Source: Alphaproteobacteria bacterium (GTDB taxonomy: Bacteria; Pseudomonadota; Alphaproteobacteria; Micropepsales; Micropepsaceae). Taken from it: a stretch of 64,000 nucleotides of DNA. The DNA lies in the NCBI GenBank assembly GCA_021325375.1, contig JAJPHG010000024.1, forward strand, positions 124,001-188,000, read 5' to 3'. Below the pieces are notes generated by a model, which saw only the letters and a list, made by a program, of their open reading frames with translations, was not told where the DNA came from and did not search any database. Made by a program: the position numbers and the translations under genes. Numbering within the stretch: the first letter of the stretch is position 1; each line of letters begins with the position of its first letter. This document shows positions 1-64,000 of the stretch, one piece after another.

Positions 1-438
1 CATCCGACCATCGCCTCGTTCCTGATCGCGACGGGCAGGCGCTACGGCCTGAAAGGCGCGCGCGCACCGTTCGAGCCGGGCGCGGTGCTCGCCCGGATAG
101 AGCCCAATACGATGCGGACCGGCGCCTCGGCGCTCGTGCCTTTCGCACAAAGCCTCGGCCGCCGCCTGCGCCGCGCGGGGCTGCTCGTGCCCGACCGCGT
201 GTTCGGCCTGCATTGGTCCGGCGCGATGACGAAGGAGCGGTTGCAGGCCCTCGTCGACCATCTGCCCGAGGGCTTGAGCGAGATCTACATGCATCCCGCG
301 ACCGGTCCTTATCCCGGCTCTGCCGCGGGCTACCGCTACGCCGACGAGCTCGCGGCGCTGCAGACGGTGCGAATCCCCGGGGACATCCGCCGCGGCGGCT
401 TTGTGGATTTCTCCGATCCTGCTAAATTGCCGTCATGA
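1..438 (+). CDS. hpnK: HpnK, hopanoid-associated YdjC/ChbG-like deacetylase (5' end outside window)
   Basis: The frame is open from base 1, so only the C-terminal 145 residues are present. They match the end of the HpnK branch of the ChbG/YdjC carbohydrate deacetylases: the segments GLHWSGAMT and EIYMHPATGP are typical, with the His and the surrounding loop near the metal site. HpnK is thought to act on the sugar-derived head group of extended hopanoids, a role inferred from its gene neighbourhood in many bacteria. It lies directly upstream of other hpn genes on the same strand, and its TGA overlaps the ATG of the next small gene. The internal GTG at 85 is not the real start. Confidence 0.8.
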   Translation, partial: HPTIASFLIATGRRYGLKGARAPFEPGAVLARIEPNTMRTGASALVPFAQSLGRRLRRAGLLVPDRVFGLHWSGAMTKERLQALVDHLPEGLSEIYMHPATGPYPGSAAGYRYADELAALQTVRIPGDIRRGGFVDFSDPAKLPS

Positions 439-641
439 GCAATCTGCTCCTCCTCACCGTGCAGGAAGCCGCAATGTCGCGCCGACGCCGGCTCGGCGCG
501 ATGGCGCTTCAAGCCGTCGAGGGCAATCCCCTCACTTCGGAAGAGATCGCCATGTTCGAGATGTTCGAGCGCGAACGCTGGCCGCACGAACGCCGCCGCG
601 CGTGGATTCTCGGCAAAGCGGCTGCTCTCGCAGCAGAGTGA
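435..641 (+). CDS. Small conserved-looking hypothetical protein (68 aa)
   Basis: A 68-residue ORF whose ATG overlaps the hpnK stop (ATGA), which suggests translational coupling. It is charged and helical, with the stretch EGNPLTSEEIAMFEMFERE followed by an Arg-rich tail. That pattern loosely resembles short VbhA-like antitoxin or anti-Fic helices, but no partner toxin is visible, so I assign no function. A leaky-scanning start at the internal ATG (codon 14) is possible. Most likely a real but uncharacterised gene riding in the hopanoid operon. Confidence 0.55.
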   Translation: MSNLLLLTVQEAAMSRRRRLGAMALQAVEGNPLTSEEIAMFEMFERERWPHERRRAWILGKAAALAAE

Positions 642-715
642 GCGGCTGAGCTAGTGCATTTCCCGGTCACGTCGAATTCTGAGCTTGCGGCCCGTCGCTA
701 CGCTGTCGCTCGCGA

Positions 716-815
716 CCCCTTCGAGGCTCGGCCTGCGGCCTCGCACCTCAGAGTGACGCGCCTAATGCAGCAGTAGGGTCATCCTGAGGTGCGAGCGTAG
801 CGAGCCTCGAAGGAT
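716..815. repeat. R0: inverted-repeat element with CCTTCGAGG...CCTCGAAGG arms
   Basis: Within the 223-bp gap between the small ORF and hpnL, 718-751 and 784-813 form an imperfect inverted repeat. The outer arms are CCTTCGAGGCTCG and CGAGCCTCGAAGG; the inner arms are CGCACCTCAG and CTGAGGTGCG. This type of TCATCCTGAGGTGCGAG element is dispersed in many alphaproteobacterial genomes. It may fold in RNA. No gene is seen in the gap. Confidence 0.7.
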
Positions 816-864
816 GACGCTCCGCGCGCTTCAAGCTCAGCGGAATTTGCTCTAAGTTCAGCGC

Positions 865-1815
865 ATGAAGCTCGGCGTCATCCTGGCAGGGCTCGCGGGG
901 TTGGCGCTCGCGGTCTATTTCATCGTCCATGCGGGCCTCGGCTCGGTCGTCGCCGCCGTGACGTCGGTGGGATGGAGCGGGTTCGCGCTCCTGTGCCTCT
1001 ACCAGCTCGTCACGTTCGTGGTGCTGGGTTCGGCGTGGTTCGTGCTGATGCCCGAAGGCAGGTTCTGGTCGTTCGTCTGGGGACGCGTGGTGCGCGACGC
1101 GGCGGGCGAGGTGCTGCCCTTCTCGCAGCTCGGCGGCATCCTGATCGGGGTACGCGCGCTGATCCTGCGCGGCATCGCGGCGCCGCAGGCTTTCGCCTCG
1201 GCCATCGTCGACGTCACGACCGAGATGATGGCGCAGATCGTGTTCACCCTGATCGGCGTCGCCCTGTTCCTGGCGCATTCGACCCATGCGCTTCCGGCCG
1301 CGACGGTGAGCGGCATCGTCTTCGTGCTCGCCGGCGGCTTCGCCTTCGTCATGCTGCAGCGCAGGGGCATCGCGCTCGCGGGCACCCTGGCGGAGCGTTT
1401 CCTTCCCGCCGTCGCGCGCCAGACGCGCGCCTTCCATGCGGCGGTGAGCGCCATCTACGAGCATCCGGCGCGTCTTGCGGCATCGTCGGCGATCCATCTC
1501 ATAGGCTGGATCGCGAGCGGGATCGCGACCTGGATCTCGGTGCGGCTGATCGGCGGACATATCGACGTCGCCGGCGCGCTCGCGGTGGAAAGCATCCTGT
1601 GCGCGCTGCGCAGCGCCGCGGTCGTCGTGCCCGGCGCGCTCGGCGTGCAGGAGGCGGGCTATGCGATGCTGATGCCGCTGTTCGGGCTGACGCCGGATGT
1701 CGGCCTGGCCGTGTCGCTGCTCAAGCGCGCCCGCGAGATCGCCATCGGCGCGCCGGTGCTGCTGTTCTGGCAAGGGCTCGAGGGACGCCGCGCGTTCGCG
1801 GCGCCGGACGCATGA
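865..1815 (+). CDS. hpnL: HpnL, putative hopanoid-associated integral membrane protein
   Basis: 316 residues with about eight hydrophobic segments, starting MKLGVILAGLAGLALAVYF. It has the layout of the lysylphosphatidylglycerol synthase transmembrane (UPF0104-like) superfamily, to which HpnL belongs. The motif PGALGVQEAGYAML near residue 260 is the typical flippase-like signature. Its role is not established; a function in moving a hopanoid or lipid-linked precursor across the inner membrane is inferred. The TGA overlaps the ATG of hpnA by 4 nt, so the two are probably translated together. Confidence 0.85.
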   Translation: MKLGVILAGLAGLALAVYFIVHAGLGSVVAAVTSVGWSGFALLCLYQLVTFVVLGSAWFVLMPEGRFWSFVWGRVVRDAAGEVLPFSQLGGILIGVRALILRGIAAPQAFASAIVDVTTEMMAQIVFTLIGVALFLAHSTHALPAATVSGIVFVLAGGFAFVMLQRRGIALAGTLAERFLPAVARQTRAFHAAVSAIYEHPARLAASSAIHLIGWIASGIATWISVRLIGGHIDVAGALAVESILCALRSAAVVVPGALGVQEAGYAMLMPLFGLTPDVGLAVSLLKRAREIAIGAPVLLFWQGLEGRRAFAAPDA

Positions 1816-2804
1816 GCGACATCGTCCTCGTCACCGGCGCGTCGGGCTTCGTGGGCTCTTCCGTCGCCCGCGCCCTGATCGCGCGCGGGTTCCACGTGCG
1901 CGTGCTGATGCGGCCGACGAGCCCCAAGACCAATATCGCCGAGCTCGATGCCGAGCCGGTCCCCGGCGACATGCGCGACGAAGCCTCGATGCGCGCGGCG
2001 ATGAAGGGCGCACGCTACTTCTTCCACGTCGCGGCCGACTACCGGCTTTGGGCGCGCGACATGGAAGAGATCGTGCGCAACAACCGCGACGGCACGCGCA
2101 TCGTGATGGAGGCGGCGCTCGCGCAGGGCGTGGAGAAGGTCGTCTATACCAGCAGCGTGGCCACGCTGAAGCCCATCGCCGGTCAATCCGTCGACGAGAC
2201 CTCGCGCCACGACGAGAAGAGCGCCATCGGCGCCTACAAGCGCAGCAAGGTCGTGGCCGAGCAGGTCGTCGAGCGATTGATCGCGGCGCGGGGCCTGCCC
2301 GCGACCATCGTGAGCCCGTCGACGCCCATCGGCCCGCGCGACGTCAAGCCGACGCCGACCGGGCGCATCCTGGTCGAGGCGGCGAGCGGCAAGATGCCGG
2401 CCTATGTCGATACCGGCCTCAACCTCGTCCATGTCGATGACGTGGCGCAGGGCCACCTGCTCGCGCTCGACAAGGGCGCGGTCGGCGAGCGCTACATCCT
2501 GGGCGGCCAGGACGCGACCTTGGCGCAGATGCTGGCTGTGATCGCCAAGCTGTCGAACCGCAAGCCGCCGCGCGTGAGCCTTCCGCGCGGCCCGCTCTAT
2601 CCCCTCGCCTACGCCGCCGAGGCGTTCGCGCGGCTCTCCGGCAGTGAGCCCTTCCTCACCGTCGATGCGTTGCGCATGAGCGAGCATCACATGTTCTTCT
2701 CCTCCGCCAGGGCGCAGCGCGAGCTCGGCTTTCGCGCGCGGCCCTATGCCGAGGCCATCGCCGACGCGCTCGCCTGGTTCCGCGGCGCCGGATACATCCG
2801 ATGA
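1812..2804 (+). CDS. hpnA: HpnA, hopanoid-associated NAD-dependent sugar epimerase/dehydratase
   Basis: 330 residues of the extended short-chain dehydrogenase/reductase fold. The N-terminus has the Rossmann loop GASGFVG (residues 9-15); the catalytic YxxxK is seen in GAYKRSK, and Ser residues precede it in VYTSSVATL. HpnA homologues are tied to modification of the hopanoid side chain by gene context. The ATG at 1812 overlaps the hpnL stop, and the stop at 2802-2804 overlaps the hpnB ATG. The much longer open frame that starts upstream near 972 is antisense-like noise over hpnL and is not used. Confidence 0.88.
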   Translation: MSDIVLVTGASGFVGSSVARALIARGFHVRVLMRPTSPKTNIAELDAEPVPGDMRDEASMRAAMKGARYFFHVAADYRLWARDMEEIVRNNRDGTRIVMEAALAQGVEKVVYTSSVATLKPIAGQSVDETSRHDEKSAIGAYKRSKVVAEQVVERLIAARGLPATIVSPSTPIGPRDVKPTPTGRILVEAASGKMPAYVDTGLNLVHVDDVAQGHLLALDKGAVGERYILGGQDATLAQMLAVIAKLSNRKPPRVSLPRGPLYPLAYAAEAFARLSGSEPFLTVDALRMSEHHMFFSSARAQRELGFRARPYAEAIADALAWFRGAGYIR

Positions 2805-3913
2805 GCCTTGTCCTGGGATTCGTGCCGCTCGCGGCGTGGCTCTATCTCGTGCTCGGGCGCGGCTTCTTCTGGCTGGCGCGCGAGCGCGACGACAAGGACG
2901 CGCCGCCGCCCGCGCGCTGGCCCTCGGTCGCAGCCGTCGTGCCGGCGCGCGACGAGGCCGACGTGATCGCGCGCACCGTCGGCAGCCTGATGGCGCAGGA
3001 CTACGAAGGCGACTTTCGCGTGATCCTCGTCGACGACCAGAGCGGCGACGGCACAGGCGATGCGGCGCGCGCGCTCGGCTGCACCGTTATTTCCGGCGCG
3101 CAGCGTCCACCGGGCTGGACAGGAAAGCTTTGGGCTGTGAAGCAGGGCATCGCGGCCGCGGGCGCGCCGGATTATCTCTGGCTCACCGACGCCGACATCG
3201 CGCACACGCCCGACAACCTTGCGAAACTCGTCGCGCGCGCGCAGGCGGGCGGGCTGGTGCTCACCTCGCTGATGGCCAAGCTCCATTGCGAGAGCTTCGC
3301 CGAGAAGCTCCTGATCCCGGCCTTCGTCTTCTTCTTCGACATGCTGTTCCCGTTCGGCTGGGTGAACGGCAAGGGCCGCACCGCGGCGGCGGCGGGCGGA
3401 TGCATGCTGGTCCGGCGCGAGGCGCTGGAGCGCGCGGGCGGCATCGAGGCGATCCGCGGCGAGATCATCGACGATTGCGCGCTCGGCCGCGCGATGAAGC
3501 GCCAAGGGCGCATCTGGCTCGGCCTGACCGACCGCGCGGCGAGCGTGCGCCCCTATGAAGGCTTCGGCGAGATCCGCCGCATGGTGGCGCGCTCGGCCTA
3601 CGCGCAGCTTTCCTATTCCCCGCTGCTGCTCGCAGGCACCGTCGCCGGCATGCTGCTCGTCTATGCCGCCGCACCCTTCGTCGCCGCGCTCGCGCAGGGA
3701 TGGGCGCAAGGAGCCGGCTTCGCGGCATGGCTGCTGATGGCGCTGGCGTTCGGACCGATGCTGAGGTTCTACCGGCTTTCGCCCTTTTGGGGCTTGGCGC
3801 TTCCCGTGATCGGTGCTTTGTACGGCGCCTTCACGCTCGATTCCGCCATCCAGCACTGGCGCGGCCGCGGCGGGATGTGGAAGGGACGCGCCCAGGCGAT
3901 GGAAAAGGCATGA
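2801..3913 (+). CDS. hpnB: HpnB, hopene-associated glycosyltransferase
   Basis: 370 residues, family 2 glycosyltransferase. An N-terminal hydrophobic anchor (FVPLAAWLYLVLGRGFFWLA) is followed by the nucleotide-sugar domain with VPARDEADVI, VDDQSGDGT and the metal-binding TDADIAH. Three or four C-terminal hydrophobic segments place the enzyme in the inner membrane. It probably transfers a sugar onto a hopanoid or its precursor; the acceptor is inferred from the cluster. It overlaps hpnA and hpnC by 4 nt each. Confidence 0.87.
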   Translation: MSLVLGFVPLAAWLYLVLGRGFFWLARERDDKDAPPPARWPSVAAVVPARDEADVIARTVGSLMAQDYEGDFRVILVDDQSGDGTGDAARALGCTVISGAQRPPGWTGKLWAVKQGIAAAGAPDYLWLTDADIAHTPDNLAKLVARAQAGGLVLTSLMAKLHCESFAEKLLIPAFVFFFDMLFPFGWVNGKGRTAAAAGGCMLVRREALERAGGIEAIRGEIIDDCALGRAMKRQGRIWLGLTDRAASVRPYEGFGEIRRMVARSAYAQLSYSPLLLAGTVAGMLLVYAAAPFVAALAQGWAQGAGFAAWLLMALAFGPMLRFYRLSPFWGLALPVIGALYGAFTLDSAIQHWRGRGGMWKGRAQAMEKA

Positions 3914-4737
3914 CCGCCGCCGACTTAAGCTCCGGCAAGGGCCATACCGACGAGAATTTTCCCGTCGCGTCGTGGCTGATCAAGCCCGCCTATCGCGCGC
4001 CGATCCTGGCCTTCTACCGCTTCGCCCTCGCGGCCGACGACGTGGCCGATCATCCGACCGCGGCACCCGACGAGAAGCTGCGCCTGCTCGACGAGATGGA
4101 GCGCACGCTTCTGGGCGAGCTCGACAGCGCGCCGGAGGCTTTCGCGTTGCGCAAGGTGCTGAACGAGCGGAGCCTGAGCGCGCAGCACGCGATGCTGCTG
4201 CTGGAGGCCTTCCGCCGCGACGTGACGAAGCTGCGCTACGCGAACTGGGACGAGCTGATGGACTATTGCCGCTATTCGGCGATGCCGGTCGGCCGCTTCG
4301 TGCTCGACGTCCATCGCGAGGACCGCGCGACCTGGGCGTGGTCCGACGCGCTCTGCGCCGCGCTGCAGGTGATCAACCACCTGCAGGATAGCGGCAAGGA
4401 TTATCGCGAGCTGAACCGCGTCTACATCCCGCAGGACATTTTCGCCGACGTCGAGGCCCTGGGCGCCGAGAAGGCGACGCCGGCACTTCAAAGCGCGATC
4501 GCGACATTGGCACGGCGCACGCAGGACCTGCTCGTTGAAGCCAAGCCCTTCGCCAGGCACATCCGCGACAAGAGGCTCGCGCTCGAGGTCAGCGTGATCC
4601 AGACTTTCGCGGAAGACCTGGATCGCCGACTGCAACAGCGCGATCCGCTGTCCGAGCGCGTGCATCATCGCAAAAGCGAGCTGGTGCCGCTCGCCTTCTC
4701 GGCCTTCTTCAGCTTTCTGGGACGGCGGCGCTCATGA
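3910..4737 (+). CDS. hpnC: HpnC, squalene-synthase-like hydroxysqualene synthase
   Basis: 275 residues of the trans-isoprenyl diphosphate synthase (squalene/phytoene synthase) family. The first aspartate-rich region is seen in FALAADDVADHP and the second around HLQDSGKDYRELN. In the characterised three-enzyme route, HpnD makes presqualene diphosphate, HpnC converts it to hydroxysqualene and HpnE reduces this to squalene. ATG at 3910 overlaps the hpnB stop; its own stop overlaps hpnD. Confidence 0.9.
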   Translation: MTAADLSSGKGHTDENFPVASWLIKPAYRAPILAFYRFALAADDVADHPTAAPDEKLRLLDEMERTLLGELDSAPEAFALRKVLNERSLSAQHAMLLLEAFRRDVTKLRYANWDELMDYCRYSAMPVGRFVLDVHREDRATWAWSDALCAALQVINHLQDSGKDYRELNRVYIPQDIFADVEALGAEKATPALQSAIATLARRTQDLLVEAKPFARHIRDKRLALEVSVIQTFAEDLDRRLQQRDPLSERVHHRKSELVPLAFSAFFSFLGRRRS

Positions 4738-5570
4738 CCGCGCAGGAGATCCTGGCCGTCGAGGCGAAAGCGAAAGGCAGCTCGTTCTATGCGGCGATGC
4801 GGCTGATGCCGCGCGCCGAGCGCGAGGCGATGTTCGCGATCTATGCCTTCTGCCGCATGGTCGACGACATCGCCGACGACGGCGACGGCACGCGCGAGGA
4901 ACGCTACGCCGAGCTCACCTGCTGGCGCCGCGATCTCGACGCGCTCTACGGCGGCGGCCTGCCGATCAAGAGCGGCTTTTTGAAAGAGGCCGTCACGCGC
5001 TACGGCCTGCGCAAGCAAGACTTCCTCGCCGTCATCGACGGCATGGAGATGGACGTGCACGAGACCATCGTGGCGCCCGATCTCACCATCCTCGATCTCT
5101 ATTGCGACCGCGTGGCGAGCGCCGTCGGCCGCCTGTCGATCAAGGTCTTCGGCATGGACGAAGGCCCGGGCTTCGAGCTCGCCCATCATCTGGGCCGCGC
5201 GCTGCAGCTCACCAACATCCTGCGCGATCTGGATGAGGACGCGGGCATCGGCCGGCTCTATCTCGCGCGCGAGCACCTCGAGGCCGCCGGCATCGAACCG
5301 CGCGACGCCAAGAGCACCGTCGCCGATCCACGCATCGACAAGGCGGCGCGCGCGACGGCGGCTCTTGCGCATGAGCACTACGCGAAAGCCGACGCGGTGC
5401 TGCGCGCGCGGCCCAAGGGGCGGATCGCGACGCCCAGGCTGATGGGCGCGGTCTATGGCGAGATCCTGCGCGCGATGGAGGCGCAAGGCTGGGCGCCGCC
5501 GCGCAAGCGCGTGAGCCTGCCCAAGTCGCGGCTCGCGATGATCGTGCTCAAGCACGGGCTGTTCGGATGA
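4734..5570 (+). CDS. hpnD: HpnD, presqualene diphosphate synthase
   Basis: 278 residues, squalene/phytoene synthase family. The first Asp-rich motif is in FCRMVDDIADDGDG (about residue 44) and the second in LTNILRDLDEDAGIGR (about residue 165); LYLAREHLEAAGI is the usual C-terminal landmark. It condenses two farnesyl diphosphates to presqualene diphosphate, the entry step of the hopanoid pathway. It overlaps hpnC and hpnE by 4 nt. Confidence 0.92.
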   Translation: MTAQEILAVEAKAKGSSFYAAMRLMPRAEREAMFAIYAFCRMVDDIADDGDGTREERYAELTCWRRDLDALYGGGLPIKSGFLKEAVTRYGLRKQDFLAVIDGMEMDVHETIVAPDLTILDLYCDRVASAVGRLSIKVFGMDEGPGFELAHHLGRALQLTNILRDLDEDAGIGRLYLAREHLEAAGIEPRDAKSTVADPRIDKAARATAALAHEHYAKADAVLRARPKGRIATPRLMGAVYGEILRAMEAQGWAPPRKRVSLPKSRLAMIVLKHGLFG

Positions 5571-6799
5571 AGACGGTCCACGTCATCGGCGCGGGGCTTG
5601 CGGGCCTCTCCGCCGCGACCGCGCTTGGCCAGCGAGGCGTGCGCGTCGCGCTCCACGAGGCGGCACCGCAGGCGGGCGGGCGCTGCCGCTCCTATTTCGA
5701 TCCGACGCTCGGCCAGGTCATCGACAATGGCAATCATCTGGTGCTGTCGGGCAATCATGCGACGTTCGGCTATCTGCACCGCATCGGCGCCGAGCACGCG
5801 TTGGTGGGGCCCGACCGCGCACGCTTCGATTTCATCGACGTGCAGACCGGCGAGCGCTGGACCATCGCGCCGAACGAAGGCCCGCTTGCCTGGTGGATCT
5901 TCTCAGCCGTGCGCCGCGTGCCGCAGACGCGCGCGAGCGACTACGCGGGACTGCTCGGCCTGATCTGGCCGGGACGGACAAAACGCATCTGCGACGTGAC
6001 GCGATGCGACGGCGCGCTGTGGGAACGGCTGATGCGGCCCTTCCTGCTCGCAGCCCTGAACACCGAGCCCGAGCCCGCCTCGGCCGCGCTCGCCGCCGCG
6101 GTGATCCGCGAGACGCTCGCGAAAGGCGGCCGCGCCTATCGCCCGCGCATCGCCCATCCCACGCTTGCCGCCGCCTTCGTCGAGCCCGCGCTCGCGTTCC
6201 TTGGCCGACATGGCGCCACGGTCGAGCTCGGCCAGCGGCTCAGGCGCATCGTCTTCGACGGCGAACGCGCATGCGCGCTCGAATTCCCCGAACGCACGGT
6301 CGCGGTCGCGGACGGCGACGCGGTCATCCTCGCCGCGCCGCCCTGGGTGGCGCAGGAATTGCTGCCCGGTCTCGATGCGCCCGACGAGTTCCGCGCCATC
6401 GTCAACGCGCATTTCAAGATCGCGCCGCCCGCCGACGCGCCTGCGATCCTGGGCGTGATCGGCGGCACGGTGGAATGGATATTCTCCTTCCCCGACCGCA
6501 TCGCGATCACCATCAGCGGCGCCGACCGGCTTGTCGACATGGAGCGCGAGGCGCTCGCGGCGCTGCTCTGGCGCGACGTCGCGGCGGCGCTGAAGCTCCC
6601 GGCGGAACTCCCGCCCTGGCAGATCGTGAAGGAGAAGCGCGCGACTTTCGCAGCGACCCCCGAACAGGCCGCCAAACGCCCGCCGGCCCGCACGCGCTGG
6701 AAAAACCTGTTGCTCGCGGGCGACTGGACGGCGACGGGGTTGCCTGCAACCATCGAAGGCGCGATACGCTCCGGAGAGACAGCGGCAGGCCTCGCATGA
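5567..6799 (+). CDS. hpnE: HpnE, FAD-dependent hydroxysqualene dehydroxylase
   Basis: 410 residues of the flavin amine oxidase/phytoene desaturase fold. The dinucleotide-binding motif VIGAGLAGLSAA is at the N-terminus, and the C-terminal FAD motif lies around LLAGDWTATGLPATIEGAI. It reduces hydroxysqualene to squalene. It overlaps hpnD and shc by 4 nt, so hpnA-B-C-D-E-shc is one tightly coupled operon. Confidence 0.92.
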   Translation: MKTVHVIGAGLAGLSAATALGQRGVRVALHEAAPQAGGRCRSYFDPTLGQVIDNGNHLVLSGNHATFGYLHRIGAEHALVGPDRARFDFIDVQTGERWTIAPNEGPLAWWIFSAVRRVPQTRASDYAGLLGLIWPGRTKRICDVTRCDGALWERLMRPFLLAALNTEPEPASAALAAAVIRETLAKGGRAYRPRIAHPTLAAAFVEPALAFLGRHGATVELGQRLRRIVFDGERACALEFPERTVAVADGDAVILAAPPWVAQELLPGLDAPDEFRAIVNAHFKIAPPADAPAILGVIGGTVEWIFSFPDRIAITISGADRLVDMEREALAALLWRDVAAALKLPAELPPWQIVKEKRATFAATPEQAAKRPPARTRWKNLLLAGDWTATGLPATIEGAIRSGETAAGLA

Positions 6800-8715
6800 A
6801 CCAGATCGACAATGCGATAGCCCTCGAAGCCACGATCCGCGGCGCCACCAGGGCGCTGCTCGACCGCCAGCGCGCCGACGGGCACTGGGTATTCGAGCTC
6901 GAGGCGGATGCGACGATCCCGGCGGAATACGTCCTGCTCGTGCACTATCTGGCCGAGACGCCGAACCTGGAGCTCGAGCGCAAGATCGGCGTCTATCTGC
7001 GCCGCATCCAGGGGGGTCACGGCGGCTGGCCGCTATACCACGGCGGTGCGCTCGACATCAGCGCGACGGTGAAGGCGTATTTCGCGCTCAAGATGATCGG
7101 CGACGACATCGACGCGCCGCACATGGCGCGCGCGCGCGAAGAGATATTGAAGCGCGGCGGCGCGCTCAAGGCCAACGTCTTCACGCGCATCCTGCTCGCG
7201 CTCTATGGCGAGACGTCGTGGGCGAACGTGCCGACGGTGCCGGTGGAATTGATCCTTTTGCCGCGCTGGTTCCCGATCCATCTCTCCAAGATGTCGTACT
7301 GGGCACGCACGGTGATCGTGCCGCTGCTCGTGCTCGCCGCGAAGCAGCCGGTCGCGCGCAATCCGCGCGGCATCCATATCGGCGAGCTGTTCCCGCCCGG
7401 CGGCACGGCGGCGTCGAAGCGCGCGCCGCATCAAAGCGCGTTCTGGTCGGCATTCTTCGGCGCGCTGGACTGGGTGCTGAAGCGCGTCGCGTGGCCGAAA
7501 GGTTTGCGCGCGCGCGCCATCGCCGAATGCGTGCGCTGGACGACGCAGCGCCTGAACGGCGAGGACGGGCTCGGCGCGATCTATCCCGCGATGGCCAACA
7601 GCGTGATGATGTACGACGTGATGGGCTGCGCGCCCGACCATCCCGACCGCGCCACCGCGCGGCGCTCGGTCGAGAAGCTCCTGGTCGTCAAGGACGGCGA
7701 GGCCTATTGCCAGCCCTGCGTCTCGCCGATCTGGGACACGGCGCTGATGTGCCATGCGCTGATGGAAGCGAAGGACGAGGCCGCGCAGGCCGCCGTTGGG
7801 CGCGGGCTGGAATGGCTCAAGGGCCGCCAGGTGCTGAACGTGAAAGGCGACTGGGCCGAGGAGCGTCCCAACGTGCGCCCCGGCGGCTGGGCGTTCCAGT
7901 ACTGGAACGACTACTACCCCGATCTCGACGACACCGCCGTGGTGGCGATGGCGCTGCATCGATTCGACGGCGCGCGTTACGCCGAGGCGATCGGCCGCGG
8001 CCGCGAATGGGTCGAGGGGTTGCAGAGCCGGAACGGCGGCTGGGGCGCGTTCGACGCCGACAACGTCTACTACTATCTCAACAACATCCCCTTCGCCGAT
8101 CACGGCGCGCTGCTCGATCCGCCGACCGACGACGTGACGGGCCGCTGCATCGGATTGCTCATGCAGCTCGGCGCGGGCGCGGATGACCCGCATGTCAAAG
8201 CCGGCGTGGACTTCCTGCGCAATTCGCAACTCAAGGACGGAAGCTGGTTCGGACGCTGGGGCGTCAACTACATCTACGGCACGTGGTCGGCGCTGGCGGG
8301 GCTGAACGCCGCCGGCGTCGGCGCCGACGAGCCGATGATCCGCCGCGCCGCGGACTGGCTGGTCCAGATCCAGAACGAGGATGGCGGCTGGGGCGAAAGC
8401 TGCGACAGCTACAAGCTCGACTACAAGGGCTACGAACGCAGCACCTCCGCCGCGTCGCAGACCGCGTGGGCGGTGCTCGGATTGATGGCGGCGGGCGAAG
8501 TCGATCACCCCGCCACCGCGCGCGGCATCCGCTATCTGCAAGGCACACAGCAGGGCGGCGGGCTGTGGCCCGAGGACACCTATACCGGCGGCGGCTTCCC
8601 GCGCGTGTTTTACTTGCGCTATCACGGCTACGCGAAGTTCTTCCCGCTCTGGGCCGTGGCGCGCTACCGCAACCTGAAGAGCGGCAACTCGCGACAGGTC
8701 GCACACGGGCTATAG
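6796..8715 (+). CDS. shc: Squalene-hopene cyclase (HpnF)
   Basis: 639 residues, the normal length for bacterial squalene-hopene cyclases. The catalytic DxDD motif is seen as D376-L-D378-D379-T. Repeated QW motifs include QNEDGGWGESC and LQSRNGGWGAFD. The enzyme is a monotopic inner-membrane protein that cyclises squalene to hopene/diplopterol. ATG at 6796 overlaps the hpnE stop. Open sequence upstream in the same frame (from about 5893) lies over hpnE and is not part of the protein. Confidence 0.96.
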   Translation: MNQIDNAIALEATIRGATRALLDRQRADGHWVFELEADATIPAEYVLLVHYLAETPNLELERKIGVYLRRIQGGHGGWPLYHGGALDISATVKAYFALKMIGDDIDAPHMARAREEILKRGGALKANVFTRILLALYGETSWANVPTVPVELILLPRWFPIHLSKMSYWARTVIVPLLVLAAKQPVARNPRGIHIGELFPPGGTAASKRAPHQSAFWSAFFGALDWVLKRVAWPKGLRARAIAECVRWTTQRLNGEDGLGAIYPAMANSVMMYDVMGCAPDHPDRATARRSVEKLLVVKDGEAYCQPCVSPIWDTALMCHALMEAKDEAAQAAVGRGLEWLKGRQVLNVKGDWAEERPNVRPGGWAFQYWNDYYPDLDDTAVVAMALHRFDGARYAEAIGRGREWVEGLQSRNGGWGAFDADNVYYYLNNIPFADHGALLDPPTDDVTGRCIGLLMQLGAGADDPHVKAGVDFLRNSQLKDGSWFGRWGVNYIYGTWSALAGLNAAGVGADEPMIRRAADWLVQIQNEDGGWGESCDSYKLDYKGYERSTSAASQTAWAVLGLMAAGEVDHPATARGIRYLQGTQQGGGLWPEDTYTGGGFPRVFYLRYHGYAKFFPLWAVARYRNLKSGNSRQVAHGL

Positions 8716-8718
8716 ACG

Positions 8719-8991
8719 ATGCGTTTGCAAGCTGATTTCAACGGATTATTCGGTGATATCCTGTGCTTGTCGCATAGCGACACCTGCAAGGATGAAAATG
8801 GCGCCGAAATCGCTCTGCACTCGGGCATGCGCGTGACCGCATTCGAAGAAAATCACGAAGGCGATGAGCGCGACGATCTGATCGCCATCGGCACTGTCGA
8901 GCCGAGCCCCGATTGGTTGCGCTGTAACGGCTCGAAATGGTGCCTCAAGATCGACCCTGGCAGCCCGCGTTACCAATCGGATTTGAAATGA
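8719..8991 (+). CDS. Small hypothetical protein wedged between shc and hpnG (90 aa)
   Basis: A 90-residue acidic protein starting 3 nt after the shc stop and ending in a 4-nt ATGA overlap with hpnG. That spacing is typical of a genuine coupled gene rather than chance. It begins MRLQADFNGLFGDILCLSH and contains DENGAEIALHSGMRVTAFEE; it has no signal peptide or membrane segment. I recognise no function. Its base composition is slightly less GC-rich than its neighbours. Confidence 0.65.
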   Translation: MRLQADFNGLFGDILCLSHSDTCKDENGAEIALHSGMRVTAFEENHEGDERDDLIAIGTVEPSPDWLRCNGSKWCLKIDPGSPRYQSDLK

Positions 8992-9629
8992 CGGCCATAC
9001 TGGCCATCTGCGGTCTCAAGCGTGAAGCGCGATTGCTGGAGAAAGCCTCCGTCCACGTCGCGGTCGGCGGCGGGTTCGAGGTCGCGCCCGACATCCGCGG
9101 CATCATCTCCATCGGCATCGCGGGCGCGCTGGCGCCGGAGATGGAGGTGGGCGACGTCGTGATCGCCGAGCGCGTCGTCACCGCCTGCGAGGCGTTCGAG
9201 ACCGACGCCAAGTGGACCGCGCGCCTCGCCGCTTCGTTCCCGAACGCCACGATCGGCGCGATCCTGGGGCGCGGCACCATCGCCGACACGGCGGAGGTCA
9301 AGGCGCTGCTGCATGACGCGACGGGCGCGGTCGCGGTCGACATGGAATCGCATCTCGCCGCCGATGCCGCGCTCACCCATGGGCTGCCGTTCGCGGCGCT
9401 GCGCGTGATCTCGGATCGCGCCGACCAATCGCTGCCGCCGGCGGCGCTCGTGGCGATGAATCCCGACGGCTCCATCGCGCTCGGGCGCGTGCTGTGGTCG
9501 GTGGCGAAAGGGCCCGGACAGATCGGCGCGCTCATCCGCACCGGGCGCGAGTCGGACAGGGCGTTCGCGCAGTTACTCCGCTGCGTCGAGACGCTCGGGC
9601 CGGGTCTTCGCGGCCCTGACCTCGGCTAG
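8988..9629 (+). CDS. hpnG: HpnG, hopanoid-associated nucleoside phosphorylase
   Basis: 213 residues of the purine nucleoside phosphorylase/MTA-SAH nucleosidase fold. The glycine-rich ISIGIAGALAPEMEVGDVV and the ribose-contacting region AVDMESHLAADAA are clear. HpnG removes adenine from adenosylhopane to give ribosylhopane or its phosphate, acting after HpnH. ATG at 8988 overlaps the preceding small ORF. Its last 57 nt overlap the convergent 3' end of the full hpnH frame. Confidence 0.88.
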   Translation: MTAILAICGLKREARLLEKASVHVAVGGGFEVAPDIRGIISIGIAGALAPEMEVGDVVIAERVVTACEAFETDAKWTARLAASFPNATIGAILGRGTIADTAEVKALLHDATGAVAVDMESHLAADAALTHGLPFAALRVISDRADQSLPPAALVAMNPDGSIALGRVLWSVAKGPGQIGALIRTGRESDRAFAQLLRCVETLGPGLRGPDLG

Positions 9630-10721
9630 CTTGTGCTCGACATGGCGTGAGAACACGAACTCGGCCGGGCGCTGCTTGGACGTGTCGATGTCCTTGGCGA
9701 AGGGGCCGTCGGTCTTCACGCCGCGCAGCGCCAGCGGGATCAGCTTCTGCGGATGCCGGATCGAGTCGATGACGGCGGTGCCCTCGAAGCCGCAATGGAC
9801 CATGCAGTCCTGGCACTTCTCGTACTTGCCGACGCCGTACTTGTCTCACTCGGTGTCTTCCATCAGCTCCTTGAAGGTCTTCACGTAACCTTCGCCGAGC
9901 AGATAGCAGGGCTTCTGCCAGCCGAAGACGCAGCGCAGCGGCATCGACCACGGCGTGCACTCGTAAGCCTGGTTGCCCGCGAGGAAGTCGAGGAACAGCG
10001 AGGACTGGGTGAACTCCCAGTTCTTGCCGCCATTGCCGCGCGAAAGGATGTCGCGGAACAGCTTCTTGGTGCGGTCGCGGTTGAGGAAGCTGTCCTGGTC
10101 CGGCGCGCGCTCATAGGCATAGCCGGGCGAGATGGTGATGCCGTCCAGCCCCATCTCCATCATCAGGTCGAAGAACTGTGCGACGCGCTCGGGGATGGCG
10201 TTGGAAAACAGCGTGCAGTTGATCTGGGTGCGGAAGCCCTTGGACTTCGCGAGCTTGATGGCGTCGAGCGCCTTCTCGTAGACGCCGTCGAGGCAGACCG
10301 AATGGTCGTGCATCGCCTTGTCGCCGTCGAGATGGATCGACCAGGTGAAGTTCGGATGCGGCTTGTACTGGTCGATCTTCTTCGACATCAGAAGCGCGTT
10401 GGTGCACAGGATGACGAACTTGTTCTTGGCCAGGAACCCGTCGACGATCTTCGGCATCTCGCGGTGCAGGAGCGGCTCGCCGCCGGCGATGGAGACGGCG
10501 GGCGCGCCGCATTCGTCGATCGCCTGCATGCACTCGTCGTAGGACAGGCGCTGGTTCAGGATGTCGTCCGGATAGTCGATCTTGCCGCAGCCGGCGCAGG
10601 CGAGGTTGCAGCGGAACAGCGGCTCCAGCATCAGCACCAGCGGATAGCGCTTCACGCCCGTCAGGTGCTGCTTCACCACATAGGAGCCGATCTTGGCGGC
10701 TTGCTTGAGCGGAATACCCAT
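9573..10721 (-). pseudogene. hpnH: HpnH, radical SAM adenosylhopane synthase, interrupted by an in-frame TGA
   Basis: The reading frame from 10721 encodes HpnH. It has the radical SAM cluster motif C-x3-C-x2-C in FRCNLACAGCG, then GGEPLLH and a twitch/SPASM-like tail. The frame meets TGA at 9848-9846 (codon 292) and then continues without interruption in the same frame through DKYGVGKYEKCQDC to a TAA at 9573, giving the normal family length of about 382 residues. From family knowledge the residue at the stop should be Trp (EDT-[DE]-W-x-KYG), so one G-to-A change explains it. HpnH adds the 5'-deoxyadenosyl group to hopene and is needed for all C35 hopanoids. Loss of the last 90 residues, including CQDCMVHCGFEG, would probably inactivate it. 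A sequencing error is the alternative. The start is 4 nt after the ispH stop. Confidence 0.85.
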
Positions 10722-10725
10722 TCGT

Positions 10726-11649
10726 TCAATCCCTGAGCTCGGCCGGAAGCCTGAATTCGATATGCTCTTTCTTGCCGTCCATGGTCGAGACCTGGACGGG
10801 CGCGATGCGGTTCAGCGCCTGGATCACGTGCTCGACGAGCTGCTCCGGCGCCGAGGCGCCGGCGGTGAGCCCCACCGCGCTCTTGCCCACGAGCCAGGCC
10901 GGATCGAGCTCGCTGCCGTCGGCGATGAGATAGGACGGCACGCCGACCTCGCGGCCGATCTCGACCAGGCGGTTGGAGTTCGACGAGTTCTTCGCGCCCA
11001 CGACCAGGATCACGTCGGCGACCTTGGCGAGCTCGCGCACCGCGGTCTGGCGGTTCTGCGTCGCGTAGCAGATGTCGGTCGTCTCCGGCCCGATGATGTC
11101 GGTGAATTTCCTCTTCAACGCCGCGATGATCGATTTGGTGTCGTCGATGGAGAGCGTCGTCTGGGTGATGTAGGCGACGGGCGTCGTGGGATCGATATCC
11201 AGCGCCCCCACCTCTTCCTCCGACGAGACCAGATGCACCGGCGCTCCCACCTGGCCCATCGTGCCTTCGACCTCGGGATGGCCGGCATGGCCGATGAGGA
11301 TCAGCTTGCGGCCGTGCGCGACATAGCGCTTGCCCTGGTTGTGCACCTTGGAGACCAGCGGACAGGTCGCGTCCAGCACCGGCAGCCCGCGCTTCTGCGC
11401 ATCCTTGACCACGCTCTGCGGCACGCCATGGGCGCTGAACACGGTCACCGCGCCGTCGGGCACCTCGGTCAGCTCCTCGACGAAGCGCGCGCCCTTGTTC
11501 TTGAGCGTGTCGACGACGTGCTTGTTGTGCACGATCTCATGGCGGACATAGACGGGCTCGCCGTACTTCTCCAGCGCCCGCTCGACGATGTCGATCGCCC
11601 GCACGACGCCCGCGCAGAAACCGCGAGGTTGGGCAAGGACAACACGCAT
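10726..11649 (-). CDS. ispH: IspH, 4-hydroxy-3-methylbut-2-enyl diphosphate reductase
   Basis: 307 residues, the usual length. The three iron-sulfur cysteines are seen in RGFCAGV (Cys12), DATCPLVSK and DICYATQN. It makes IPP and DMAPP in the last step of the MEP pathway. It is transcribed leftward with hpnH, a pairing common in alphaproteobacteria, and diverges from ispA across 146 bp that should hold both promoters. It supplies the isoprenoid precursors used by ispA and hpnC/D. Confidence 0.95.
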
Positions 11650-11795
11650 GCAGGGGCTCCAGGTGACGGCGGCGGGTCTAGCCCCCCATTTTCCAGGAAC
11701 GCGCCGGGGGCCGCAATGGCTTTATTGCAACGCAGCAAACAATAGTGGAGTTTGCTGTGATATGGTGGGTCCAAGGGGAACAATGGCCGGAAAGC

Positions 11796-12725
11796 ATGAA
11801 CAACATTTCACGCGCAGCATCAACCACGACCGATTCGCATAGCACCCTGCTCGCCGCGATGACCCGCTCCACCAAGGCCGTCGAGGCGGTGCTGGACGCG
11901 GTGCTGCCCAAGCCGCACGGCCTGCACGCCCGCGTCCACGAGGCGATGCGCTATGCGACCTTCGCCGGCGGCAAGCGGCTGCGCCCGTTCCTGGTGCAGC
12001 ACTCAGCCCGGCTCTTCGCCGTCGACGACGCGCACGCCTTGCGCGCGGCCGCCGCCATCGAGGTGCTGCACACCTATTCGCTGGTGCATGACGACCTGCC
12101 CTGCATGGACGACGACGATCTGAGACGCGGAAAGCCGACGACCCATATCGCCTTCGACGAAGAGACCGCCGTGCTCGCGGGCGATGCGCTGCTCACCATC
12201 GCGTTCGAGATCCTGGCCGACGCGGCCACGCATCCGTCCGCCGAGGTCCGCGTGAAGCTCATCGCGCGGCTGGCGGAAGCGTCGGGCAGCAACGGCATGA
12301 TCGGCGGACAGATGATCGACATGCAGGCGCCGAGCCGCGCCTTCGGGCCCGAGGAGGTCAAGCTGCTGCAGCGGCTGAAGACCGGCCAGCTCTTCGAGTT
12401 CTCCTGCGAGGCAGGCGCCATCTTAGGGGAGGCGGGCGACGCCGACCGCGAGCGCATGCGCGACTACGCCCGCGACATGGGGCTCGTCTTCCAGATCACC
12501 GACGACCTGCTCGACGTCACCTCGACGGCGGAGAAGACCGGCAAGGCGGTGGGCAAGGACAAGGACCAGGGCAAGGCGACATTGGTCTCCCTCATGGGCG
12601 TCGACGGCGCCCGCGCGGAAGCGGAAAAGCTGGCCAAGCGCGCGGCGGAAGGGCTCGCCTCCTACGGCGCGCACGCCGCGGAACTGCGCGCCCTGCCGAT
12701 GTTCCTGCTGGATCGCGACGCCTGA
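11796..12725 (+). CDS. ispA: IspA-type farnesyl (polyprenyl) diphosphate synthase
   Basis: 309 residues from the ATG at 11796 (MNNISRAASTTTD). An upstream GTG at 11745 would add 17 residues, but they look non-coding. Both aspartate-rich motifs are present: VHDDLPCMDDDDLRRG and FQITDDLLDVT. The short-chain class of FPP/GPP synthase is likely, giving FPP for HpnD. It lies divergent to ispH and 57 bp upstream of hpnM on the same strand. Confidence 0.9.
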   Translation: MNNISRAASTTTDSHSTLLAAMTRSTKAVEAVLDAVLPKPHGLHARVHEAMRYATFAGGKRLRPFLVQHSARLFAVDDAHALRAAAAIEVLHTYSLVHDDLPCMDDDDLRRGKPTTHIAFDEETAVLAGDALLTIAFEILADAATHPSAEVRVKLIARLAEASGSNGMIGGQMIDMQAPSRAFGPEEVKLLQRLKTGQLFEFSCEAGAILGEAGDADRERMRDYARDMGLVFQITDDLLDVTSTAEKTGKAVGKDKDQGKATLVSLMGVDGARAEAEKLAKRAAEGLASYGAHAAELRALPMFLLDRDA

Positions 12726-12782
12726 AGGGTGCAACGAATTTCCGCCGCAAATGTTTTGTCAGGTGATAGCCGGAGACCCGAT

Positions 12783-13376
12783 ATGAAAACCTTAGCGCTT
12801 GCCTTTTCGGCCCTGCTTCTGGGCGCCCTGCCCGCGTTTGCCGACACCGATCCCGCCGTGCAGACGGTCCAAAGCTTCTACGACACGCTCGTCGACACGA
12901 TGAAGCACGGCAAGGAGCTCGGCCTCAAAGGCCGCTACGACAAGCTCAAGCCCGCCGTCGAGCAGGCCTACGACCTCGCCGACATGACCAAGTTCGTCGT
13001 CGGCCCGAGCTGGGCGACGCTGTCGGGGGACGACCAGAAGGCGCTCCAAACCGCGTTCGAGCGCATGACGATCGCGAGCTACGCCAAGAATTTCGACGAG
13101 TATGGCGGCGAGAAGTTCACCGTCGATCCCACCGTGCAGGCAGTGGGCGCCGACAAGCGCGTGATGAGCAAGCTCGTCACCGGCAACCAGACGATCCCCT
13201 TCAACTACCGCATGCGCCAGACGGGCGGAACGTGGAAGATCCTCGACGTCTACCTGAACGGCTCGATCAGCGAGCTCGCCACCCGCCGCTCCGACTTCGG
13301 CGCGACGGTGTCGACGGGCGGCGCGTCCGCGCTGATCAAGAAGATCAACGATCTGTCGGATTCGTTGATGAAGTAG
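12783..13376 (+). CDS. hpnM: HpnM, periplasmic MlaC/Ttg2D-like hopanoid transport protein
   Basis: 197 residues with a Sec signal peptide (MKTLALAFSALLLGALPAFA, cleavage before DTDP). The body is the MlaC/Ttg2D phospholipid-binding fold: VQSFYDTL, WATLSGDDQKALQTAF, FNYRMRQTGGTWKILDVYLNG. HpnM is thought to carry hopanoids or phospholipids through the periplasm. The ATG at 12783 is chosen because it opens the signal peptide. It converges on hpnN, its usual partner, across repeat R1a. Confidence 0.88.
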   Translation: MKTLALAFSALLLGALPAFADTDPAVQTVQSFYDTLVDTMKHGKELGLKGRYDKLKPAVEQAYDLADMTKFVVGPSWATLSGDDQKALQTAFERMTIASYAKNFDEYGGEKFTVDPTVQAVGADKRVMSKLVTGNQTIPFNYRMRQTGGTWKILDVYLNGSISELATRRSDFGATVSTGGASALIKKINDLSDSLMK

Positions 13377-13381
13377 GTCCC

Positions 13382-13515
13382 ACCCTCCCCTTGAGGGAGG
13401 GTCGACAATTTGCGCAGCGCAGCGAAGCAAATTTCGGGGAGGGGTAAGGCCGCAAGCGCCGGACCCCTCCCCGAAAAATGCTTTGCATTTTTCGACCCTC
13501 CCTCAAGGGGAGGGT
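13382..13515. repeat. R1a: palindromic element CCCTCCCCTTGAGGG...CCCTCAAGGGGAGGG
   Basis: A 134-bp near-palindrome between convergent hpnM and hpnN. The outer arms CCCTCCCCTTGAGGGAGGG and CCCTCCCTCAAGGGGAGGG enclose inner pairs TTTCGGGGAGGGG / CCCCTCCCCGAAAAATG. Three further copies occur at 19105, 21418 and 41575. The right arm runs into the hpnN coding end and supplies its TGA. It may act as a bidirectional terminator or RNA hairpin. Confidence 0.9.
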
Positions 13516-16079
13516 CGTTTTATCGGCGGAGGCCCGAGCAGCGCCGGCAGGAAGAACAGCGTCGTCGCCAGGGTCCAGAACAGCGAGATCATCAACAGCT
13601 CGCCCATGCTGGCAGTGCCGGGATGGCTCGACAGCCACAGCGTGCCGAAGCCGGACGCCGTCGTGAGCGCGCTGAAGATGACCGCGCGCGTCAGGCTCGA
13701 TTGCAGAAGGTCCGGGACGCCCGCGCGCCAGGCGATCACGAAATAGATGTCGAACGCGACGCCGATGCCGAAGAGCAGCGGCAGCGCGATGACGTTGGCG
13801 AAGTTGAGGTCCATCCCGATCGCCACGCAGGTCATCAAGGTCAGCAGCGCGCTCAGCAGCAACGGCGCGATGGTCAGCAGCACGTCGCGCAGGCGCCTCA
13901 GCACCAGGATCAACAGGATCGTGATCACGACGAAGGCCAAAAGCCCCGCCTGGACGAAGGCATCCATGATGGTGACGCCCGACTGGCGGATCGAGATCGG
14001 CGCGCCGGTCGCGCCCGGCGCGATGCGCAGCACGGCATCGTTGAAGCGCTTCATCGCGGCATCGGAGCCCGTCGTGTCCTTCGGGAACACCTGGATGCGC
14101 GCCGTGCCGTCCGCGGCGACCCAATCATGCACGAAATCGGACGGCATGGTCTGGATCGATACCGGCGCGGCCTGAAGCGCGCTGCGCAGCTCGTCGAGCA
14201 GGGTGAGGAGATCGGGGATCACGGCCTCGGTCGCGCGCGCGCGGGTTTCGGGGGGCGCCAGCGCCAGGCGATCAAGGATGCCGGCGAGATCGTGCGCGTC
14301 CTTCATCGCGGCGGGCGCGCCTTGCGCATCGCGCAGCGCCTTTGCGGCCGCGCGGATGCTTGCGACGGTCTGCGCATCGCTCGGCGGCGGCTTGACGGAG
14401 AACGGGTTCAGCGCGGCGTCGAGCAGCAGCGACGCGTCGGAGATGAGCGCGAGCTTGGCCTGCTGATCGTCCGGCACGAAGCTCTTGAGCGTCAGCGCCT
14501 GGCCGACCTCGGGCACCGTCGAAAGGCGCTGCGCCATCGCGTCCGCTCCGCCCAGCGAAGGCGCGAGCACGTCGATCGTGTTGGGCGAGGTCTGCGGGTC
14601 GCGCATCAGGTCGAACAGCGTCGACACGGATTCGACCTTGCGGCTCCTCAGGTCCAGCGGATTGAAGTCGAAGCGCAGGAACGGGATGCAGGCCGCGCCC
14701 GCAAGGCCCAGGAGCGCGCCCGCGATCAGGATCCGGCGGCGGTTGCGCGCGATGAAGAGATCCGCGGGCGCGAGCGCGGCGAAGCCGATCTCGAAATGCT
14801 CGCCGCGCGGCGCAAGCAGCATCAAGAGCGCCGGCAGCATCGTGATCGACAGCACGAACGCCACGACCATGCCGATGCCCGCGATCAGGCCGAGCTCGCC
14901 CACGCCCACATAAGCCGTCGGCAGGAAGGAGAAGAAGCCCGCTGCCGTCGCCGCCGCCGCGAGCGCGAGCGGCGTGCCGACGCCGCGTCCGGCGCGCCGC
15001 AGCGCGGGCTCGAGATCGCCCGTGCCATGGCGTTCGGCGCGGTAGCGCACGCAGAACTGGATGCCGAAATCCACGCCCAGCCCCACGAACAGCGCGACGA
15101 AAGCGATGGAGATGATGTTGAACACGCCGACCACGAAGAGACCCGCGCCCATCGTCAGCGCCAGCCCGGTGAACAGCGTCACCAGGATCGCGAAGATGAT
15201 GCGGAAGGACTGGACCGCCAGCCACAAGGTGAGCATCACCGCGAGCAGCATCACCGCGCCCATCAGGCCGGCGCGGTCGGCCAGCGTCGCGTATTCCTCG
15301 TCCTGGAGCGGGATCGGTCCGGTCAGCCGCACGCGCACGCCATGCGCGGCGTCGAGCCCCAGCGCGCGGGCGTCGGCACGGATCGCGTCGGCGGCCGCGG
15401 CCCCCGGCGAGAGCGCGTCGAAGTCGAGCGCCGGCTGCACCTCGATGAAGCTGCGCGTGTGCCCGCGGCTTCCGTTCACCAGCGCCTGCCAGGAGAGCCA
15501 CGCGGGCCGTCCGTCCGCGACCGCGCCGAGCGTGCCGGCGAACGCCTTGACCGGGCGGTCGAGCTGCTCGAGCTTGGCCTGGCCGTGCGCCACGCCCGTG
15601 AGCTCGGCCGAGAGCATATCCATCACGCCGCGCAAGCTCGGGTCCGAGGCGAGCGAGCTGAGGAAGAACTGGGCCGCGATCAGCTGCTCGGTCGTCGACT
15701 TGACCTCGCTTTGCGGGAGAAAAAGCAGGCCGCTCTGGTGGAAGAACGCGCCCCCGCCCGGCTGGCGCACGATGGGGAACAGCGTCTTGCGCGCGGCGAG
15801 CCTGGCCGCCAGGACGCCTTGCGCGCGCATCGCCTGCTCCTGCGTCTCGCCGTCGATGACGACGAGGATGAGGTTGCCCTGCTCAGGGAACAGCGCGTCG
15901 AACCTGGCCTCGCGCTGGCGCCAGTCGAGCTTGGCCGAGATCAGCTTCTCGCTGTCGGTGTCGATCCTGAAATGCGCCGCCGTATAGGCGCCCGCAGCCA
16001 CCGCCGCGAGCACGAGCAGCGCCACCACGATGCGCGCGTGGCGGCAGCAGAGCCCGACGATTCGTTCGATGGCGACCAT
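13503..16079 (-). CDS. hpnN: HpnN, RND/MMPL-family hopanoid transporter
   Basis: 858 residues with two RND halves, each one hydrophobic helix, a large periplasmic loop, then five to six helices. It starts at 16079 with MVAIERIVGLCCRHARIVVALLVL. HpnN is the inner-membrane RND protein needed to move hopanoids to the outer membrane in Rhodopseudomonas and Burkholderia. Its final residues IKRPSP and the stop are encoded by the R1a arm. mlaA lies immediately upstream on the same strand. Confidence 0.92.
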   Translation of the reverse strand: MVAIERIVGLCCRHARIVVALLVLAAVAAGAYTAAHFRIDTDSEKLISAKLDWRQREARFDALFPEQGNLILVVIDGETQEQAMRAQGVLAARLAARKTLFPIVRQPGGGAFFHQSGLLFLPQSEVKSTTEQLIAAQFFLSSLASDPSLRGVMDMLSAELTGVAHGQAKLEQLDRPVKAFAGTLGAVADGRPAWLSWQALVNGSRGHTRSFIEVQPALDFDALSPGAAAADAIRADARALGLDAAHGVRVRLTGPIPLQDEEYATLADRAGLMGAVMLLAVMLTLWLAVQSFRIIFAILVTLFTGLALTMGAGLFVVGVFNIISIAFVALFVGLGVDFGIQFCVRYRAERHGTGDLEPALRRAGRGVGTPLALAAAATAAGFFSFLPTAYVGVGELGLIAGIGMVVAFVLSITMLPALLMLLAPRGEHFEIGFAALAPADLFIARNRRRILIAGALLGLAGAACIPFLRFDFNPLDLRSRKVESVSTLFDLMRDPQTSPNTIDVLAPSLGGADAMAQRLSTVPEVGQALTLKSFVPDDQQAKLALISDASLLLDAALNPFSVKPPPSDAQTVASIRAAAKALRDAQGAPAAMKDAHDLAGILDRLALAPPETRARATEAVIPDLLTLLDELRSALQAAPVSIQTMPSDFVHDWVAADGTARIQVFPKDTTGSDAAMKRFNDAVLRIAPGATGAPISIRQSGVTIMDAFVQAGLLAFVVITILLILVLRRLRDVLLTIAPLLLSALLTLMTCVAIGMDLNFANVIALPLLFGIGVAFDIYFVIAWRAGVPDLLQSSLTRAVIFSALTTASGFGTLWLSSHPGTASMGELLMISLFWTLATTLFFLPALLGPPPIKRPSP

Positions 16080-16110
16080 GAGGCCGGAATAGACGAAAGG
16101 GCGCCCGCGA

Positions 16111-16830
16111 TCAATTCGCCATTGCGTCGGCGTCGGTCGGGCTGCGGTTGTCGACCTGGTCCTGGCGGTGCTTGAGGAAGGCGTCGCGCATGGCGGCGTA
16201 TTGGTCGATCGAGTTGCGCTCGATGTCGCGGATCTCGTCGATCGCGCGCGCCCGCCCGTCCACGGTCGTGAAGACGCGCGTGCCGAGCGAGACGTAGTAG
16301 TGCCCGCTATATTCGAGATAGGAGAGCGGACTGAAATAGTGGTCGACGAGGATCTTGCCGGCCGCGTCGCGCGGCAGCGTCGCGCCCAGGAGCGGCAGCA
16401 CGAGATAGGGGCCGCCCGGCACGCCGTAGACCGCCATGGTCTGGCCGAAATCCTCCTGCTGCAGCGGCATGCCCATGTCGGTGGCCGGGTCCATCACGCC
16501 CAGCACGCCGACAGTGGTGTTGACGCAGAACCGCCCGGCCGCGTCGCCCGCGCGCGTCACCTCGCCCTGCAGCACGTCGTTGGCGACGGTGATCGGCAGG
16601 CTGACGTTCTGCAGCACGTTGTGCACGCCGTCGCGGACGTCGCTGGGCGTGGAGGATTTGTAGAACTCCGCCGCCGGCAGCGCCGCGTTGTGGTCGAGCT
16701 TCTGGTTGATCCAGAACATCTTGCGATTGAAGGGCTCGAGCGGATCGCTGTCGGACCATTGCTGCGCGCTGGAGCAGCCCGCGAGCCACAGCCCGAGCAA
16801 CGAAAAAGCGAGAACGCGGAGCGTGCGCAT
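16111..16830 (-). CDS. mlaA: MlaA/VacJ-family outer-membrane lipoprotein
   Basis: 239 residues with a lipoprotein signal ending in LAGC (Cys19). The MlaA landmarks DPLEPFNRKMFWINQKLD, NVLQNVSLP and GPYLVLPLLGA are present. MlaA removes phospholipids from the outer leaflet of the outer membrane. With HpnM (MlaC-like) and HpnN nearby, it suggests a lipid-trafficking group. It sits 31 bp upstream of hpnN in the same direction. Confidence 0.9.
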   Translation of the reverse strand: MRTLRVLAFSLLGLWLAGCSSAQQWSDSDPLEPFNRKMFWINQKLDHNAALPAAEFYKSSTPSDVRDGVHNVLQNVSLPITVANDVLQGEVTRAGDAAGRFCVNTTVGVLGVMDPATDMGMPLQQEDFGQTMAVYGVPGGPYLVLPLLGATLPRDAAGKILVDHYFSPLSYLEYSGHYYVSLGTRVFTTVDGRARAIDEIRDIERNSIDQYAAMRDAFLKHRQDQVDNRSPTDADAMAN

Positions 16831-16887
16831 CGGTCTTCTTCCCCACTTGCGGGAAGACTACGAAAAAAGATGCGTGCGCGTAAACGC

Positions 16888-17439
16888 TTAAACGGCCATC
16901 GGCCTGTCGATAAGTACGGCCAGGAACAGCGCCGGCCCGCCATGCGCCACCCAGGCGTGATTGGTGGCGCGCTGTATCACGACCTGACCCGGCTTGATGC
17001 GGGTCTCGGTGCCCTCCAGGATCAGGCTCGCCTCGCCCTTGAGCAGGCAAATGACGTCCAGCGTATGGGTTTCGTGCATCGCCGAGTGGCGCGACGTGTC
17101 GATCATATGGTGGTCGGCGCCGAAGCTCGCAAAGGCGGCCTTCGCAGCCGCATCCAAAAGTTCCTTCGGCGCGTCGGCCGGCAACGGTTCGATGACGAAC
17201 CAACGGATCTTCACACCTTGGTGAGGTGGCGACAGGATGACCTTGCCCTTGCCGCGGTCCGTCGTCTCCCGGGGCTGGATGGCGCTGAGCAGGCTGTCGG
17301 TCCAGATCTCCATCAGCCCGCCGCGGCCCTGGGTGATCGCGTGGTCCGCGGGCGGGCCGTCGATGATGACGACGGACCGTCCGTCCTTGTCGTCGCCGGT
17401 GATGACGCGGCGCAGATGCGCTTCCAGCCCCTCGTACAT
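16888..17439 (-). CDS. Cupin-domain protein
   Basis: 183 residues from the ATG at 17439-17437, which shares one base with the TGA of the upstream thiolase (TGATG), so the two are likely co-translated. The C-terminal half has a cupin barrel: HETHTLDVICLLKGEASLILEG and IKPGQVVIQRATNHAWVAHG. The N-terminal half resembles cupins seen near aromatic or fatty-acid catabolism genes. The substrate is unknown; a regulatory or dioxygenase-like role is possible. Confidence 0.75.
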   Translation of the reverse strand: MYEGLEAHLRRVITGDDKDGRSVVIIDGPPADHAITQGRGGLMEIWTDSLLSAIQPRETTDRGKGKVILSPPHQGVKIRWFVIEPLPADAPKELLDAAAKAAFASFGADHHMIDTSRHSAMHETHTLDVICLLKGEASLILEGTETRIKPGQVVIQRATNHAWVAHGGPALFLAVLIDRPMAV

Positions 17440-18599
17440 CAATAGACCTCGAACAGCCCGGCCGCGCCCATGCCGCCGCCGATGCACATCGAGACGACGA
17501 CCTTCTTGGCGCCGCGGCGCTTTCCTTCCATCAGCGCGTGGCCGGTCAGGCGCGCGCCCGTCATGCCGAAAGGATGGCCGATGGCGATGGAGCCGCCATT
17601 GACGTTGTACTTCTCAGGATCGATGCCGAGCGTGTCGCGGCAATACAGGCATTGCGACGCGAACGCCTCGTTCAGCTCCCACAGATCGATGTCGTCGACT
17701 TTGAGGCCGTGGCGCGCGAGCAGGCGCGGCACCGCGAAGACCGGGCCGATGCCCATCTCGTCCGGCTTGCAGCCCGCGACCGCCCAGCCCTTGAACGCGC
17801 CCATCGGCTGGAGGCCGCGCTTCTCGGCCTCCTTCGCCTCCATGATCACGACCGCGGCGGCGCCGTCGGAAAGCTGCGAGGCGTTGCCCGCGGTGATGAA
17901 CTTGCCGGGACCCTTCACCGGCTCGAGCTTGGCGAGGCCCTCGAGCGTCGTGTCGGGGCGGTTGCACTCGTCGCGGCCGACCGTGTAGTCGACGATCGAC
18001 TCTTCCTTCGTCTGCTTGTCGACGACCTTCATCTGGGTCGCCATCGGCACGATCTCGTCCTTGAACTTGCCCGCCTGCTGCGCCGCCGCCATGCGGCGCT
18101 GGGATTCGAGGGAGTACTGGTCCTGGTATTCGCGGCTGATGTTGTAGCGCGCCGCGACGACGTCGGCGGTGTCGATCATCGGCATCCAGTAGTCGGGATA
18201 CATCTCGACGATCGTGGGCTCCTTGCCGCCGCCGCCGCCGCCCTGGAAGGTGATCGAGTCCACCCCCGCGCCGACCGCGATCTGCGCCCCGTCGTCGATC
18301 ACGTAGCGCGCCGCGTTGGCGATGGCGTTGAGCCCCGACGAGCACGCGCGATGCACGGTCGAGCCCGAGGTCGTGATCGGCAGTCCCGCGAGCAGCGCCG
18401 CCCCGCGCGCGACGTTGCCCGACGCCGCGACGCAGCCCGCGACGACGTCCTCCACCTCGGCCGGATCGGCTTTCGAGCGCGCCACCGCATGCTTCACCGC
18501 ATGGCCGAGCATCGCCATGTTGGACGTGTTGTTGAATCCGCCCCGCGCCGCCTTCGCCAAGCCCGTCCGCGCATACGAAACAATGACCGCCTCACGCAT
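17439..18599 (-). CDS. fadA: Acetyl-CoA acyltransferase (beta-ketothiolase)
   Basis: 386 residues, thiolase family. The acyl-enzyme Cys is in [10 protein letters not shown], and the C-terminal catalytic His and Cys are in [11 protein letters not shown] and [11 protein letters not shown]. It cleaves 3-ketoacyl-CoA in beta-oxidation. The FadJ-like enzyme and enoyl-CoA hydratase nearby (19262-22477) support this role over a biosynthetic acetoacetyl-CoA thiolase. The gene symbol is by function, not by a proven orthologue. Confidence 0.88.
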
Positions 18600-18689
18600 C
18601 CTCGATTCCTTTCCCTGAACAAACTATTCCCGACATTCCGCCACAATCGGCGCGCAGCTTTTGCGTGTGCCATCCTGGGGAGGAACACA

Positions 18690-19097
18690 ATGGCCGCCAC
18701 CGTTCAAACCAAAAGCAACGACGTCTTCGCCGACATCAACACGACGCCTCTTATCGACGTGATGCTGGTGCTGCTGACGCTTCTTATCATAACGCTGCCG
18801 CTTCAGACCAACGCGATCAAGCTCGACACGCCGCGTCCGTCGCCGGCCACGGCGCCGCCGCCGCAAGTCGTGCTCGTGGACATCCAATGGGACGGCACGG
18901 TGGAGTGGAACGGCACGGCGGTCGACCGCGCGACGCTCGACGCCTATCTCGCCCATGCCGCCCATCAGACCCCTCAGCCCGAAATCCGCATCGACGCCGA
19001 CCGCCTTGCCAGATACGACGCCGTTGCGCTCGTCCTCGCCGATGCCGCGCGCCTGGGCGGGAAGCACATCGCGTTCAACAATATCGGCTCCCCTTAG
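18690..19097 (+). CDS. exbD: ExbD/TolR-family biopolymer transport protein (orphan)
   Basis: 135 residues with a cytoplasmic N-terminus, one membrane helix (TPLIDVMLVLLTLLIITLPL) carrying the proton-pathway Asp, and a periplasmic domain. The start at 18690 has GGGGAGG just upstream. ExbD normally works with ExbB to energise TonB-dependent import, but no exbB or tonB lies in this window. Either the partner is elsewhere or this is a free-standing paralogue. Confidence 0.85.
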   Translation: MAATVQTKSNDVFADINTTPLIDVMLVLLTLLIITLPLQTNAIKLDTPRPSPATAPPPQVVLVDIQWDGTVEWNGTAVDRATLDAYLAHAAHQTPQPEIRIDADRLARYDAVALVLADAARLGGKHIAFNNIGSP

Positions 19098-19104
19098 ACT
19101 GCTT

Positions 19105-19258
19105 TCGACCCTCCCCTTGAGGGAGGGTCGAAAAATTCGAGCGGCGCGTAGCGACAGCGTGCGCGCGAGAATTTTTCGGGGAGGGGTTCGTTCCGCGCCG
19201 TACCCCTCCCCGAAATTTGCGTTCCGCAAATTTCGACCCTCCCTCAAGGGGAGGATCG
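19105..19258. repeat. R1b palindromic element
   Basis: Second copy of the CCCTCCCCTTGAGGG family, between convergent exbD and the FadJ-like gene. The left inner segment carries GCGTAGCGACAGCGTGCGCG, absent from R1a, so the core varies while the arms are conserved. The right arm reads GGGGAGGATCG, with one change from the others. Confidence 0.9.
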
Positions 19259-19261
19259 GGG

Positions 19262-21346
<2,085 letters not shown>

Positions 21347-21417
21347 GGAGTTGTGCCCTTCCTGTTCTCTGCCGACAAAAAATCAGGGGCGGGAGGGAGA
21401 GTCGAGTCCGATCTGCT

Positions 21418-21555
21418 TCGACCCTCCCCTTGAGGGAGGGTCGAAATCTTTCGAGCGAAGCGAAGAAAGATTTCGGGGAGGGGTGGGCCACCTGCGCCGT
21501 ACCCCTCCCCGAAAAATGCTTCGCATTTTTCGACCCTCCCTCAAGGGGAGGGTCG
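21418..21555. repeat. R1c palindromic element
   Basis: Third R1 copy, in the 279-bp gap between the divergent FadJ-like gene and the enoyl-CoA hydratase gene. The arms are identical to R1a (CCCTCCCCTTGAGGGAGGG). The core reads TTTCGAGCGAAGCGAAGAAA. The two promoters must lie outside or overlap it. Confidence 0.9.
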
Positions 21556-21625
21556 ACGCTGGTTCCTGACGCTGGGGAAAGCGGCAATTCGTCTATGCTT
21601 TTCCCTTCGCCATCGGGAGCACGAC

Positions 21626-22477
21626 ATGACCTACGAGCACATCACGGCCGGGATGGACGGGCCGATCCTCACCCTCACCTTGAACCGGCCCGACAAGCTC
21701 AATGCCTATACCGCGCAGATGGGCGCCGAGCTGGAACACGCGTTCCGGCGCGCCGACGAAGACGACGCCGTGCGCGTCGTCATCGTGACCGGCGCGGGGC
21801 GCGGCTTCTGCGCCGGCGCGGACATCTCCGGCGGCGCGGGCGCCTTCGATACGACGGGCGGCAAGGCGGTGATGTTCCAGGGCTCGAAAGCGCGCGCGAC
21901 ACCGGGCGGCTTCGTCCAGGCGATCTACGATTGCCGCAAGCCGTCCGTCGCCGCGATCAACGGCGCCGCAGTCGGCGTCGGCATCACGCTGACCTTGCCG
22001 ATGGACATCCGCATCGCCTCGGCCGACGCCAAGATCGGCTTCGTCTTCGCGCGCCGCGGGCTGGTGCCGGAGGCGGGCAGCGCCTGGTTCCTGCCCAGGC
22101 TGGTCGGCCTCGACCAGTCGCTGCGCTGGTGCCTGTCCGGCCGCGTCTTCGGCGCCGACGAAGCGAAAGCGGGCGGCTTGGTCAGCGAGGTGCTCGCGCC
22201 GGATCAATTGCTCGCCCGCGCGCGCGAGATCGCGCTGGAGATCGCCGAAAACACCGCGCCCGTCTCCGTCGCGCTGACGCGCCACATGCTCTGGCAATAT
22301 TCGACCGCGGCGCACCCCTTCGACCTGCTGAAAGTGGACGGCCCGGTGAACATCGAGCTCGGCGCCGGAGCGGACGTGAAGGAAGGCGTCGCCGCGTTCT
22401 TCGAGAAGCGCCAGCCGAGCTTTCCGGGCAAGGTCTCGAGCGACATGCCGAAGAGCTACAGACCTATTGGGAGATAA
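21626..22477 (+). CDS. Enoyl-CoA hydratase/isomerase family protein
   Basis: 283 residues, single crotonase domain. Oxyanion-hole segments are GRGFCAGADISGG and INGAAVGVGITLTLP; the C-terminal half has RRGLVPEAGSAWFLPRLVG, typical of the short-chain hydratase/isomerase group. It probably hydrates enoyl-CoAs. CGGGAG precedes the ATG. Exact substrate unknown. Confidence 0.85.
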   Translation: MTYEHITAGMDGPILTLTLNRPDKLNAYTAQMGAELEHAFRRADEDDAVRVVIVTGAGRGFCAGADISGGAGAFDTTGGKAVMFQGSKARATPGGFVQAIYDCRKPSVAAINGAAVGVGITLTLPMDIRIASADAKIGFVFARRGLVPEAGSAWFLPRLVGLDQSLRWCLSGRVFGADEAKAGGLVSEVLAPDQLLARAREIALEIAENTAPVSVALTRHMLWQYSTAAHPFDLLKVDGPVNIELGAGADVKEGVAAFFEKRQPSFPGKVSSDMPKSYRPIGR

Positions 22478-22486
22478 CAACCCACT

Positions 22487-22664
22487 TGTCATGGCCCGCG
22501 AATGCGGGCCACCCAGCTGGATTCTGTACGATCTGAAAAGATTCACGCGGAGGCGCGGAGCCGCGGAGGTTCTTTTCTTCTCCGCGACTCCGCGCCTCCG
22601 CGTGCAACTCTTTTTAGATCGGGCCGATGTCACCTGGGGTGGCCCGCATTCGCGGGCCATGACA
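22487..22664. repeat. R3a: nested palindrome with TGTCATGGCCCGC arms
   Basis: 178 bp. Outer arms are TGTCATGGCCCGCGAATGC and its reverse complement; inner arms are CACGCGGAGGCGCGGAG and CTCCGCGCCTCCGCGTG. The space between them differs on the two sides, so the element has a direction. It lies between convergent genes. Sister copies are at 33201, 50748, 62285 and 63601. Confidence 0.92.
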
Positions 22665-22682
22665 ATTGAGCCGGACGTTAGA

Positions 22683-23348
22683 TCACGCCCGCCCCAGCGC
22701 CAGGTCGCTCACGAACGGATTCGTCTTTCTCTCCCACCCGAACGTCGACATCGCGCCGTGGCCGGGGACGAAGCGCATGTCGTCGCCCAAGGGCCAGAGC
22801 CGCCCGACGATGGCGTCGACGAGCTGCTGGTAGTTGCCGCGCGGCAGGTCGCAGCGCCCGATCGAGCCCCTGAACAGCACGTCGCCGACGAAGGCGAGCC
22901 TCGATTCCTCGTGGAAGAACACGACATGCCCGGGCGTGTGGCCGGGGCAATGGCGCACGCCGAACGCGATCTCGCCGAACGAGACCGTGTCGCCGTCGGC
23001 AAGCCAGCGCGTGGGCATGCAGTTCTCCGCGTCGCCGAAGCCCGGGCGGCGCGCGTTGCGGCCGAGCTCCTCGAGCAGGAAGAGGTCGTCCGTGTGCGGA
23101 CCTTCGATCGGGACGGCGAACTCGCGCGCGATCCTGGCAGCCCCGCTCGCATGGTCGAGATGGCCGTGGGTGAGGAGCACTTTCTCCAGGCTGAGGCCCT
23201 GCTCCGCCACCGCGCTCTTGAGTTGCTCGACCTCGCCGCCGGGGTCGACCAGCACCGCCCGCCTGGTGCGCGTACACCACACCAGCGAACAATTTTGCTG
23301 GTAAGGCGTCACCGGCAGGATCTGGGCTTTGAGAGGCGGCTCGCTCAT
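22683..23348 (-). CDS. MBL-fold metallo-hydrolase (glyoxalase II-like)
   Basis: 221 residues from the ATG at 23348 (MSEPPLKAQILP); a start at 23384 would add 12. The metal-binding motif THGHLDHASG, HCPGHTPGH and FVGDVLFRGSIGR are typical of the GloB-like branch of the metallo-beta-lactamase fold, which hydrolyses thioesters such as S-lactoylglutathione. The exact substrate is not shown by sequence. It converges on the enoyl-CoA hydratase gene across R3a. Confidence 0.82.
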   Translation of the reverse strand: MSEPPLKAQILPVTPYQQNCSLVWCTRTRRAVLVDPGGEVEQLKSAVAEQGLSLEKVLLTHGHLDHASGAARIAREFAVPIEGPHTDDLFLLEELGRNARRPGFGDAENCMPTRWLADGDTVSFGEIAFGVRHCPGHTPGHVVFFHEESRLAFVGDVLFRGSIGRCDLPRGNYQQLVDAIVGRLWPLGDDMRFVPGHGAMSTFGWERKTNPFVSDLALGRA

Positions 23349-23594
23349 GCGTTCTGCATAAAGCCCAGAGTTCGTAGCGTCCATGGCGACAAAGCACGAG
23401 CCCTGGGTGTGGTTAACGATTGGAGTGAAACATAATTACGCAAAACCACGGCCGGGTCGCGCACCTTTCGCTAACCGCCATGACCGAAATGAAATGCCAA
23501 AACCAAAGGGAATCAGCATGATTTCTTTGAAGCCGGGGGCAGCGTTCTGGTAAGCTGCACGGGAAATTGGGGATTGAAAGTGTACCAGGGCGTC

Positions 23595-24752
23595 ATGCGA
23601 GGCCGCACCATCCGCGCGCTGTGCGCCGCGGGCCTGTTCGCACTTTGTGCGGGCGGCGCGCATGCGGATTCGTCTGCCCAGAAGACGACGGGCACCCCGC
23701 TCGATCTCACCGCCTACAGCACCGCGGCCGATTTCGACTCCATCGCGCCGCGCGCGCGTCTTGTCGGACAATTCGACCTCGGGCCGGTCACCGCCATTCC
23801 GGGATTGACGCTCGGCCCCGCCGAGCTCACGCGGATGCCGGGCGGCCAGTCGCGCATCACGCTGCTCGACGGGGTGACGCTGGGCTTCGGCGCCGGCGCG
23901 GATCTGGCGGGACGCTTCAACACCTATGACGCGGCGGGCAGCACGGCCTATGACGGACTGTTCTTCTCCGCCTCTTCGGTGAACTCGCCTTATGCGTCGC
24001 TCACCGGCGGCGGCTCCTTCGTCGATACGAAAGTCGACCTCACCGACAACCTGCATTTCGACTTCGGCGCCTCGTCGCTGGCGCAGGGCCAGGGCACCTC
24101 GACGGCGCCCGGCATGACGCTTGCCCGTATCGGCGGCGCGCCTCAGCCCTACGACACGCGCGACGCGAACTCGCTGCTCGCGGGCGTGTCGTGGGACGTG
24201 GCGCCCTGGGGCGGAATCGGCGTCGTCGCTTCGCAGACCGCCGAGCATGACGGCGTCCTGGGCAATTTCGATCCGGCCGTGCGCAACGCGGACACCCAGG
24301 CGCTCGGCGTCTCGGCGCGGCTGCAGCTGGGCGGCGGATGGATGACGACGGCCTCCTTCGCGCAGGCCATCACCAAGCTCGACCTGAAGCCCGGCTTCGG
24401 CGCGCAGACGGGCGACGACGCGCATTCGCGCTCCTACGGGATCGCGGTCGCCAAGCGCGGCCTGTTCGGCAACGACACGATGGGGCTCGCGGTGTCGCGG
24501 CCCGCGCCCGGCATGGGCGGCACCCCCGATTTCGATCTCGTCTCGGGCATCGGCGCGCGGCCGCAGAACCTGCCCGACAATCTGCTCCTCGACGGCCAGT
24601 CGTCCGAGACCGATTTCGAGCTCGGCTATGTGACGACGTTCCTCGACGGCTCGGTCGCGCTGCAGACCAACGCCTCCTACCAGATGAATTTCGCGGGCCA
24701 GAGCGGCAACAACACGGTCTCCTTCCTGTCGCGCGCGAAGATCAAGTTCTGA
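23595..24752 (+). CDS. Exported beta-barrel-like hypothetical protein
   Basis: 385 residues from the ATG at 23595, which opens a signal peptide (MRGRTIRALCAAGLFALCAGGAHA). A TTG at 23574 would add seven residues in front. The mature part is rich in Gly, Ala, Ser and aromatics with alternating polarity and ends in IKF with a terminal Phe, the usual mark of outer-membrane barrels. Repeated strand-like units such as LLAGVSWDVAPWGGIGVVASQ support an outer-membrane barrel. No family is recognised with confidence. Confidence 0.6.
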   Translation: MRGRTIRALCAAGLFALCAGGAHADSSAQKTTGTPLDLTAYSTAADFDSIAPRARLVGQFDLGPVTAIPGLTLGPAELTRMPGGQSRITLLDGVTLGFGAGADLAGRFNTYDAAGSTAYDGLFFSASSVNSPYASLTGGGSFVDTKVDLTDNLHFDFGASSLAQGQGTSTAPGMTLARIGGAPQPYDTRDANSLLAGVSWDVAPWGGIGVVASQTAEHDGVLGNFDPAVRNADTQALGVSARLQLGGGWMTTASFAQAITKLDLKPGFGAQTGDDAHSRSYGIAVAKRGLFGNDTMGLAVSRPAPGMGGTPDFDLVSGIGARPQNLPDNLLLDGQSSETDFELGYVTTFLDGSVALQTNASYQMNFAGQSGNNTVSFLSRAKIKF

Positions 24753-24884
24753 CAGCCGAAATCTCCAGGCTTGCCCCGGCCGTCGTGGAAACATCACGAT
24801 CGGTGCGGGAACCGGGTCTGCCTCCATACGTTGGCGTTGGTCGGGCCGGGTATGCGCCGGCGGCGCCAACCGATCGGAGGGACC

Positions 24885-25913
24885 ATGAGGTGCTGGCTGT
24901 TCTTCCACCGCGATCTCGATTCGGCACATCCCGAGGTGCATGAGGCCCTGCGCTTCGACGCGGTCGCCGACGAGATGGGGATCGACCTGAGCGTGCTCAA
25001 GCCGCGCGAGTTCGATCTCGTCGTCGACTCGAACGACGGCTGGTCCGCGACCTATGACGGCCGCGCCCTGCTCAAGCCCGACGCCATCATCTGCCGCACG
25101 GGCGCGGAGACGAGCTATTTCACCCTGGCCGTGCTGCGCCATTTCGAGCGCCAGGGCGTGATGCTGATCAACGGCTCGCAGGCGATCGAGCAGGTCGCCG
25201 ACAAGCTCCACACCCTGCAGATCCTGTCGCGCAGCGGGCTGCCGATCCCCAAGACGATCCTCGGCAAGTTCCCCGTCGACGTCGATCTGGTCGAGCGCGA
25301 GCTGGGCTTTCCGGTCGTGGTCAAGACGCTGAAGGGCACGCGCGGCGCCGGCGTCGTGCTGTGCAACGACCGCCTGCAGTTCAACGATCTCGCCGATCTT
25401 CTCGACGGCGCCAAGAGCGGTGCCGACTTCCTGTTCCAGCAATACATCAGCGCCAGCCACGGCCGCGACGTGCGCGTGCTGGTCGTCGCGGGCCAAGCGG
25501 TCGCCGCGATGGAGCGGCGCTCGTCGGACGGCAGCTTCAAGTCGAACATCTCGCTCGGCGGCCATGCGACGCGCTTCGCCCTGCCGCGCGACATGGCCGA
25601 GCTCGCCGTGCGCGTGGCGGGCGCGCTTGACCTGGACGTCGCGGGCATCGACATCCTGTTCGACACGGACGGCTATCGCATCTGCGAGGCGAACTCCTCG
25701 CCGGGCTTCCAGGCGCTCGAGCCGGCCTGCGGCATCAACGTCCCCGAGATCGTCTTCGCCGCGGTGAGCGAAAGGCTGGAAAGCAAGAAGGCCCCGCGGC
25801 GTTCGAGGCTGCGCCTGCTAGACGCTCTATGGGGGAGCCGGACAAAGCGCAAACCCGCGCCAAACCGCGGCGAAACGCTCGCCGGCTACGGCATTTTCGA
25901 TCCCGCGAAATAG
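24885..25913 (+). CDS. RimK-like ATP-grasp ligase
   Basis: 342 residues from the ATG at 24885, which has CGGAGGG 5 nt upstream. The ATP-grasp core spans about 105-295: GLPIPKTILG, FPVVVKTLKGTRGAGVVL, FLFQQYISASHGRDVRVLVV, and the metal-binding VAGIDILFDTDGYRICEANSSPG. RimK-type enzymes add glutamate or similar amino acids to a carboxylate. The substrate is unknown here. The last 40 residues are basic and may be disordered. Confidence 0.78.
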   Translation: MRCWLFFHRDLDSAHPEVHEALRFDAVADEMGIDLSVLKPREFDLVVDSNDGWSATYDGRALLKPDAIICRTGAETSYFTLAVLRHFERQGVMLINGSQAIEQVADKLHTLQILSRSGLPIPKTILGKFPVDVDLVERELGFPVVVKTLKGTRGAGVVLCNDRLQFNDLADLLDGAKSGADFLFQQYISASHGRDVRVLVVAGQAVAAMERRSSDGSFKSNISLGGHATRFALPRDMAELAVRVAGALDLDVAGIDILFDTDGYRICEANSSPGFQALEPACGINVPEIVFAAVSERLESKKAPRRSRLRLLDALWGSRTKRKPAPNRGETLAGYGIFDPAK

Positions 25914-26053
25914 CCCGCGTCCGAAGACGAGCGCACGCGCCAACCCGCGACGGCGCCGGCGGTTCCTGTCGCCGGCAAAGCCCAAGTTCTAGTATTGCGC
26001 GATTCGTCCCGGGTCCGGACACGGACCGGTCGATAGAGCGGAAGCCTCGCGCC

Positions 26054-27253
26054 ATGGCCGATACGGACAAGAAATCGCTCTCCCGCCAGATCGAAACCAC
26101 GATCGAAGGGTTCTTTCGATTCCTCGTCGCCTATCTGCGGACCTCCGCCGCGATCGGGTTTCAATGGCGCCGCGGCCTCGAAAAAGTGATCTGCGAAAGC
26201 GAGCGGGGGTCCAAGGACGTCGTCTATCCCTTCACCTATCTCGTGATCGGCGGATTTCTCTTCTCGCTCGTGGTCGCCGTCTACCCGGACGGCTTCATGG
26301 CGATTTTCGATCTGATCTGGTTCGACAAGGAGATCGTCGCCAATTTCGTCAAGAAATTCGACCAGGCCTTCAGCCTCACGACCTTGCTCATCGGGGGCTT
26401 TCCCACCTTTCTTTCCGTCGTCGCGCTGTCGCGGCTGTCGGCGACGCTCGACGAGCCGCAAGGCGAGCGCCGGGAGAAATTGACGACTGCCTACCGCTAC
26501 GTCTTCGGTTATCAAGCGGCGGCGCTGTTCGCGTGGTTCGCCGTCTTCCTGCTGCCGCCTGTCGCGGGAGCGGAGCCCTGCAGCCTTGTGCCGAGCTTTT
26601 GCGGCGACGGCATCGTCGCGGACGCGGCCGGATGGGCGGGATTGTTGTCGTTTCCGTTTTTCTTCCTGATCGTGCCCCTGGTAACGCTTGCGATCTGGCG
26701 ATGGAAAAGCCTGTCCGACAGGCCGCGTCTCGTCCGCTGCTGGGGCATCGTCAAGAGCGCGGCGACGTTTGCGATCATCATGTGGGCGTATTCTTCGGTT
26801 GCGGGTTTGCCGGCGCGGATATCCGGCGCGGTCGCTCCGCCGCCGGCGCCGTCGCTGGCGATCGAACGCGCGTCGCTGGCGTTCGAAAAGGACGGCACCA
26901 CGCAGGCCGCGATCGTCGCCTCGGTGAAAAATCCCACCGACGAGTTCGCCGTCGTCCACGCCTCGGACTTCAGCGGAACCTTGCTGGTGGAGAAGAACGA
27001 CTCCGCGAAGTGGTCGTTGGATGATTTCCAGATGAGCTCCGCGGGCCAGACGGACCCTTCGCTGGTCTTGCTGGCGCCGCACTCCGGCACGGTCGTGAAG
27101 CTTCGCGCGACCGTCACCCTCGCCAATGCCAATGTGCAGGACTACTTGCGCAAGCTGATCGACGCAAACGCATCCACCGTCACGGTGCAAATCGAGGCAA
27201 ATGATCCGAAACTTTCCTCGACCGGGTATGTCCGCAGCTATGCCGCGCAATGA
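26054..27253 (+). CDS. Hypothetical multi-pass membrane protein
   Basis: 399 residues with about five hydrophobic helices between residues 65 and 260 (YLVIGGFLFSLVVAVY, FPFFFLIVPLVTLAIW among them), then a C-terminal soluble domain of about 130 residues. The N-terminal half resembles Yip1/DUF-type membrane domains; the C-terminal half looks like an immunoglobulin-like or FxLYD-type beta domain (IVASVKNPTDEFAVVHASDF). No catalytic motif is seen and no function is assigned. Confidence 0.6.
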   Translation: MADTDKKSLSRQIETTIEGFFRFLVAYLRTSAAIGFQWRRGLEKVICESERGSKDVVYPFTYLVIGGFLFSLVVAVYPDGFMAIFDLIWFDKEIVANFVKKFDQAFSLTTLLIGGFPTFLSVVALSRLSATLDEPQGERREKLTTAYRYVFGYQAAALFAWFAVFLLPPVAGAEPCSLVPSFCGDGIVADAAGWAGLLSFPFFFLIVPLVTLAIWRWKSLSDRPRLVRCWGIVKSAATFAIIMWAYSSVAGLPARISGAVAPPPAPSLAIERASLAFEKDGTTQAAIVASVKNPTDEFAVVHASDFSGTLLVEKNDSAKWSLDDFQMSSAGQTDPSLVLLAPHSGTVVKLRATVTLANANVQDYLRKLIDANASTVTVQIEANDPKLSSTGYVRSYAAQ

Positions 27254-27340
27254 ACGGACGCAGCGGCCCGATATTTCTCTCGACGAAGTTCGGCGCCACC
27301 TCTATATGCCGCATCGGCGATATCAGTTCGAGGCAGGAAA

Positions 27341-28999
<1,659 letters not shown>

Positions 29000-29072
29000 C
29001 GGCTTGTTCCTCTCCCCCGAAGGAGAGGACACCGGCGATTGAACCCTTCGCCTTCCCGCGCGTTTCTCCCTC

Positions 29073-29462
29073 ATGAGGGTGTGGATCGCGACTTTGTGCG
29101 TTTGCCTGGGGCTCGCCGGCTGCGAGAGCGTCCACAATCTCGTCTATGGGCCGCCTACCACGTTCATCGTGTTCTTCCAGGACAAGAGCACCGATCTCAC
29201 CCCCGACGCCGCCTCCATCGTGAAGAGCGCCGCGGACGCCGTCCGCCGGCAGCATCCCGCCACGGTCGCCATCGCGGCCGGGGTCGCGCCCGGCGGCAAC
29301 ATGGAGATGTCGCAGCCGCGTTTCGCCGCCGTGCGCAACCAGCTCGTCGCCGACGGCGTCGACGAGGACATCATCGCCCGCTCGGCAATAGCCGATCCCA
29401 AGCTCGACACCGGCCCGGCGCGCCAGCGCGTGGAGATCCGATTGCTCGCGAAGGGGCCTTAG
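29073..29462 (+). CDS. Small OmpA-like lipoprotein
   Basis: 129 residues with a lipoprotein signal ending in LAGC (Cys17). The mature part resembles a reduced OmpA C-terminal fold: FIVFFQDKSTDLTPDAASIV, then an ARQRVEIRLLAKG end. The peptidoglycan-binding Asp and Arg positions are only partly matched. Probably an outer-membrane or periplasmic lipoprotein. It sits just left of the IS1595 insertion. Confidence 0.65.
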   Translation: MRVWIATLCVCLGLAGCESVHNLVYGPPTTFIVFFQDKSTDLTPDAASIVKSAADAVRRQHPATVAIAAGVAPGGNMEMSQPRFAAVRNQLVADGVDEDIIARSAIADPKLDTGPARQRVEIRLLAKGP

Positions 29463-29550
29463 GTCCGATTTTCCTCTCCCTTGAGGGGAATTATCACCTT
29501 GACATAGTACGGCTCAAGCCCTAGATTCCAGGGACCAACGGAGACGTGCC

Positions 29551-30507
29551 ATGGCGAAGGGCCTTCTTTCAAACCCAATCTTTCAGGACGAGACCAAAGC
29601 CCGCGAGTGGCTTGAGGCCCGGCTTTGGAAGGGTGGCCGGGTTTGCCCGCATTGTGGCGTTGTAGGCGAAAGCACGCTCATGCAGGGCAAGACGACCCGT
29701 CCCGGTCTCTACCAGTGCAACGCCTGTAGGGAGCCCTTCACGGTCACGGTAGGGACGCTGTACGAGCGCAGCAAAATCCCTCTGCACAAATGGCTGGCCG
29801 CGACTCAGCTTCTCATGTCTTCGAAGAAGGGCATGTCCGCCCTGCAAATCGGCAGGATGCTCGGGATTAGCCCCAAGTCGAGCTGGTTCCTCATGCACCG
29901 CATTCGCGAGAGTCTACGCGAGATTGACGCGGCCCCTATGGGCGGAACCGGGAAGATCGTGGAGGCCGATGAGACGTTTGTAGGCGGCAAGGAGAAGAAC
30001 AAGCACAAGCGCCTCCGCAACAAGAAGAACATCGGCGGCGCTGGTAAGGAAGCCGTGTTCTCGCTTGTGGAGCGCGGCGGCAAGGTGCGCTCGCAACGCG
30101 TGGCCCGCGTAAACGCCAAGACCCTGCGCCCGATCCTGACCGCGCAGATCGACGCGGCAACCTCGCTCATGACAGACGGCGCAGGCCAGTACCGCCACAT
30201 GCACAAGGACTTCGCCCGTCATGAAATGGTCAACCATGAGATTGACGAATATGTCCGTGGCGATGCCCACACAAACACGATTGAGGGCTATTTCTCAATT
30301 CTGAAGCGCGGGATCATCGGCACGTATCACCACATCTCGCCGCAGCATTTGAAACGCTATCTTGCGGAATTCGACTATCGCTATAACGAGCGCGCCAGCC
30401 TTGAGGTTGACGATGCGCTCCGCATGGAAAAGAGCGTGAGCGGCATCGTTGGGAAGCGCTTGACCTATCGGCGGACTTGTCGCGAAGGAGAGCCCGTCCG
30501 GGCATAA
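29551..30507 (+). CDS. IS1595-family (ISXO2-like) transposase
   Basis: 318 residues. N-terminal zinc ribbon (CPHCGVVG and CNACREPF), an HTH-like middle (MSALQIGRMLGISPKSSWFLMHRI), then the ISXO2-like DDE domain. Acidic and Asn residues are seen in VEADETFVGGK, LMTDGAGQYR and HTNTIEGYFSILKRG. The full-length frame and intact ends suggest the element could still move. Confidence 0.92.
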   Translation: MAKGLLSNPIFQDETKAREWLEARLWKGGRVCPHCGVVGESTLMQGKTTRPGLYQCNACREPFTVTVGTLYERSKIPLHKWLAATQLLMSSKKGMSALQIGRMLGISPKSSWFLMHRIRESLREIDAAPMGGTGKIVEADETFVGGKEKNKHKRLRNKKNIGGAGKEAVFSLVERGGKVRSQRVARVNAKTLRPILTAQIDAATSLMTDGAGQYRHMHKDFARHEMVNHEIDEYVRGDAHTNTIEGYFSILKRGIIGTYHHISPQHLKRYLAEFDYRYNERASLEVDDALRMEKSVSGIVGKRLTYRRTCREGEPVRA

Positions 30508-30551
30508 GAAGTACCACGGCCCTAAGCGCAAAAGGCAGAAGCCCCACGCAG

Positions 30552-30749
30552 TTACCAAATAAAGGCCGCGATGACGACGCCAACCATGGCGAGGCCGGAC
30601 AAGACCATGACGGTTTGAGCCACCCTGGCCTTGGTCATGTCGCCTGCATTGACACCCTCGATGAACGCCAAGCCGCCGAAGTACAGAATCCCAAATAGGA
30701 TGCCTGCCAGGATCACCCCTGCGGTTACATGCAAAACCAGCAACATCAT
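30552..30749 (-). CDS. Passenger: small two-helix membrane protein
   Basis: 65 residues from the ATG at 30749, which overlaps the stop of the upstream lipoprotein gene (ATGA). Two hydrophobic helices: MLLVLHVTAGVILAGILFGI and VAQTVMVLSGLAMVGVVIAAF. Function unknown. It is read toward the transposase and forms a two-gene cassette with the lipoprotein. Confidence 0.6.
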   Translation of the reverse strand: MMLLVLHVTAGVILAGILFGILYFGGLAFIEGVNAGDMTKARVAQTVMVLSGLAMVGVVIAAFIW

Positions 30750-31069
30750 TGACAGTGCGTGTAGGCTTGGTTTCCGACATACGTTGTCGTGCAATTGGTC
30801 TGCGGCTGCGTCGTTATCGGAGTGGGCATGGCGACCTGGGGAATGAGCGGCCTCTGGGCTATGGCTCCGATGATGGCGGCGCGCTCGCGCTGCCTCTCCT
30901 GCGCAAGCTGCATCCGGCAGCTGACGTACATGTCCGTCCCCGGCTTAGCGCCGTAGGACTGGCACGTCGCATCGTCGCGGGCTGCGATCTCCTGCGGAGA
31001 CGGAGGCTTCGGAAGCGATAGGCACCCCGTCAGTGCAAAAGCAACAAGCAAAATAACGAGTGTCCGCAT
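30746..31069 (-). CDS. Passenger: small lipoprotein
   Basis: 107 residues from the ATG at 31069, which has a strong AGGAGGGGAG site 2 nt upstream. Signal peptide with lipobox MRTLVILLVAFALTGC. The mature part has several Cys residues (CQSYGAKPG, SCRMQLAQE, NCTTTYVGN), as seen in small lipoproteins of phage and plasmid cargo. Function unknown. Confidence 0.65.
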   Translation of the reverse strand: MRTLVILLVAFALTGCLSLPKPPSPQEIAARDDATCQSYGAKPGTDMYVSCRMQLAQERQRERAAIIGAIAQRPLIPQVAMPTPITTQPQTNCTTTYVGNQAYTHCQ

Positions 31070-31302
31070 ATCTCCCCTCCTGGCGATCGGGGAGTTCACA
31101 AACCAAGACTAGCAAGGTCGCATACGGCTTTAGGCTTTCGCCCTGAACATGCCCGTATGCCTCCTCGACCCTATAGGTGGAGGAGTGCTGGTAACGGCGG
31201 CACTTGCGCCGCTAGTCTTGAGGTTGTGACGCCCCGGAACGACCTGTGGGCCGTTCTACGGGGAATATAGCACGGCAACCGTGCCGCGCGAATCTGTGGG
31301 TT

Positions 31303-31473
31303 TTATGCCGGTTTGCCGGACTTCCGACTGGTGGTCTTTGGCCGACTCGGCGCTTTCTGTGGCTTAGTCGTTTTGTGCATCGGGCCGTGCTTTGCGGCTG
31401 CGTCAACGGCCGCTTCGAACCGCTTCCACGCGTCAGGAAAAAATTCGCTTTTGCGAGTTTTGGAGGTCGTCAT
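31303..31473 (-). CDS. Passenger: small basic protein (56 aa)
   Basis: 56 residues starting MTTSKTRKSEFFPDAWKRFE and ending in a Lys/Pro/Arg-rich tail. The DAWKRFEAAVDAAAK stretch resembles short proteins carried by phages and mobile elements. Its ATG (31473-31471) overlaps by two bases the ATG of the divergent HEPN-like gene, so at most one of the two starts may be right. Moderate to low confidence. Confidence 0.45.
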   Translation of the reverse strand: MTTSKTRKSEFFPDAWKRFEAAVDAAAKHGPMHKTTKPQKAPSRPKTTSRKSGKPA

Positions 31474-32137
31474 GGTGGTGAAGCCTGCCCATAATTTTCT
31501 GAGACTTCTTCGCCCCAAGCCGCGCAAGCTATCCAGGCGAGTTCCAAAGACGTATGCCAAAAAGGTCAAAAAGTATAGCGCGCAGGCTGGCGTGATCCTT
31601 TGGGCATGGAACCGCATTCATGCGGCCTTCGCAGAATGTTTTGTCGAGATTGTTGATCCCAAAGACCCGAATGTCGGGCTGGCGATTTGGCGCGCGATCA
31701 AGGCCGATACCGGCCAGCGCGACATGCTGAAAGAATCACTCACAGTCCGAAAGGGGATCAATCCCAGAGTATCGAAGGCTCTAGCATGGCTGCTCAAGAT
31801 CGTTGGGGACCTTTCTCAGCACAGGAATGATATTGCTCACACGCCCATGACAATGACCGGAGCGCTTTCGGGCTTCGTCTTCGAACCTGACCCGTTCTCG
31901 GGAGACCCAAAGAAAGTGGCGCGACTTTCTAGGGCAGATCGTGAGGCGTTTCACAAAGCTCTAGCAGGCGACCTTATCGTTCTGTCTTCCTACGCGACGG
32001 TGTTGGCAATGGTTCTACGTAGCCCGGGGCTGCTCGGGTCATTGCCTCGAAGACCGCAACTGCAGTCGCTTCCACGCTCGAATCCCCCACGCGGTAGTCG
32101 TCCAAATAAACATCGGCGGCCTCAATCCCGGCCTTGA
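31472..32137 (+). CDS. Passenger: HEPN-like protein with RNDIAH motif
   Basis: 221 residues from the ATG at 31472, preceded by TGGAGG six bases upstream. Mostly helical. Near residue 118 it has SQHRNDIAHTP, which fits the R-x4-6-H motif of HEPN ribonuclease domains (R118, H123). HEPN proteins often act as toxins or anti-phage nucleases. From about residue 190 the sequence turns Pro/Arg-rich and overlaps a minus-strand ORF (31974-32204), so the original C-terminus may have been lost. HEPN assignment is by motif and helical context only. Confidence 0.55.
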   Translation: MVVKPAHNFLRLLRPKPRKLSRRVPKTYAKKVKKYSAQAGVILWAWNRIHAAFAECFVEIVDPKDPNVGLAIWRAIKADTGQRDMLKESLTVRKGINPRVSKALAWLLKIVGDLSQHRNDIAHTPMTMTGALSGFVFEPDPFSGDPKKVARLSRADREAFHKALAGDLIVLSSYATVLAMVLRSPGLLGSLPRRPQLQSLPRSNPPRGSRPNKHRRPQSRP

Positions 32138-32204
32138 GCATGCCTGGCGTGATCTTGATCTTAGCTCTTCCCACAATTCTCTCCCTCATTTGAGGGAACT
32201 TCAC
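31974..32204 (-). CDS. Passenger: small hypothetical protein (76 aa)
   Basis: 76 residues containing KITPGMLKAGIEAADVYLDD and SSVEATAVAVFEAM, an acidic helical pattern seen in small phage-borne proteins. It starts just inside the right end of the transposon and overlaps the tail of the HEPN-like gene on the other strand by 164 nt. The overlap and the plausible composition suggest this ORF, not the tail opposite, is the older coding sequence there. Confidence 0.5.
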   Translation of the reverse strand: MKFPQMRERIVGRAKIKITPGMLKAGIEAADVYLDDYRVGDSSVEATAVAVFEAMTRAAPGYVEPLPTPSRRKTER

Positions 32205-32267
32205 CTAGCAACGGCCTGTCTTGCTATCACTAGCACTAGAGGCTACTATGTCAAGGTGATAATTCCC

Positions 32268-32461
32268 CCCTTGAGGGAGAGGAAGAAAAATCATGGGTTT
32301 GGGCTGAGCGTGAGCCGAAGACCAAGCCCTTGATTTTTCAGGTGAGGGGTGAGTCTGGCGGTCGCAAGCAATCTCCCCTCACCAGCAAAATCTAAGCGCT
32401 TAACTGCGCTGCGCTCCGTTAAGCGCAAGATTTTGCGTCCTCTCCCACAAGGGGAGAGGAA
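32268..32461. repeat. R2a: palindromic element split by the IS1595 insertion
   Basis: About 200 bp of the CCTCTCCCTTGAGGG family; its first 13 bp now lie left of the transposon at 29473-29485. Inner pairs include GGTGAGGGGTGAG / CTCCCCTCACC and CTTAACTGCGCTGCGCTCCGTTAAG. The sister copy at 35054 has the same order of segments. No gene lies in this gap. Confidence 0.88.
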
Positions 32462-32463
32462 AA

Positions 32464-33132
32464 CTACTCCCGCACCGTCACCCACTCGTCCAGCGGCGCG
32501 CGTTCGGTCGCGAGCGAATTGACCGGATGGCTCTCATCCGCGTGGCCGATGCCCATGCCGCAGAAGATCATCTCGTTCGCAGGGACCTCAAGATATTCGC
32601 GGATCACCGAATGCCACAGCGCCCACGCTTCCTGCGGGCAGGTGTGCAAGCCATGCTCGCGCGCGAGCAGCATGACGGTCTGCAGGAACATGCCGAGATC
32701 GGACCACTGGCCCTGCTGCATGATGCGGTCGATGGTGAAGATGACGCCCACCGGCGCGCCGAAGAACTCCCAATTGCCGGAGAAGAATTTCAGCCGCGCC
32801 GGCTTGTCCTCGCGCGGGATCGCCATGGTCGCGTACATCGCCTCGCCGACGCGGAAGCGGCGCGTCTTGTAGGGCTCGGTCAGATCGAGCGGATAGATGT
32901 GATATTCCGGCCGCTCGCCCATGGGCCTGGTCTTGCGCGCCTCAGCCACGCGGCGCACGAGCTCGTCGCGCGCCTCGCCCAGCAGGACATAGGCGCGCCA
33001 GGGCTGCAGGTTGCCGCCCGACGGCGCGCGCGCGGCGAGTGCCAGGATGCTCTCGACCGTCGCGCGCGGCACCGGATCGGGCCTGAACGCGCGGATCGTC
33101 TTGCGTGAGGCGACCGCCTCGCTGACTTTCAT
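32464..33132 (-). CDS. Nitroreductase-family flavoprotein
   Basis: 222 residues. FMN-binding landmarks of the NfsA/Frm2-like nitroreductase fold are present: the N-terminal SRKTIRAFRPDPVPR, AARAPSGGNLQPWR, WSDLGMFLQTVMLLAREHGL and FCGMGIGHAD. It probably reduces quinones or nitro compounds with NAD(P)H. The C-terminus ends 3 bp from R2a. Confidence 0.88.
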   Translation of the reverse strand: MKVSEAVASRKTIRAFRPDPVPRATVESILALAARAPSGGNLQPWRAYVLLGEARDELVRRVAEARKTRPMGERPEYHIYPLDLTEPYKTRRFRVGEAMYATMAIPREDKPARLKFFSGNWEFFGAPVGVIFTIDRIMQQGQWSDLGMFLQTVMLLAREHGLHTCPQEAWALWHSVIREYLEVPANEMIFCGMGIGHADESHPVNSLATERAPLDEWVTVRE

Positions 33133-33200
33133 GGTGACACTCCGACAAATAGCAATGCGCCATGAAGGCAGGAGGGCCGACCTGCGTCAACAACTCCAAT

Positions 33201-33379
33201 TGTCATGGCCCGCGAATGCGGGCCACCCAGGTGACACGGCCTCGCTTCGCAAAGATAAGGCACGCGGAGACGCGGAGTGCGCGGAGAAGAAGAAAACTTC
33301 TGCGTTCTCCGCGTCTCCGCGTGATTCATTCTGAGCCCGCAGAACCCAACTGGGTGGCCCGCATTCGCGGGCCATGACA
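33201..33379. repeat. R3b nested palindrome
   Basis: 179 bp, in the 267-bp gap between the nitroreductase and the DUF2793 gene. Outer arms TGTCATGGCCCGCGAATGC are intact; the inner palindrome is ACGCGGAGACGCGGAG / CTCCGCGTCTCCGCGTG. It is inverted relative to R3a, as judged by the unique GCAGAACCCAACTGGG segment being on its right side. Confidence 0.92.
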
Positions 33380-33399
33380 ATCGGGTTCGGGAGGTTGAC

Positions 33400-35022
33400 T
33401 CATTTCTGGAACCACAAAGCTGCCGTCCCGTCATAGATGAAGTCGGTGCTCGTATTGTCGGCGACGTTGGCGATCAGGGTCGTGCCGTCGGCTTGATAGA
33501 CGGCGCGGTTGTGGCCGCCGCTCGCGCCTCTGCGGCTGACATCGACCTTGTGGCCATCAGTGACGTTCGTCGTGGACAGGACGAGCTTGCGGTCGGCGGT
33601 CAGAGAGGCGCCGTCGCGCACGATGCGGCCGTCGGCGCGCGGGGTGTAGGTCGCATCCGCGTCGGCGGTGAGCTTCTTCACGGCGGCCTGTCCGGCATGG
33701 CGGTACGCGCTGCCGGTGTCGACCGCGACCTCGCCCGCGCCGCCCTGCGCGTCGGAGTGATGGAAGAGCGCGCCCGCGGCGGACGGCGCGACCGCGCCCG
33801 CGATCGTGGTCGAGCGCAGCCGGAGCGCGCGGTTCTTGTCGATCACCGGATTGGCCCCGAACAGCGACAGCCCGCTCTCATTGTCGAAGCGCGCGACTTC
33901 GGAGAGCGTGGCCGAGCCCACCGGACAGGCGAAGAGGCGGATCTGCATGCCCGCATGGCTCGAATCCAGCGTCGCGGTCTCGGTCACCACGCCCTGGATG
34001 CGCGCGCCGTTGGAGAAGCCGCTGCCCGACGCGCCCGTATAGGGCTGCCAGTTGAGGTTGCCGATCGTGTCGCCGTTGACCGCGACCGACGGGCTCGCGA
34101 TCGTGCCGTGGCCGCGGCGCATCGTGTAGGCAGACGCGGTTCCGGCCGAGGCGTTGTAGGTCTCGGCCTGGTTGTTGGCCGTGCCCTCCGATTGCACGTT
34201 GAGCTGGTTGCTCGCGCCGCCCGCAAGGCTCAAGCGCAGGAAGCCGGTCGCGAGATAGCCGGCCTGTGCGCCCGCGACCGAGAAGCCGATTCCCGAATTC
34301 GTCGAGTCGTAGAAAAGCCCGTAATTGCTGTTCAAGGCGAGCGCCGGCGACGCGGCCGAGCCGTTCGCGAGCTTCATACCCGTGGCCAAGGCGAGCGCGC
34401 CGCTGGTCTTGTCGATCACGACCGCGTCGGTCCAGCTCGATCCGTCGGGCGAGACCTTGGCGTGGAAATTGTCGTCGCCGCAGAGCCCGAACTCGGCGCG
34501 GCCGGAATAGTTCGTCTGATAGAGCAGCGAGGCGGTGTCCGAGGCCGCGTGCTTGTTGATCTTGGCCTGCACCGTGGCGCCGATGTTGTCGAACAGCACG
34601 GCCTGCGACTTCACCGCGAGCTTGTTGGTCGAATCCGCCGTCGTGTTGATGCCCAGAACGCTGAGATTCTCGAAGGTGAGAAGGCTGGTGAGATCGGCCC
34701 AGGACGAGCCCGTATAGACCACGAAGATGCTCTCGTCGGCGACATAGGCCATGAGGCCCGCGAAGGGCTGTGTGAAGCGCCATGCGCCGTCGAGCGCGTA
34801 GGCGATGTTGCCGTCCTGCCCGGTCCAGTCGCCGCTCGCGGTGGCTTTCACCAGATAGGTATCGCCGTCCGCGGGCGTGGACGGCGGCGCGGTCAGATCG
34901 CGGTCGAGGAAGCGCGCGCAGGAAAGCGCGTCGAGCTGCAGCAGCGCCTCGTTATGGGTGACGTGCTTCTGCGCCTGCGCGGCGGCAAGCAGCGGCAACC
35001 CGCTGCGTGGGGTAGTGGACAT
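33400..35022 (-). CDS. DUF2793 tail-associated protein at the end of the GTA cluster
   Basis: 540 residues. The N-terminal 100 residues are a DUF2793 module (GLPLLAAAQAQKHVTHNEAL, DGDTYLVKATASGDWTGQDG). The rest is a Gly/Ser/Thr-rich fibre-like region. Such proteins often close alphaproteobacterial GTA and prophage tail clusters and may be a fibre or spike that contacts the recipient. It follows gp15 across R2b on the same strand. Confidence 0.8.
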   Translation of the reverse strand: MSTTPRSGLPLLAAAQAQKHVTHNEALLQLDALSCARFLDRDLTAPPSTPADGDTYLVKATASGDWTGQDGNIAYALDGAWRFTQPFAGLMAYVADESIFVVYTGSSWADLTSLLTFENLSVLGINTTADSTNKLAVKSQAVLFDNIGATVQAKINKHAASDTASLLYQTNYSGRAEFGLCGDDNFHAKVSPDGSSWTDAVVIDKTSGALALATGMKLANGSAASPALALNSNYGLFYDSTNSGIGFSVAGAQAGYLATGFLRLSLAGGASNQLNVQSEGTANNQAETYNASAGTASAYTMRRGHGTIASPSVAVNGDTIGNLNWQPYTGASGSGFSNGARIQGVVTETATLDSSHAGMQIRLFACPVGSATLSEVARFDNESGLSLFGANPVIDKNRALRLRSTTIAGAVAPSAAGALFHHSDAQGGAGEVAVDTGSAYRHAGQAAVKKLTADADATYTPRADGRIVRDGASLTADRKLVLSTTNVTDGHKVDVSRRGASGGHNRAVYQADGTTLIANVADNTSTDFIYDGTAALWFQK

Positions 35023-35053
35023 TTCGATTTTCTCCGGATGTCGAACGAGATGT

Positions 35054-35250
35054 CCTCTCCCCTTGAGGGAGAGGAAGAAAAATCATGGGTTTGGGCCGAG
35101 CGAAGCGAAGACCAAGCCCTTGATTTTTCAGGTGAGGGGTGAGTCCGGCCGAGCGAAAAACTCACCCCTCACCAGCGAAATCTAAGCACTTAGCTGCGCT
35201 GCGCTCCGCTAAGTGCAAGATTTCGCGTCCTCTCCCTCAAGGGGAGAGGA
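35054..35250. repeat. R2b palindromic element
   Basis: About 197 bp with arms CCTCTCCCCTTGAGGGAGAGG and CCTCTCCCTCAAGGGGAGAGG and inner pairs GGTGAGGGGTGAG / CTCACCCCTCACC. It fills the gap between gp15 and the DUF2793 gene. Its right arm encodes the last residues (FLSP) and the TGA of gp15. Confidence 0.9.
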
Positions 35251-38200
35251 AGATCTCCGCCGTCTCGCCCACGCCGCGGCCATAGGTGGCGGAGAGCTGG
35301 TAGACGGTGAAGCGGAACGGGGATGGAAGGCCCGAGGGGAAATCGCTCGCGATATCGCTGCTGGAATAGGTGAGCGTGGGAGATATCACGCTCAGTGTAC
35401 GGATCACCGTGCCGCCGCCGTCGAGGATCTCGACGTCGTAAGCCTCTGCGTCCTCGGCCAGCGGCACGTCGGTCTGGTCCCAGCTGTCGCCGCCGATGCG
35501 CGTGCGGCGGATCCAGGAGAGCGCGAGGTCGCCGCCCTGCCACACCGCGCGCGGATGCACCGGCGACAAGGGCCGCAAGCCCAGCCCTGCGAATTGCAGC
35601 GCAGCACCCTGATAGGCGGGGTCCGAGATCGCCTTGCCCTGCGGCCCCCAGAGATAGTTGAAGGCGAGCGCGTATTCGTCCTGTTTGAGCGAAAGCTGCG
35701 CCGGCGCGCGGTCGAGAAGCACCACGCGCGCGCCCGCGGCGACGGGATTGCGCATCGCGCTCTCGGTCCCCGCCTGGCCGCGCAGCAGCCGCGTCAGGGT
35801 CCAGCATTTGGGCGCGGTGAGCATGGCCGAGGTGTATTGCAGCACCTCCCATTGCCCGTCTGCGTTCTCGATCGCCAGCGCGTTGGCGCCGCCGAGCACC
35901 GACAGATCGTCGAGCGAGGCGCAGGCGCCGTTGACGAGGCGTATCGACAGCGCGTTCGCCTCGTCCCAGCGCCACGCGGGACCCGAGGAGAAATCCGCGA
36001 TCGTCTCACCGATGCTTGCGGCCAATGTGAGCTGCGTGTCCAGCACGTAGTTGGAATCGCCCGCGCTCTTGAGCACCATCACCGCGCCCGGCCAGGGATT
36101 GGCGAAGGCGCACACATGCGGCGCCCACGGCACCTCGTTGCCGGTCAGCAGCGGCAGGTCGAGGAACTCGACCAGGGCGCGGCCGGGCCCGCCGCCCGCG
36201 CCCTGGCCGGCGCCGGGCGAGCGCATCGGCCCGGTGATCGGTTCGTATACGGAGGGATCGGTCGCCACCGCGTCGATCTTGCGTGGCCCCGCGTCGTCGA
36301 TGCCGCCCAGACGCAGCCGCCGCGCGCGCCCGCCCGCGGTGAGCCAGACCTCGTCGGTGGGATCGAGCGCGAGCGCCGACGGCGGCAGCGAGAAGGTCGC
36401 GGTCTCGCGCATCACCCAGGCGTCCATGAGCAGGCTCTGGCCGATGCCGATCGCCTGGCCCTGGTCGAGAACGATGGGCAGGCTGGAGCTCGCGACGCGG
36501 TCGGACGAGCCGACGAGCCTTCGCGCTTCCGCCACCGCCTGGCGATAATCCGCGTCGGCGTCGATATAGGTGATGCGCGAGCCGACCGGCAGGTCGGTCT
36601 CCTGGGCGCGTTCGAGCGAGAAGCCGAAGGACGGATCGCCGTCCGGGATGACGAGATCGCTCTCGCCGTACGAGGACGGGTTGGGCCGCCCGCGCATCAC
36701 GAAGCGGATCAGGCCCTGGCTCTCCACGCCGTCGAAATGATAGGCGAGGCCGAGCGGCGCGATGGCGTCGCGCGGGCTCATCGTGTCGGTGACCGCGAAG
36801 CCTGTGACGAGTCCGGAGAGGTTCGCTGTGTCGGCGTCGGTGAACGCCGCGTCCGCGCACAGCGCGCTCACGAGATCGGAAAGCGTCACCGCGCCCAGCC
36901 TTCCGTTCAGCCAATGGCCGAACTGATAGTCCGCCGCGTCGCCCCACACGTTTGCGAGCGCGGGAAAGAACGGGAACGGCCGCGCGTCCCAGCACCAGGC
37001 GAAGATGCGCGTCGTGTCGACCATGCGCACGCCGCCGACCGTGGGGTTGTTGCCGGCGCCGCTCCAGAAATCCAGATGCGCCTGAAGGAACACACGTTGC
37101 ATCAGGTCGTCGCGCTCGCCGTCCGAGTAGTAGGGAAGCGCGCTCTCCGACGATTTGGGATCGAAGAAGACGTTTGGACGGTTGGCGCCCTTGTCGATCG
37201 CCGGACAGCCGAGCTCGCACAGCCAGATCGGCTTGGACTGCGGCACCCACGCGGTGGGCGTAGCACTTTCATGCCCGTCGGGGCGGTCATAATGCGCGTT
37301 CGACCACCAGTTCCAGAAATCCTTCGCCCGCCACACCCAGGGCTTGCCGAGACCGTCGGTGATCGGCGTGCGCGCCTGCGCGTCGCGGTCGGCGTCGCTT
37401 GCATAATACCAGTCGTAATTCTCGCCGCCGCGGATGTTGGCGGTGAGATACGCGGGATCGTAGATCGAGGTCGGCCCGTGCACCGCGTCGTAGTCGAGAC
37501 CCGCCGTCCCGTCGCGCCAATCCGCGAGCGGCAGATAGTTGTCGACGCCGACGAAATCGATGTTCGCGTCGGACCACAAAGGATCGAGATTGAACAGCAG
37601 CGCGCCCGCCGCGTCGCCGGTCTGGTGGTTGTTGTATTCCGACCAGTCCGCCGCATAGCCGATCTTCGTGCCGCTTCCCAGGATCGCGCGCACGTCTGCC
37701 GCGAGCGTCTTGAGCGCCGCGACCGCGGGATAGGTCGTGGCGCTGTCGCGCACGCGCGTCAGCCCGCGCAGCTCCGAGCCGATGAGGAACGCGTCGACGC
37801 CGCCCGCGGCCTCAGCCAACAGCGCGTAGTGCAGCACCATGCGCCGATAGCCCCAATCCGCGCCGCCGGTCCAGGCGACCGTCGTTCCGTCCACGGAGAA
37901 ATCGCCCGAGGTCGCGCTGCCGAAGAATGCGTCGACCTGCGTGGCCGCCGCCGACGTCTTGTCCGGCGATCCGCTCACGCCCGGCGCCGGATCGCAGGTG
38001 ATGCGTCCGCGCCAGGGATAGGCGCCCTGCCCGCTCGCGCCGGTATACGGGTCCTCGAGCGTGTTGCCGCTCGCGATATCCAGGAACAGGAACGGGCAGA
38101 ACATGACGGCGAGGCCGCGCGTCTTCAGGTTCGCGATCGCCTCCACCACGCTCGCGTCCGACGGCGTGCCGCCGTAAGCCGGAACGCCGTTCACCTGGCT

Positions 38201-39193
38201 GACCAGATGCGCGGACGGGCGCAGCACCCCGTCGACGCTCCAGGTCTGCGGATAGGTGTCCTTCGTCGCGGTCTCCACGCCGGGCATGATCTGGCACGAC
38301 GCGCAACGCAGATCGCCGCCGAACCAGCCCACGACGAGAGACACCGCGCCCAAATTCGGCGCCAGCGCCTGCAACTCGTCGAGCGAGGCGTCGATGTCGG
38401 CCTCGCTCGCGGAATTGTGCGCGTTCTGCACCAGCGTCGTTCCGTCGCCGTCATCGGCGGTGATCACCGTGCTCGCATAGACGAACTCGCCCGCGCCCGG
38501 GATCAGCGCCACGCCGGCAAGCGTGTTCTCCAAAGACTGCGGATCGGCGGCCGAGAGGCTGCGGATCACCTCGAACTGCAATTGCGGGATGCGGTTGCCG
38601 AACTGCGCCAGAGGCATGTCCTCGAAGACGATGTAGCAAAGGCCGCGATAGGCGGGCGTGTTGCCGTCGCCCTCGATGTCCTCGATGCCCGGATCGAAGC
38701 CCTGCGCCTCGTCGCCGGGATAAAACCGCGTGGTGAAGGCGCCAAGGTCGATCAGATTGCCGTCGGCCCACACGCGCCCGATCTTGGTGACGACGCCGGC
38801 GCAAAGCCCCACCGCGAAGGAGATCGAATAGGCATAGTCGGTCTCGGTGACGGTGGTCCCGCCGCCGCCCTTGCCGCCGCCGCTCGTGGTGGTGGTCTGC
38901 GTCTCCTTATAGCGCGTCGCCCACAGAAGCTGTCCCGCGACGCGCAGCCGTCCGAAGACGCGCGGGATGGGCGCGCCTTCGGTCGAGGCCTGGATGTTGA
39001 CGTCGCTCAGGCGCGGGCCGCTGCGGCGGATATTGGTGCCCGGCATCAGCGCGCTGTCGATCTCCGCGCCGATCAGCGTGCCGATCGCGCCCCCAATCTG
39101 CGCGCCGGTGATCGTCGCGCCGAACAGCGAGAAGCCGTCGAACAACGCCGAGCCGATCGCGGACCCCGCGATGCTCAGGACAAGGGATGCCAT
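35237..39193 (-). CDS. GTA gp15-like megatron (baseplate/host-specificity protein)
   Basis: 1318 residues, the usual size. N-terminal hydrophobic and tail-hub segment (PRVFGRLRVAGQLLWATRY). From about residue 280 to 780 it carries a TIM-barrel glycoside-hydrolase-like domain (FLIGSELRGLTRVRD, VDNYLPLADWRDG, IWLCELGCPAIDKG). The C-terminal phage-tail domains end in a fibronectin-like region. In the R. capsulatus GTA this protein forms the tip of the tail and helps cross the envelope of the recipient. The stop lies in R2b. The 1654-residue open frame opposite it is an artefact of high GC. Confidence 0.92.
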   Translation of the reverse strand: MASLVLSIAGSAIGSALFDGFSLFGATITGAQIGGAIGTLIGAEIDSALMPGTNIRRSGPRLSDVNIQASTEGAPIPRVFGRLRVAGQLLWATRYKETQTTTTSGGGKGGGGTTVTETDYAYSISFAVGLCAGVVTKIGRVWADGNLIDLGAFTTRFYPGDEAQGFDPGIEDIEGDGNTPAYRGLCYIVFEDMPLAQFGNRIPQLQFEVIRSLSAADPQSLENTLAGVALIPGAGEFVYASTVITADDGDGTTLVQNAHNSASEADIDASLDELQALAPNLGAVSLVVGWFGGDLRCASCQIMPGVETATKDTYPQTWSVDGVLRPSAHLVSQVNGVPAYGGTPSDASVVEAIANLKTRGLAVMFCPFLFLDIASGNTLEDPYTGASGQGAYPWRGRITCDPAPGVSGSPDKTSAAATQVDAFFGSATSGDFSVDGTTVAWTGGADWGYRRMVLHYALLAEAAGGVDAFLIGSELRGLTRVRDSATTYPAVAALKTLAADVRAILGSGTKIGYAADWSEYNNHQTGDAAGALLFNLDPLWSDANIDFVGVDNYLPLADWRDGTAGLDYDAVHGPTSIYDPAYLTANIRGGENYDWYYASDADRDAQARTPITDGLGKPWVWRAKDFWNWWSNAHYDRPDGHESATPTAWVPQSKPIWLCELGCPAIDKGANRPNVFFDPKSSESALPYYSDGERDDLMQRVFLQAHLDFWSGAGNNPTVGGVRMVDTTRIFAWCWDARPFPFFPALANVWGDAADYQFGHWLNGRLGAVTLSDLVSALCADAAFTDADTANLSGLVTGFAVTDTMSPRDAIAPLGLAYHFDGVESQGLIRFVMRGRPNPSSYGESDLVIPDGDPSFGFSLERAQETDLPVGSRITYIDADADYRQAVAEARRLVGSSDRVASSSLPIVLDQGQAIGIGQSLLMDAWVMRETATFSLPPSALALDPTDEVWLTAGGRARRLRLGGIDDAGPRKIDAVATDPSVYEPITGPMRSPGAGQGAGGGPGRALVEFLDLPLLTGNEVPWAPHVCAFANPWPGAVMVLKSAGDSNYVLDTQLTLAASIGETIADFSSGPAWRWDEANALSIRLVNGACASLDDLSVLGGANALAIENADGQWEVLQYTSAMLTAPKCWTLTRLLRGQAGTESAMRNPVAAGARVVLLDRAPAQLSLKQDEYALAFNYLWGPQGKAISDPAYQGAALQFAGLGLRPLSPVHPRAVWQGGDLALSWIRRTRIGGDSWDQTDVPLAEDAEAYDVEILDGGGTVIRTLSVISPTLTYSSSDIASDFPSGLPSPFRFTVYQLSATYGRGVGETAEIFLSP

Positions 39194-39202
39194 GATGTTT
39201 TC

Positions 39203-40147
39203 CTAGGGCGTCACGCCGTATTTGGCGTATTCGTCCGCGATGCCGGCGTCGATCGCCTTGGCAGCGGCGACATCGGCGTCGCCGCCGGCGATGTCGCCGC
39301 TTTTTCGCTTCGCGACGCCGCGCATGAACAGCGAAGAGGGATAGGCGGATTTCTTGTCCAGCGCGACGTCATAGTCGGCGATGGCACTCTTGTAGTCGGC
39401 CATGCGGAAATAGACGAACCCGCGCGAGTCGAAGACCTCCGCGGTGGTATCGGTCTTCATCGCCTCGTTGCAGTCGGCAAGCGCGCCGGCGAGATCGCCA
39501 CCACGCGGCTTCGCGCGTTCGAAGCAGCGATTGTTGTAGTACGCGGCTTGGGGCTTCAGCGCGATGGCCTTGTCGAAATCCGCGATCGCGAGAGCGGTTT
39601 GGCCCATCTGCGCGTGGAGATTTCCGCGCGCGTTGTATGCCATCGCCAAATCTGGTTCGAGCTTGACCGCCGCATCCAACTCGGAAAGCGCGGCATCGAA
39701 CGTGCCTTGCGCCGCCAGGATCTTGCCACGCAGGAGATGCGCGGGGGCGAAATTCGGCTTCAAGCGCAGCACGTGCTCCGCGTCCGCGAGCGCCTCTTTC
39801 TGATGTCCGAGGTGCATATAGCCGTCACCACGCCCCATAAGCGCAGGCCAATTGTCCGGATCCGCGATCAGGGCCTGGCTGAAGCAATCCATCGCGGGAT
39901 TGAGCCGCCCTGCTTCGATATAGGCGACGCCCAGATCGAAGAGCAGCGCGAGCCGCTCTTTGGGATCTTTTTCGACCTGCAACGCCGCGCTGCACTGACG
40001 GATCTGCGTATCGGTATCCAACTTGGGATCGGTGCAAAACCGCTCCTCCGTACGCAATCCCAGCCAGTCCTGGGCCCGGGGATCGAGCGCAGAGGCGGGC
40101 GTCGCGGCCAGAACGGCAAAGCAGGCGACGAGCAGACGACGTTTCAT
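39203..40147 (-). CDS. Secreted TPR-repeat protein inside the GTA cluster
   Basis: 314 residues with a signal peptide (MKRRLLVACFAVLAATPASA). About seven tetratricopeptide units follow, e.g. NPAMDCFSQALIADPDNWPA, EALADAEHVLRLKPNFAPA and ALAIADFDKAIALKPQAA. It is not part of the standard GTA set. It sits between gp14 and gp15 with 8-9 nt gaps, so it is probably co-transcribed. It may be a cargo gene or an assembly aid in the periplasm. Confidence 0.8.
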   Translation of the reverse strand: MKRRLLVACFAVLAATPASALDPRAQDWLGLRTEERFCTDPKLDTDTQIRQCSAALQVEKDPKERLALLFDLGVAYIEAGRLNPAMDCFSQALIADPDNWPALMGRGDGYMHLGHQKEALADAEHVLRLKPNFAPAHLLRGKILAAQGTFDAALSELDAAVKLEPDLAMAYNARGNLHAQMGQTALAIADFDKAIALKPQAAYYNNRCFERAKPRGGDLAGALADCNEAMKTDTTAEVFDSRGFVYFRMADYKSAIADYDVALDKKSAYPSSLFMRGVAKRKSGDIAGGDADVAAAKAIDAGIADEYAKYGVTP

Positions 40148-40155
40148 GAGCCCTC

Positions 40156-40680
40156 CTACGCCTTAGAGCCTATATGAGACAGCCGGAACGCGAAAGCGAG
40201 CTTGCGCCGCCACAAAGGAGAAAGCGCTTCCTCGCTCACGCGCTTGTTCTGTCGCGCATGGATCAGCGTGAGCGCGCCGTTCCTCGCTGCGACGATGCCG
40301 CAATGTTTCGCGGGCCCGTGGCGCGTCATGCGGAAGAGCGCGATGTCGCCTGCGGCGATGCTTGCGGGAGCGATCTCCTTTAGATGGCGCGCGAGGCCGT
40401 CGCGCAATGTCTCCTCGCCCGTCGCCTCCGCCCAATCGGGGGAATAGGGCGCAAGCCGCTCGGGCTCCGCGCCGTGAAGCTCGCGCCACACGCCGCGCAG
40501 CAGCCCCAGGCAGTCGCAACCGGCGCCCTTCACGCTCGCCTGATGCTGGTAAGGCGTGCCGATCCAGGTGCGGGCGACGGCGACGATGTCGCCGGCGAAT
40601 GGCGAATGGCGAGTAGCGAATAGGGATTCATCGCTCCGGGACCATTCGCTATTCGCCATTCGCCATTCGCTAGTTCCCAT
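40156..40680 (-). CDS. GTA gp14-like NlpC/P60 peptidase
   Basis: 174 residues. Catalytic Cys in GAGCDCLGLLRG (Cys57), His in KHCGIVAARNG and a further His in LTLIHARQNKR. In the GTA this tail-tip peptidase cuts peptidoglycan during delivery. The first 29 residues are encoded by the R4a repeat (MGTSEWRMANSEW) and are not part of the fold; translation may begin at Met1 or Met8. Met1 overlaps the gp13 stop by 11 nt. Confidence 0.88.
   Translation of the reverse strand: MGTSEWRMANSEWSRSDESLFATRHSPFAGDIVAVARTWIGTPYQHQASVKGAGCDCLGLLRGVWRELHGAEPERLAPYSPDWAEATGEETLRDGLARHLKEIAPASIAAGDIALFRMTRHGPAKHCGIVAARNGALTLIHARQNKRVSEEALSPLWRRKLAFAFRLSHIGSKA
40594..40672. repeat. R4a: hairpin of degenerate 7-mers at the gp13/gp14 junction
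   Basis: Tandem variants of GCGAATG, GCGAATA and GCGAGTA followed by their inverted series (ATTCGCT, ATTCGCC), giving a long imperfect hairpin. It is translated as the N-terminus of gp14. Confidence 0.9.
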
Positions 40681-41563
40681 ATCGGCTTCCCCCGTCCAAA
40701 GGCTGGCTGCTTGTGGGGTACGAGACGACGGCGTCGTTGCCGGGCATGTAGGGGAAGCCGCGGAAATTGAGCGCGTTGTCGAACTTCGCCTTGCAGGTCG
40801 AGAACTGCTTGTCGCAGCCCGCCGTCACCGCGAGAGCGTCGCCAACCGCGACCGTTTCGCTCATCGCCTGCCACAGCTCGATCGAGACGGACGTCGCCGC
40901 CACACCGTGACGCTTAACCTCCATGCCCCGCGCGGCATTCGCGCCCGTCGAGAAGACGAGCTTGCCGCCGCTGAACCAGCCGTCGGCATAGGCGTCCAGG
41001 CCCGTGACCGAGAAGCGCCGAGCGTCGATGACGCTCGCCACCGTTCCCGTGCCCTTGAAGGTCGGACCCGCGAGCACGACCGTGCAGCGCGCGTCGCCGA
41101 GATCGGCGTCGCAGGAATAGCCGTAGGCGCGGCCGACGCTCTGGTTCAGCTTGTGCGCCAGGCCGCGCACCTCGGCCTGGAACGCGGTCTTGCCGCGGCT
41201 CACCTGGCCGAGATTGCCCTTGCGCATCAGCACGCGCTGATCGGGCGTCCCCCAGTTGACGCGCCAGATCTCGATATCGGCGTCGTCATAGAGTCCCGCC
41301 GCGAGATCGTGCTCGTTCAGCGAAGCCGACGACAAGGCGCCCGCGACGGTGAGGTTGTCGACCGCGAGCCCCAATGTCGACTGCACCTCGCTCGCCGTGA
41401 ATCCGCTCGCCGCTTCGTAGGTCACGCCGTCGAAGACGACCGGCGCGTCGTGATCGGTGAAACCCTGCACGAGCCCGTCGCCGCGCGCGACCTTCCAGCA
41501 CCAGCACAAGGTCGTGGTTCCGGAGGAGAGATGGTCCTGCAGGCCGGGGGGAAGGGTTTTCAT
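40670..41563 (-). CDS. GTA gp13-like tail hub protein (DUF2163)
   Basis: 297 residues from the ATG at 41563 (MKTLPPGLQDHLSSGTTTLC). DUF2163 landmarks are LCWCWKVARGDG, FTDHDAPVVFDG, SCDADLGDARC and the C-terminal CDKQFSTCKAKFDNALNFRG. The Cys-rich C-terminus binds an iron-sulfur cluster in studied GTA hubs. The reading frame stays open upstream into gp12 sequence, which is not used. R1d lies just upstream. Confidence 0.9.
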   Translation of the reverse strand: MKTLPPGLQDHLSSGTTTLCWCWKVARGDGLVQGFTDHDAPVVFDGVTYEAASGFTASEVQSTLGLAVDNLTVAGALSSASLNEHDLAAGLYDDADIEIWRVNWGTPDQRVLMRKGNLGQVSRGKTAFQAEVRGLAHKLNQSVGRAYGYSCDADLGDARCTVVLAGPTFKGTGTVASVIDARRFSVTGLDAYADGWFSGGKLVFSTGANAARGMEVKRHGVAATSVSIELWQAMSETVAVGDALAVTAGCDKQFSTCKAKFDNALNFRGFPYMPGNDAVVSYPTSSQPLDGGSRYGN

Positions 41564-41574
41564 GGTGATGCTCC

Positions 41575-41707
41575 ACCCTCCCCTTGAGGGAGGGTCGATA
41601 ATTTGCTGAGCGCAGCGAGGCAAATTTCGGGGAGCGGTGCTCGTCTTGGCGAAAACCCCTCCCCGAAAAATGCTTCGCATTTTTCGACCCTCCCTCAAGG
41701 GGAGGGT
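41575..41707. repeat. R1d palindromic element between gp12 and gp13
   Basis: Fourth R1 copy, 133 bp, the only one inside the GTA cluster. Arms ACCCTCCCCTTGAGGGAGGG and its complement are intact. It lies 5 bp from the gp12 stop and 11 bp from the gp13 start. Confidence 0.9.
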
Positions 41708-41712
41708 TCTAT

Positions 41713-42339
41713 TCACACCAATATCTCCACGATCGGGATGCTCGGGCACTCGCCCGCCGCGAAGCTCGCCAGGTTGACGACGAGCGCGTCGGTGTCGAAG
41801 CGCACCGCCGTGTCGAAGGCATAGCCGGCGGTGATCGCGGCACCCGATGCGGGCGCCGTCGTGAAGGTGACGATCCCCGTCGTCGCATCGACCGACACCG
41901 GGCCGGAGACCTCGATGCCGCCGACCGCGATGCGCACGCTGCCGTCCACGGGCTTGACGATCCTGCGCACCCAGCTCGACGGCCCGGACGCATAGGTCTT
42001 CACGAGCTGGAACGCGCGCGTCGTCCCGTCGCCGGTCGCGATCGCCTGGTCGGCGGGCGATATCGCGCCGCCCGGCGCGCAGGACTGGAAATCGGTGAAG
42101 TCCTTGAAGCGGAAGCCGACGAGGCGCCCGAGCCGCGCCTCGAAGAACGCGACGACCGCCTGCAGGTCGTCGAGCGTCTTGACGCCCGAGCCGACGTCGT
42201 AGCGCCGCCGCGAGTTCGCCCACACCGCGTTGCGCTCCTCATAGCCCGAGCCGAGCGCGACGATCTCGGTCTTGCGCTCCGGCCCGCCCGTGGAGCCGAA
42301 CGCGATCGCGGTGGGGAAACGGATTTCGTGGAAGGTCAT
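41713..42339 (-). CDS. GTA gp12-like distal tail protein (DUF2460)
   Basis: 208 residues. DUF2460 landmarks: FHEIRFPTAIAFGSTGGPER, ALGSGYEERNAVWANSRRRY and GRLVGFRFKDFTDFQS. The protein forms the distal tail ring that joins the tube to the hub. TGA at 41715-41713. Confidence 0.92.
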   Translation of the reverse strand: MTFHEIRFPTAIAFGSTGGPERKTEIVALGSGYEERNAVWANSRRRYDVGSGVKTLDDLQAVVAFFEARLGRLVGFRFKDFTDFQSCAPGGAISPADQAIATGDGTTRAFQLVKTYASGPSSWVRRIVKPVDGSVRIAVGGIEVSGPVSVDATTGIVTFTTAPASGAAITAGYAFDTAVRFDTDALVVNLASFAAGECPSIPIVEILV

Positions 42340-42347
42340 GGTTGCCT

Positions 42348-42441
42348 GCGAATGGCGAATGGCGAATAGCGAGTAGTGAGTAGTGAGTAGTGAGTAGCTT
42401 GACCGAGTCCTCTATTCGCTACTCGCTATTCGCTATTCGCT
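42348..42441. repeat. R4b: 7-mer hairpin between gp11 and gp12
   Basis: Runs of GCGAATG/GCGAATA, then GAGTAGT repeated four times, then the inverted series CTATTCGCTACTCGC. It fills almost all of the 104-bp gap. Confidence 0.9.
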
Positions 42442-42443
42442 TT

Positions 42444-42974
42444 TCACATGTTTCTCTGCCCCCGCGCCAGCGCGCGCGACATCATCGCGGCGATCTGGCT
42501 GCGGGATTTGAGGAAGCTCGAGGCGTCCTGGGTCTGCACGTTGACGACGATCTGCGGGCCCCGCGCTTTAAGATCGGCGTTCGAGGTGACGGTGCCAGCG
42601 CCCGCGGGCGTGAACAGCTCGGGGCCCTGCTCGCCGACGAGATAGGTCTCGCCCGCGCTCACCGGGCCGCCCGAGGCGAGCGCGCCGCCGATGGGAAGCA
42701 GCGAGCCCGCGATCGAGCTCACCACGCCCTCGATCGGCTTGACGATGAACTGGCTGATCGCGATGCGCTCGAAATCGGCGAGGATCGCGCTCACCAGCTG
42801 GTCCATCGACAGCTTCCCCGAGACGGCCGCGCGCGCGATGGTGTTGGCGACGGCGTCGAAGCTCTTCGTCACCGCGCCCTCGATGGCCGAGGTCGCATCC
42901 ATCACCGGACCGGTCGCGAAGTCGTTGAGCGCCTTCGCCGCGGCGTCCAGCGCCGAGTTCGGATCGTCAGCCAT
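42444..42974 (-). CDS. GTA gp11-like tail tape measure protein (short)
   Basis: 176 residues. The C-terminal part has the tape-measure signature found in lambda-like and GTA tails (SQFIVKPIEGVVSSIAGSLLP, GETYLVGEQGPELFTPAGAG, then QIVVNVQTQD). The N-terminal helices are short, which predicts a short tail. ATG at 42974 overlaps the end of the chaperone frame by 8 nt. Confidence 0.87.
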   Translation of the reverse strand: MADDPNSALDAAAKALNDFATGPVMDATSAIEGAVTKSFDAVANTIARAAVSGKLSMDQLVSAILADFERIAISQFIVKPIEGVVSSIAGSLLPIGGALASGGPVSAGETYLVGEQGPELFTPAGAGTVTSNADLKARGPQIVVNVQTQDASSFLKSRSQIAAMMSRALARGQRNM

Positions 42975-43176
42975 CGGGAAACTCCTTCATCATGCGGTCG
43001 AATTCGCCACGTGCCAGCGGCGATGCGCGCCGCGGGAGCCGCGTGAGCATCGCGCGCCACTCGGGCAACGACAGCGCCCAGAACGTCGTGGGCGAAAGCG
43101 CCAGCGCGCCGAGCCCTAGGGCGAGGACGCCGCTCCAGCGAAAGGGCCGGACGCCTCGCCGCCGCCCTCGCCTTTC
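42967..43176 (-). CDS. Tail assembly chaperone domain (gp10.1-like), read by -1 frameshift from gp10
   Basis: 69 residues with the conserved phage TAC motif (RPFRWSGVLALGLG, LSPTTFWALSLPEWRAM, ending EFDRMMKEFPDG). No ATG, GTG or TTG in this frame would include the conserved start. The -1 slippery heptamer G-GGT-TTG lies at 43182-43176 in the gp10 frame and leads directly into this frame. The predicted fusion is 96 gp10 residues plus 69. I infer programmed frameshifting as in lambda G/GT; a frameshift error in the sequence is the alternative. Confidence 0.7.
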   Translation of the reverse strand, partial: ERRGRRRGVRPFRWSGVLALGLGALALSPTTFWALSLPEWRAMLTRLPRRASPLARGEFDRMMKEFPDG

Positions 43177-43463
43177 AAACCCGCCGCCTCGAACGCATCG
43201 CGCACCGCCGCCACCAGCGCGCCGAGGTCGCAGGCAAGCGCGAGCGCGTCCTGCGCCGTCATCTCGTGCCCTCCGCCGCGCAACAGCGCCGCGGCCACGA
43301 TCGCCAGATCGCTCGCGCGTGCCTGCGCCAGGCGTTTCGATATCTCGCCGAGATTGGCAAGTCCGAGCCCGTCCTCGATCTCGGCCAGCGCGCCGAGCGT
43401 GAGCAGCAGGCAATAGGTCTTCCCGCCGGCGACAAGCTCCGCTTCGCCGCGAATCCTGTTCAT
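43116..43463 (-). CDS. GTA gp10-like tail protein
   Basis: 115 residues of the GTA gp10 family (GGKTYCLLLTLGALAEIEDGL, LRGGGHEMTAQDA). It is the counterpart of lambda gpG in gene order: after the tail tube gene, before the tape measure. The C-terminal 20 residues past the slippery site are Gly/Ala-rich and look unstructured. Its start is divergent from the small plus-strand gene at 43478. Confidence 0.85.
   Translation of the reverse strand: MNRIRGEAELVAGGKTYCLLLTLGALAEIEDGLGLANLGEISKRLAQARASDLAIVAAALLRGGGHEMTAQDALALACDLGALVAAVRDAFEAAGLKGEGGGEASGPFAGAASSP
43176..43182 (-). promoter_or_regulatory. Putative -1 ribosomal frameshift site GGGTTTG
   Basis: In gp10 frame the heptamer reads G GGT TTG, the canonical X-XXY-YYZ form. 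The codon after slippage is GAA, which enters the chaperone frame. GC-rich downstream sequence could supply a stimulatory fold. Confidence 0.6.
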
Positions 43464-43477
43464 GATAGGGTTTCCTT

Positions 43478-43702
43478 ATGGACGATCCGGAACCGGTCTA
43501 TCCGCGGACGCGCCTTTTGATGTTCCGCATCTTCGCGGCGCTGACTGCTTTCGCCGCTGCCGCCGTCGCCGTTGCGGAGCTCACGCTCGGAACCGCGCGC
43601 GGCTGGTCGTGGCTGGATTGGTCGGGATTTGTGCTTATCGCGGCGTTGTGCGCCTATCTGATCGGTCAGATGGCCGCGCATTGGGACAGTCCTACGCCGT
43701 AA
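43478..43702 (+). CDS. Small membrane protein on the opposite strand within the GTA cluster
   Basis: 74 residues, two hydrophobic helices (FRIFAALTAFAAAAVAVAEL and SGFVLIAALCAYLIGQMA). ATG at 43478 with a GATAGGG site upstream. It is read against all GTA genes, divergent from gp10 and overlapping the 3' end of gp9 by 11 nt. Its own promoter must lie in the 14-bp gap or within gp10. No function recognised; possible cargo gene. Confidence 0.6.
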   Translation: MDDPEPVYPRTRLLMFRIFAALTAFAAAAVAVAELTLGTARGWSWLDWSGFVLIAALCAYLIGQMAAHWDSPTP

Positions 43703-44102
43703 AGCTCAGCGCGCCCGCGGACGCCAGCGACATCGAGATCTTCACTTCGCCGTCATACGGCCCCTCATACTGCAGCGACGTGACCTTGAACGGGCCCGAG
43801 ACCGTGCCGAAGCTCGGGATCACGATCTGCCAGTTGGAAAGCGCCTGGTCGAAGAACGCCGCGCGGATCGCCGCGTCGGAGGCCGCGTCCTTGAACACGC
43901 CCGAGCCCGACACGCTCGCGGACTTGACGCCTGAGGCGAGCAGCTCGCGCCACTCATCCGTCGAGTCCGAGTTGGTCACGTCGATCGTCTGCGCGTTGAA
44001 CGCCAGCGTCGTCGCGCGCAGCCCGGCGGCGGTGGTGAACGTCTCCGGCGAGCCGCCGTCGCCGATCTTGATGAGCAAATCCTTGCCGCGTTGTGCGGTC
44101 AT
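43692..44102 (-). CDS. GTA gp9-like tail tube protein
   Basis: 136 residues of the major tail protein family (RGKDLLIKIGDGGSPETFTT, FNAQTIDVTNSDSTDEWREL, ending YDGEVKISMSLASAGALSF). It forms the tail tube. The order gp8-gp9-gp10 is as in R. capsulatus. Confidence 0.92.
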   Translation of the reverse strand: MTAQRGKDLLIKIGDGGSPETFTTAAGLRATTLAFNAQTIDVTNSDSTDEWRELLASGVKSASVSGSGVFKDAASDAAIRAAFFDQALSNWQIVIPSFGTVSGPFKVTSLQYEGPYDGEVKISMSLASAGALSFTA

Positions 44103-44118
44103 GTGGGTCTCCTTTGTG

Positions 44119-44193
44119 GGCGAATGGCGAGTAGCGAATGGCGAATAGGGAATCGCCTTCTTTCCATTCGCTATTCGCCACTCGCTATTCGCT
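44119..44193. repeat. R4c: 7-mer hairpin between gp8 and gp9
   Basis: GCGAATG, GCGAGTA, GCGAATG, GCGAATA followed by the inverted series. The right end reaches into the last codons of gp8 (EESE*). Confidence 0.9.
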
Positions 44194-44595
44194 TTCTTCC
44201 ATCACCGCCCGGAACTTCAGCGTCGCGCGGGTCGTCTCGCCGTCGCTTTCGCGGGTGAAGGTCGTGGCGAGATGGCGGATATCGATCAGCGTCTCGCCGC
44301 TGACCGCGAGCACGGCGCCGTCGAGCGCGTCCCGCACGGCGGCGGCGGCGAGCTTGGCTTCCTTGCGGCCGTCGGCGCGCGACCAGACATGGATCTCGAG
44401 CATGTGCTCGCTGCCCGTCTCGGTCGCGGTGCTCCAATCGCTCATCGTGTCGTCGCCGATGACGCAATAGGGAAACGCCGTGCCGCGCGGCGGGGTATCG
44501 AAGACGCGCGGCGGATCGCCGAACGCGTCCTTGACTTCGTCGTTCGCGCAGAGCTCGGCGAACACGGCCTGCTGCAATGCCCAGCTCGCGCTCAT
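44185..44595 (-). CDS. GTA gp8-like tail terminator (DUF3168)
   Basis: 136 residues from the ATG at 44595 (MSASWALQQAVFAELCAND). DUF3168 landmarks FPYCVIGDDT and HVWSRADGRKEAKLAAAAVRD are present. It caps the tail tube at the head end. The start overlaps the gp7 stop by 4 nt. Upstream open sequence in this frame lies over gp7 and is not used. Confidence 0.9.
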   Translation of the reverse strand: MSASWALQQAVFAELCANDEVKDAFGDPPRVFDTPPRGTAFPYCVIGDDTMSDWSTATETGSEHMLEIHVWSRADGRKEAKLAAAAVRDALDGAVLAVSGETLIDIRHLATTFTRESDGETTRATLKFRAVMEESE

Positions 44596-44906
44596 GGCAG
44601 TTCCTCGCACAGAAGGGTCATCAGCGCGGCGCCCGGGCCTTCGTCGATGACGGTGTGGATGCGGAAGATTCGCGGGCCGACGCCCACGCGCATGCCCGCC
44701 GCGACGTCGGTGCGGCGGCGCAGCACGATCTTGTGGCGCACGCGCGCCTCCAGCCGGTCGGGACCGAACGCGTCGCTGCCGCCCAAGGGCGTGAGCGCGA
44801 TCCACACCGAGGCGAACGCTTCCCAGGCGTCGCCGAACCCGCCGCCGCCGTCGGGCGTCAGCGTGTTCGCGAGCAATTGCGCGCGCTGGTTCAGGGAGCC
44901 GATCAT
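44592..44906 (-). CDS. GTA gp7-like head-tail stopper/adaptor
   Basis: 104 residues (MIGSLNQRAQLLANTLTPDG, FASVWIALTPLGG, VGPRIFRIHTVID), the SPP1 gp16-like head closure family. Coupled to gp8 by a 4-nt overlap. Confidence 0.88.
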   Translation of the reverse strand: MIGSLNQRAQLLANTLTPDGGGGFGDAWEAFASVWIALTPLGGSDAFGPDRLEARVRHKIVLRRRTDVAAGMRVGVGPRIFRIHTVIDEGPGAALMTLLCEELP

Positions 44907-44914
44907 TCAAAAAT

Positions 44915-44980
44915 GCGAATGGCGAATAGCGAATGGCGAATAGAAAATTCCCTATTCGCTATTCGCCACTCGCTATTCGC
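44915..44980. repeat. R4d: 7-mer hairpin between gp6 and gp7
   Basis: GCGAATG GCGAATA GCGAATG GCGAATA then the complement series CTATTCG CTATTCG CCACTCG CTATTCG. It fills the 80-bp gap between gp6 and gp7. Confidence 0.9.
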
Positions 44981-44986
44981 CCCTTT

Positions 44987-45550
44987 CTACAATTTGAAAA
45001 TCCGGTACGGCGCGAGCAGCGCCTGCGCCGGCGGCGCGATCTCTTCCGGGCCGTCGCCGCGGTTGACGTAGAGCTCGGCCAGGATCTCGAGCACGCCCCG
45101 GCGCAGCGGCTCGGGCACGTCGCCCGCCTCGCCGCCATAGCCCGCGCCGAACGCGATCGCGACCGCGTTGCGCCGGCGCAGGTCGAAGCCCGGCGAGGTC
45201 AGGCAGTCGAACACGACGCGGCCCGGCGCCGACACGGTATCGACGAAATAGCGCGCGGGATCGACCGTGTTCGCCGTGTTGTCGCGCGCATAGGCGCTCA
45301 CCGCGCTCACGCTCTGCAGCGGCGGCAGCGGCACCTGCGCGATGCCGTCGCCCGGCCAGCAATCGAGCCACAGCACCCAGCTTTGGGTGACGAAAGCGCG
45401 GCCCGTATGCCATTCCGCGCGCGCCCTGGCCGCGGTGATCAGCGTGGTGATGAGCGCGTCGTCGTCGGCCGTGTCGACCTTGAGCTGCGCCTTCGCCTCG
45501 TCGAGCGTGACCGGCTCGAGAGAGGGCGGGGTGATGAGTTGGAGGGGCAT
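44987..45550 (-). CDS. GTA gp6-like head-tail connector
   Basis: 187 residues from the ATG at 45550 (MPLQLITPPSLEPVTLDEAK). The family is the phage conserved head-tail connector (AQLKVDTADDDALITTLITA, VAIAFGAGYGGEAGDVPEPL). A longer frame from 45616 would add 22 residues encoded by R4e, which I consider non-native. Confidence 0.9.
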   Translation of the reverse strand: MPLQLITPPSLEPVTLDEAKAQLKVDTADDDALITTLITAARARAEWHTGRAFVTQSWVLWLDCWPGDGIAQVPLPPLQSVSAVSAYARDNTANTVDPARYFVDTVSAPGRVVFDCLTSPGFDLRRRNAVAIAFGAGYGGEAGDVPEPLRRGVLEILAELYVNRGDGPEEIAPPAQALLAPYRIFKL

Positions 45551-45568
45551 TTTTGCTCCGCAAAAAAA

Positions 45569-45636
45569 GGCGAATGGCGAGTAGCGAATGGCGAATTGGG
45601 GTTCCCTATTCGCCATTCGCCATTTCGCTATTCGCT
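45569..45636. repeat. R4e: 7-mer hairpin between gp5 and gp6
   Basis: GCGAATG GCGAGTA GCGAATG GCGAATT, a short loop, then the inverted series. It touches the gp5 stop at 45635. Confidence 0.9.
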
Positions 45637-46873
45637 AACTGGCAGCAAACTTCATCAGCTTGATCGCCTCGAAGTTCTGCACGCCGCCGCCGACGCGCTT
45701 GGTCGTGTAGAACAGCACGTAGGGCTTGGCGCTGTAGGGATCGCGCAGCACGCGGATGCCGATGCGGTCGACGACGAGATAGCCGCGGGCGAAATCGCCG
45801 AACGCGATCGAATAGGCGTTCGCGGCGATGTCGGGCATGTCCTCGACTTCCGTCACCGGATAGCCGAACAAGGTGGCCGGCTGGTCGGCGCTCATCGCCG
45901 GCTGCCAGATATAGTTGCCGGTCGAGTCCTTGAACTTGCGCACCGTGCTCTCGGTCTTGCGGTTCATCACCCAGCGGCCGTTGGCGCGGTAGCCCTGTTT
46001 CGGCGCATAGGCGAGATCGAGCAGCGCATCCGACGGATTGGAGGACGCGAACGCGCCCGCCGCCCCGCTGGCGATGTAGCCGAGACTGCCCCACGCCCAC
46101 GATGCATCCGCCACCGTGGTGTAATGCAGGAACCCGGTCGGCTTGTTGGTGCCGTCGCCGTTGACGAACGCCGCGCCCTCCTGCTCGGCGAAGACGATCT
46201 GCACCTCGGACGCCAGCCACTGCTCGATGTCGACCTGGCTGTCGTCGAGAAGCGTCTGCGTCGCGGCCGGCATCGCGTAGAGCTCCATCGCGGGGAAGTC
46301 AATGGCCGCCAGCGTCGGCGTGTTCGTCTGGCTGATCGCGTCGGTCTCGCCCACCCAGCCGGTGGCCGCGCCCGCCGTGGTGATCGGCTTGCGGTAGACG
46401 TTGGCGCCGATCTGCCTGACCGTCGCGATGGCGCGGATCGGCGAGGCTTTCGCGAGCACGCGGTCGATCGTCGTCTCGATCTCCAGCGGCACGGTATAGC
46501 CGCCGTCGGGGTTCGAGCCCGCCGACAACGCCTTGACCTCCAGCGCGTCGAGCCCGCCCGCGTCGCCGCGGCGGACATAGCGGTCGAACGCCTGCTTGCG
46601 CTCGCGCGTCTGCGGCTGGACCGTACGCTCGGTCCCGAGCGCGGGACGCTGGGCGGCGAGCGTCAGTTCGTCGAGCACGCGCTTCTGCTCGTCGAGCGCG
46701 CGGTTGATGCGCTCGACCTTCTCGTCGGCCACGACGTCGGTGGAGCGCTTCTCCAGCGCCGCGAGCCGCTCGTCGTTCGCGTCCTTGAAGCTGTCGAAGG
46801 CGCGCAGGAAATCGTCGAACGCCTCCCTGATCTCGCGGCTCGCGCCTGCGTCGGCTTTTGTTTCCATATCCAT
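45635..46873 (-). CDS. GTA gp5-like major capsid protein (HK97 fold)
   Basis: 412 residues. The N-terminal 100 or so residues are a coiled-coil scaffold region (EIREAFDDFLRAFDSFKDAN, RSTDVVADEKVERIN). The HK97-fold capsid starts near VKALSAGSNPDGGYTVPLEI, where the protease is expected to cut. GFLHYTTVADASWAWG and IGIRVLRDPYSAKPYVLFYT are typical. It is the most abundant GTA protein and is bracketed by R4e and R4f. Confidence 0.94.
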   Translation of the reverse strand: MDMETKADAGASREIREAFDDFLRAFDSFKDANDERLAALEKRSTDVVADEKVERINRALDEQKRVLDELTLAAQRPALGTERTVQPQTRERKQAFDRYVRRGDAGGLDALEVKALSAGSNPDGGYTVPLEIETTIDRVLAKASPIRAIATVRQIGANVYRKPITTAGAATGWVGETDAISQTNTPTLAAIDFPAMELYAMPAATQTLLDDSQVDIEQWLASEVQIVFAEQEGAAFVNGDGTNKPTGFLHYTTVADASWAWGSLGYIASGAAGAFASSNPSDALLDLAYAPKQGYRANGRWVMNRKTESTVRKFKDSTGNYIWQPAMSADQPATLFGYPVTEVEDMPDIAANAYSIAFGDFARGYLVVDRIGIRVLRDPYSAKPYVLFYTTKRVGGGVQNFEAIKLMKFAAS

Positions 46874-46893
46874 TGGTGTTCTCCTTGGGGTTG

Positions 46894-46971
46894 GGCGAAT
46901 AGCGAATAGCGAGTAGCGAGTAGAATTCGCGCCCGCCTTCCCTATTCGCTATTCACTATTCGCTACTCGCT
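46894..46971. repeat. R4f: 7-mer hairpin between gp4 and gp5
   Basis: GCGAATA GCGAATA GCGAGTA GCGAGTA, a 19-base loop, then the inverted series. The right side is translated as the last residues (VANSE) of gp4. Confidence 0.9.
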
Positions 46972-47494
46972 TCGCCGCCCGCGCGATGCTTCCCGCGAGC
47001 GCGTTCTTCTCTCCCAGCGCCGTCACGCCGCTGCCCGCGAGCAGCGGGAAGGTGACGATGGAGATCTCCCACAGCTCGACCTCTTCGAGGCGGCGCAGTC
47101 CGGTCTTCGCGTCGCGCCGCGCGCGCACCGTGCGGAAGCCGATGGAGAGGCCGTCCAGCGCGCCGTCGGCGATCAGCGCGCGCACCTCGCGCGCGCGCAC
47201 GACGTCGAGGCTCAGCCGCCCGCGCACATAGAGGCCCTTGCCGTCCTCGCGGATCGTCTCCCACACGCCGATCGGCTCGTGCGCGAAGTGCTGATAGAGC
47301 ATGCGCACATCGCGCGCCGGCCGCTTGCGCAGCGACGAAGCGAACGCGCCGGGGGCCACGACGTCGCCCGCGCCGTCCGGCACGCCGAACAGCGAGGCAT
47401 GGCCCTCGAACACCTCGCGCCCGAGACCTTCGAGACGCGCAGGCGCGCTCGCGCGCGCGAGCGCGCGCCGCGCGTACTTCACGGTGGGTCGCAT
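46949..47494 (-). CDS. GTA gp4-like prohead protease (HK97 family)
   Basis: 181 residues from the ATG at 47494 (MRPTVKYARRALARASAP). Catalytic His in MLYQHFAHEPIGVW and Ser in GALDGLSIGFRT match the U35/S78 prohead protease family. It removes the gp5 scaffold. The C-terminal residues come from R4f. Confidence 0.9.
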   Translation of the reverse strand: MRPTVKYARRALARASAPARLEGLGREVFEGHASLFGVPDGAGDVVAPGAFASSLRKRPARDVRMLYQHFAHEPIGVWETIREDGKGLYVRGRLSLDVVRAREVRALIADGALDGLSIGFRTVRARRDAKTGLRRLEEVELWEISIVTFPLLAGSGVTALGEKNALAGSIARAAKRVANSE

Positions 47495-47498
47495 TGAT

Positions 47499-48200
47499 CT
47501 ATTTCTTTTCTTGGGCCGGAAGGCTCGTCTCAACCAGCGCATCGAGCGCGGCGAGCGAGGATTTTGTTTTCTTGCCGCAATATTCCGCCATCGCATCGCC
47601 GATGTCGACGAGGGCGCCGGCTTCGCCGCCCGGCGACCACGCCTGCCCGGCCTTGCCGTAGCTGTAGAAATGATATTCCACGCCGTCGGCGCCGACGGTC
47701 TCGATCCCGCTCGGGTCCGGCGCGTCGTAGTGCGTCTTCAGCAGCGCGCGTGTCCAGATATCGACCAGACGTTCGGCGCGCGGCTTGTCCAGCGCGATCG
47801 CGCAACGCGCGACCTTCACGTCGTGCCAATCGGCCGGAAGCGTCTTGCGCAGCTCCGCCACGGTCTTGGCATCGCCATCCGCGACGGCGCCGGCCAGGGC
47901 ATCATAGTCATGCAGACCCACCGCCGGGGCCACGACGAGGATCGCATAGGCGCCGCCATCGTCCCGCTTGAGAGCAACGGCATATTCCGGCCCGAAAGCC
48001 GGGAGCACCGTCATGCGGGCGACGACGTTGCCGGTGTAAGCCTCCTTCAGCACGCCGACGACGATGCTGTCGTAGTCCCGCCACGCACCGCCGTCGCTCA
48101 GGATCGAATCCTCGGGCCGGAGGTGGTCCTCGGCACGCGCGGCCGTCGCGAACAGGAGCGCGGCGGCCGCCGCCGACGCACGCGCAGCACGGGACATCAT
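47499..48200 (-). CDS. Exported hypothetical protein in the GTA cluster
   Basis: 233 residues from the ATG at 48200, which opens a signal peptide (MMSRAARASAAAAALLFATA, mature start near EDHLRPED). The mature protein is alpha/beta, with two Cys residues (ARCAIALD, AEYCGKK). No family recognised. It ends 4 nt before gp4 and is not a standard GTA gene; together with the two genes upstream it forms a three-gene insert between gp3 and gp4. Confidence 0.65.
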   Translation of the reverse strand: MMSRAARASAAAAALLFATAARAEDHLRPEDSILSDGGAWRDYDSIVVGVLKEAYTGNVVARMTVLPAFGPEYAVALKRDDGGAYAILVVAPAVGLHDYDALAGAVADGDAKTVAELRKTLPADWHDVKVARCAIALDKPRAERLVDIWTRALLKTHYDAPDPSGIETVGADGVEYHFYSYGKAGQAWSPGGEAGALVDIGDAMAEYCGKKTKSSLAALDALVETSLPAQEKK

Positions 48201-48243
48201 CGCAAGTCTTCCTCCCTCACCCAGGAACGATCCTACCACCTCC

Positions 48244-48510
48244 TCAAGGAGATGGCTGGCCCTTCTCGCGATCCAGCTTGGTCTCGATACGGTCCAGCGT
48301 TTCCTTCATCGTGCGCATGTCTTCCTCGAGCACCGCGACGCGCTCGATCGCGTTCTGGTCGGCGCTCGTCGCGCGCTCCAGCGCCGCGATGCGCTCGGCA
48401 GCCGACCCCGCCCAGAACAGCGCGCCGGCCGTCTGCAACAAAAAAGCCGCCACGAGGGCGGCCGGAAGCTTCTTGTCCAGCACCGGCTGGACCGCGTCGG
48501 CGAGGGTCAT
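48244..48510 (-). CDS. Small membrane-anchored coiled-coil protein (gp3.5 position)
   Basis: 88 residues: one hydrophobic helix (LPAALVAAFLLQTAGALFWA) then a coiled coil (ERIAALERATSADQNAIERV, MKETLDRIETKLD). Many GTA clusters have a small gene of this type between portal and protease; its role is unknown. The alternative is a spanin- or holin-like helper. Confidence 0.65.
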   Translation of the reverse strand: MTLADAVQPVLDKKLPAALVAAFLLQTAGALFWAGSAAERIAALERATSADQNAIERVAVLEEDMRTMKETLDRIETKLDREKGQPSP

Positions 48511-48553
48511 GGCGGCTTACCGAGACGTTCGAGTTTCATGAGAAGGATCCGCC

Positions 48554-49540
48554 TCACGGCGACTTCGGCAGCGCTGCGTCGGCCGGCGTCGCGTACAGCG
48601 TCTTTTCCTTGAACGCGAAATAGAGATGCATCTTGCTCAATTCCGCGTCGCGCAGGCTGAGGTCGGCCGTTCCGAAACAGACCTTCCCATCGAAGGCCTG
48701 GATGGGGCGATACGGCTTGCATTCCGGCCCCTCCTTCTTGACGATGAACACGGCGGGATTGGAGATCTCGACGCCTTCCAGGGCGAGCAGCTTGAACGGA
48801 TAGCGGTAGAGGGTCTGCGTCTTGTCGTGCAGCGTCTGCATGCCGGGCGAATTCTCGTCGAGACCGAAGATGCGGTGGACCACGTTCATGTCCATCTGCG
48901 CCGTGCCGGCGGAAACGTGGAAATCGACATGAACGCGCTCGCCGTCCAGCCGCATCTGGAAGGTGAAATGGCCGGAAGGGTCCTTTTCGAACGGCACTTG
49001 CGCATAGCGGTCGGCCCAATAGACGACCTGGCCGCTGCAATGATCCTGCGAGAACAGCTTCATGCGCGAATTCTTGAGATCGAGCTCGACGTCGAAATTG
49101 GCGAGCAGGTCCATTCCGGCCAGTCCGGTGACCTGCGGATCGCCGCCGCTCAGCGAACCGTCGACGCGGAACATGTCGAACTTCCGGGCGCGGGCCAGAC
49201 CGACGCTGAATTCGTCGACCGAGACGGCCCGCTTGATCTTGACGTCGTCCACCTCCGGCTCGATCTGGGAGGGCAGCGAATGCGACGCGTATTTCTGGGC
49301 GTCCGCGAAGCTGCCCAGGATCGCCGAGAACGGGCTGTTCAGCCCGACCTCGAACCAGCGCTCCTGGCCGCCGATCGTGATCGGAAACAGATAGTCGCCG
49401 CCCGTGCTCTTCTTCAACGTGAGATCGGCAAGCTGCTTGAGCCTGCAGTCCTCGTCCGCGCGGGCCGGCGCGGCAACAGCGAGCAATGCGGCCGCTGCAA
49501 TCGCGATTCTCATCCGCCTTCTCCCCTTCCCCGTGCTCAT
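48554..49540 (-). CDS. Degenerate retropepsin-like periplasmic protein
   Basis: 328 residues with a signal peptide after a basic start (MRIAIAAAALLAVAAPARAD). The fold landmark GLAGMDLLANFDVELDLKNS is typical of bacterial retropepsin-like aspartic proteases. The active-site D-[TS]-G expected near residue 65 reads FEVGLNS, and the second site reads VDFHVSAGT, so catalysis is doubtful. ATG overlaps the portal stop by 4 nt. Not a standard GTA gene. Confidence 0.65.
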   Translation of the reverse strand: MSTGKGRRRMRIAIAAAALLAVAAPARADEDCRLKQLADLTLKKSTGGDYLFPITIGGQERWFEVGLNSPFSAILGSFADAQKYASHSLPSQIEPEVDDVKIKRAVSVDEFSVGLARARKFDMFRVDGSLSGGDPQVTGLAGMDLLANFDVELDLKNSRMKLFSQDHCSGQVVYWADRYAQVPFEKDPSGHFTFQMRLDGERVHVDFHVSAGTAQMDMNVVHRIFGLDENSPGMQTLHDKTQTLYRYPFKLLALEGVEISNPAVFIVKKEGPECKPYRPIQAFDGKVCFGTADLSLRDAELSKMHLYFAFKEKTLYATPADAALPKSP

Positions 49541-50721
49541 AGTGTATCCCCACCCGCGAGCGGAGAGTAGCCCGCCGCCTGGCGCTTCTCGTTCAGGGTC
49601 AGGAACGTCGCGGCGTTGAGCTTGTCCCAGGAGCTTTCGCGGTCGGCCGCGAGCGCGTCCACCGCGTCGGCGTCGTAGCTGAGCCGCAAGCCTTCGCCGA
49701 AACGGGGCGCGAGGCAGCGCGTGAGCTGGGCCGCGGTGCGGCCGACGAGCGGCATCACCGTCTGGCGCCAGAACGACAGGTTCGCCTCGCGATAGTTCGA
49801 GAAGGTGTTGTCGCCGGGGATGCCGAGCAGCATCGGCGGCACCCCGAAGGCCAGCGCGATCTCGCGCGCCGCGCCGTCGCGGCTGTTGGCGAAATCGAGA
49901 TCGGCGGGCGCGTAGCTCATCGACTTCCAGTCGAGCCCGCCTTCGAGCACCATCGGGCGCCCCGCATTGCCGCTGCCTTGATAAGCGTCCTCCAATTCAT
50001 GTTTGAGCCGCTGGAACTGCTCGTCGGTGAGCCCCGGCGCGCCGTCCGGGCCCTTGTAGACGAGCGCGCCGGAAGGACGCGCGGCGTTGTCGAGCAGCGC
50101 CTTGGTCCAGTCGCCGCCGGCATTGTGCACGTCGATGGCGCGCGCCGCCGCCTCGATGGGCGAGAGCCCGTAGAGATCGTCGAGCGGATGGAACAGGGCT
50201 GCGTGCATCACCGGAAGGAAGCCCGTGCCGCGCTCGGCCGCGAGGGTCGTGGCCTGGCCCGCGACCGTATAGGTGTAGGCGACCGGCCGTCCGTCGGCGC
50301 CGGGCACGACGCGCACGCGGTCGGGCCGCAGCACGTGCAGCTCGCGCACCTCGCCCGAGGCGGTGAGCGCCTCGAGATAGGAATTGCCCGCGCATTGGAG
50401 GAACGCGTACCAGCGCTCGAACAGCGCCTTGCCGTCCTCGAGCGGGTTGGGGCTTGAGAGCAGCGCGAGCAGCGGATGGGCCTCGATCTCGCGCGGCCCC
50501 TCATAGAGCAGCCAGGGGACCGATGAGGCGGCCTCGGCGATCATGCGCACGCAGCGATAGGCGATCGCGTTGCGCATCACGCCTTCGCGCGCCAGGCTCG
50601 CATAGTCGCGCGCCCCCCATGAGGCCCGCCCCGCGAGAGACAAGGCGACGAGGGGGGGCATCGCCTTTTTCTCCGGGGGACGCGCCGAAGATCTCGCGGG
50701 GCGGAACAGGTTCTGGAACAT
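49537..50721 (-). CDS. GTA gp3-like portal protein
   Basis: 394 residues of the HK97 portal family (VMRNAIAYRCVRMIAEAASS, WYAFLQCAGNSYLEAL, GVPPMLLGIPGDNTFSNYRE). It forms the DNA-passage ring at one capsid vertex. Start at 50721, 27 bp from R3c; the stop overlaps the next gene. Confidence 0.93.
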   Translation of the reverse strand: MFQNLFRPARSSARPPEKKAMPPLVALSLAGRASWGARDYASLAREGVMRNAIAYRCVRMIAEAASSVPWLLYEGPREIEAHPLLALLSSPNPLEDGKALFERWYAFLQCAGNSYLEALTASGEVRELHVLRPDRVRVVPGADGRPVAYTYTVAGQATTLAAERGTGFLPVMHAALFHPLDDLYGLSPIEAAARAIDVHNAGGDWTKALLDNAARPSGALVYKGPDGAPGLTDEQFQRLKHELEDAYQGSGNAGRPMVLEGGLDWKSMSYAPADLDFANSRDGAAREIALAFGVPPMLLGIPGDNTFSNYREANLSFWRQTVMPLVGRTAAQLTRCLAPRFGEGLRLSYDADAVDALAADRESSWDKLNAATFLTLNEKRQAAGYSPLAGGDTL

Positions 50722-50747
50722 GGGAAGTTTCCCTCGACAAAATCATC

Positions 50748-50965
50748 TGTCATGGCCCGCGAGTTCGTAGCGACAGCGTACGAACGGGCCATCCAGTTGG
50801 GTTCTGCAGGTTTAAAAAAAAGGACTCACGCGGAGGCGCGGAGTACGCGGAGGTTCTTTTTCATTCCGCGAACTCCGCGTCTCCGCGTGAAATTCTTCGA
50901 AATTGGCTCGATGTCACCTGGGTGGCCCGCGTCCATACGCTGTCGCTATGGACCGGGCCACGACA
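50748..50965. repeat. R3c nested palindrome between gp2 and gp3
   Basis: 218 bp. Arms begin TGTCATGGCCCGCGAG and end GGGCCACGACA, with an extra small palindrome GTAGCGACAGCGTAC in each arm, absent from R3a/R3b. The inner palindrome is CACGCGGAGGCGCGGAG / CTCCGCGTCTCCGCGTG. It separates the packaging genes from the head-tail genes. Confidence 0.9.
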
Positions 50966-50977
50966 CTCTTTGTGCTT

Positions 50978-52252
50978 CTACAACTGACGCGCTCTCGGCT
51001 CGGGCACCTTGCGGTCGAGCGCGGTGATCGCCCACACCAGCGCGTCCATGCGGTCGGGGCTTTCGCCGCTGCCGTCATAGCTGCACATCTGGTCCTCGAG
51101 CTCCGGGAAGACGCCCGCGTGATGCACGCGGCCCTTCTCGTAGTGCTGCGCCACCGGCTCGGCGCGCACGCTCTTGCCGCGCGTGGCGCGCACCATCACG
51201 ACCGGCATCGCCGGCGCCTCCGCGTTGAGCACGGACTTGACCATGTCGCCGCCCTGGTTCGCCTCGGCGACCACCCGGTCGGCCTCATACGCCTCATAGG
51301 CGTCAGCGACGCGGCGCGCCCATCTACCGGGCGTGAGGCCGCCCGCCGAGCAATCGGCGAGCACGTAGAACGCGCTGTCGTGGCCGAGGCCCGCGACGAT
51401 GATGCCGCACTCCGCGCCTTGCGCCGACGCCGGCGGATCGACCGCGACGACGACGCGCTTGAGCGCGGGCGCCGCGCGCACGCGGCACCTCTCGATCCAG
51501 TCGCGGCGGAAGAGCGCGCCGTCGATATCCTCGATGATCTCCGCGTCGAGCTCCTGGCGGCCGAGCCGCGTGCCGCCGTAGCGCGCCGTGAGATCCTCGA
51601 CGAAGCCCGGCGCGAGATTGACCGCGTTGTCCTTCGTCGCGCCGCGCGTCACCACCGTCCCCGGCGCCGCGATCAGCGCCCTCAGCGCCGCGATGTTGCG
51701 CGGGGTGGTGGTGAGCGTCATGCGAGGGTCGTCTCCAATACGCAACGCCATGCGGATCATGTCGAGTACGCCCTGCGCGTCCTGCCACTTGCAGAACTCG
51801 TCGCCCCATGCGGCGTCGAACTGATGGCCGCGGATCGAGTCCGGCTCTTCCGCGCTCAGTACGGTCGCGATCTCGCCATCCGGCCAGAGAACGCGCTGGT
51901 TGGATGGCTCGAACGTCGCGCCGGCCGTCACCCGCAGCAAACCGGACTCCCCTTCGATCATCACCGCGCGCGCGTCCCGGAAAGTCGCACCGATCAGCGC
52001 GACGCGACGCGCGCGCCTGGAATTCACCGCGCTCCCGACCCATTGCGCGCCGGCGCGTGTCTTTCCCGCGCCGCGTCCGCCGAGAAACAGCCAGACACGC
52101 CAATCGCCGGGCGGCGCCTTCTGCTTGTCGCCTGCCCAGACGTTCCAATCACGCAGAAGAAGCTCGGCTTCCTCCTTGCTTAGGCTGTTCAGAAACTTCC
52201 TTCGCAGTGTCGAAGGCAAGGAGTTTATCGAGGCGGCGCTCAAGCTCGGCAC
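50978..52252 (-). CDS. GTA gp2-like large terminase
   Basis: 424 residues from the GTG at 52252; TTG starts at 52243 or 52219 are alternatives. Walker A GGRGAGKTRAGA, Walker B FDAAWGDEFCKW, and a C-terminal RNase H-like nuclease (VVVAVDPPASAQGAECGIIV, ALVWAITALD). It drives headful DNA packaging. The upstream open frame overlaps gp1 and is not used. Confidence 0.92.
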   Translation of the reverse strand: MPSLSAASINSLPSTLRRKFLNSLSKEEAELLLRDWNVWAGDKQKAPPGDWRVWLFLGGRGAGKTRAGAQWVGSAVNSRRARRVALIGATFRDARAVMIEGESGLLRVTAGATFEPSNQRVLWPDGEIATVLSAEEPDSIRGHQFDAAWGDEFCKWQDAQGVLDMIRMALRIGDDPRMTLTTTPRNIAALRALIAAPGTVVTRGATKDNAVNLAPGFVEDLTARYGGTRLGRQELDAEIIEDIDGALFRRDWIERCRVRAAPALKRVVVAVDPPASAQGAECGIIVAGLGHDSAFYVLADCSAGGLTPGRWARRVADAYEAYEADRVVAEANQGGDMVKSVLNAEAPAMPVVMVRATRGKSVRAEPVAQHYEKGRVHHAGVFPELEDQMCSYDGSGESPDRMDALVWAITALDRKVPEPRARQL

Positions 52253-52562
52253 GGACGTCGTCCTTGTTCCCCGCTGCCCTCGTCTCGTTTGCCAGCATGC
52301 GCTGACGCTCCAACCGCACCAGCCGCGTGAACGACTGCTCGATGGACCCCAGTGTGCGCAGGTTCGTCGCACGCACCGACGCAGCTTTTACGTCAGTGTC
52401 TCCCGGCTTGACGGTTTCGATCTGCGATAGTTGCCGCCTGAGCTCGAGAAGAAGACGCCGCGCCATCGTGCCTAGAAATTCGGAATCGATCTTTTCTTCA
52501 TCGGCATAGCCGGGGCCATCGCGCACGGCATCGCGCGCTTTGACGGCAGGCGCCTGCGCCAT
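52149..52562 (-). CDS. GTA gp1-like small terminase candidate
   Basis: 137 residues from the ATG at 52562 (MAQAPAVKARDAVRDG). Helical, with a central coiled-coil-like segment (RRLLLELRRQLSQIETVK, ERQRMLANETRA) as in GTA gp1. Position directly before the large terminase supports the role; sequence alone is weak. It overlaps gp2 by 104 nt if the GTG start is right. Confidence 0.65.
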   Translation of the reverse strand: MAQAPAVKARDAVRDGPGYADEEKIDSEFLGTMARRLLLELRRQLSQIETVKPGDTDVKAASVRATNLRTLGSIEQSFTRLVRLERQRMLANETRAAGNKDDVRAELERRLDKLLAFDTAKEVSEQPKQGGSRASSA

Positions 52563-52599
52563 GATTGCTCTTTCTCGCGTCGGACGCCCAAGCAGGATT

Positions 52600-53199
52600 T
52601 CAGCGGCCCGCCGCACGGCAGATCGCGAATGCCTCGACGAACTTCACCTCTTCGAAGCGTGCGCCGGTCCAGTGCAGGTAGTGGGCGCCGTCGCGCGCCT
52701 CGCCCTCGCCCGGCGCGCCGAGCACGATCAGCAGCGCGGAGCCGGGCTTGAACAGAAGCAGGTCGAAACCCGCCCCGTTCGCGCCCTGCGCGGCGTAGGC
52801 TTTCGCCAGCGCGTCGTAGCGCGCCCAGTCGTCGCTCGCCGTCGCCAGCACGCGCAGTTTCGCATCGAACGCGACCTTGCCGGTGCGCGCGTCGACGACG
52901 CCCCAGTCCAGGCAACCCGCGCCGCAGCCCCAGCCCGCGATCGTGTAATGGCCGGCGAAATTGGGGCCGGCCTTCGCCGCGTCGCGCAGCGCGCTGCGGA
53001 AACGGCGCGCCTCGCGGCCGGCGAGCACGACCGAAGCGGGATGGGCGATCTTCTGCGTCTTCGCCGCGTAGTCGGAGAACGTAGGTCGCGCCTTCGCCAG
53101 ATCGGCGGCGTCGACGCAGCGTTGCGCGATCGCCGGCGTCGCCGCGACGAGTGCCGCGAGCGCGATTGCGCGTCCGGCGATTTTCGGTCTTGGCATCAT
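52600..53199 (-). CDS. Exported hypothetical protein with GCGAGC motif
   Basis: 199 residues with a signal peptide (MMPRPKIAGRAIALAALVAA). The mature domain contains GPNFAGHYTIAGWGCGAGCLDW, a conserved pattern of a widespread uncharacterised periplasmic family. It lies 37 bp upstream of gp1 on the same strand and may share its transcript. No function known. Confidence 0.7.
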   Translation of the reverse strand: MMPRPKIAGRAIALAALVAATPAIAQRCVDAADLAKARPTFSDYAAKTQKIAHPASVVLAGREARRFRSALRDAAKAGPNFAGHYTIAGWGCGAGCLDWGVVDARTGKVAFDAKLRVLATASDDWARYDALAKAYAAQGANGAGFDLLLFKPGSALLIVLGAPGEGEARDGAHYLHWTGARFEEVKFVEAFAICRAAGR

Positions 53200-53536
53200 C
53201 GCAAGAATCCTCCTTGCGGCGCGAGGGGCGCGGGAAAATCCGCGCCACCGATCATCGCCGGTTTCGGTCGTGATGCAATTGTGGGGATGTAGCGAAGATG
53301 GTGTTTCGAGCGTGACGCTTCAAGGGGTCCGCGAAAATTTTTTTTCGACCCTCAAAATTCGCATCAAGCCGTTGATGTATTTATCCAAACACGCGCGGCA
53401 CGTGAGAATTTGTGCACCGCGTCATCGTCCGGGAAAAATTTTTCCGACCCCGGACGACGATTTTTCTCAAGCCTCGCGATCCCCTACGTTCACGAAAAGC
53501 CGCCGCCGCGGCGCAAGGGGAACGCTGCGGGTGAAC
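53200..53536. other. 337-bp gene-free stretch with hairpin and poly-A/T tracts
   Basis: No convincing gene. It holds homopolymer runs (AAAATTTTTTTT at about 53334-53345) and an inverted repeat TCGTCCGGG (53425-53433) / CCCGGACGA (53449-53457), with a T run shortly after. This could be a rightward terminator or a boundary of the AT-richer island that follows. The loop GAAAAATTTTTC is itself palindromic. Confidence 0.5.
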
Positions 53537-54160
53537 TCAGGCCATCGGCAGCTTCAGCGTCTGCGCAAAATCGGCAATGACGGCAAGCAGGCGCGCGTCC
53601 GCCACCGCGGACTTGCCATCTTCGAGCAGCATCTGCAGGGACTGATCGCGGAGATATTCGACGGAACGAAATTCCGGGTGAGCCTTGCGGTCGTCCCCCA
53701 GCTCACCGAGCAGAACCTTCGACGTTCCGCTGCGATTGCCGGCGGGAAAGGAAACCGGTAGCGCCTCCACCGAGCTGGCGCCGGCATAGATGAAATAGAG
53801 CGGCATGCCATGAACGCGGTTTCGCCAGAGCAGGAGCGGCAATTCCAGCTCACTGCATATCTCGGATGCAAAGTACTCCGCGGACTTGAACACGAAGGCG
53901 GCGGGCGCGTGCGCGATCCGTTCGACCACTTCCTCGACGAAAGAAACGCCATAGCGCGAGCCGCTCACAGGGTGCGTATAGACATAGACCGGCGCCTCGC
54001 CAGCCAGTTCGAGCACTGGCTTCAAGAGACCGCTGAAGCGCCGGACGAGTCCGTTGCGCGCCTCGTTGAGGCTGGAATAGCTGATGAAAACCTGCCCGCG
54101 GCGGCGGCCGGCTGGCGGCAGCCCCTTCCTGATCCAATAATCCGCGTGCAGTCTGTTCAT
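53537..54160 (-). CDS. TIR-domain protein
   Basis: 207 residues. Residues 22-150 look like a bacterial TIR domain: GQVFISYSSLNEARNGLV (strand A and BB-loop region), VYVYTHPVSG, GVSFVEEVVERIAHAPAAFV, then SAEYFASEICSELELP, which places a catalytic-type Glu at about residue 104. TIR domains of this kind hydrolyse NAD+ or make signalling nucleotides in anti-phage defence. The C-terminal 55 residues have no known domain. It is divergent from the 54366 gene across 205 bp of AT-rich sequence. Family by motif only. Confidence 0.6.
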   Translation of the reverse strand: MNRLHADYWIRKGLPPAGRRRGQVFISYSSLNEARNGLVRRFSGLLKPVLELAGEAPVYVYTHPVSGSRYGVSFVEEVVERIAHAPAAFVFKSAEYFASEICSELELPLLLWRNRVHGMPLYFIYAGASSVEALPVSFPAGNRSGTSKVLLGELGDDRKAHPEFRSVEYLRDQSLQMLLEDGKSAVADARLLAVIADFAQTLKLPMA

Positions 54161-54365
54161 GATCGATCTCGGCCCAAGCCTTGGACACGAAGCTACAAAT
54201 ATCTATCACTAATTCGGTCAATTATATACCAAAAACAAACAACTCACTGGCAAATTCCTTGACAATTTGGTTTGTCCCTGTTCTGTTCACGAAGTGGTGG
54301 GAAAAAGGCAGCAAAGCTGCCAAAGTCACAGGGGAGATCGGAAGTGACTCGTCCGGGAGCACATA
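54161..54365. promoter_or_regulatory. AT-rich divergent promoter region of the TIR pair
   Basis: 205 bp, clearly AT-richer than the neighbours. On the minus strand TATAAT (complement of 54221-54226 region) could be a -10 for the TIR gene. On the plus strand a TTGACA near 54259 could be a -35 for the right-hand gene, though no good -10 follows at normal spacing. GGGAG at 54355-54359 is a good ribosome site for the TTG at 54366. Confidence 0.45.
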
Positions 54366-55367
54366 TTGGGGCCGAAGACACAGACCTCCGCCATATTTTG
54401 GGGCTCGAAGCGCAATCTTGAGGTCTTGCGAAGCTCGCTCTGGGAATACAAGCACCACCGCGGCTTCTCGTCTTTGGAGCTCGCGCGCGAACTGCGCGCG
54501 GCTTGGGAGCCGGGTATTCCACTGCTCGGCCTCCGCACGCTCCAGCGCTTCTCGCAGGACCATACGGGGCGCCTGCGCGATCACGCCGCCATGGACGGCA
54601 TTCTGTTTTCCTTATGCCGGCTCGTCGAACTCTCGACCTCTACCGGGGAGATGACGCGCGAGCCATTCGAGCAATTGTTCGCCCTGCGTCGCAGCTTGCA
54701 TGAGATGTTGCAGTCCGGGGAAAAGCACCTGGACATCCCGCGCGCTTCCGAAGATCCACAAGCTGAACTGATCGGCGCCATGCTCAAGATGCTCGGCGTC
54801 GATCGCGGGGAGGCGTCCCGAAGTCATCGGATGTTCTTCGACGACGAGGAAATGGAGATAGTGACAAAAGCCGGCGCGGGTCCCATCAGCCGGTGTTATC
54901 ATCTGTACCGGCCGCTTTATCGTTCCGACCGCATCCTGAAATCCTTCATCCAAATCCGCCTTGAGCCGCACATGCTGGAACCTCTTTGCACATTCGCTCA
55001 CTACGTGACTTCCGGCGTGAAGGAGAATTTACGGGTGACGCGCGGAGTCGTCCTGCCGTTTCCGCGAGCGATCTATCTTTGCGGCGTCATCGAAAAATCG
55101 CAGGGCTTGGAGACGATCTTGATCGACCACCCCGGCAGCCGGCGCTCGACGCTCAAGGGGCTCGTGATGTCATTCGACGACGCGGCCATGCCCGTGGCGA
55201 CGACCTTCCTGATGAAGCAGAGCGCGGCGCGAGATTGGCAAGAAGCTTCTTCCGGAATCTACCCGGAGAAGGCGTTGCACGAGGAGTTGGGCGAAGGCCT
55301 TCGGTTCTTGCGCCGTCAAACCCATGAAGGTGCCCTGTCGTCGATCGATTTCGGCAGCATCTTCTGA
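54366..55367 (+). CDS. Hypothetical protein with N-terminal HTH-like region, paired with the TIR gene
   Basis: 333 residues from the TTG at 54366, chosen because GGGAG lies six bases upstream and a stop at 54345 excludes longer forms. Residues 22-65 could form a winged or MerR-like helix-turn-helix (GFSSLELARELRAA, LGLRTLQRFSQ). The C-terminal 150 residues (YHLYRPLYRSDRILKSFIQI, VVLPFPRAIYLCGVIEKSQG) resemble the ligand-sensing half found in some HTH proteins of alphaproteobacteria. A regulator or sensor of the TIR protein is inferred from the divergent layout. Confidence 0.55.
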   Translation: MGPKTQTSAIFWGSKRNLEVLRSSLWEYKHHRGFSSLELARELRAAWEPGIPLLGLRTLQRFSQDHTGRLRDHAAMDGILFSLCRLVELSTSTGEMTREPFEQLFALRRSLHEMLQSGEKHLDIPRASEDPQAELIGAMLKMLGVDRGEASRSHRMFFDDEEMEIVTKAGAGPISRCYHLYRPLYRSDRILKSFIQIRLEPHMLEPLCTFAHYVTSGVKENLRVTRGVVLPFPRAIYLCGVIEKSQGLETILIDHPGSRRSTLKGLVMSFDDAAMPVATTFLMKQSAARDWQEASSGIYPEKALHEELGEGLRFLRRQTHEGALSSIDFGSIF

Positions 55368-55388
55368 CGATTCTTAGTCCCTAAAGCC

Positions 55389-57548
55389 TTGAATCCGCCC
55401 CAAAGTTCGGTCACGAAACGGCCCGGCATGGGCGACTGGATACTCTCTTTCCTGGAAGGCACGGGCCGCTGGTTCTCCGACCGGCGGCGCGGACTGCTCA
55501 GGCTCGTGGCGCTGGCGGTGGTGATCGTGGCGCTGCCGTTCGCCGCGCTGGCCATGCTGCCCACGGTCCTGAGCCTGTTCGCGCCCCCGCTGGACCGCGG
55601 CGTCGATCTCTATTCGGTCAACCGCCCGCTCGCCTTCACCTTCCTGGACGAGGACGGGGCGGAGGTCGGCCACCGCGGCGCCATCATCGGCGAGCGGCTG
55701 CACCTGAAGGACATGCCGGCCTACCTGCCCGCCGCCTTCATCGCGATGGAGGACCGCAGGTTCTACGACCATCACGGCATCGACCCGCGCGGGCTGGTGC
55801 GCGCGAGCTGGCGCAATTTCCGCGCCGGCCATACCGTCGCGGGCGGCTCCACGATCACCCAGCAGACCGCCAAGATCGTCTTCACCAGCCAGGAACGCAC
55901 CTGGCAGCGCAAATGGGCCGAGCTGTTCGAGGCCGCCCAGCTCGAGAAGTCGCTGTCGAAGACGCAGATCCTCGAGATCTACTTGAACCGCATCTATCTG
56001 GGCTCGGGCGCCTACGGCGTCGACGGCGCGGCGCATGTCTATTTCAACAAATCGGCGCGGGAGCTGACCCTCTCCGAGGCCGCGATGCTGGCGACGCTCA
56101 CCAGCGCGCCGTCGGTGTTCTCGCCGCGGCGCGATCTCGCCAAGGCGCAGTTCCGCGCGAGCACGGTCCTGGCCGCGATGGTCGAGACCGGCGCGGTCAC
56201 GCGGGACCAGGCCAACGCCGCCATCGCCGCCCCCGCCGTCGTCGCCGACCGCGGCGTCGTCGACGCGCGCAATTTCTATCTCGACACCGCCGCCGACGAG
56301 GCGATGAAGAAGGCCACCGTCGACGGCAAGGAGCCGACCAGCGATCTCATCGTCCACACCACGCTCGAGCCGCGGATAGAGGACGCGGCGCACGGCGCGG
56401 CGCTCAAGGTCCTGCGCAAGTCCGGCAAGAAAGTGCATGCGAGCGAGGCCGCGGTCGTGGTGATGAAGCCCGACGGCGCGGTGGTGGCGCTGCTCGGCGG
56501 CACCGACTATGCCGAGAGCACGTTCAACCGCGCGACCCAGGCGCACCGCCAGCCCGGCTCCGCCTTCAAGCCGTTCGTCTATCTGGCGGCGCTCGAGGCG
56601 GGACTGACGCCGTGGGACCAACGCGACGACGAGCCGGTCGACATCGACGGCTGGACGCCGACGAATTTCGGCGGCCGCTCCTACGGCACGCTGACCCTGG
56701 CCGACGCGCTGGCGCATTCGGTCAACACCATCACCGCCAATCTGGCGCAGGAAGTGGGCATCTCCACCATCGTGGATGCTGCGGCGCGCTGCGGCATCAC
56801 CTCGCCGCTCGAGCAGAACGCCTCGCTCGCGCTCGGCACCTCGGAGGTGACGCCGATCGAGCTGACCACCGCCTATGCCGCGTTCGCCAGCGGCGGCATG
56901 GCGGTCACGCCCTATCTCGTCACCGAGGTCGACGGGCCGGGCGGCGCGGTGCTCTACCGCATGAAGCCGGCCGAGCCGCAGCGCATCATCGCCGAGCACG
57001 TCGACAAGGATCTGGTCGCGATGCTCTACGGCGTGGTGACGAGCGGCACGGGACGCAGCGCCGCCATCCCCGGCCACGAGGCGGCCGGCAAGACCGGCAC
57101 GACGCAGGACTATCACGACGCCTGGTTCGTGGGCTTCACCGCCGACTATGTGACGAGCGTGTGGGTCGGCAACGACGACTCCACGCCGATGAAGGGCGTG
57201 ACCGGCGGCACGCTGCCGGCGCAGATCTGGCGCGAGGTGATGGTCGCCGCCGAGCGCGGCAAGAAATCCACCCCGCTCGACAAATCCTCGCCGCAGGCCC
57301 CCGTCGACAATTCCGTCTTCGACACCTCGACCGTCTCCGAGCCGCCGCCGGTCGGCGACGATGAATCGAGCCGCGGCGGCGTGCCGGGCGCCGAGCGCGA
57401 GCAGCAGCAGTCCGGCCCGCAGCACGAGCGCAACGGCAATTTCTTCGACTGGCTCTTCGGCCGCAAACCCCCTCCGCCGCCGCCGCCGCCACCTCCGCCC
57501 GGCCAGCAGCCGCAGAACGACGGCGACGACGACAAGGATTCGAATTGA
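55389..57548 (+). CDS. PBP1A-type bifunctional peptidoglycan synthase
   Basis: 719 residues (706 if the ATG at 55428 is used). One membrane anchor, GT51 transglycosylase (AMEDRRFYDHHGIDPRGLVR, GGSTITQQTAK) and transpeptidase domain with the SxxK in QPGSAFKPF, SVN in AHSVNTI and KTG in AGKTGTTQD. The tail is acidic with an 11-proline run. It polymerises and cross-links peptidoglycan in the periplasm. It converges on the GLUG genes. Confidence 0.93.
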   Translation: MNPPQSSVTKRPGMGDWILSFLEGTGRWFSDRRRGLLRLVALAVVIVALPFAALAMLPTVLSLFAPPLDRGVDLYSVNRPLAFTFLDEDGAEVGHRGAIIGERLHLKDMPAYLPAAFIAMEDRRFYDHHGIDPRGLVRASWRNFRAGHTVAGGSTITQQTAKIVFTSQERTWQRKWAELFEAAQLEKSLSKTQILEIYLNRIYLGSGAYGVDGAAHVYFNKSARELTLSEAAMLATLTSAPSVFSPRRDLAKAQFRASTVLAAMVETGAVTRDQANAAIAAPAVVADRGVVDARNFYLDTAADEAMKKATVDGKEPTSDLIVHTTLEPRIEDAAHGAALKVLRKSGKKVHASEAAVVVMKPDGAVVALLGGTDYAESTFNRATQAHRQPGSAFKPFVYLAALEAGLTPWDQRDDEPVDIDGWTPTNFGGRSYGTLTLADALAHSVNTITANLAQEVGISTIVDAAARCGITSPLEQNASLALGTSEVTPIELTTAYAAFASGGMAVTPYLVTEVDGPGGAVLYRMKPAEPQRIIAEHVDKDLVAMLYGVVTSGTGRSAAIPGHEAAGKTGTTQDYHDAWFVGFTADYVTSVWVGNDDSTPMKGVTGGTLPAQIWREVMVAAERGKKSTPLDKSSPQAPVDNSVFDTSTVSEPPPVGDDESSRGGVPGAEREQQQSGPQHERNGNFFDWLFGRKPPPPPPPPPPPGQQPQNDGDDDKDSN

Positions 57549-57578
57549 GACACACCTCCCCACAAAGGAGAGGTTGAA

Positions 57579-59435
57579 TCACTGCGGCGGGTTGGCGATC
57601 AGGTAGGGATAACCGTTGTTGACGCTCGGGCTCTGCGCCCACACCGCCGGGTCGAAGCCCGCGGGAAGCGCCGCTTTGAGCGCCGTGTCGCTGATCGGCG
57701 TGCCGGCCTTGCTCTTTCTCTGGCCCGAGGTGTCAACGTCCCAATAGCAGTCGCTGACCGTCGCATAGTAGGCAATGGCGGCGAAGCCTTCCGTGTTCGG
57801 GTTGAGGCCGCCGCTGACGAAGCCGGTGGAATAGGATCCGCTGACCGTCCCGGAAAGATCCCCTGCGAATCCTCCGGCATGCGCCTTGCGGTTGCCGGTG
57901 ACGGCGCCGAAGGCATAGGAATTGGCGATCGTGCCGTCATTGCTTCCGACGAAGCCGCCGACGTCGTCTTCCTCGACGCCGCCGCCATCGGTCATCGAAC
58001 CGGTCGCATAGGATTGCGCGACGCTGCCGAGATTGGTCACGACCAATCCGGCGAGGCCGATGTTCGAGCCGCTGCCGCCGCTTCCCGACGACAGGTTCCC
58101 GGTGGCATAGGAATTCACGACCGTGCCTCCCGGATCGTTGTCCACGATCAGGCCGCCGACGGTGCCGCCCGCATTCTGCGCGATGGCGCCGCTCGACCAG
58201 GAACTCGCGATCGCGCCCGAATTTTCATAGACCAGTCCCGCCACCACGCCGGCCGTGATGTTTCCCGTGAAGCTGCCCGACGCGTAGGAATTGGAGATCG
58301 AGCCCCCGTTCGAATAGACGAGCCCTGCCGCCTCGCTCGTGTAGCCGCCCGGCGAGAAGACAAGCGCTACCGTGGCGTGCGAGCCCACGATCGACGCGTT
58401 CGGCCCGGCGTTGTCGTAGACGAGCCCGCCCAATCTGGTGCCGGTGAGCGTGCCCGTCGCGTAGGAGTCGACGATGCTGCCTTCATTGAGCTCGACGAGG
58501 CCGCCGGTCACGGCATTGAAGAAGGGATCGGTGGCGATCGAAACGCTGGACCAGGAATTGAGGATGCGTGAGCCCTTGTGGGCCCAGGCGACCAGCCCTC
58601 CGGAGCTCCCAGCCGATTGCGTCGCGTCGATGGAGCCCGTGGCGGAAGCGTTGACGATCGCGCCGTTGTTCTTGACGACGAGCGGCGCGGCGGCTTGGTC
58701 GCCCGCCAGTGCGGCGATGATCGCGACGTTGCCGAGCGCGATATCCCGAACGATTCCCTTTGGCGAGACGCCATGGAACAGGGCGACATCCGCCGGCCGT
58801 GCCGTTTGCGTCGTGTCGATGGTGAGGTTCTGGATCGCATGGCCCAGGCCCTCGAACCTGCCGCCGAAGAACACCGTCACCGGCGACTTGATGTAGTGGC
58901 CATCGGCCGACGCGTCGTAGTCCCTGGCCAGCGCGTAGGCGCCCGCATGGTCGGCACTGATGTCCGCGGCAAGCGTCGCCAGGTCGTTCACCAGCGTGTA
59001 GGCCGTGCCGTCGATGGAAAGGCTGCTCGACATGTCCCAGAACGTCACGCTGCCGCCGGGATAGAACAGGACGTCGCCGCCCGGCTGGTGCCCGTCGGTC
59101 GCGAGGACAAGCCCGCCCGTGCCCTCGACGACCACGCCCGCCTTGAAGCTGACGCTGTGCACGGAGGAAAGCGTGAGCCGGCTCGCGCTCGCCCAGGTCA
59201 GGGGCGCCGTGACCCCGATCGCCTCGGCGCCGTTCGCCGTCTCGACCGTCACGTCGCCGCTCGCGAGCATGGCCTGCAGATCGCCCACGTTCAGCACCGC
59301 GTTCTTCGAGGTCGGCGAGCACACGCCCGCCGAGCAGCTCATATGGTTGGTCGCTCCGCTCGAGATGACGACGGAGGCGCTCGCGGGACCGGCGAGCACC
59401 GCGAGCGCGAGAACCGGAATGGCGGGATGTTTCAT
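57579..59435 (-). CDS. Exported GLUG-repeat surface protein (downstream paralogue)
   Basis: 618 residues with a signal peptide (MKHPAIPVLALAVLAGPASA). The N-terminal 170 residues resemble filamentous-haemagglutinin-like beta-helix starts (VLNVGDLQAMLASGDVTVET). Then come about ten GLUG-type units such as GGLVELNEGSIVDSYATG and AGLVYSNGGSISNSYASG. The C-terminus ends VNNGYPYLIANPPQ, shared with its neighbour. Probable surface adhesin or matrix protein; the export partner is not in the window. Confidence 0.78.
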   Translation of the reverse strand: MKHPAIPVLALAVLAGPASASVVISSGATNHMSCSAGVCSPTSKNAVLNVGDLQAMLASGDVTVETANGAEAIGVTAPLTWASASRLTLSSVHSVSFKAGVVVEGTGGLVLATDGHQPGGDVLFYPGGSVTFWDMSSSLSIDGTAYTLVNDLATLAADISADHAGAYALARDYDASADGHYIKSPVTVFFGGRFEGLGHAIQNLTIDTTQTARPADVALFHGVSPKGIVRDIALGNVAIIAALAGDQAAAPLVVKNNGAIVNASATGSIDATQSAGSSGGLVAWAHKGSRILNSWSSVSIATDPFFNAVTGGLVELNEGSIVDSYATGTLTGTRLGGLVYDNAGPNASIVGSHATVALVFSPGGYTSEAAGLVYSNGGSISNSYASGSFTGNITAGVVAGLVYENSGAIASSWSSGAIAQNAGGTVGGLIVDNDPGGTVVNSYATGNLSSGSGGSGSNIGLAGLVVTNLGSVAQSYATGSMTDGGGVEEDDVGGFVGSNDGTIANSYAFGAVTGNRKAHAGGFAGDLSGTVSGSYSTGFVSGGLNPNTEGFAAIAYYATVSDCYWDVDTSGQRKSKAGTPISDTALKAALPAGFDPAVWAQSPSVNNGYPYLIANPPQ

Positions 59436-59444
59436 GCGCGCATC

Positions 59445-61085
59445 CTATTGCGGCGGATTGGCGATGAGATACGGATAGCCGTTGTTGATGCTCGGGCTCT
59501 CAGCCCACACCGACGGATCGAAACCGGAAGGCAATCCCGACTGGAACTGCGCCGTGGTGAGGCCCGTGATGCCGGGATAGTTGGCGCTGTTGCCCACGCC
59601 CTTGCTCGGGTCGGAGATGCCGCTGGTGTCGAGGTCCCAATAGACATCCGTCACGGCGACGCTGCCGACGACCGCTCCGACCGAGCCGCCCACATTTTTC
59701 GCGCCGCTGGGCGCGCCGGTGGAATAGGACGTGGCGACGGATTGGGCCGCATTGGAAACGCCTATCAGCCCGCCGATTCCCTGGACCTTGCGGATCGTGC
59801 CCGTCGCCGTGCCGCGCGCATAGCTGTTCACCAGCATCAAGCCGCTGCCGGCCCATCCCACCAATCCGCCCGCCGCGTTCGCGCTCGTCGCCGCTCCGGA
59901 GGCGAAGGAGCTGTCGATCGTGAGCGACGAGGCGAGACCCACCAGACCGCCCGCATACGTCTTGACGGTGACGTTTCCGCTCGCCGAGCAGCGCAGGATC
60001 GTTCCGTTCGCGATGCCGGCCAGGCCGCCGGAATAGGCGGCGGCGGCGTTGAGGACCGAACCCGTCGCGCGCGAATCCGTGATCGTTCCGGACGTGGTGC
60101 CCACCAGACCGCCGCCGGGGTCGCCGACGATGTCTCCCGATGCCGAGGACTTCTGGATCGTGCCGGTGTTCACACCCACCAACCCGCCGGCGCTGTGGGC
60201 GTGGCTCTGCGGGATGTTCACGGCGGAGATGGCATTGGAGATGATCCCCGGCGCGGTGTTGTCGCCCGCGACGCCGCCGATGTCCCGCCCACTGTCGCAG
60301 TCAATCGTGCCGCTGACCGATATGCCTTTCACCGCGCCCTTGTTCTCGCCCACCAGCAGGCCCACCCCCTGGGCCCCAACGCCGGAACCGGCGCAGGTGA
60401 TGTCGCCGCCGCTCATGGTCAGGTCGCGCGCCGTGCCGTCGATCTCCGAAAACAGGCCGACCTGGAATTCGTCCGTGTTGTTGATCGAGAAATTGGAGAT
60501 CGTATGGCCCAAGCCCTCGAACGTGCCGGTCAGCGCCGTGGACACCGCCGCCGCTCCGAAGCTGTCGCCCGACGCGTCGTAATCCTTGGCGAGCGCGTAG
60601 AACCCCGCGGGATTGGCCTGCACGTCCGACGCCAGGGTCGTGATGTCGCTGACCAGCGTGTAGCTGTGGCCCGAGATGACGAGGCTGCTCGAATTGTCCC
60701 AGAAGGCGATCGAGCCGCCGGGATAGAAACTCAGCCCCGCGCCGGACGGCGCCAGCGTCATCGCGCCCGTGCCCTCCACGACAACCGCCGCCCTGATCGA
60801 GATGACGTTGGAGGCGTTCAACGTCAGCCTGCTCGTGCTCGCCCAGGTCACGGGCGCGTTCACCGCGATCGACACCGCGCCCGTCCCCGTGTTCACGGTC
60901 ACGTCGCCGCTCGCGAGCAGGGTCTCAAGATCGCCCGCGTTCAGCACCGAATTCTTCGCCGTCGGCGTGCAGACGCCGCCCGAGCAGCTCATATGCTTCG
61001 TCGCGGCGTTCGAGATGACGACGGAAGCGCTCGCGGGGCTGGCGAGCACCACAAGCGCGAGCGTGGAAATTGCGATCCGGTTCAT
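59445..61085 (-). CDS. Exported GLUG-repeat surface protein (upstream paralogue)
   Basis: 546 residues from the ATG at 61085 (MNRIAISTLALVVLASPASA). Same layout as the gene at 57579: beta-helix start (VLNAGDLETLLASGDVTVNT), GLUG units (GGLVGVNTGTIQKSSASG, AGGLVGWAGSGLMLVNSYAR) and the same C-terminal VNNGYPYLIANPPQ. The 9-bp spacing shows tandem duplication within one operon. The longer upstream open frame lies over the divergent DUF1214 gene and is not used. Confidence 0.78.
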   Translation of the reverse strand: MNRIAISTLALVVLASPASASVVISNAATKHMSCSGGVCTPTAKNSVLNAGDLETLLASGDVTVNTGTGAVSIAVNAPVTWASTSRLTLNASNVISIRAAVVVEGTGAMTLAPSGAGLSFYPGGSIAFWDNSSSLVISGHSYTLVSDITTLASDVQANPAGFYALAKDYDASGDSFGAAAVSTALTGTFEGLGHTISNFSINNTDEFQVGLFSEIDGTARDLTMSGGDITCAGSGVGAQGVGLLVGENKGAVKGISVSGTIDCDSGRDIGGVAGDNTAPGIISNAISAVNIPQSHAHSAGGLVGVNTGTIQKSSASGDIVGDPGGGLVGTTSGTITDSRATGSVLNAAAAYSGGLAGIANGTILRCSASGNVTVKTYAGGLVGLASSLTIDSSFASGAATSANAAGGLVGWAGSGLMLVNSYARGTATGTIRKVQGIGGLIGVSNAAQSVATSYSTGAPSGAKNVGGSVGAVVGSVAVTDVYWDLDTSGISDPSKGVGNSANYPGITGLTTAQFQSGLPSGFDPSVWAESPSINNGYPYLIANPPQ

Positions 61086-61166
61086 GGCGCGTCTCCTATT
61101 GCGGCGCGGCGCGGGCAGCTTGCGCCGCGCCCTTTGCATGTCCATCCTATGCCGTCCGGGGGGAAA

Positions 61167-61742
61167 ATGCGCGCTGTTCTGAAACTTCTTGTGACGGCGA
61201 TCTGCGGCATCGCGCTTGGGTTGTTCGCGACCTGGGTTCTGGTCGTGCGCGGCGCGCCGATGGGCGGCGACGTCGGGGACGGGCCGTGGCGGACCAGCCT
61301 TGCTGTGGGAAGCGCCGAGGGCGGCGCCTGGCTGCGCGCCTCGGTGGCGCTGCACGGCCTGCTGGCGCTCAACCGCAGCGAGACGATCTACTACACCGCG
61401 ACGACCGACAGCACGGGCGGCAAGCTCGACGCGCATTGCCTCTATCGCGTCATCGGCCGCGATCCGCCGGCGCGCTGGTGGAGCATCACCGCCTACGGCC
61501 CCGACGATTTCCTCATCCCCAGCCCGCGACATCTCTATTCGGTGTCGATGACGTCGATCCGCCGCCATCCCGACGGCGGCTTCGTGGTCACGCTTACGCG
61601 CGACGCGGCGAAGGCGGACGAGATCGCGACCGGCCGGGGCACGTTCAGCCTGACGCTGCGGCTCTACAATCCGCACGCCGCCGTCGCGGCCGATCCGGCG
61701 CATGTGACGCTTCCGTCCATCGTGCGGGCGGGCTGCACATGA
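61167..61742 (+). CDS. DUF1214-domain protein
   Basis: 191 residues from the ATG at 61167 (GGGGGGAAA just upstream; an ATG at 61149 is possible). One N-terminal membrane anchor (LLVTAICGIALGLFATWVLV), then the DUF1214 domain (SETIYYTATTDSTGGKLD, WWSITAYGPDDFLIP, SLTLRLYNP). It overlaps the DUF1254 gene by 4 nt; the two domains often occur as pairs or as one protein. Confidence 0.82.
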   Translation: MRAVLKLLVTAICGIALGLFATWVLVVRGAPMGGDVGDGPWRTSLAVGSAEGGAWLRASVALHGLLALNRSETIYYTATTDSTGGKLDAHCLYRVIGRDPPARWWSITAYGPDDFLIPSPRHLYSVSMTSIRRHPDGGFVVTLTRDAAKADEIATGRGTFSLTLRLYNPHAAVAADPAHVTLPSIVRAGCT

Positions 61743-62269
61743 GATGGCTCGCGCGCAACTGGCTCTATATCGCGATGACGCTCGCGATCGCGGCCGCGGT
61801 GCATGTCGCGAGCGTCGTCTATCTGCCCGATCTGATCATGGCACGGACGATGGCGAAGCTGGCGGGCGCGGGCGGCGTCAACACGATGCTGCACGGCGCG
61901 CGCGCCACGGACGCCTCGCGCGCCGTGGTGCGGCCGAGCCCGGATCTTCTCTATTCCACCTGCGTCTACGATCTCGACAAGGCGGGCGGGCGCCTGCGCG
62001 TGCACGCGGACGGCATGCCGCGCACCTATTGGTCGGTGTCGGCCTTCGACGCGCACACGGACAATTTCACCGTCCTCGACGACCGCCACGCGCGGGGCGG
62101 CGCGTTCGACGTCACGCTCGCGGGGCCGGACGCCGTGGCGCATCCCGGCGACATCCGCTCGCCGACCGCGCGCGGCGTCATCCTGGTGCGCACGCTGATC
62201 GAGAGTGAGGCACGTCTCGCCGCCATCGATGCGGCACGGCGCGGCGCGCGGTGCGAAGCGGCGAGATAG
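61739..62269 (+). CDS. DUF1254-domain membrane-anchored protein
   Basis: 176 residues with an N-terminal anchor (WLYIAMTLAIAAAVHVASVV) and the DUF1254 segments (VRPSPDLLYSTCVYDLDKAG, TYWSVSAFDAHTDNFTVLDD). It partners the upstream DUF1214 gene. Function unknown; related proteins are found in envelopes and are rarely studied. Confidence 0.8.
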   Translation: MRWLARNWLYIAMTLAIAAAVHVASVVYLPDLIMARTMAKLAGAGGVNTMLHGARATDASRAVVRPSPDLLYSTCVYDLDKAGGRLRVHADGMPRTYWSVSAFDAHTDNFTVLDDRHARGGAFDVTLAGPDAVAHPGDIRSPTARGVILVRTLIESEARLAAIDAARRGARCEAAR

Positions 62270-62284
62270 TACCTACTCAACCCA

Positions 62285-62494
62285 TCACCATGGCCGGGCC
62301 TGACCCGGCCACCCAGCCAGCGAGCGTCAGCGAGCGAAATGAATCAGAGATATCACGCGGAGACGCGGAGGACGCGGAGAAGAAAAAGAGCCCCGCGTCC
62401 TCCGCGACTCCGCGTGAATCCTCTTGTGCCCGCGCCGATACGCTGTCGCTATCGGCCGGGCGCGCTGGGTGGCCGGGTCGAGCCCGGCCATGGA
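62285..62494. repeat. R3d nested palindrome, diverged arms
   Basis: About 210 bp. Arms read CCATGGCCGGGCCTGACCCGGCCACCCAG and its partner CTGGGTGGCCGGGTCGAGCCCGGCCATGG, a related but distinct arm type. The inner palindrome ACGCGGAGACGCGGAG / ACTCCGCGTG is the same as in R3a-c, so arm and core recombine separately. Confidence 0.85.
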
Positions 62495-62545
62495 TAGACA
62501 AACCCTGCAAACTCATGCATTTCGAACGGCCCTGGAGGACCTGAC

Positions 62546-63562
62546 ATGAAACGTCCGACGCTCGCGCTCTGCCTTGCGCTCGCAGCCCTGCCCGCGCGGG
62601 CGGCGACCTCCGTCACCTTCGTCACCGACTGGAAGGCGCAGGCCGAGCATGGCGGCTTCTACGAGGCGCTCACGGAGGGGCTCTATGCCAAGCGCGGCTT
62701 GAACGTGCGCATCGTCCAGGGCGGGCCGAGCGTGAACGTGCCGCAGCTTCTCGCCGGGGGCGTTGCGGATTTCGGCATCGGCTCGAACGACTTCATCGCG
62801 CTCAACATCGTCGCGGCCGGCGCGCCGGTGAAGGCGGTGGCCGCGATCTTCCAGAAGGACCCGCAGGTCCTCATCACCCATCCGCGCGCCGACGTGAAGG
62901 GGCTGAAGGACATGAAGGCCAAGCCGATCATGATCGCCGACGCCTCGCGCGCCGCGTTCTGGCCGTGGCTCAAGGCCCGGTACGGCTACGACGACGGGCA
63001 GATCCGCAAATACACCTTCAACCTCGCGCCGTTCCTCGTCGACAAAAGCGCGATCCAGGAAGGCTATCTCACCAGCGAGCCCTACACGATCGAGAAGCAG
63101 GCGCATTTCAAGCCGCAGGTCTTCCTGCTCGCCGACAACGGCTATCCCGGCACCGCCAACCTCGTGCTCGCGACGCGCAAGATGATCGATGCCAAGCCGC
63201 AGGTGGTGCAGGATTTCGTCGACGCCTCGATCCTGGGCTGGACGCATTATCTCTACGGCAACCCCGCGCCCGCCAACGCGCTCATCAGCCGCGACAACCC
63301 GGAGATGACCGGCGACGTCATCGCCCAGGCGATCGCCAAGATGAAGGCTTACGACATCCTCGAGCCCAAGGGGCTGAAGCTGCACACCATCGGCGACATG
63401 AGCGACGCGCGCTGGAAGGCTTTCTTCGACACGATGGCGTCCGAGGGCCTCTATCCCAAGACGCTGGCATGGCGCGACGCCTACACGCTCGATTTCCTGC
63501 AGGGCCTCATCAACAACGGCAAGGACGTGGGCCACGTGGATTTCGTGATGGAGAAGAAGTAG
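62546..63562 (+). CDS. ABC transporter substrate-binding protein (NMT1/THI5-like)
   Basis: 338 residues with a signal peptide (MKRPTLALCLALAALPARAA). NMT1/THI5 fold: VTFVTDWKAQAEHGGFYEAL, GLYAKRGLNVRIVQGGPSVN, GVADFGIGSNDFIALNIVAA. Members bind pyrimidine thiamine precursors or small sulfonates; the substrate here is unknown. GGAGG precedes the ATG. No permease or ATPase gene lies in the window, but the window ends soon after. Confidence 0.83.
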   Translation: MKRPTLALCLALAALPARAATSVTFVTDWKAQAEHGGFYEALTEGLYAKRGLNVRIVQGGPSVNVPQLLAGGVADFGIGSNDFIALNIVAAGAPVKAVAAIFQKDPQVLITHPRADVKGLKDMKAKPIMIADASRAAFWPWLKARYGYDDGQIRKYTFNLAPFLVDKSAIQEGYLTSEPYTIEKQAHFKPQVFLLADNGYPGTANLVLATRKMIDAKPQVVQDFVDASILGWTHYLYGNPAPANALISRDNPEMTGDVIAQAIAKMKAYDILEPKGLKLHTIGDMSDARWKAFFDTMASEGLYPKTLAWRDAYTLDFLQGLINNGKDVGHVDFVMEKK

Positions 63563-63600
63563 GGGCGATTGCGCTCTCGGTGCTTATAACCTACCGTAAG

Positions 63601-63977
63601 TGTCATGGCCCGCGAATGCGGGCCACCCAGATGACGCTTGCGCAACTCGAGGACTTATTACGTCTACATTCTCGCAAGCGGACGCAACGGCACGCTCTAT
63701 ATCGGCGTGACAAACGACTTGGCCCGCCGCGTCTGGGAGCATCGCGAAGGGTTGGTGCCCGGCTTCACCAGAAAATACGGCATCAAACGGCTCGTCTATT
63801 TCGAGGCTTTCAGCGATATCCAATCTGCCATTGCACGGGAGACGCGCTTGAAGAAATATAAGCGCGAGTGGAAGATGAACCTCATTCAGGCGAGCAATGT
63901 CGAATGGCGGGATTTATACCGCGCGATAGTCGCCTGAGCGGTGTCACCTGGGTGGCCCGCATTCGCGGGCCATGACA
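63601..63977. mobile_element. R3e: R3-type inverted arms enclosing a GIY-YIG nuclease gene
   Basis: 377 bp. Left arm TGTCATGGCCCGCGAATGC at 63601-63635 and right arm at 63942-63977 are inverted copies of the R3 arms. Where R3a-d hold the GCGGAG palindrome, this copy holds a complete GIY-YIG gene. It has the shape of an autonomous element beside gene-less relatives. Confidence 0.75.
63638..63937 (+). CDS. Small GIY-YIG nuclease
   Basis: 99 residues, a stand-alone GIY-YIG (URI-type) domain: YYVYILASGRNGTLYIGVTN, LARRVWEHREG, then KRLVYFEAFSDIQSAIARET with the catalytic-type Glu. Start TTG at 63638, three bases after the stop of a nine-codon ORF (63605-63634, MARECGPPR) formed by the repeat arm, so coupled translation is possible. 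Known relatives are single-domain and often flanked by repeats. Confidence 0.88.
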   Translation: MRNSRTYYVYILASGRNGTLYIGVTNDLARRVWEHREGLVPGFTRKYGIKRLVYFEAFSDIQSAIARETRLKKYKREWKMNLIQASNVEWRDLYRAIVA

Positions 63978-64000
63978 AGTTTTGTTTGCTGGATAAATGA

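Follow-up and report, generated by a model that had tools for sequence, protein, structure and literature searches.

The window (the whole stretch of DNA analysed, 64,000 nucleotides) contains a GTA structural gene cluster on the minus strand, in which six gene junctions hold a hairpin built of heptamer repeats (E1 to E6) and one holds a palindrome of a different type. The gp numbers follow the gene order of the Rhodobacter GTA. The features are as follows.

35237..52372, minus strand: GTA structural cluster, large terminase to gp15 (Pfam and ORFs), the 17.1-kb region of the enrichment test
40595..40670, unstranded: E1, heptamer hairpin, gp13/gp14; on the gene strand it begins with the G of TAG, the stop codon of gp13; z -9.17
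41575..41707, unstranded: different palindrome, ACCCTCCCCTTGAGGGAGGGTCGA type, gp12/gp13 junction
42348..42440, unstranded: E2, heptamer hairpin, gp11/gp12; 3 nt behind the gp11 stop; three extra GTGAGTA units; z -7.08
44120..44192, unstranded: E3, heptamer hairpin, gp8/gp9; contains the gp8 stop (44185-44187); z -8.95
44915..44980, unstranded: E4, heptamer hairpin, gp6/gp7; lies 6 nt past the gp6 stop, and on the gene strand a T-run comes after it; z -9.80
45570..45635, unstranded: E5, heptamer hairpin, gp5/gp6; immediately downstream of the major capsid gene, with whose stop codon it has the G in common; z -6.31, and -6.4 in a second computation
45635..46873, minus strand: gp5, major capsid gene, HK97 type (PF05065, 316 bits)
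46895..46970, unstranded: E6, heptamer hairpin, gp4/gp5; contains the gp4 stop (46949-46951); z -6.26

Each hairpin is a run of GCGAATG, GCGAATA or GCGAGTA units followed by the inverted run, as seen by sequence inspection and pattern search. The arms comprise about four GCGARTR heptamers each (28 nt), in the order GCGARTR–loop–YAYTCGC, and heptamer positions 5 and 7, which are A or G, vary independently between the two arms. The RNA fold z-scores range from -6.26 to -9.80. All six elements lie at the upstream stop codon or at most 6 bases from it, and four of them share (E1, E5) or contain (E3, E6) the stop codon of the gene before. Among the six, a T-run on the gene strand follows E4 and E5 only; E5 is followed by CTTTTTTT on that strand. 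A search with two heptamer units, one mismatch allowed, gives 35 matches in the window, where 0.69 are expected and none of 100 shuffles reaches as high a number, and all 35 fall at the six hairpin sites. The preliminary description of this DNA, which had placed six hairpins at gp13/14, gp11/12, gp8/9, gp6/7, gp5/6 and gp4/5 with no copy in the rest of the window, is thus borne out by the pattern search and by the Pfam matches and ORFs from which the junctions were assigned. At the gathering score, Rfam has no match in the window, rRNA included; sub-threshold scores of two microRNA hairpin models and of whalefall-1 were taken as chance.

The same description had the hairpins confined to GTA junctions, which fails in the genome-wide search that it had itself proposed as a refutation test. 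Across the genome, which amounts to 4.77 Mb in 45 contigs, the two-unit pattern has 120 matches, and the backward control has none. We count 26 elements, 6 in the GTA cluster and 20 elsewhere; 100 of the 120 matches were listed, and the other 20 equal the number of exact GTA matches remaining. Twenty sites outside GTA were examined, namely 19 of the 20 elements counted there and one degenerate array; they lie between co-directional (14), convergent (5) or divergent (1) gene pairs, and each has a gene, called by a simple custom caller, at most 11 nt away on one or both sides. Despite this dispersal, a tie of the family to GTA is supported: the 17.1-kb cluster contains 6 of the 26 elements (P about 8e-10), and among the 10 genomes of the genus in which the family occurs along with a GTA capsid match, 7 have copies between GTA genes.

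In this family, the arm order is the same in 55 of 55 arm pairs, and four units per arm are usual, with the number variable between arms. A T-run of at least 4 on either side accompanies 8 of 25 elements, so that the pattern of an intrinsic terminator, a GC-rich stem with a T-run after it, is seen in a minority. No covariation of the arms was found: those of the same element show 4.41 differences of 28 and those of different elements 4.05 (p 0.91), so that no selection for exact pairing is visible. Target-site duplications of at least 4 nt occur in 1 of 25 elements (shuffled mean 1.6, largest 6), which is no excess; the elements lack this mark of a DDE-type transposon or MITE.

One element has a long form. 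Its arms are 411 nt apart in the nuoC/nuoD junction and enclose the sole PF05635 match of the genome (136 bits), a four-helix-bundle gene for the 23S rRNA intervening-sequence protein, which is thus present in 1 of the 26 elements and in none of E1 to E6. Two other genomes (G061 and G317) have the same arrangement beside nuoC and nuoD. Framing by heptamers is general among PF05635 genes. Arrays with a period of seven (lag 7) adjoin them at 30 of 34 loci and at 26 of 37 new loci, against 0 of 68 and 1 of 73 controls; in the second set L422 and L396 are counted once, and near-relatives, including two near-duplicate pairs, are kept. The inverted partner of the array is found in the gene's own downstream flank at 34 of 71 loci and in 23 of 710 foreign flanks. 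The lag-7 threshold is missed by 15 of the 71 loci, 6 of which have octamer versions. A 400-kb background with 0 matches at lag 7 gives no independent rate, since it was picked when the element places were known. In G459, G463, G477 and G666, long and gene-less forms occur with one common heptamer, GTAGGCA. Three of 40 PF05635 loci lie inside 23S rRNA. In cyanobacterial plasmids, PF05635 genes are framed by heptamers, and in two plasmids such genes occupy the cas6/cas4 and cmr2/cmr3 junctions; 200 kb of Trichormus plasmid C contain no short hairpin of the gene-less form. Eleven of the 12 hairpin-bearing relatives in the genus have no PF05635 match, and in the twelfth (G028) the match lies in 23S rRNA with another heptamer, so the protein is dispensable now.

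Given this format, the long form with PF05635 and the general heptamer framing of such genes, we take E1 to E6 for members, lacking the gene, of a dispersed family of the intervening-sequence (IVS) kind that sits in mRNA junctions, a reading that we consider probable, though well short of certain. An element of the family has two inverted arms, each about 28 nt long and made up of about four degenerate heptamers, which flank either a short loop or a PF05635 (S23p/IVP) gene; the family would have spread through the genome by a presumed mobility. Copies would persist immediately downstream of stop codons, the places at which they are least harmful and can provide a new stop, TAG being contained in GCGAATAG. 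In the GTA transcript, each element should form a long stem, an expected substrate of RNase III, so that the message would be cut or stalled between cistrons while each cistron kept its own start. The hairpins thus probably act in RNA, as cutting or stalling points. The GTA operon would accumulate them, presumably because anti-termination, which has been shown in Caulobacter, makes its transcription tolerant of hairpins, and because a hairpin may be kept anyway at one or two junctions, chiefly the one behind the capsid gene. Several results weigh against this explanation: the lack of excess target-site duplications, the relatives without a PF05635 match, the arms that match their partners no better than those of other elements, the rarity of heptamer hairpins in GTA clusters drawn by capsid protein, the PF05635 loci below the lag-7 threshold and the negative result in Trichormus plasmid C.

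Irrespective of its sequence, a hairpin is often retained downstream of the capsid gene in GTA clusters; here that position is taken by E5. A strong fold is found behind the capsid gene at 26 of 46 loci and at 33 of 74 new loci (near-relatives kept); for other genes the corresponding figures are 9 of 176 and 8 of 259. Within the genus, such folds follow the capsid gene in 18 of 21 cases, the small gene that precedes the protease in 13 of 21 and other genes in 21 of 144. More than one palindrome family is found at the same junctions: in relatives, ACCCTCCCCTTGAGGGAGGGTCGA-type palindromes occupy GTA junctions where others hold heptamer hairpins. These results, together with the T-runs behind E4 and E5, speak for stem-loops that are selected in the GTA operon for regulation: as partial terminators, or by stabilising mRNA ends, they would set protein ratios, and the repeat family would be no more than their local source. 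However, relatives mostly lack a strong hairpin at four to five of the six junctions, the close relatives G010, G029, G033 and G354 have no match to the pattern at all, a T-tract follows the capsid gene at only 16 of 50 and 15 of 74 loci, and T-runs are as infrequent in the family as noted above. It is a serious alternative, though less likely than not; for E5 it can hold together with an IVS-kind origin. The earlier proposal that the hairpins set the ratio of capsid and tail proteins gains support at gp5/6, where members of the class often retain a hairpin although its sequence is not conserved; at the other five junctions, relatives are mostly without a strong one. The capsid-gene hairpin recalls the terminator behind the capsid gene of T7, and its retention by place makes GTA stoichiometry testable.

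The heptamer hairpins themselves are not a general GTA trait, being present in only 2 of 78 IMG/VR and 1 of 44 genome_contigs loci among GTA clusters drawn by their capsid protein; matches in L040, with 1015 N in 5037 bases, were left out of this survey. Among the matches listed, GTA clusters make up 21 of the 80 IMG/VR loci with the pattern, a share not used as enrichment because that collection was chosen for virus-like contigs and the matches listed are a part. A single inherited insertion at gp4/5 was also considered; by eye, the carriers G000, G034, G026 and G007 with G019 each have a nearest relative without an element there.

Growth of the heptamers by slippage and inversion wherever extra DNA is tolerated, as in a little-constrained GTA, would dispense with mobility. 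The number of units per arm does vary, the cluster here also contains another palindrome and a small opposite-strand ORF, and the GTA clusters of G007 and L034 are broken; yet one heptamer at 26 sites of one genome, with a fixed arm order and usually four units per arm, is hard to obtain by local slippage, and we regard this course as unlikely. Like the elements here, the enterobacterial REP and BIME elements are palindromes scattered between cistrons and downstream of stop codons, and movement by a RAYT/Y1 transposase might be envisaged on that likeness. To our knowledge, heptamer arms are not a REP format, and PF01797 has no match in this genome while 5 of 14 control genomes have one, so that this origin is disfavoured and very improbable. 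Marks of recombination between GTA modules, which the preliminary description had also suggested, fit the placement at gene borders and nothing else, and are scarcely credible, as most copies lie outside GTA and those inside it resemble one another no more than randomly drawn sets do (p 0.31); by the same result, local duplication inside GTA is not supported, although E3 and E4 are close to each other (2 differences).

The IVS-kind explanation of E1 to E6 extends, tentatively, to a wider one, which is conceivable rather than probable: inverted repeats of degenerate heptamers, with or without a four-helix-bundle gene between them, may form a single class of mobile element, common to proteobacteria and cyanobacteria, whose insertions fall where RNA cutting is harmless. 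Such places would be rRNA helices, for the classical IVSs, and operon junctions (cas, nuo and conjugation), for the IVP genes; the gene-less form would be the inter-cistron hairpins, those of GTA here and perhaps the cyanobacterial STRRs. The PF05635 protein would have helped the arms to spread, which would account for the long and short forms of any one genome having the same heptamer although the types differ from genome to genome, and GTA operons would gather elements since anti-terminated transcription tolerates hairpins. In the open-licence literature (subscription journals were outside the scope), we found no paper on heptamer arms of PF05635 elements in mRNA junctions. This explanation joins 23S rRNA IVSs, PF05635 genes in operons such as cas, 7-bp-repeat hairpins and GTA hairpins, so far described apart, and makes testable both the cutting of mRNA by such elements, as in rRNA, and the role of the four-helix-bundle protein.

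Four known systems, compared here from excerpts of the cited papers, have features in common with these elements. In Caulobacter crescentus, terGTA is a strong terminator in the GTA cluster that GafZ lets RNA polymerase pass (PMC11150451). It too is inverted-repeat DNA inside a GTA cluster, but it is made up of three direct repeats, GC-rich and 150 bp long, that follow the first gene. The 23S_rRNA_IVP (PF05635) genes in cas loci (PMC3936711) share the operon-junction placement, while the arms seen here are not described in the excerpt of that paper. The cyanobacterial STRRs are 7-bp repeats able to form an intergenic hairpin, also between hupS and hupL (PMC2670836). They resemble the present elements in format, as 7-bp tandem repeats that form a hairpin between genes; the phylum and the sequence are other, and the excerpt describes no tie to PF05635. 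The 23S rRNA IVS of Coxiella burnetii has a 28-bp stem, tandem heptamers and an S23p gene, and is excised by RNase III (PMC4990558). E1 to E6 lie between GTA genes, in a window without an Rfam rRNA, and thus in mRNA junctions and not inside a 23S rRNA gene; 25 of the 26 elements are gene-less, their heptamer sequence is other, and excision by RNase III, as in Coxiella, is for them a prediction. What the two have in common is the inverted terminal stem of about 28 bp, the tandem heptamers and, in the long form, the PF05635-type gene that the stem encloses.

The six hairpins lie at window positions 40595-46970; in each, GCGARTR heptamers form the first arm, which is followed across a loop by the inverted arm. 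Their host, recognized by Pfam matches, is the structural cluster of a gene transfer agent (GTA) on the minus strand, taken as 35237-52372, in which gp5 is the major capsid gene; the gp numbers follow the gene order of the Rhodobacter GTA. The preliminary description had placed six hairpins of these units at named GTA junctions, and there they are, with all 35 two-unit matches of the window (at most one mismatch) at these sites and an average of 0.69 in shuffles.

E1, 40595-40670, minus-strand cluster: hairpin at gp13/14; first base is the G of the gp13 stop codon
E2, 42348-42440, minus-strand cluster: hairpin at gp11/12; begins 3 bases past the gp11 stop
E3, 44120-44192, minus-strand cluster: hairpin at gp8/9; contains the TAG that ends gp8
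E4, 44915-44980, minus-strand cluster: hairpin at gp6/7; begins 6 bases past the gp6 stop
E5, 45570-45635, minus-strand cluster: hairpin at gp5/6; first base is the G of the capsid-gene stop codon
E6, 46895-46970, minus-strand cluster: hairpin at gp4/5; contains the TAG that ends gp4

As gene-strand RNA, the six fold with energies of -43.4 to -54 kcal/mol (z -6.26 to -9.80). At 40156-40680, E1 is inside the gp14 frame if the only upstream ATG in the ORF list is the start; judged from this frame, E1 may be translated into the start of gp14. Between gp9 and gp10 (43464-43704) sits an insert of about 230 bp with a small plus-strand ORF, opposite to the operon direction, which is membrane-like by eye and has only a sub-threshold Pfam match.

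The hairpins had also been described as confined to GTA junctions, which does not hold for the genome of the window (G000). A genome-wide two-unit search gives 120 matches, against 0 in the backward control, and 20 of the 26 elements counted lie elsewhere. Even so, the 6 GTA elements compare with 0.09 expected for 17.1 kb of 4766 kb (P for 6 or more, 8e-10). Non-GTA junctions were surveyed with a simple purpose-made gene caller at 19 of the 20 other elements (C34 was left out) and at one degenerate array. These 20 junctions are co-directional (14), convergent (5) or divergent (1). At every site at least one flank has a called gene no more than 11 nt away, and on the other side the next gene is 4 to 159 nt off or overlaps.

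Arm anatomy rests on 17 elements of G000 in which both four-unit arms could be read (E1-E4, E6 and 12 others), leaving out E5, which has an extra base in its second arm, and elements with other unit counts or frames. Heptamer positions 1, 2, 3, 4 and 6 hardly vary (94 to 100% constant), while position 5 is A in 105 and G in 30 of 136 units and position 7 is A in 84 and G in 50. Over 28 positions, the arms of the same element differ at 4.41, against 4.05 for arms taken from separate elements (permutation p 0.91), so the A/G choices in one arm do not track those in its partner. Nor do the GTA elements of this set, five in number, form a close-knit group (p 0.31).

Among relatives in the genus, the three-unit pattern is present in 12 of 36 genomes, plus G061, and in the class sample in 7 of 385, including G000 and G061. 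The pattern and a capsid match occur together in ten genomes of the genus. Elements lie between GTA genes in seven of them (six in G000, two each in G007, G019, G026 and G061, one each in G028 and G034) and in none of the other three (G011, G021, G022). The gp4/5 junction is occupied in G000, G007, G019, G026 and G034, and the junction before gp4 in G007, G019, G026 and G028. In the capsid tree, judged by eye, carriers are scattered among non-carriers. A pattern scan of IMG/VR gives at least 80 loci, at least 21 of which read as GTA clusters (three or more genes); they show that the placement turns up again in other lineages, but do not measure how often. One such cluster (L103) has arrays at four successive junctions, and in another (L142) they flank the capsid gene on both sides. 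Where opposite arrays are neighbours in the IMG/VR loci, the GCGARTR arm comes first in 55 of 55 cases; 80 arrays have no partner under the strict rule. Loci drawn by capsid protein contain heptamer hairpins in 2 of 78 cases (IMG/VR) and 1 of 44 usable cases (genome_contigs), with GCGARTR arrays in none of 45 genome_contigs loci. Two GTA clusters of relatives are broken: in G007 (L216 5998-9565) the capsid gene breaks off at residue 239 and gives way to gp15 sequence, and at L034 14315-16330 gp13 halts midway, again before gp15 sequence.

GTA junctions of relatives also hold other palindromes. One junction has a heptamer hairpin in G028 and a CCCTCCCC palindrome in its close relative G029. In the window, a dispersed-looking ACCCTCCCCTTGAGGGAGGGT-type palindrome fills gp12/13 (41575-41707), with similar ones at GTA junctions of relatives. 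Fold z was computed on 130 nt behind each gene in the class sets, where strong means below -3, and on 110 nt in the genus. It is below -3 behind 26 of 46 capsid genes versus 9 of 176 other genes (duplicates removed), and in a second set, from IMG/VR, behind 33 of 74 versus 8 of 259. T-tracts come next at a minority of these capsid-gene sites (16 of 50 and 15 of 74). Within the genus, strong folds stand behind 18 of 21 capsid genes versus 21 of 144 others; the small gene before the protease has one in 13 of 21, the window being among the eight without. These findings indicate that it is often the position of a hairpin that is retained or re-acquired, and E5 is the G000 version of it.

In a long form of the element (L240 5037-5503, G000), the arms are 411 nt apart and enclose a gene of PF05635 (S23p/IVP, a four-helix bundle), the only such match of the genome, at the nuoC/nuoD junction. 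The same arrangement occurs in G061 and in G317, from another family; these long forms (L240, L266, L267) span two families, and common descent, transfer or site preference may account for their recurrence. The encoded protein is similar to XCC0516 (PDB 2gsc; E 4.8e-24) and scores 25.6 bits against the bAvd family, under the cut-off of 40.

Heptamer arrays of other sequence accompany four more PF05635 loci, two of them inside 23S rRNA, where 3 of 40 PF05635 loci lie. The lag-7 test takes the best self-match over 28 positions, sought up to about 260 nt from the gene (19 or more, either side), with stretches 425-700 nt away as controls and the repeats L422 (= L396), L432 and L433 left out. Arrays are found at 30 of 34 loci (control 0/68) and at 26 of 37 new loci (control 1/73). 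Lag 8 marks two loci in the first set and four in the new one (octamer-framed L381, L395, L399, L403, L430 and L434), other lags 0 to 1, except lag 14 (2 x 7), and nine loci have neither period. The inverted partner of the upstream array is in its own downstream flank at 34 of 71 loci versus 23 of 710 foreign flanks. Seven of nine plasmid loci, picked from the 20 matches listed (33 records), reach 19 or more at lag 7 in both flanks; the Stanieria locus is weaker (15 and 18) and the Picosynechococcus locus has lag 8. The cas6/cas4 gap of Anabaena sp. 90 (L490) and the cmr2/cmr3 gap of Picosynechococcus PCC 7003 (L495) each contain a PF05635 gene flanked by heptamer or octamer arms. In G459, G463, G477 and G666 the heptamer GTAGGCA flanks a PF05635 gene and also builds hairpins that lack the gene (loops 43 to 85). 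In the comparison of overlapping loci, 11 of 30 had no partner. The 200 kb of Trichormus plasmid C hold a gene-bearing pair and a pair with a 204-nt loop, and no short hairpin was found there.

The format of the elements, their dispersal and placement, the GTA excess, the tie to PF05635 and the hairpin between the capsid and tail genes are established. By analogy with intervening sequence (IVS) stems in rRNA, RNase III would cut the stems in the GTA message. Insertions just behind stop codons would be those that survive, and the GTA might tolerate stems through transcription able to read past terminators, as in Caulobacter, where GafZ allows RNA polymerase past terGTA (PMC11150451). Counted against this mechanism are the rarity of heptamer hairpins in GTA clusters outside the genus, the missing PF05635 match in 11 of 12 hairpin-bearing genus relatives, the lack of arm covariation in the 17-element set of G000, and the absence of any excess of target-site duplications at the elements.

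In the open-licence literature, no report was found of the common heptamer frame, of gene-less members in mRNA junctions or of the concentration in GTA operons. The Coxiella IVS is reported to have a terminal stem of 28 bp and tandem GACAGAT heptamers, to carry an S23p gene and to be excised by RNase III (PMC4990558). Such S23p IVSs, IVP genes in cas loci (PMC3936711) and 7-bp-repeat hairpins in cyanobacteria (PMC2670836) are already known, but separately.
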